Source of the DNA: a virus | Strand: one strand, 5' to 3' | Virus record (IMG/VR): IMGVR_UViG_3300009104_000135 | Span: 1 to 21,709 of that record | Length of the DNA stretch: 21,709 bases | Shown: positions 1-21,709 of the stretch, piece by piece | Layout: every line of letters begins with the position of its first letter | Position numbering within the stretch: position 1 is the first letter of the stretch | Program-made: the position numbers and the translations under genes | Notes under the pieces: model-generated | The model's database searches: none | What the model was told of the DNA's origin: nothing | The model's input: the letters and a program-made list of their open reading frames with translations, nothing else

Positions 1-287
1 GAATGTCAGCTAAATCTAATTTTGGATTTGGTAAAAACTTAGGAATGATACTTACTATTGCTGAATTAGTTCCTTCAGCAGAAACTCATATGGTTACTCC
101 TAAAATATGGCAGAAATATGTAAGAGTAACTGTTAAGGGTAAAGCTATCAAAAAAGAAGTAGCTAAAATAGCTCAAGGATTATACCCGAATGCAGAACTA
201 CATGGTAAACGTGGAGGTCTACTTGACGGTAGAGCCGATGCATTAATGATTGCTCACTATGGATTAAAACATATGGAGGAAGAATGA
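1..287 (+). CDS. RuvC-like Holliday junction resolvase, C-terminal part (5' truncated)
   Basis: About 94 residues are visible, and the frame is open to the window edge, so the ATG at 3-5 is probably internal and the true start lies upstream. The segment reads FGFGKNLGMI, then VTPKIWQKYV, then DGRADALMIAHYG. This matches the second half of phage/bacterial RuvC-type RNase H-fold resolvases: the glycine-rich helix, the V-x-P-x-x-W-K strand, and the C-terminal acidic motif whose Asp residues bind metal. The first catalytic Asp and the middle Glu would lie upstream and cannot be checked. In phages such enzymes resolve branched replication or recombination intermediates before packaging. The gene ends in a 4-nt ATGA overlap with the next gene, implying one transcript and coupled translation. 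The family call is fairly secure; substrate and exact role are inferred. Confidence 0.8.
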   Translation, partial: MSAKSNFGFGKNLGMILTIAELVPSAETHMVTPKIWQKYVRVTVKGKAIKKEVAKIAQGLYPNAELHGKRGGLLDGRADALMIAHYGLKHMEEE

Positions 288-718
288 AAATAGAAATAGA
301 TATAGATATTGAATCTATAGTAAGAGAAGCACTTAAAAAGAAACAATCAGAACAGATAGTTTCTGCTCCTATAGAAGCTCCTCCTACTAATGGTAAATCT
401 AAATGGGAATATGGACGTGTACCAGGTAAAAGACGCACTACTGAAGAACTAGCTCTACATGAAGCTGAAAAGAAATTAAAGCGTAGACTTACTCCTGAAG
501 AAAAAGGAGAAATCAAAGCTAAAGTACATATAGATGAAACAACAGAAAATAAAATTAAAGAAGCTGCTATTAAAAAAGATAGAATAGATAAAATGACTGC
601 TGAGGGTATTGCTGCAGCTACTAAAGAATTAATTAAAGAAAGTGAAGATATTATTCATGATGAAGAAACAATTCCTAAAACTGAAGATTTTAATCTTCCT
701 AAATCCTTATTTCAATGA
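284..718 (+). CDS. Hypothetical charged helical protein (144 aa)
   Basis: I do not recognise this protein. It is highly charged and Lys/Glu-rich, with no membrane segment or signal peptide. Residues about 1-20 form an acidic/amphipathic start, followed by a Pro-containing linker. A basic stretch (YGRVPGKRRTTEELALHEAE) runs into a predicted long helix around residues 45-125, and the tail is acidic. The start is well supported: a strong GGAGG-type Shine-Dalgarno lies just upstream of ATG 284, inside the end of the resolvase gene, and the ATG overlaps that gene's TGA. It lies between a recombination nuclease and two small genes, so a nucleic-acid-metabolism accessory role is possible, but nothing in the sequence shows it. 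Confidence 0.8.
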   Translation: MKIEIDIDIESIVREALKKKQSEQIVSAPIEAPPTNGKSKWEYGRVPGKRRTTEELALHEAEKKLKRRLTPEEKGEIKAKVHIDETTENKIKEAAIKKDRIDKMTAEGIAAATKELIKESEDIIHDEETIPKTEDFNLPKSLFQ

Positions 719-870
719 CAAACATTAAAAGTATATTTTATACTATCGGAACTATTGTCCTGATATTCACAGGAATACTCATATTACCTATAGGATTATT
801 TTTACTTGTTATAGCTATAGTATATGGTTTTTATAGATTGTTATTTACCGTGAGACAAATCCATGATTAA
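715..870 (+). CDS. Small hydrophobic membrane protein (51 aa)
   Basis: A short reading frame starting MTNIKSIFYTIG and ending RLLFTVRQIHD. Residues about 7-44 are almost entirely hydrophobic, broken by a Pro-Ile-Gly turn near residues 25-27. It could therefore be a two-helix membrane hairpin or one long segment, with a short basic C-terminus. Its ATG overlaps the preceding TGA (ATGA, 715-718) and its end overlaps the next ATG by 8 nt. There is no clear Shine-Dalgarno, so translation is probably coupled to the upstream gene. Small phage membrane proteins of this kind include holins and spanin-like or superinfection factors; none can be assigned here. The open frame, overlaps and coherent hydrophobic composition support a real gene. 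Confidence 0.65.
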   Translation: MTNIKSIFYTIGTIVLIFTGILILPIGLFLLVIAIVYGFYRLLFTVRQIHD

Positions 871-1027
871 TCTACAAGAAGCATTATTAATAGTAAGTAA
901 ATTATTAAATGATTACTTAAATGATCCTAATATTCACGTAACCAAAGAACAAAAACAAGCTGTACTATTAGTTAGAGATATAGCTGAGGGTAACGGTTGG
1001 AGTATTCAGAATGAATTTCGAGATTAG
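863..1027 (+). CDS. Hypothetical small protein (54 aa), last gene of the plus-strand arm
   Basis: The frame starts at ATG 863 (MINLQEALLIVSKLLNDYLN) and ends at TAG 1025-1027. It is predicted to be mostly helical, with two amphipathic helices around residues 3-20 and 28-44, and is soluble. I do not recognise a family. It overlaps the 51-aa gene by 8 nt and its stop codon overlaps the stop codon of the convergent giant gene (shared bases 1024-1027). There is no strong ribosome binding site of its own, so it is probably translationally coupled. Its reality rests on the close packing and the plausible amphipathic sequence. Confidence 0.6.
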   Translation: MINLQEALLIVSKLLNDYLNDPNIHVTKEQKQAVLLVRDIAEGNGWSIQNEFRD

Positions 1028-1036
1028 AAATTCTTT
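1010..1036 (+). terminator. Weak hairpin at the convergent gene junction (possible terminator)
   Basis: GAATTTC (1013-1019) and GAAATTC (1027-1033) form a perfect 7-bp stem around a 7-nt loop that contains both overlapping stop codons. AA/TT pairs could extend it past one mismatch. On the plus strand it is followed by TTT, then mixed sequence. The stem is A/T-rich and the U-tract is poor, so termination is uncertain. No better terminator separates the two converging transcription units. Confidence 0.25.
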
Positions 1037-4000
1037 AGATCTGATAATACTTCAAAGAGAGTTATATTATTTGCTTCATCAAATAGATCATCAGTCTGGA
1101 AGACATTCGGTAAGAAGTCTCCACCCATCCAAGCACTATTTACATTACCTAGAGTAGGCATACCAGTCAATTCCTGTATAACAGCAGAGATAGCAACAGA
1201 TGATGGATTAGTTGTTACTAATCTTTTAACAGCTCTTTGATTTCTTAACCAATAAGATAAGAAAGAAGTAGCACCAAGAGCGTCAATCATTTCTAATGGA
1301 GCAATAAGAGACTCATCAAATAGTACGAATGCTTCTAGTGCTTCATGTAATGCTTCTTTAAAGGATTTTCCTAAAACATTTTGACTATGTTCCATCATTA
1401 CATAGCGACCCATAAAATCTGTCATCTGTACTACTTGTTTAGAATACTGATATGGAATACTTTCTTTAGTCCAAAATAATGTATGTGCAACTGTTTGTAC
1501 ACTTCTAGGAATTTTATCTCCAATATTTTTAAGTTCACCTTTAAATAGTAAACGAGACATTCTATTCCAATATCCATCCATTTGAGCTGCATTTAAATCT
1601 TCAATAATTAATGAATCTACACCCGCCTCATTCATTTTATGAATCTTATTTCCTTCAATTCTAACTTTCAATCTCTTTACTTGCTGAGCTTCAGCACTGT
1701 TATCTGGTAATTTTTTAGTATCAATTTCATATTGAAGTTTTCTCATTTCCAAAGCGTCTTTACTATATCTCTTATATTCAGAAAGTCCTTCAATTAATTT
1801 ATTAAAAATATAAGACGGTGGAATTTTACGCATCATTAACTGCGTTACATTCGACATCATATTTAAAAAGATAACTTTTGGAATTGCTAATACTACTCGA
1901 TTCTTACCATATCCTACTGTTTCTTTAATTGCGTAATGACTTAAACCAGCAACTCTTTCAGCTAATGGATGTTTATTATTCTCAAAAACTTTATGTTGAG
2001 TAATATCTTTTTGTTTATATCCAAAGACCTTATCAATAATATCAATTCGAACCATGAACTCACCATTAACAGCAAACTCTTGTATATATTCCCGAACTGG
2101 TCGAGGCAATTTTCTGTAACGGTCATGATATGCAGATGCAGGATCTAATATATTAATAAACTGATTTGGGTAAGTTTTATATAGATTTTCCTGTTCATGC
2201 ACTAATAGATGAACTGTTTCTTTATCATTTATAATAGTATTTTTACGATCTACTAAATTAGAATGCATATGCGCAAACACATTCTGAAATTCTAAATCAG
2301 GCTTAATATAATTTTTTGTGTCTTCATGATTCATCATTATTCGATAATCAACTATCTTATTATTCTGATCAAATAACGGACGAAATTTAAATCGATCATC
2401 AAATCCTAATTTCTTAGCTAGTTTATTTTGATGTTGTTTAAATTGTTTAAGCTTAGCGCGAATTGCAAACATATCTGGTCTACCAGTATTACCAACCTGA
2501 TAAGCAGGATTTAAACTTAATATTTCTGTTAAAGTTGTTCCTTGATTTCGTGTATTAGTCGTAGACATAATCCCAGATACATCTTTTACTTCTGGTTTAT
2601 CTCTATTGATATACATAATATAATGTGTTTGATTAGTAGCTATTTTACTTAATTTAACAGACTCTGTATATCCTCTCTCTTCAAATTCTTCTTTTTGTTC
2701 AGGTGTACCAATCTGAATATCAGTTAAATTATCCATACGTTCGACAATATATCCTTTCATCATTTGAGTAGGATCACCATCGAATAAATCTTTTCGAGAT
2801 TTTGCTTTAAAATTAATATGTGCTTGCATGATGCTAATAATACCATTTTGTTGCGAATCAGCTTTAAATTCATTTTTAGCTAAGTCTTTAATTAAATGAG
2901 CATCTTGCGTATCAATATGACCTAATGCTGAAATGGTTGCATATGCATCTAATAAGCCTACTCGTTCTTCTGTAGGATTAGAAAGATAATCTAAAGCTAT
3001 TGAATATGCATTAGATCGAGAATCTGCTAATCGTTCAGTTAATCCTGTCATTTGCCAATATCCTAATTCATCAGCATATTGGATAGCAGCGCTATCTGCT
3101 GTTACACCTAATCTACGTAGTATATCTCTTTGTAATTGTTTTCTAGCTCGTATTGAATTCTTATCTTTACCAATTAATCCAATAATCTTTTTCATCCCAG
3201 CTGGTGAATTAAGATCTAAATTAGCAGTTATAAGTTGAGAGATATCACTACGTAACATTACATTAGTAAGTGCTTCCCTGGTTTCAACAGACATAGCATG
3301 TCGTTTAGTTGGATCTACTGATTTCCAAATACTTTTTATTCCATCTTGTTTATTTCCATTAAACCAATCTATTTGGAATGTTTCCGCTAGTTGACGTTGT
3401 TTTGATATATTACCTTTTGATTGAAGTAGTTGTTCAATCATTTTCTCATTAAGAACACCATCTCCAAATTCTTTAAGAAGTCCTCGCATTGAATAGTTCA
3501 TTTTTTCCATCCAATGATTACGAGCTTCAGTGACAGTATTATCTTCACCAAAATAAATATATGGTAGTGCAATTAACCCAGTAGCAATTTTTAATCCAGG
3601 ATCAGCGCTTTCAAAACTAGGTTTTCCTTCTTCAGTAGATTTAACTACTGCTCGCTCATATCTTTTAAAAGCTTTGTTAGCAAAATTTCTAATTATTTGA
3701 TCAGATGCATCTAAAGTTTTATATGTTTTACTTTGTATCTGTTCAGCTTTACTTTTATGTTTATTCTGAATTGCAACGAGTTGTTCAGTTATTGCAATAG
3801 CTTCTGACAACTGTAGATCGTTCTCAGGCCTATATACACGTTGCCCTAACACTTCTCTGACAGTATCAACAATATTTTTAATCATATCTAACATGCGTTC
3901 GTATAATCCGGTCCTTTGAGCAATAGAATTACTCTTCATGAAATTAGATAGAGACGCATTCGTATTAGCATATGCCATAAACTCATGTAATCGAACTTCT

Positions 4001-7000
4001 TCTTTTGCATGAAATGCATGCTCATATTGCTTTTTAGCCATGACAATTTCTGCAGCAGTAGCTAATCTTGTAGGACCTGTACCAGGAGGTAAGAACACTT
4101 TATAACCTTGTCCTTTACCGTATGTTAGTTCTAAAGTATTCTGAACATTTGAATACAATCTTTCAATTCTTTGCCTAACTAAGGGAGATTGATCAATAGC
4201 TATAGAAGTCATTGCATGTAATAACTCATGAGTATAGACTTCCTGAGGAGATTGACCGTTACGAATTCTTGGGGCATTTCGACTAGCTGAAACTGTTACT
4301 CTTTCTTTAGCTTCACTATATGTTCCTTGAGTAATTCCTTCAATTTGTTCATATGTTAATTGAATACCTGCTGTCGAATCAAAACCTTTACTTAATATAT
4401 CCAATACACGATTAAGACTATCTGTATGATTAGCTTCTTCTTCCGCGTTATTATAATAATTGCCTGATAACTCAACAAAATCATTAAATAATGTTTTAAC
4501 TTTATTACGAGTTATGTCACCCATATCTCTTGTGTCATAAGTCTTTCCTTTATCAGCCAATAAAGATTTTAATTCTTGTTTATCCTCTTCAGTAAAAAAG
4601 TCAAAAGAAGTCTGATGTTCTTCGTATGTTCTAGTAAATGTTTCTGCAATTTCTTTTTTAGCTACTGGATTACGTTCTCTATTATTAACTGATTCTTCAG
4701 CTGCAGCTAACATTGCCTCCCTCAATACTTGATCTTGAGATTGACCTTCTGGTTTTTGCATAAACATTTGTAGAGATTCATTAAGTCCACCATTCTCAGA
4801 AGCTAATTCTTCAAGTTTACGTCTTGCCTCTAAAACCTCATCTTTTACACGTTCAAAATTATCTAATAAATCTGGAAGAGTAATCTTAGCTTCATCTCTA
4901 TTTTTATTATCGAAGAACTCATCTTCAATATAGTCCTCAACTTCCTTTTCAAAATCCTCACCCATTTGGGCGGTAATACCTAATACCCTCTGAACTTGCT
5001 CATAGGTTTGTTCAATAACACTATGAGTTCGATTATAGTGGAGGAACAATTGCCCGTAAGCTGCACTAATTGTAGACAGCTGTTCTGGGCTAGCCATAAA
5101 TGCATCATGTAACATTAATACATTTAAATCCCCAACCCAACGTTTACCATCAACATTAATGTTTGAATCACCATTCATGGTTTGAGTTAGCAGAACAGAG
5201 TCCATATTAATAATCTGGCGTATTAATGCAGACACTCCAGGCTCAATAAATCTTAATTGTTGTGGGAAGGTATTATGAGTTTGAGAAATATTAGAATCAT
5301 ACTTACCATTTTTATCCTGTTTAGCTGTTCTATATTCAATTCTTTCGTCAGCAAGTTTATTTCTACCTTGAAGACTTGAAACTAAATCTAATTGTATTTC
5401 TTCAGGAATATCTTTTTTAAAATTTATTATTTTAATTAATCTAGTTTTAGCATTTTCAGTTAAGTCATCTACATTCTCTTCAACAAAATTAATGAGTTCT
5501 TTACTACTCATTTTATCAACGTTTTCAGGTACCCCTATTTTATCGTTTAGTACTGAAACATTTTCAGTTTTAGATAAATCAATAAATCCTTCAGTATTAC
5601 CATTTTCATCAATGGTAGATAAAGGACCTTTATATTGAGGGAATAGTTTGATTAAATTACTTTTTGTATCCTTAATCATTTTGGTTAGTTCATGTTTAGT
5701 CAATGAACTACGCCCAACTTCTTCTAACTTCTCTGCATATGCTCGTTTAAAATGAACCATAAACGTGCCGTGCAATACTCCACCCATCTGAACAACAGTA
5801 TCTCTAGCTTCCTTAGTTGGTTCCAACATAGCATTAAGACCATGATCAAACCTAGGAGCTATAGTAGTACTAATATTAGCGTGGAGGTAATTATCATTTA
5901 GATATTTATTTAAAGATGTTCCATTTCTAATAGCTTCTGCGAATTCCTGTTTTGTTACTACTTTTTTAGTACCTTGATTATCTTGATTAAAAGCTCCTAA
6001 TTTATCTAATGCATTAATGAATGCCCCAATTTTATACCGATAGTCATCAGCTCGATCTGCTTCTGCTTCCAGATCTTCACCTACTGATGTAAGTCTATAC
6101 TCTTCAAAGAAAGCACGAGTTTCATCAGCTGCAGGTTTGGAATCATTATACGTTTGTTGCATAATTCCAATTTGGGAATAGATTTCACTAATGATATCTT
6201 TAGTGACATCTTTAGAAATACGATCTATACCGCCACCGTACATATGGATAATAAACGGATATTTAACTACGCTGCGTAGGGCTCCATCATCTTGTTTAAA
6301 ATCAGGGAAGAGAACATCAAGTGCTCCATTTAACCGATTGTAATCTGATAAGAATTCAGCATTAGCTTTTGCTTGTTTTCTATCTTGTTCTTTTTCTTTG
6401 TCATCAAGTAATTTTCTATATGCAGCTTCTTGTGCTGAAGTTGCTCTTGTAACTCCTGGACCAGACTTATGTGGTTTTACAGGAGGTAGCCCGTGTAATT
6501 TTCTTACTTTATTTAATTCTTTAAATGCCGCTGTACGTTCAGGTCCTGGCAGCATGTTATCTATGAATGAAGCGTCTATATCTCTATCTATATTGATCTC
6601 ATTTTCAAATTCTTTATCTTCTGCTGCAACTTCTGCATCAGTCATTAATTTATTAGTCTTAGCATTTCTACGTGTCCATTCTGGAGCTTTTTTATTTTCT
6701 CTATTGTAATACCATCTAGCAATTGCTTTAGATTTACGTCTTTTCTCATAAACCTCATCACGACGTATTAAAGCTTGAAGCATATCTTTTTCTTTTGAAT
6801 CTACATATACTTTGTATTTATTCTTACGTTTTCTATAAGTCGAGAGAGGGTTGTAATCATCCTTCCAATTGTTATCAACAATGTAATTGTAAGGAATACT
6901 ATTTTCTTTATTCATCTCCATAGTTCCATCACCCATTGCTTCTTGTACATACTCTGCAAGAGTTTGGTAGGTATCTGGAGCTTCAGTATCATGTTCAGTA

Positions 7001-10000
7001 TCATCACCAAAATATGTAGCTATTTTAGCCAACATTTCTGGCATATTCTTCCACATTGGGAATTGCATAACATTCATTGCAAAACCATTGGAGATACCAT
7101 CAATCTCCATAACAATATCTGATTCAAATGATTTATTAATTGTTTTTCTAAAGCCAAGCTTAGCTGATTTACTAGGAGATACTTTCATGTACTGAGCTAA
7201 TCCAGCAATACCCTGGAGTAGGGACATGTTACCACCTCCAGTATCTTCACTAGATTTAACAATAGATAAGGCATCAGCAAATTCTTTAGCTGCTGCTTTC
7301 TTTGCTGCTAACGCATTCTTATGCTTAGTCTTATTAGCTTTTTTAAGTTTAGTACTTTCTACAAGATTTCTTGCTTTAGTTAATTTTTGATAAGCATGAA
7401 CTGCAGCTAATACATTACTGTTATTAACAAGATCATTAAAATAAGTTTTTGAATCACCATAAGTTTGTTTATCAATATCACTTCCAAAATTCTGAGCAAC
7501 AGCTAACTCAAACTTCCATAGATTTTTTTCGTTATAAGTTTTTGGTTCCCAAGATTTTAATAGGAAACGATCAACTTTACTTCCTTGAGGATTGATCTTG
7601 CCTTCTTGCATAATACGATGATGATTCTGCAGGCTATAAGTAAAATAAAATTTCTCTAGTTCATTACGATCATTAGCTTCTACAAGTCTTTTTAAGCTAG
7701 CTAATTTATCTCTATTAGAAGCTGCTTTAGACTCCATATCATATTCATGCCATCTACCTTTTTTAATAGGTTCACCGTTTTTATCAACTTTACGTTCACC
7801 ATCTTTATCTAATACATATACGTATTCGCCATTAGCATCTTTTTCATATAATTCTTCAATACCCATTACTTGTTCTAAAACATCACTATGATCTTCAAAT
7901 AGATCACTAACTATATCCATTGGTTGAGATTTACTCCATTCAACCTTATGTAGTTTTTTTAGAAGTCTTTGTACTTCTTGAGGTACATCTCCAAAAGTAC
8001 CGGGTACATCAGTTCTAATATCTCGTGGATTTTGTAGTGGACCAGCATTAGATTGAATATCTAAATTAAGTTTTGTAGTTAAATCTTTTACTGCAGCTAA
8101 TCCTTCTTCAGAAGGAGGCTTATCTTCATTAACCTTTAGTTGTCTATATCCTAATCCATCTTTATCAGCTTTAGATCCTGGAGGGTTATTGTTATAGACT
8201 CGTCCCTCTTCGTGAGCTTCTTCAAAAGCCCATTTATGTACATCTTTAATAAAGTAAGCTTCACTATCATTGCCTTGAGCTGTTTCAATAGCTGCCATTC
8301 CAAGAGCAGGAATTAAATGTTCATAATATATGTCTATTCCTTCTTGTGTTAATTCGCCAGAAGCCTTAGCGGGAGATAAGTGTAGCATCTGAGATATGTC
8401 ATATCCTATCTGTCTAGCTACATCATTATAGCTGTACCCTAATTTTTGCAATTCAGCTTTTTCATTTGAAGATAATTTTTGAGTATTATTATAGAGAAAA
8501 GCTTCCATTTTATAATCACTATCTCCAAATACGTTATTATCTGAAGTTCTTTGTCTCCATGTCATTGCACCAATCATCATGGAGAATATAACTTGATTAG
8601 GTAATATTCCCTGCTGATTATCAGGATTTTTGGTATCTTCACGATACAATAATGACAATGGTTGTCTAATAGCGTAATTAGTTGTATCTTGTAAATCTGC
8701 AAGTTTAACAGTAAAAGCATTACCACCTTCTACTCCAGGTCCTTGAACTTTAGCTTTATCTCCTTTAATAGAAATAACTTTTAACTGAGCACCACCATAT
8801 TTTACAGGTTCTTCAGCATTTTCATCCCTATCTAATAATACAACTGTATTACCTTTTACAATTGGATGATAAAGAGTTTCTCTAAATCGTGCCGCAAATT
8901 TAGTATATCTATTAGATAAAATTTTAGCTGATTTGGAATCTAGTCCTAGATTTATTAATGCTTTAGTTAACGCTTTAGGAGTTTCAATATCAGCATCAGA
9001 AAGAGTATGAATCCCTCCTTCTTTAACTCGTTTACCTATATTAACTAAATCAGTAAATTTTTTCCCAACTAGGCCAAGAGCTTTATCTAAATTATCTTTG
9101 CTTACTGCTTTAATAGCTGTTTGATATACCAGGGTAGCAGACTCTATAAAATTCTTTCCTGCGAACGAGAATTCGAGTTGTTCTCCTGGTTTACCTTCTT
9201 CATCTTTAGTAGTCTCTCGCACATCAGGAGCAGGTTCATCAGGAGATTTAGTAGACTCTTCAGGTGCTTGATCTTCTGTCCTAGTGTCATCTCCTGCTGG
9301 TTCATCAGTTTTGGATTCTGCGATACGTGATTTAAGACCTGCAATTGTTGTTTTGAGTTCGTCAATTTTGTCTCGAAGAATTTTTTTATTTTCATCATCT
9401 TCCCCTAATTCATTAAATGCATCAACAGTAGTTTTTAATTCTGTTTCAGCTTCTTTTAATTGATTTTCTAAAGTAGAAGCTTCGTCTACTGCTTCATCAA
9501 TTTTAATATCTTCTCGTTGCTCATCTGTTACTTCTTCAACAACGCGAGACATACCTCCTCTTAGCTTAACTAATGTGTCATATACGTTTTGCTTAGCTTT
9601 AATCTTAATTTCTTGATTAGCAGCTGCTTGGGCCATAGAAGTCTTCTTATAACCCTGCACTGTTCCCATAATTAATTTGCCGTATTTAACTTCTCCCTCT
9701 AAATTATTAATAAGACCATCAGACTTATTAATAGTGAAATTTTTAAACTTATGAGTTTTATCTGTAATTAGAGTAACAAACTGCCCATTGTTTTTACGAG
9801 ATTCGAATGACTGTCCTTCTTTATATTCAGTACCATTTGCTTTAGCTTGAGCTTTTGCATCTGCTTCAGTTAATGGCATAGAAACTGTTTTGTAGTTCAT
9901 TTTGCGTACACCTCTCGGTGACTTTTCATCAATTGAACCTACAACAACAGCACCCATACCAGAAGCTAAGTTAGGGATCATACCTTTAGCTCGTTTAAAC

Positions 10001-13000
10001 TCAGCTAATTTACTACTTAAATTAGTCGCATGAGTAATCATTTTCGAAGTAAGTGCTCTAATATGCCTGTCACGAAGTACAGGATCAGTTAGATTCTTAT
10101 ACGAATTAATGATTTCTTCATGGTATTTAGCTAAACCTTTCCATTTTTTAGTATCACCTTCTAAAATTTCTTCATGAACATCAGCCATTGTTTTTTCGGC
10201 TTGTTCTTCTTTCTCAGCTCTTTTAGCTTTTTCAATCTTTCTATCAACCTGATCTTGCCAATATACTGTATCTTCTGGAAGAGCCTGTGGATCTGCTTTT
10301 GATTGTTCTAATTTTTTCTTTGTTTCATCAATAGATAATTTATCATGCTCTTCTTCGCTATCCTCAATAGAGCCAAATGTTTTACCCCCTTTACCATCAT
10401 CTTTAGGAGCATATTTTTTAATAAATTCATCAAATTTAGCTTGAACTAATTTTTGAGCTTTATCGCTCATATTACGCTGAGTTAGTGCTTGAAATTTTTC
10501 TAATATAGTACGAGGAGTTTCATCAGGGCGAACTCGAGGAATTAACTGGTCTACTGGAATAGTTTCAGTTAGACCTTTTATACGTACATGTACTTTTCCA
10601 TCTTTTAATAATCCAACAATTTCTTCAATTACATATCCTTGTGTATCTTGATTTTCTTGATTTTCATCATTTTTTAAATCAACTATATCACCAGGTCCGT
10701 AATCTGGGTGTTCTTCAATAGGGATATAATTAGGGTTATCTGCTTTATCAGACATTATTATTTCGTCTAAAATAACAGTAACTTCTGCATCAGTAATATC
10801 TTTTCCAGCATCTTTATTAATTTGAACATTAACTATATTTTCTTTCTTACCTTCAAGTTGAGTTGTTACTTTTTCTAATTGAAGTTTTTGATATTCTTTT
10901 TCAGCTTTTAATAAACTTGGTTTAGCTGTTTCTTCTAATATATTTCCAATTGTATTTATTTTTTCTTGTACTTTTTCCGTAGCTATAATTTTTTGAATAT
11001 CAGAAGATTTTTCATCAGCTTCAATTGTTTTAAGATCTTTTTCATATCCTTCAATTTCTTTATTTAATGCTTCCCCATATTGTGTATCTTTTACTTTAAT
11101 CGTAGCAGTATCTGATCGTCCTGCAAAAGTTTCTCTTATACTATTTTCTTTAGTAACAACTTGAGGTAAACGACTTTGTAATGTATCTAATTCTGAACCT
11201 GAAGTATTTAAATTTTCTTCTAAATCTGTTTTAATAGCATTTATCACATCGTCTACAGTGCCATTAGTTTGATTAGCTAAATCTTTATGTTTCTCAAATA
11301 ATTTTTTAATTTTAGGATTTTTTGTTTCTACTTTTAATTCACCACTTTTTGCATCAGTAGTAACATTAGGTAATTCAACTATAGCTGATTCAATTTCTAC
11401 AACTTCATTAGTTAGTTCTTCTAAACGCGCAAGATCTTTAGGATTAGTATCCTTTTCAAATTTTTCAATTCTTTTAATTTGTTCTTCTATTGCAGTTTTT
11501 TTCTTTTTTAATCCATCTTTTAATTGTTGTTCATTTGATGGACTAAGAATTTTTTTAGTAACAGCTGTTGTTACATTTGCTGCAGCAAACGTTGGTGCTA
11601 ATGATAGAGATCCAAGTCCTTCCATTAATGCGCCCTTATATGTTGCTCTCCAATCAACTGTTTCTTTGGGTAGTTGTCCCTCAATAACTACTTCTCCACC
11701 ACCTTGAAGAGCTTCACCAGCCATACCACTTCCTATATCAACAACTTTACCTCCAATTTTACCTAAAATTTTAATATCAGGAGGAGTAGTTTCTCCTATC
11801 TTTTTAGCTATTTTTCGAATCCATTGCACATGTCCGCCAGGAGGACCTTTACCAACTACTTTATCTAAGTAACCCAAACTTATTTTTTGAGTAACTACTT
11901 TTAATGCCATCCAATTTTCAATAGAATTTTGAACTTCTGGTGTGTAATTTTCTTCCCCATGCTTTTCAATCCATGCTGCTTTAGCACGTTGAGATTCATC
12001 TCTAATAAAAGTAGCTAATGTGGCACTTTGTGTAAATAATCCTCCAGAAACTAAAGCTAAAGAATATGCAGCACTGCCTAATCCTTCTTTAGCATAAGCT
12101 GCTTTATGACTTTTTAACATTTCCCAAACAGCAGCAAGTTCACCATCTTTATCAGCAATTAAATCATAAATTGATTGACTTGCTTGAAATCCAGCATCAT
12201 TTGTTGGAAAGAGATCTCTCCATTTATCCGCATATTCTGTAATAAGTTTTCTTTGTTCTTTATTTTCATCAGCTTCTTTTTGTAATTTAGAAAGTACTCC
12301 AAATTTTGGATCGTTTTTAAATTGTTCTTGAGCAGTAGTTAAAGTTTTACTAGTAAGAATGGATCTAAACATTTTAACATCTGCGGGTGTAAGATCAGTT
12401 TCTGGCTTATTAAGTAATTTTTGACTTTGTTTTAATCTATTATAATTATTAACTTTTCCTTGTAGACTTTGTTCTCCAACAACAACACCTGCAACATATG
12501 AATCAAGACCACCAATACTTCCTATTAAATAGTTCTTAACATCACCAATAGACCATTCTTCATAAGCACCTATAGCTTGCTTTGCTGAATCGCGTTGAAA
12601 ACGAGTAGCATAATAAGTTGCTTCTTTTTCAGTTAAATTACTTACTATTCGCCCATTAAGATAAGCAGTCCACGTACCATCTTCATGTCCTACAACATTA
12701 GATCCTTTATGAACAACAATCGGAGATTTATTCTCCATACTCGGTGCTTCAACTAATTCAAGAATATTGCGTTTTAAAGTTGGATCAACATCTAAATTCA
12801 TGATTGCATTACGTTGTGCACTCTGCTCAGTAGGAACTACTAATGCTTCATAATCCACTCCAGATGGCGCTGGAAGTAAATCAGGATCTGTTTTACGTCC
12901 TGAGACTATAGCTAAAGTATCTCCTGCTTTGTCCATACCTTCTAATGCTTCATCTGGAGCTTTAGATGCACCTTTAACTAATGCATCTTTTGCATCAACC

Positions 13001-14772
13001 CATTTTTCTTTATCAGATAGTATTTCTTTAGATTTACTTATTCCTTTTACAAAATTATTTTTTGCATCAACTAATTTATTACCAAGTTCTTTAGCTATTT
13101 TAATATCAGCTAAAACATCTTTTGTTATTACTGTAGCGGTGCCTTTAACTTTAGCAACTCCTGTATCCAGAAGTTCATCTGCTTTATTAATTATGTCATT
13201 ACCAAATGCTTCTAATTGATCAAATACTTTAGCAGTATCAGCAGTAGAAGGAAGATCAGGAAGTTGATTTGTAATTGATTCAATAGCATTTTTGGCACCT
13301 TTTAATGCTAAATTTGGAGATTGTGAAACACCACTAACAAAAGCATCTTTTGCTTTAACTAATGTATCGCCAAGTTTTGTAATTTCTTGACTAACTTTTT
13401 CTACACCTGCTTCTAATTGATTAAGTACTACTGATTCTTTTTTAAGAGGAGGCTTATGTTCTTTAAGATGAGGTAATAATGGATCTGTAGCAATTTTAGC
13501 TAATTCACTATCTGGTGAAATATCATCCGCAATAGTTTCAGGCGGGAATACAGTTATAGATTCATCTTTCGGTGTAGGTTCATCTACTGCTACCGGTGTA
13601 GGAATATTGGCTGTTACACTATCAAGACTAGCATCTAAATTTTGCGGACCTTGATCTATAGGACCCGTATCTAATTCATTAGTAGATACAGGAGCTTCTA
13701 CTGGAGGTGTAGCAGACTCTTGGCTAACGCCCGAGTCTGCTACTTGTTCAATAGGTTCTTCAAGAATTAGTTCCTGTCCAGGTTGTATCTCTGTTTCGTG
13801 ACCTACAGTTTGTGGGTTGAGACGTTGTAGTTCTTCTAATGATATACCTTGTCGTTGAGCAATCTCAGATAATGTATCACCTGCCTGGATTACATATGGT
13901 TGTCCAGGTTCAGTCTCTTCATCAGCTGGGGCATGAGCACCTATAATACCTTGTGCTTGCTGATTATACTCTAATTTAGCTTGTTCATAGGTAGTCCCAG
14001 CAGGAAGATTTAAACTAGATAATTGATGAGCTTCATCTACAATTGTTGGATTATTTAAATAGTAATTTGTAACATCTGTATTACTACCATTTTCATGGCT
14101 AATCATAGCTTTAATTATTGTAGGTAAATCTTTTTCAGTTACAATTTCTTTTCCATCTACACTATTTTTTAAATGATCATAATATGCTTGAGTATTATTT
14201 TCAGATGGAGGTGCATATTTATTAACCATTTCCAATAAATTTCCATCAAATTCTTTCATCTTTGCTCGCATATCTACAAACATAGCTCTAACACCCATTT
14301 GAGGGGTATCAAAATCTACAAAAGGTGTAGGTCTATCATTTCCATAAGTTTCTCCAGTTTCACCTGCATATCCTTGTCCTTTTTGTATATTACCTGGGTT
14401 ATTATGAATATTAGTTGGTACGGATGGTTCATTAAACGTAACATTTCCAAATTCACCCGTAGATAAAGCATCATTTTGGTTTAAGGGAACTTCAGGGTTT
14501 GTTTCAACAACTGTACCTGTTACTGGATTAAAACCAGGGGGAGGCAAAGGTCTATTAACACCTAAAACTTGTTTAGCTTGAAGTAGTGCTTTAGTAGTAG
14601 CAACATTTTCTTGTGATTTACTTTTAGCAAAGGCTAATCGAGCTTTAGCCATTGCAAGTTCAGATGTTTTTGTAGGAGGGGGAGGAGCTACTGCAGCTCC
14701 ATTCATAGGTTGATCAGGAGCTGTGGAGTTTGTTAGTTGTTGTATAATTTCTTCATTGGTTGGTTGAGCCAT
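1024..14772 (-). CDS. Giant virion protein (4582 aa): lysozyme-like + LysM + N4/T7-type virion RNA polymerase + HExxH peptidase
   Basis: One uninterrupted 4582-residue frame, the last gene of the late operon. Domains in order: lysozyme-like about 121-235; LysM 293-337; Pro/Thr/Glu-rich linker about 340-450; short helical repeats 467-605; hydrophobic Gly/Ala-rich helices about 896-1070; coiled coil about 1080-1310; small SH3-like beta segment about 1355-1415; coiled coil about 1764-1818 plus acidic linker; single-subunit RNA polymerase about 1855-3260; HELLH at 3515-3519; C-terminal helical module with TDFMGRY at 4451-4457. I found no cysteine. The inferred role is an internal virion protein, ejected with the DNA, that penetrates the cell wall and then transcribes early genes like N4 gp50 (about 3500 aa). 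The 35-nt gap after the 643-aa gene lacks a clear Shine-Dalgarno, unlike the other late genes. The RNA polymerase identity is strong; the peptidase and lysozyme activities are inferred from motifs. Confidence 0.92.
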   Translation of the reverse strand: MAQPTNEEIIQQLTNSTAPDQPMNGAAVAPPPPTKTSELAMAKARLAFAKSKSQENVATTKALLQAKQVLGVNRPLPPPGFNPVTGTVVETNPEVPLNQNDALSTGEFGNVTFNEPSVPTNIHNNPGNIQKGQGYAGETGETYGNDRPTPFVDFDTPQMGVRAMFVDMRAKMKEFDGNLLEMVNKYAPPSENNTQAYYDHLKNSVDGKEIVTEKDLPTIIKAMISHENGSNTDVTNYYLNNPTIVDEAHQLSSLNLPAGTTYEQAKLEYNQQAQGIIGAHAPADEETEPGQPYVIQAGDTLSEIAQRQGISLEELQRLNPQTVGHETEIQPGQELILEEPIEQVADSGVSQESATPPVEAPVSTNELDTGPIDQGPQNLDASLDSVTANIPTPVAVDEPTPKDESITVFPPETIADDISPDSELAKIATDPLLPHLKEHKPPLKKESVVLNQLEAGVEKVSQEITKLGDTLVKAKDAFVSGVSQSPNLALKGAKNAIESITNQLPDLPSTADTAKVFDQLEAFGNDIINKADELLDTGVAKVKGTATVITKDVLADIKIAKELGNKLVDAKNNFVKGISKSKEILSDKEKWVDAKDALVKGASKAPDEALEGMDKAGDTLAIVSGRKTDPDLLPAPSGVDYEALVVPTEQSAQRNAIMNLDVDPTLKRNILELVEAPSMENKSPIVVHKGSNVVGHEDGTWTAYLNGRIVSNLTEKEATYYATRFQRDSAKQAIGAYEEWSIGDVKNYLIGSIGGLDSYVAGVVVGEQSLQGKVNNYNRLKQSQKLLNKPETDLTPADVKMFRSILTSKTLTTAQEQFKNDPKFGVLSKLQKEADENKEQRKLITEYADKWRDLFPTNDAGFQASQSIYDLIADKDGELAAVWEMLKSHKAAYAKEGLGSAAYSLALVSGGLFTQSATLATFIRDESQRAKAAWIEKHGEENYTPEVQNSIENWMALKVVTQKISLGYLDKVVGKGPPGGHVQWIRKIAKKIGETTPPDIKILGKIGGKVVDIGSGMAGEALQGGGEVVIEGQLPKETVDWRATYKGALMEGLGSLSLAPTFAAANVTTAVTKKILSPSNEQQLKDGLKKKKTAIEEQIKRIEKFEKDTNPKDLARLEELTNEVVEIESAIVELPNVTTDAKSGELKVETKNPKIKKLFEKHKDLANQTNGTVDDVINAIKTDLEENLNTSGSELDTLQSRLPQVVTKENSIRETFAGRSDTATIKVKDTQYGEALNKEIEGYEKDLKTIEADEKSSDIQKIIATEKVQEKINTIGNILEETAKPSLLKAEKEYQKLQLEKVTTQLEGKKENIVNVQINKDAGKDITDAEVTVILDEIIMSDKADNPNYIPIEEHPDYGPGDIVDLKNDENQENQDTQGYVIEEIVGLLKDGKVHVRIKGLTETIPVDQLIPRVRPDETPRTILEKFQALTQRNMSDKAQKLVQAKFDEFIKKYAPKDDGKGGKTFGSIEDSEEEHDKLSIDETKKKLEQSKADPQALPEDTVYWQDQVDRKIEKAKRAEKEEQAEKTMADVHEEILEGDTKKWKGLAKYHEEIINSYKNLTDPVLRDRHIRALTSKMITHATNLSSKLAEFKRAKGMIPNLASGMGAVVVGSIDEKSPRGVRKMNYKTVSMPLTEADAKAQAKANGTEYKEGQSFESRKNNGQFVTLITDKTHKFKNFTINKSDGLINNLEGEVKYGKLIMGTVQGYKKTSMAQAAANQEIKIKAKQNVYDTLVKLRGGMSRVVEEVTDEQREDIKIDEAVDEASTLENQLKEAETELKTTVDAFNELGEDDENKKILRDKIDELKTTIAGLKSRIAESKTDEPAGDDTRTEDQAPEESTKSPDEPAPDVRETTKDEEGKPGEQLEFSFAGKNFIESATLVYQTAIKAVSKDNLDKALGLVGKKFTDLVNIGKRVKEGGIHTLSDADIETPKALTKALINLGLDSKSAKILSNRYTKFAARFRETLYHPIVKGNTVVLLDRDENAEEPVKYGGAQLKVISIKGDKAKVQGPGVEGGNAFTVKLADLQDTTNYAIRQPLSLLYREDTKNPDNQQGILPNQVIFSMMIGAMTWRQRTSDNNVFGDSDYKMEAFLYNNTQKLSSNEKAELQKLGYSYNDVARQIGYDISQMLHLSPAKASGELTQEGIDIYYEHLIPALGMAAIETAQGNDSEAYFIKDVHKWAFEEAHEEGRVYNNNPPGSKADKDGLGYRQLKVNEDKPPSEEGLAAVKDLTTKLNLDIQSNAGPLQNPRDIRTDVPGTFGDVPQEVQRLLKKLHKVEWSKSQPMDIVSDLFEDHSDVLEQVMGIEELYEKDANGEYVYVLDKDGERKVDKNGEPIKKGRWHEYDMESKAASNRDKLASLKRLVEANDRNELEKFYFTYSLQNHHRIMQEGKINPQGSKVDRFLLKSWEPKTYNEKNLWKFELAVAQNFGSDIDKQTYGDSKTYFNDLVNNSNVLAAVHAYQKLTKARNLVESTKLKKANKTKHKNALAAKKAAAKEFADALSIVKSSEDTGGGNMSLLQGIAGLAQYMKVSPSKSAKLGFRKTINKSFESDIVMEIDGISNGFAMNVMQFPMWKNMPEMLAKIATYFGDDTEHDTEAPDTYQTLAEYVQEAMGDGTMEMNKENSIPYNYIVDNNWKDDYNPLSTYRKRKNKYKVYVDSKEKDMLQALIRRDEVYEKRRKSKAIARWYYNRENKKAPEWTRRNAKTNKLMTDAEVAAEDKEFENEINIDRDIDASFIDNMLPGPERTAAFKELNKVRKLHGLPPVKPHKSGPGVTRATSAQEAAYRKLLDDKEKEQDRKQAKANAEFLSDYNRLNGALDVLFPDFKQDDGALRSVVKYPFIIHMYGGGIDRISKDVTKDIISEIYSQIGIMQQTYNDSKPAADETRAFFEEYRLTSVGEDLEAEADRADDYRYKIGAFINALDKLGAFNQDNQGTKKVVTKQEFAEAIRNGTSLNKYLNDNYLHANISTTIAPRFDHGLNAMLEPTKEARDTVVQMGGVLHGTFMVHFKRAYAEKLEEVGRSSLTKHELTKMIKDTKSNLIKLFPQYKGPLSTIDENGNTEGFIDLSKTENVSVLNDKIGVPENVDKMSSKELINFVEENVDDLTENAKTRLIKIINFKKDIPEEIQLDLVSSLQGRNKLADERIEYRTAKQDKNGKYDSNISQTHNTFPQQLRFIEPGVSALIRQIINMDSVLLTQTMNGDSNINVDGKRWVGDLNVLMLHDAFMASPEQLSTISAAYGQLFLHYNRTHSVIEQTYEQVQRVLGITAQMGEDFEKEVEDYIEDEFFDNKNRDEAKITLPDLLDNFERVKDEVLEARRKLEELASENGGLNESLQMFMQKPEGQSQDQVLREAMLAAAEESVNNRERNPVAKKEIAETFTRTYEEHQTSFDFFTEEDKQELKSLLADKGKTYDTRDMGDITRNKVKTLFNDFVELSGNYYNNAEEEANHTDSLNRVLDILSKGFDSTAGIQLTYEQIEGITQGTYSEAKERVTVSASRNAPRIRNGQSPQEVYTHELLHAMTSIAIDQSPLVRQRIERLYSNVQNTLELTYGKGQGYKVFLPPGTGPTRLATAAEIVMAKKQYEHAFHAKEEVRLHEFMAYANTNASLSNFMKSNSIAQRTGLYERMLDMIKNIVDTVREVLGQRVYRPENDLQLSEAIAITEQLVAIQNKHKSKAEQIQSKTYKTLDASDQIIRNFANKAFKRYERAVVKSTEEGKPSFESADPGLKIATGLIALPYIYFGEDNTVTEARNHWMEKMNYSMRGLLKEFGDGVLNEKMIEQLLQSKGNISKQRQLAETFQIDWFNGNKQDGIKSIWKSVDPTKRHAMSVETREALTNVMLRSDISQLITANLDLNSPAGMKKIIGLIGKDKNSIRARKQLQRDILRRLGVTADSAAIQYADELGYWQMTGLTERLADSRSNAYSIALDYLSNPTEERVGLLDAYATISALGHIDTQDAHLIKDLAKNEFKADSQQNGIISIMQAHINFKAKSRKDLFDGDPTQMMKGYIVERMDNLTDIQIGTPEQKEEFEERGYTESVKLSKIATNQTHYIMYINRDKPEVKDVSGIMSTTNTRNQGTTLTEILSLNPAYQVGNTGRPDMFAIRAKLKQFKQHQNKLAKKLGFDDRFKFRPLFDQNNKIVDYRIMMNHEDTKNYIKPDLEFQNVFAHMHSNLVDRKNTIINDKETVHLLVHEQENLYKTYPNQFINILDPASAYHDRYRKLPRPVREYIQEFAVNGEFMVRIDIIDKVFGYKQKDITQHKVFENNKHPLAERVAGLSHYAIKETVGYGKNRVVLAIPKVIFLNMMSNVTQLMMRKIPPSYIFNKLIEGLSEYKRYSKDALEMRKLQYEIDTKKLPDNSAEAQQVKRLKVRIEGNKIHKMNEAGVDSLIIEDLNAAQMDGYWNRMSRLLFKGELKNIGDKIPRSVQTVAHTLFWTKESIPYQYSKQVVQMTDFMGRYVMMEHSQNVLGKSFKEALHEALEAFVLFDESLIAPLEMIDALGATSFLSYWLRNQRAVKRLVTTNPSSVAISAVIQELTGMPTLGNVNSAWMGGDFLPNVFQTDDLFDEANNITLFEVLSDLKNF
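3913..4335 (-). other. Domain: HExxH zinc-metallopeptidase-like (residues about 3480-3620)
   Basis: YTHELLHAMT contains HELLH (His3515, Glu3516, His3519). It is preceded by a TVSASRNAPRIRN-type stretch and followed 78 residues after the first His by RLHEFMAY, where Glu3597 could be the third zinc ligand (gluzincin-like). Similar zincin domains are known in large phage and plasmid polyvalent proteins. Possible roles are self-processing of the giant chain or cleavage of a host protein. Activity is not established. Confidence 0.65.
4993..9210 (-). other. Domain: single-subunit (T7/N4-type) virion RNA polymerase (residues about 1855-3260)
   Basis: Motifs in order: Arg2386 in QNHHR, followed 8 residues later by NPQG at 2394-2397, the same spacing as T7 RNAP R425 and its NPQG. 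Motif A is EIDGISNGF with catalytic Asp2558. Motif B is RSVVKYPFIIHMYGG with Arg2833, Lys2837 and Tyr2845, exactly the +4/+8 spacing of T7 R627/K631/Y639. Motif C is LMLHDAF with catalytic Asp3223. Motif A-B and B-C distances (275 and 390 residues) are larger than in T7 (90 and 185), so there are insertions, including a strongly basic stretch around 2647-2710. The first motif lacks the usual Thr/Asp and Gly of T/DxxGR. No multisubunit-type DFDID motif is present. Confidence 0.9.
12958..13374 (-). repeat. Imperfect protein repeats in the giant protein (residues about 467-605)
   Basis: Three related segments occur at residues 467-485 (LGDTLVKAKDAFVSGVSQS), 563-581 (LGNKLVDAKNNFVKGISKS) and 587-605 (SDKEKWVDAKDALVKGASKA). 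They share V-x-A-K-x-x-h-V-x-G-x-S. The second and third are offset by 24 residues, the first and second by 96. They are amphipathic helices, likely a spacer between the cell-wall module and the rest of the protein. DNA identity between copies is only partial. Confidence 0.6.
13762..13896 (-). other. Domain: LysM peptidoglycan-binding (giant protein residues 293-337)
   Basis: This is a canonical 45-residue LysM: the opening strand and turn YVIQAGDTLSEIAQRQGIS, the L-E-E-L-Q-R-L-N-P helix, and the closing IQPGQELIL strand. LysM binds N-acetylglucosamine-containing glycans. It directly follows the lysozyme-like domain, consistent with targeting that domain to the cell wall. Confidence 0.93.
14068..14412 (-). 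other. Domain: lysozyme/lytic-transglycosylase-like (giant protein residues about 121-235)
   Basis: Residues 123-129 read HNNPGNI, followed by F-x-D-x-D-T-P and G-V-R-A-M around 151-163, then YAPPSENNTQAY at 186-197 and ISHENGS near 224-230. This order (NNPGNI, a G-x-R-A helix, APP-x-E-N-x-T-x-Y) is the pattern of the peptidoglycan-hydrolase-like domain found in many phage structural proteins (PRD1 P5-annotated type). It would locally open the cell wall during genome entry. The catalytic residue is not proven; Glu191 or Glu227 are candidates. Confidence 0.7.
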
Positions 14773-14807
14773 GGGGTATCTTTACTTATATGAGAATTCA
14801 TAGAAAA

Positions 14808-16739
14808 TTACTGATTTAAAATTCTTGCTTTAATGGTAAGGCGATCATATTTACTAGAATTAGGATCGTTTGGATCAGTAGGAATTGGTTTTAATTTTGG
14901 AAATTTACTTCCAAGAAGAGGAATATCAGGTATAGCTCTTTGGGCTCTACCTATAAAAGTATCCTTATCATATTTTCCTAAACCTTGAGCTCTCGCATCT
15001 AAAAGTCTTCCTTCAGCAAATGTAGCAAAGTTTAAAATTCCTTTTCCTACATTTACTGTTCCATCTTGATTTTTCTTAATAGATTTATGAGCATCAGGAA
15101 GTGCTCTAACAAATAGTTGTAATAAATCATAATCTGAAGTATCAGACATTTCTTGATAAGCATCTAATGTCTTAAATACTATATCTTTACTATCTAATCC
15201 TGTTCTATTAGAATCTTCATCTATTCCTGCATTTCCTATAATTGCTTTAGAAGCAGCTAATCTAAATGCTGCTAATGTTTCAGGATTTCTTGCTGGAAGA
15301 AATTCACCCTGATCATTTTTAAAAAATTGTCGTAATCGTCCCATAATGTGAGAAGATTCTTGTGCTACTCTATTAACATCATTAGCTGTATATCCACTTC
15401 CTTCATAATTTTCTTTTCGAAATTTATCACTTAACCTTTCAGCTATATATACTTCTGGGCTTGTTTGCGCCATTCTAAATAAAGCTTTATGTTGTTGTGA
15501 TTTATATTCTTCAGCTTGTTCCATAAAATCAGCTGTTATATTTGCCCTAGAAGCTGCTATTTTACTACCTTGAGAAATAGCAAAACCTAATTCTTGATCT
15601 GCTTTTATAACTTTAGCAACTTGTGGATCTAACAAACGATCTGGTAAGTTAGGATATTTTTTACGATATACTTCTTTTATATCGTTTGTGAGGCGAGAAG
15701 CCTGCATTGGAGTTATTACTGGATTTGTTTGATAGGGTACATTTTTACCATATGAAGAGTTTTGGAATATAGACGCAGGATTTACATTAGAACGATCTAA
15801 TGCTAATTCTATATTTTTATTAAATACATCAGCTTCTGGTCCAGTTATGTTATTTGCTTGTAAGAAATTTAAAGTCTTATTTACTTCAGCATCGACTAAA
15901 TCAGGATCTTGTGAACTAATAGCTGCTGCTATAGCTGCACTACGTTCTTTTAATCGAATACCTTGAGTAGTTTCGCCTGCTTCAAGTTTAGTTTGTCGAT
16001 CAAAATTTTGTCCCCATTGAGATTTACTTAATAAATCTTTAGCTCTTTTATCAAATACTGATTTATCACGTATACCAGTCCATTCGTTTTCTAACTTATC
16101 TGAGATAGTACTAACAGCTCTATTGTATGCTGCTGTACCAAAATTATCTGGATTAGTCATATCCACGCCTACTCCTAAAGCAGCTTGGATAGTATCAGGA
16201 CTTACACTAATATCAGCAGTACCAAATTCTTGAGCATAAATGTCAGTAATTACTTTATCAGGAGTTCCGGTGGCAAGATTACGTTGATGTAGTTCTTCTA
16301 CTTTTGCTTTGTATTCAACTGTCCCAGGAGTAAATTCTGCAAGTTCTCCAAGTTCTTTTTTCATTGTTTCTTTATTTTGCCAATTTTCTAGTACATCACG
16401 ATTAGCTAAATCTTTAGTAAGATTACTAATTTTTGTAGATTCACGATTTAATAGATTTTGAAGCTGTTGATTTCCTGCTTTAGCAGCTAATCCTCGATCT
16501 GCAAATCCACCAACATTCTCTAATACATTTTGAACTTCATCTGGAGTTTGAGCTTTAGATAGAGCTAAATCAATATCAGCATCAGCAGCATGCCCTACAG
16601 CACCAAGCGCTGCTTTAGCATCTGCTAATTGTCCTTCACGAAGTTTTTGTTGATCACTATATCCTTTACGTAAATTATCTAGTAAAGTGTTATCTCGTTT
16701 TCTAAGTACTGATGATATATTTCCTTTTAATACGGACAT
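14808..16739 (-). CDS. Large helical internal virion (ejection) protein, N4 gp51/T7 gp15 position (643 aa)
   Basis: I do not recognise a named domain. The protein is predicted to be almost entirely alpha-helical and polar, rich in Ala, Gln, Asp and Lys, with no signal peptide, membrane span or cysteine. The N-terminal ~130 residues look like amphipathic helices, and the C-terminus is basic and Pro-containing (LGSKFPKLKPIPTDPNDPN). A good Shine-Dalgarno (AAGGGG, 5 nt before ATG) supports the start. It sits between a 211-aa protein and the giant vRNAP-containing protein, the place of N4 gene 51 and of T7 gene 15, whose product is a large helical ejection protein. The role as an internal/ejection protein is inferred from position and composition, not from sequence homology that I can demonstrate. 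Confidence 0.75.
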   Translation of the reverse strand: MSVLKGNISSVLRKRDNTLLDNLRKGYSDQQKLREGQLADAKAALGAVGHAADADIDLALSKAQTPDEVQNVLENVGGFADRGLAAKAGNQQLQNLLNRESTKISNLTKDLANRDVLENWQNKETMKKELGELAEFTPGTVEYKAKVEELHQRNLATGTPDKVITDIYAQEFGTADISVSPDTIQAALGVGVDMTNPDNFGTAAYNRAVSTISDKLENEWTGIRDKSVFDKRAKDLLSKSQWGQNFDRQTKLEAGETTQGIRLKERSAAIAAAISSQDPDLVDAEVNKTLNFLQANNITGPEADVFNKNIELALDRSNVNPASIFQNSSYGKNVPYQTNPVITPMQASRLTNDIKEVYRKKYPNLPDRLLDPQVAKVIKADQELGFAISQGSKIAASRANITADFMEQAEEYKSQQHKALFRMAQTSPEVYIAERLSDKFRKENYEGSGYTANDVNRVAQESSHIMGRLRQFFKNDQGEFLPARNPETLAAFRLAASKAIIGNAGIDEDSNRTGLDSKDIVFKTLDAYQEMSDTSDYDLLQLFVRALPDAHKSIKKNQDGTVNVGKGILNFATFAEGRLLDARAQGLGKYDKDTFIGRAQRAIPDIPLLGSKFPKLKPIPTDPNDPNSSKYDRLTIKARILNQ

Positions 16740-16748
16740 GCTAGCCCC

Positions 16749-17384
16749 TTACACAGTAAAGTTAGTTTTCTTATTTTCCATACCTTGTGATGCTCTAAAT
16801 TGATTTTGATCTTCTTCTCTAACTCTATAATCACCCATAGCTAAGTTCCAGCGTCTATCTACATCAGCTTGATCAAACGCCATAGCTGCTCTAACATCAT
16901 CTAAATATTGTTGTTGTTGCCCCATAGCTTGTTGCTTTTGAATCCCGCCCCAAATACCTAAACCTATTTTTGCAGCATCCATAGGATGATCACCAGCCCA
17001 TAGTTTTAGTTTATCCATCATACCGGGAGGATTTGTTATCTTATTTATTGCAGCTGCTTCTGCTATTTTAGTAGGATCTTTAGCCCACGGAGCTGTACGA
17101 GAAGACCCAAATTGATACATTGGGTCATTAGTCAGATTAAATTTAGCTAATGGGTCATTAAAATTTACACCTTCAAAATCTCCAGGTACATTAGGATTTC
17201 CTCCAGTAAATGCCCATGGGTTACGCCTTCTACCTATTTCATCTTCTTTATCCTGTTGCCAAGAATAAGCTCCTGTTGATCCTGTACCCGTACCAATACC
17301 AGTACCAGGATAAAATTGTGGAGGAGTCCGTTTTTGAGAAGTTCTACGCCACGGATAAACTTTATTAGTATAATTCTCTGCCAT
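16749..17384 (-). CDS. Small internal virion protein, N4 gp52/T7 gp14 position (211 aa)
   Basis: Family not recognised by sequence. The N-terminus is basic and Pro/Arg-rich (YPWRRTSQKRTPPQFYPG), followed by a low-complexity Gly-Thr run at about residues 28-36 and a Trp/Pro-rich disordered-looking middle. Residues about 135-152 (AAKIGLGIWGGIQKQQ) form a short apolar, small-residue segment that might insert in a membrane. A Gln-rich amphipathic helix and an acidic/Arg C-terminal helix follow. There is no cysteine. AGGAGA at 17391-17396 is a strong ribosome binding site. The size, Gln-rich helix and place before a large helical protein and a giant lysozyme-containing protein recall T7 gp14, the ejection protein of the outer-membrane channel. 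That comparison is inference. Confidence 0.7.
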   Translation of the reverse strand: MAENYTNKVYPWRRTSQKRTPPQFYPGTGIGTGTGSTGAYSWQQDKEDEIGRRRNPWAFTGGNPNVPGDFEGVNFNDPLAKFNLTNDPMYQFGSSRTAPWAKDPTKIAEAAAINKITNPPGMMDKLKLWAGDHPMDAAKIGLGIWGGIQKQQAMGQQQQYLDDVRAAMAFDQADVDRRWNLAMGDYRVREEDQNQFRASQGMENKKTNFTV

Positions 17385-17430
17385 TTGCTATCTCCTGCTT
17401 ATAAATACAGTTATCACTTAGATCATACTA

Positions 17431-20196
17431 CTATACATCATACGTTGCACCATAAAAATCAAAATCTGGAGTAATAGCAATACTTGCTAATGTCATAGGA
17501 ACTATACCTAACATCCCATCAATAGTTGGACCAGCATGCATAGCTAATCCAGTTCCTTTTCGCCATGATTGTGCTGTTGCTGCGGCAACCGTATAGCCCC
17601 CCATACCATAATCTATTTCGGTTAATTTCTCAATTTCAGTTAATTTTTTAGTTCTTTCTTGATTCCAAGCAGTTTGAGCAGTCGATACTACATCAGCTGC
17701 TTCTGCAAGTGCTACTGCTTGTAAACTATTGATATTACTAAATGCTTGCAATCCTATAGCAGCCCATTGCATCGGAGTAAACGATGCAGGGCTTTTAAAG
17801 GAAGTCATATTATTAAAGCTAAATTTATTAAAGAAAGAAGCATCTGGAGTACTGACATCCCCAACAAAATCGCCCATTGAATCAAATGATGCGCCTATTC
17901 CATCTGCATCATATGATAAGTTACCTTCCCATGACATCATAGCTACAGTAGCTAATAAACTAAGAATCATGCCTAATTCAGAATCTCCTGCTATTTCTAC
18001 AATAATCTGTTGGATAATAGACATAACTATCCATTTAAAGGCATAAACAGCTAATTTACTTAGTACTATTTGAGCCGCAGCTAATAACCCAGCAGTAGCA
18101 GCAGTTCCTGCAACAGTTGCTAACCATGCTTTTAAAGCAGTAGGATCGAATGTGGTAACGGTATAGTAGATAATGACTACAAGAATAATAAGCATTACAA
18201 GAGCTGTAAGAAAGCCCATTCCTGCATGATGAATAACTTCATAATGAGCTACATAAATGGATAGATGAGCTCCAGCTAAAAATAATTGGGCCTGATCTGT
18301 ATTCGATAGATCTTTAACAAACGTATAGACAAACGGAGCCATTAAATCTTCTTTAGCTCCAAGATTGAATTTAACTGTTTTAAATTTTCCTGTATCGCCA
18401 TCAATAACGCGCATAGCCCCAATAGGAGCAGCAACTGTATATGCGGCTAATCCACTAGGTTTGATTTTATAGTAAGTAATTGATTGTCCAGACGTTGTTT
18501 CTTCTGATGCTTGTTGAACTAATTTTAATATACCTGATCCATTATTCTCATATACGGCATCAGGAGTTAAATAGATTAGACTACTCGTAGTACCATCAGA
18601 GTTCTGTAATACAGGAGTTGGGTTGTTATAGCTCATTCTTTCAGTTACTTGGAGCCAATTAGCCGCTTCTGCTGTAGTAGTACCAGGATTAGTTACCCCA
18701 TTACCGGCTAAAAAATCAGCTACTTCAGTCAAATTATCTGCTTTATACCCAACATTATAAGTACCTTTGCCAGATGAACTATAATAAGGGGTAGCTAAAA
18801 TACCATTAGCATCAAATCTCGACATGTCCGAATAATAGATACCATTTTCCGGGCTTCCACTATTAGCATTAATATCTGCTAATGAGGTAAATGCATAAGT
18901 AATGTAGTTCCATTGAAATGCATCTTCTTTATCTTCAGTACGAGTTAAAATATTATTAGTTGGAGGTACTTCACCTGGTTGTGTATTGTTGTACATACCT
19001 TGAGTTACACCTTGAGCAGGATATAAATTTTCAAACATTCTAAATAAATAAGACATACCTGCTTGAGAGGTATCCCACATTCTTACTCCAAAATTGACAT
19101 AAACATTATCTATATCTCCGGGGGCTAGGCCTGAATCATTCATTACACCAGTCATAATTTCAGCAGGATCTAAATGAATAATTGCTAATAAATCTTCTAT
19201 TGCTGCTTGTTTAGTAGCTCCAAAGGTTGTGTAGTTTGAATTACTAATTCTTAAAGGTATAGCAGGCATTGCTTGTATAGCAGTATTATCAATATTAATT
19301 GGTTCCTCGACTGTATCTAAATCTACATAAGTTCCTTCTCCTACTTTATAAACAAATAAATATGTTCGGCTAGGATCTACATTTCGAATGTATTCAGATA
19401 CATAATGTAATTCTGTAGGTCTAGATGGAGCATTATATGGAAGGGTAATAGTAATGCCAGCTGCATTATATGCTTCAATTGTATAATCATCGGTAGGGAT
19501 ATTATATACAATAGTATTTAAATTAACATGCCATCGCATATCAACTAATGCATCATCTGACGGAGCTATTGCACTTGTTATATCGATTTGAAAATGATTA
19601 GGTGATGGGGTGACATTAACGGTATCTGAAGCCGGGATATACGGACCAGTAGTAGTTTCTCGATATTCAGTACCTAATAAATTAGCACCTACATCATAAC
19701 CTTTGTTTTCTTGTAGCCAATACTTAACCCAATCTTGTTTAGTTAAAGCTCTAAGAGCTGAAATTCCCGGTGTACATGGAACTCCATTAAGAGTTTGTAA
19801 TGCATCTGTTAATTCATCATAATCAACAATTAAAATATATGAATCAAGTTCTGGAAATCCTTCAAAATAATTTCCATTTTCAATAAATTGCATAAACTCT
19901 TTAATATTCCCTTTCATACTGCGGAATACTAAATTATAAATTAAAGAAGTAGACAGATCTTTATTTTGAAGAATTGCTTGTAGTAGTGCTTGTGTGGTGG
20001 GATTTTTACGATCTACATCATCAAAAAGAGGGTAGTTACGAACTTCAAAGTACTCAACAATCTGGGTACTACCTCCATCAAAACCGAGAAGTACCATAAT
20101 TAATTGAACTACTACTTCAACAATTTGTATAACTGCTTCTACTATAGATACAACAACATCTACAACTGCTGAGATTACACTAGCAATAAAACCCAT
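17431..20196 (-). CDS. Structural protein with N-terminal hydrophobic helix and central membrane segments, N4 gp53 position (921 aa)
   Basis: Residues 1-38 form a long Val/Ile-rich helix with an acidic residue about every seventh position, unusual for a soluble virion protein. Residues about 45-180 look helical, and about 185-640 look beta-rich with many Asn/Thr/Tyr, like a tail or adhesin-type body. Residues 658-680 (MGFLTALVMLIILVVIIYY core) are a clear membrane span. Residues 692-712 are Ala/Gly-rich, 715-735 apolar and 741-755 apolar, making three more possible spans. The C-terminal about 130 residues are soluble. One cysteine (VPCTPG) is present. A strong AAGGGG site precedes the ATG. 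In the N4 gene order this is the gp53 position. It may be a tail-tip or ejected membrane-channel protein; the membrane segments are seen, the function is inferred. Confidence 0.78.
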   Translation of the reverse strand: MGFIASVISAVVDVVVSIVEAVIQIVEVVVQLIMVLLGFDGGSTQIVEYFEVRNYPLFDDVDRKNPTTQALLQAILQNKDLSTSLIYNLVFRSMKGNIKEFMQFIENGNYFEGFPELDSYILIVDYDELTDALQTLNGVPCTPGISALRALTKQDWVKYWLQENKGYDVGANLLGTEYRETTTGPYIPASDTVNVTPSPNHFQIDITSAIAPSDDALVDMRWHVNLNTIVYNIPTDDYTIEAYNAAGITITLPYNAPSRPTELHYVSEYIRNVDPSRTYLFVYKVGEGTYVDLDTVEEPINIDNTAIQAMPAIPLRISNSNYTTFGATKQAAIEDLLAIIHLDPAEIMTGVMNDSGLAPGDIDNVYVNFGVRMWDTSQAGMSYLFRMFENLYPAQGVTQGMYNNTQPGEVPPTNNILTRTEDKEDAFQWNYITYAFTSLADINANSGSPENGIYYSDMSRFDANGILATPYYSSSGKGTYNVGYKADNLTEVADFLAGNGVTNPGTTTAEAANWLQVTERMSYNNPTPVLQNSDGTTSSLIYLTPDAVYENNGSGILKLVQQASEETTSGQSITYYKIKPSGLAAYTVAAPIGAMRVIDGDTGKFKTVKFNLGAKEDLMAPFVYTFVKDLSNTDQAQLFLAGAHLSIYVAHYEVIHHAGMGFLTALVMLIILVVIIYYTVTTFDPTALKAWLATVAGTAATAGLLAAAQIVLSKLAVYAFKWIVMSIIQQIIVEIAGDSELGMILSLLATVAMMSWEGNLSYDADGIGASFDSMGDFVGDVSTPDASFFNKFSFNNMTSFKSPASFTPMQWAAIGLQAFSNINSLQAVALAEAADVVSTAQTAWNQERTKKLTEIEKLTEIDYGMGGYTVAAATAQSWRKGTGLAMHAGPTIDGMLGIVPMTLASIAITPDFDFYGATYDV

Positions 20197-20214
20197 TGCT
20201 TACCCCTTTAATTC

Positions 20215-20736
20215 TTAGGTCGGTTCAGCGTTTGTGATTTGTGTATTTATATTATCGGTCCCAGTTGTATTTAAAGCATTTACACCAGTAGACGCAACAC
20301 CTGCTGTTGAAATATTAACCGCCCATGCATCAAGTAATGTTTTAAGATATTTTTGATCTGCATTCCATTTAAAGCCTTTAGCTTGTTCAGTAGACAAGTT
20401 ATTTGCTCTCCCTGCCACGGAAGTAGTTGTAGGAGCTACTTTAGTAGATTGTTCAGTTTGAGCAAATTCAGTAACTTCTTTTTGAAATAATAAGGCTTCT
20501 TCTGCATTACCTTTTTGCATGCCTATTGTATAAGCTACAGCTTGTTGAACAGCTGCTTGCATAGCTGTTAAATATACTGTTGCATAATCACTACCAGTAA
20601 TACGGCCTAAATTAAATTGGGCAGCCATATGTGCATTCACAGTTTCCATTAAATCATCGAATACACCAGTACCTGTTACTACATTACTAGCATCGGTAGC
20701 TACACCGGCAGTTAGATCAGCAATAGTAATAGCCAT
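20215..20736 (-). CDS. Structural protein near the capsid gene, N4 gp54 position (173 aa)
   Basis: Ala/Thr-rich protein. Residues about 25-95 are a helical section (ITGSDYATVYLTAMQAAVQQ, then QKEVTEFAQTEQSTK), and a low-complexity Thr/Asn/Gly C-terminus follows. The Y-A-x-V-Y-L-x-x-x-Q-A-A-x-Q-Q-A helix followed by a Gln/Glu/Thr-rich helix is a pattern I associate with small structural proteins encoded close to the capsid gene in podoviruses with N4-gp56 capsids, but I cannot name a function. The ATG overlaps the upstream stop by one base (TAATG) and has its own CAGGAGATA ribosome binding site, so it is coupled to the 206-aa gene. N4 gp54 is a tail-associated structural protein; correspondence is by position only. 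Confidence 0.72.
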   Translation of the reverse strand: MAITIADLTAGVATDASNVVTGTGVFDDLMETVNAHMAAQFNLGRITGSDYATVYLTAMQAAVQQAVAYTIGMQKGNAEEALLFQKEVTEFAQTEQSTKVAPTTTSVAGRANNLSTEQAKGFKWNADQKYLKTLLDAWAVNISTAGVASTGVNALNTTGTDNINTQITNAEPT

Positions 20737-21356
20737 TAGTTATCTCCTGTATGAAATGCAGGATTTGCTGCTTGAGCTGCAGCCAATCTTTCCAACTCTT
20801 CTTTAGTTAGTGGATCTAAAATTCGTACATTAAATTTCTTAGTAATATATGGCTCTAATACTTTTTCACCATTAGGCGTAGTGACTGTTTTAAATTTCTG
20901 CATTTCAGCATGTTCAATTTGATTAAGAATAATTTGTGGAACATGCCATCCTTCTTCATTGTTAAAAGGAACATATTTTTTAATCATCTTTCCGCCATTA
21001 AGTCCTGAAGCACCTACAGTAAATATAAGACCAGGATAACTACTCATCAATGGGTCATTAGGCGTAACAACAATACGCACAAGTTTCATAGCCTCTTTCT
21101 CACCCGTTTTTGTTAATGCTTTTGCAGCAGCTGCTTTAGCGGCTTCACTAGCATCTGGTAATCCACCTTCATAAGGTCTATCATCTACAGCTACCGGAAT
21201 ATCTTGCACCATTGCTTCTGGACTAGTCCGTGCAGTATGCAATAATTCTGCTAATTTAGATGATCCTGTCTTATGATGAAATTTAATTCCATATTCTTTT
21301 AATTCCTGTTTAATTTCTTCATCAGTGAGTTCACTAATAGGTGTTTCAACTTGCAT
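20736..21356 (-). CDS. Capsid-adjacent structural protein with N-terminal SAP/HeH-like helix pair, N4 gp55 position (206 aa)
   Basis: Residues about 8-42 (SELTDEEIKQELKEYGIKFH, then KTGSSKLAELLH) form the helix-extension-helix pattern of SAP/HeH/LEM-like motifs seen in phage structural proteins. An Ala/Lys-rich linker follows, around residues 65-90. The second part (about 92-190) is beta-rich, with KKYVPFNNEEGWHVPQIILN and a closing DPLTKEELERLAAAQ helix. I associate this combination with proteins encoded beside N4-gp56-type major capsid genes. The function is unknown: minor capsid, decoration or scaffold-like roles are all possible. The start at 21356 is preferred because AAGGAG lies 7 nt upstream. 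A closer ATG at 21360-21358 opens a frame of only four codons. Confidence 0.8.
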   Translation of the reverse strand: MQVETPISELTDEEIKQELKEYGIKFHHKTGSSKLAELLHTARTSPEAMVQDIPVAVDDRPYEGGLPDASEAAKAAAAKALTKTGEKEAMKLVRIVVTPNDPLMSSYPGLIFTVGASGLNGGKMIKKYVPFNNEEGWHVPQIILNQIEHAEMQKFKTVTTPNGEKVLEPYITKKFNVRILDPLTKEELERLAAAQAANPAFHTGDN

Positions 21357-21363
21357 ACATCTT

Positions 21364-21369
21364 CTCCTT
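21364..21369 (-). promoter_or_regulatory. Ribosome binding site of the 206-aa gene (decides the start)
   Basis: AAGGAG on the minus strand, followed by AAG-ATG-T-ATG. The first ATG (21358-21360) would give a four-codon frame; the second (21354-21356) has 9 nt between AAGGAG and ATG and opens the 206-aa gene. The site lies just after the capsid-gene hairpin. Confidence 0.75.
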
Positions 21370-21377
21370 AGTTAAAC

Positions 21378-21409
21378 GTCCCCCCGAGGGCTAACGCCCT
21401 CGAGGTGAC
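21378..21409 (-). terminator. GC-rich hairpin downstream of the capsid gene (terminator or RNA processing/stability element)
   Basis: Core arms CGAGGGC (21385-21391) and GCCCTCG (21396-21402) form a perfect 7-bp stem with a 4-nt loop. In the minus-strand RNA the stem extends through a G-U pair (384/403), two G-C pairs, one A-G mismatch and a final G-U-C/G-A-C clamp (21378-21380 with 21407-21409). In plus-strand RNA, position 384/403 would be a C-A mismatch, so the minus-strand transcript folds better. It is the most GC-rich spot in a very A+T-rich region. The 3' side has only GTTTAAC rather than a true U-run, so it may attenuate, stabilise or be processed rather than fully terminate. T7 also has its main late terminator just after the capsid gene. 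Confidence 0.65.
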
Positions 21410-21421
21410 ATCTATTTATGA

Positions 21422-21709
21422 TTATACAGCTGCCAAAGCAGTCCAAATAATTCCTAGACGTTCTGGACGAAGCGCCATAAATCCATAATACCATTTGATA
21501 GAGTAGAACCCTACTTCACCATATGGATCATCCAAAGAAGCTATTTCTTTACCAGGCTTCTTATGGTTGATGCTGAATTTAACGCTTTTTCCATCTGTCT
21601 GGAAACCGATAGTAGTGAAAGCACCATCACCAACAACCAACATTGGATAGATGTCTGCACCATTATCTCCGGTACCTGCAGTATCAGCGGCAGATGCACC
21701 ACCGTTTTC
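21422..21709 (-). CDS. N4-gp56-family major capsid protein, C-terminal 95 residues (5' end outside window)
   Basis: The frame is open through the right edge, so the ATG at 21643 is internal; upstream in-frame residues include [20 protein letters not shown]. This G-A-D-x-Y-P-x-L-V-x-G-x-x-A-F/Y-x-T block is followed by [18 protein letters not shown] and then [19 protein letters not shown]. That is the C-terminal signature of the HK97-fold major capsid proteins of the phage N4 gp56 family. It forms the icosahedral shell. It is the first visible gene of the late operon and is followed by the GC-rich hairpin, consistent with capsid being made in excess over the downstream proteins. Family assignment is confident, although only the C-terminal part is visible. 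Confidence 0.88.

Follow-up and report, generated by a model that had tools for sequence, protein, structure and literature searches.

The closest described relatives of the protein analysed here are the virion RNA polymerases (vRNAPs) of Escherichia phage N4 and other Schitoviridae, which range from 2842 to 3820 aa in reference genomes (PMC10654107). In phages N4 and DEV, gp52- and gp51-type proteins form a channel, and the vRNAP follows and is anchored through its N-terminal domain (PMC12633501, PMC10925440). According to the 2025 structure of the N4 vRNAP, wall hydrolysis is required but, with the N4 ejection proteins apparently lacking it, presumably comes from a source acting in trans (PMC12633501). 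A zincin in the vRNAP was described in 2017 (PMC5512222) and again in the 2025 N4 structure (PMC12633501). A second point of comparison is T7 gp16 and the Kayfunavirus internal virion protein D, which are likewise encoded by the last and largest gene of an ejection operon and carry an N-terminal lysozyme-superfamily domain, whereas T7 gp16 contains no polymerase and T7 entry uses the host RNAP. The endolysin of Hafnia phage Enc34 (7Q47, PHA02564) is a proven muralytic enzyme; its lysozyme core is circularly permuted, and Glu131 has been proposed as the catalytic residue (PMC8943055). An N4-like RNAP, a metallopeptidase, and a lysozyme/transglycosylase have already been reported in one protein, DR90_1081 of a Moraxella prophage (WP_038519592; Iyer et al. 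2017, PMC5512222); compared by its description only, it differs from the present protein in being a prophage protein with a PBECR1 RNase domain, for which no LysM or cassette swapping is described (PMC5512222). The present protein joins unrelated catalytic domains (hydrolase, RNAP) and a zincin in one ORF, as polyvalent proteins do (Iyer 2017), with its delivery presumed. An earlier paper also remarked that vRNAPs are distantly similar to gp16-type transglycosylases (PMC9569702).

The window, i.e., the whole stretch of 21,709 nucleotides analysed here, encodes a 4582-aa protein in a single frame of 13,749 nt that starts with ATG and runs from 14772 to 1024 (Table 1). The preliminary description gave the coordinates and length of this frame exactly but no strand, and the gene actually lies on the minus strand; all of the motifs that it named were found (NNPGN at 124, APPSEN at 187, LysM at 293-337, and HELLH at 3515). 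An open frame of 13.7 kb at 33% GC with the domain matches given below is not attainable by chance, and the frame and its matches are confirmed as a genuine observation. Contig L001 equals window positions 1-7028 at 99.9% and represents the same virus in a separate assembly, while L095 equals positions 13768-15927 at 100% and spans the gp51-vRNAP junction; both contigs derive from one other sample. A 73,993-bp contig, L003, encodes a collinear homologue of 4506 aa with 84-88% identity over most of its length.

The protein matches the virion RNA polymerase family of PHROG (phrog_2206, 7.7e-141), and in Pfam the N4_RNAP_helical domain (PF21894) scored over the cut-off. The gene order is that of N4, with RuvC on the opposite strand followed by gp50, gp51, gp52, gp53, gp54, gp55, and the capsid gene gp56. 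Further genes of the same virus are carried by L001 (RuvC, SSB, Sak4, and an N4-type primase), and the L003 contig encodes an N4 RNAPII and a portal protein 45% identical to that of N4. The phrog_2206 match, the N4 gene order, and the L003 portal and RNAPII thus point to a phage of the Schitoviridae type, and on homology the protein is the vRNAP (gp50) of an uncultured N4-like phage. It shares with N4 gp50 and other Schitoviridae vRNAPs the RNAP core, the catalytic residues, the HExxH-bearing C1 domain, the C-terminal domain, and the gp50-gp56 order, whereas N4 gp50 is 3500 aa long, the additional length here being mostly N-terminal, and has neither the N-terminal hydrolase nor LysM. The best isolate matches to the vRNAP have approximately 22% identity and lie in the C-terminal domain. 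No isolate in the phage collection searched falls inside the clade of the window, and megablast of the whole window against phage records gave no match. A host scan of genomes found one alphaproteobacterial MAG contig (L187) with the hydrolase-less type, which is a weak basis for naming a host. Two other features of the relative were observed. The N4 RNAPII subunits gp15 and gp16 are merged on the L003 contig into a single-chain 580-aa polymerase with T7-type motifs (L183:703-2445), and a Radical SAM/SPASM-like ORF lies amid several ORFs that look by inspection like 2OG-Fe(II) oxygenases (L185:7779-9119 and neighbours, L003 genome).

Table 1. Features of the window and the evidence for each; aa numbering refers to the vRNAP.
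Feature	Position	Strand	Evidence
RuvC-like Holliday junction resolvase, 3' part (full length in L001)	3..287	+	phrog_1770
vRNAP (gp50 homologue), 4582 aa	1024..14772	-	phrog_2206 7.7e-141; L003 collinear homologue
C-terminal domain, aa 3505-4573, best phrog_2206 stretch	1054..4260	-	PHROG match
E3597, putative third zinc ligand	3982..3984	-	kept in 18/19
Zincin HELLH, aa 3515-3519	4216..4230	-	HExxH 19/19
RNA polymerase core, aa 2301-3300 (modelled)	4873..7872	-	AlphaFold and PDB matches
D3223, motif C catalytic Asp (HDAF)	5104..5106	-	alignment
N4_RNAP_helical domain PF21894, aa 2798-2892	6097..6381	-	Pfam
Motif B R2833-K2837-Y2845-G	6238..6276	-	alignment
Insertion aa 2662-2791, between motifs A and B, absent from L003	6400..6789	-	comparison with L003
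D2558, motif A catalytic Asp (N4 D1556), ExDGxxxG	7099..7101	-	alignment
R2386, equivalent of N4 R1421 (T/DxxGR motif)	7615..7617	-	alignment
LysM peptidoglycan-binding domain, aa 293-337	13762..13896	-	PF01476 9.4e-11
Enc34/PHA02564-type peptidoglycan hydrolase domain, aa 116-262; candidate catalytic E227; aromatics Y186, Y197	13987..14427	-	9vvp, PHROG, AlphaFold to 7q47
N-terminal head, aa 1-73, common to L003 until cassette boundary	14554..14772	-	70% aa identity
gp51 homologue by position (periplasmic-tunnel ejection protein), 643 aa	14808..16739	-	N4 synteny
gp52 homologue by position (outer-membrane-channel ejection protein), 211 aa	16749..17384	-	synteny
gp53 homologue, 921 aa	17431..20196	-	phrog_2220 6.5e-51
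gp54-like virion structural protein	20215..20736	-	phrog_2050
gp55 homologue	20736..21356	-	phrog_2130
Major capsid protein (gp56) C-terminus, truncated by window end	21422..21709	-	phrog_1357 3e-28

The polymerase core contains the T7-family residues R2386, D2558, R2833-x3-K2837-x7-Y2845-G with T7-like spacing, and D3223. In an alignment of 24 environmental vRNAPs, R2386, D2558, K2837, Y2845, and D3223 are invariant, and the first four align with N4 R1421, D1556, K1667, and Y1675, which we take to be R424, D559, K670, and Y678 of the mini-vRNAP. The AlphaFold model of aa 2301-3300 is of moderate confidence (mean pLDDT 76.5, pTM 0.68), and its first seven matches in the PDB are all N4 mini-vRNAP or gp50 (E 3e-9 to 1.4e-7), with T7 RNAP among the next; the TM to N4 is approximately 0.4. 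In addition, EIDGISNG at D2558 fits ExDGxxxG, the literature motif for recognising vRNAPs (PMC10654107). The preliminary description, which would have given up its reading had no polymerase fold been predicted near Asp2558 and Asp3223, was therefore right about both the N4-type vRNAP identity and the T7/N4-type catalytic motifs with their local spacing, as the family match, synteny, fold, and catalytic residues agree. Between motifs A and B, the window protein has a charged insertion of approximately 130 residues (aa 2662-2791) that is missing in the 88%-identical L003 protein.

The zincin-like C1 and C2 domains of the vRNAP family are present at the C-terminus (HELLH 3515, E3597, and the phrog_2206 match). 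HExxH occurs in all 19 vRNAPs compared (the window protein and 18 others), and the candidate third zinc ligand at the E3597 position is kept in 18 of them. HELLH 3515 is thus present as the preliminary description had proposed for a zinc-peptidase module, but it is the C1 domain standard to the family and was rejected as a novelty, being found in all 18 comparison vRNAPs and already published. In one relative, the vRNAP frame extends over at least 5953 aa, is still open where the locus ends, and contains two HExxH motifs (L027:2873-20731), and in some schitovirus-like contigs (L041, L045/L046, and L047/L048) the vRNAP is apparently split into two adjacent ORFs, one of approximately 1100-1700 aa upstream and one of 2400-2750 aa with the RNAP and zincin. 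With a complete zincin active site, and with metallopeptidase processing proposed by Iyer et al. (PMC5512222), the protein could be a polyprotein from which the C-terminal zincin or a prohead protease cuts the hydrolase loose, either prior to packaging or once it has been delivered, to give two separate working proteins. We consider this unlikely, as the N4 vRNAP is reportedly packaged unprocessed, its same zincin notwithstanding (PMC5512222), and no cleavage site was identified in the window protein.

The N-terminus of the vRNAP carries a wall module consisting of a hydrolase domain and a downstream LysM at aa 293-337 (PF01476, 9.4e-11). Residues 123-237 match Gp29 (PDB 9vvp) at 3.7e-7 and also match T7-like internal virion proteins, endolysins, and the PHROG endolysin families phrog_873/342. 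The AlphaFold model of the N-terminal domain, with pLDDT mostly >90, retrieves the catalytic domain of the Enc34 endolysin (7q47; prob 1.00, E 4e-6, target TM 0.65-0.69), and aa 116-262 are accordingly modelled as an Enc34/PHA02564-type domain with a permuted lysozyme-like, all-helical fold. E227 aligns with Enc34 Glu131 and is invariant in 48 homologues. Enc34 Tyr95 corresponds to Y197, while Enc34 Trp79 is replaced by a Tyr (Y186), which also occupies this position in the homologue of Hafnia phage yong1. The fold, sequence motifs, and catalytic Glu are those of the Enc34 endolysin; however, the latter is a separate enzyme that acts in lysis and has a transmembrane tail, whereas here the domain heads a virion polymerase. 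The lysozyme-like and LysM module of the preliminary description is borne out by these matches. An NNPGN domain and LysM also occur together in an ORF of an apparently unrelated phage (L103:1007-2410), a possible source of the cassette.

The module may alternatively be a wall-binding anchor, in which the hydrolase fold and LysM tether the ejectosome to peptidoglycan and catalysis is unneeded. This would suit the binding function of LysM, the Tyr186 found in place of Enc34 Trp79, and the two outgroup vRNAPs without any module, but the invariance of E227 in the 48 homologues, the retention of Y197, and the absence of LysM from several clade members make such a role improbable. Moreover, different modules of the lysozyme superfamily take its place in the relatives, as would fit selection for cutting and not for a single binder.

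The protein that carries the wall enzyme differs among schitoviruses. Acinetobacter phage Presley gp80 and Dinoroseobacter phage DS-1410Ws-06 gp58 resemble the present case in having an SLT within the Schitoviridae ejection operon, although on the gp51-type protein adjoining the vRNAP rather than on the vRNAP. None of the 10 clade gp51s scanned has a hydrolase above the cut-off, and the 643-aa gp51 homologue of the window has no hydrolase domain by Pfam/PHROG. In the outgroup relatives L035 and L039 and in most schitoviruses, no hydrolase was detected on either the vRNAP or gp51, which suggests that the module is not universally required. By Pfam, which alone would miss Enc34-type domains in the non-clade scans, SLT occurs in only two of 51 non-clade ORFs upstream of vRNAP, some of which are not true gp51s. 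A general rule that the hydrolase is always on the vRNAP or gp51 was rejected on these counts (2/51 upstream ORFs and 0/54 vRNAP N-termini outside the clade). Given the SLT on gp51 in two schitoviruses, the hydrolase-free clade gp51s, and a separate endolysin candidate in L003, the wall module is best read as an entry enzyme with a varying carrier. A role in late lysis or virion release instead of entry might be expected from the late-gene position and from a domain family best known from endolysins (PMC8943055), but appears very improbable because an M15-like endolysin candidate is encoded separately in L003 (by inspection), an injected 4.5-kaa protein is an odd carrier for a lysis enzyme, and the same domain heads T7-like internal virion proteins.

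The reading as an entry enzyme agrees with the T7 gp16-like wall step that had been proposed for the vRNAP, as the same NNPGN domain is found at the start of Kayfunavirus gp16-type proteins and the vRNAP is the third ejection gene in the same operon position. When the N-terminal 1824 aa of the vRNAP were searched by tblastn, gp16-type matches were found only at the hydrolase and adjacent residues, and the rest showed no gp16 homology; the vRNAP is therefore gp16-like at the wall and not a gp16. An "all-in-one" entry machine, as the protein had been called, does not fit the operon, in which separate genes for the gp51 and gp52 channel proteins adjoin the vRNAP.

The comparison with 80 related loci gathered from IMG/VR indicates that the wall module is exchanged. 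Relatives on other contigs have matching frames of 4.2-5.9 kaa; the complete clade vRNAPs have 4255-4994 aa, and one frame has at least 5953 aa. The excess over N4 (4582 vs 3500 aa) stands but is not singular, and length was rejected as the main novelty since the whole clade is long and L036 (4511 aa) and L039 (4208 aa) are long without a hydrolase. Among the 16 distinct clade members having an N-terminus, a hydrolase was recognised in 13: an Enc34-type domain in two (window and L002), a phiKZ gp144-type SLT in eight (L003, L004, L005, L016, L022, L025, L026, and L028), and a T7 gp16-type SLT in three (L018, L023, and L027). The other three (L020, L021, and L024) have a domain without a database match. 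The window, L003, and L004 are the only ones with LysM. A tree built from the downstream part of the N-terminal region shows at least seven changes of module type. The window and L003 are sisters and 90% identical downstream, yet at the DNA level the match breaks off exactly at codon 73, and their slots hold unrelated sequences; L002 and L005 are 87.5% identical downstream and have different modules. Conversely, L005 and L016 are only 59% identical downstream, yet their hydrolases are identical at 158/158 residues within an 880-bp block at 98.5%. The breakpoint at codon 73 and the identical hydrolase in divergent lineages are signatures of recombination, and as judged from these alignments the slot for the hydrolase is a cassette that recombines and is swapped between close relatives. 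L017 repeats the L016 arrangement; some residual chance is left to chimeric assembly of a single contig as the cause of the swap signal. That the long frame itself is an assembly artefact fusing separate genes, a concern of the preliminary description prompted here by the window being a single metagenomic contig and by the vRNAP occupying two ORFs at some schitovirus-like loci, has a negligible probability and is in practice already refuted, because collinear long ORFs occur on independent contigs (L003, L016, L018, L020, L021, and L023-L028), both gene ends are backed by L001 and L095, and L001, L095, and L003 agree with the window.

Outside the clade, no Pfam hydrolase was found in 54 vRNAP N-termini, and the hydrolase profiles built in this analysis matched no vRNAP. 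The hydrolase cassette on the vRNAP thus appears to be limited to one uncultured clade (13/16 vs 0/54 other vRNAPs). In L020, L021, and L024, vRNAP aa ~215-530 hold a conserved domain (AEG...P[FY]G...ERGLI.ANP) in the place of the hydrolase, possibly a further wall hydrolase; it had no match in Pfam, PHROGs, NCBIfam, a PDB profile search, or phage tblastn. The swapped cassette, which the preliminary description missed, is the most interesting part of this system. The fusion of RNAP and wall module, which had been thought under-described, was reported together with a zincin in 2017 (PMC5512222), whereas the swapped slot is new in the papers searched. Within those papers, the new elements are a schitovirus clade whose vRNAP bears a hydrolase at its extreme N-terminus, the LysM that goes with it, and the swapping of this hydrolase among close relatives.

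It is very likely that the protein is an N4-like virion RNA polymerase, the last and largest of three ejection proteins, with an exchangeable N-terminal peptidoglycan hydrolase (Enc34-type glycosidase and LysM anchor). Sequence and fold establish which domains are present, that their active-site residues are intact, how the genes are ordered, and that the cassette is swapped; by analogy with N4, DEV, and T7, a possible course of entry can be added. The vRNAP would be packaged in the virion, from which gp52 and gp51 would exit first to form the outer-membrane and periplasmic channel, and the vRNAP would pass through this channel next. LysM would keep the N-terminal hydrolase of the vRNAP on the glycan, where the hydrolase would cut a local hole in the wall, as is thought for T7 gp16. 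The remainder of the N-terminal region may then seat in the inner membrane, and the RNAP and C-terminal domains would refold inside the cell and transcribe the early genes. The built-in hydrolase probably explains how the polymerase passes through the wall in these phages.

On a broader reading, which we regard as evenly balanced between true and false, the vRNAP N-terminus would be a dedicated warhead slot in which hydrolases are recombined to match the wall chemistry of the host. The entry hydrolase would have moved from one ejection protein to another (it sits on gp51 in some schitoviruses and on the vRNAP here), and its absence from N4 would be a lineage-specific loss or replacement. A whole clade with the wall enzyme built into the polymerase, in several interchangeable versions, makes the passage of an N4-type polymerase of >380 kDa through peptidoglycan testable on short N-terminal segments. 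It also suggests that ejection proteins, like tail fibres, bear a fast-evolving module.
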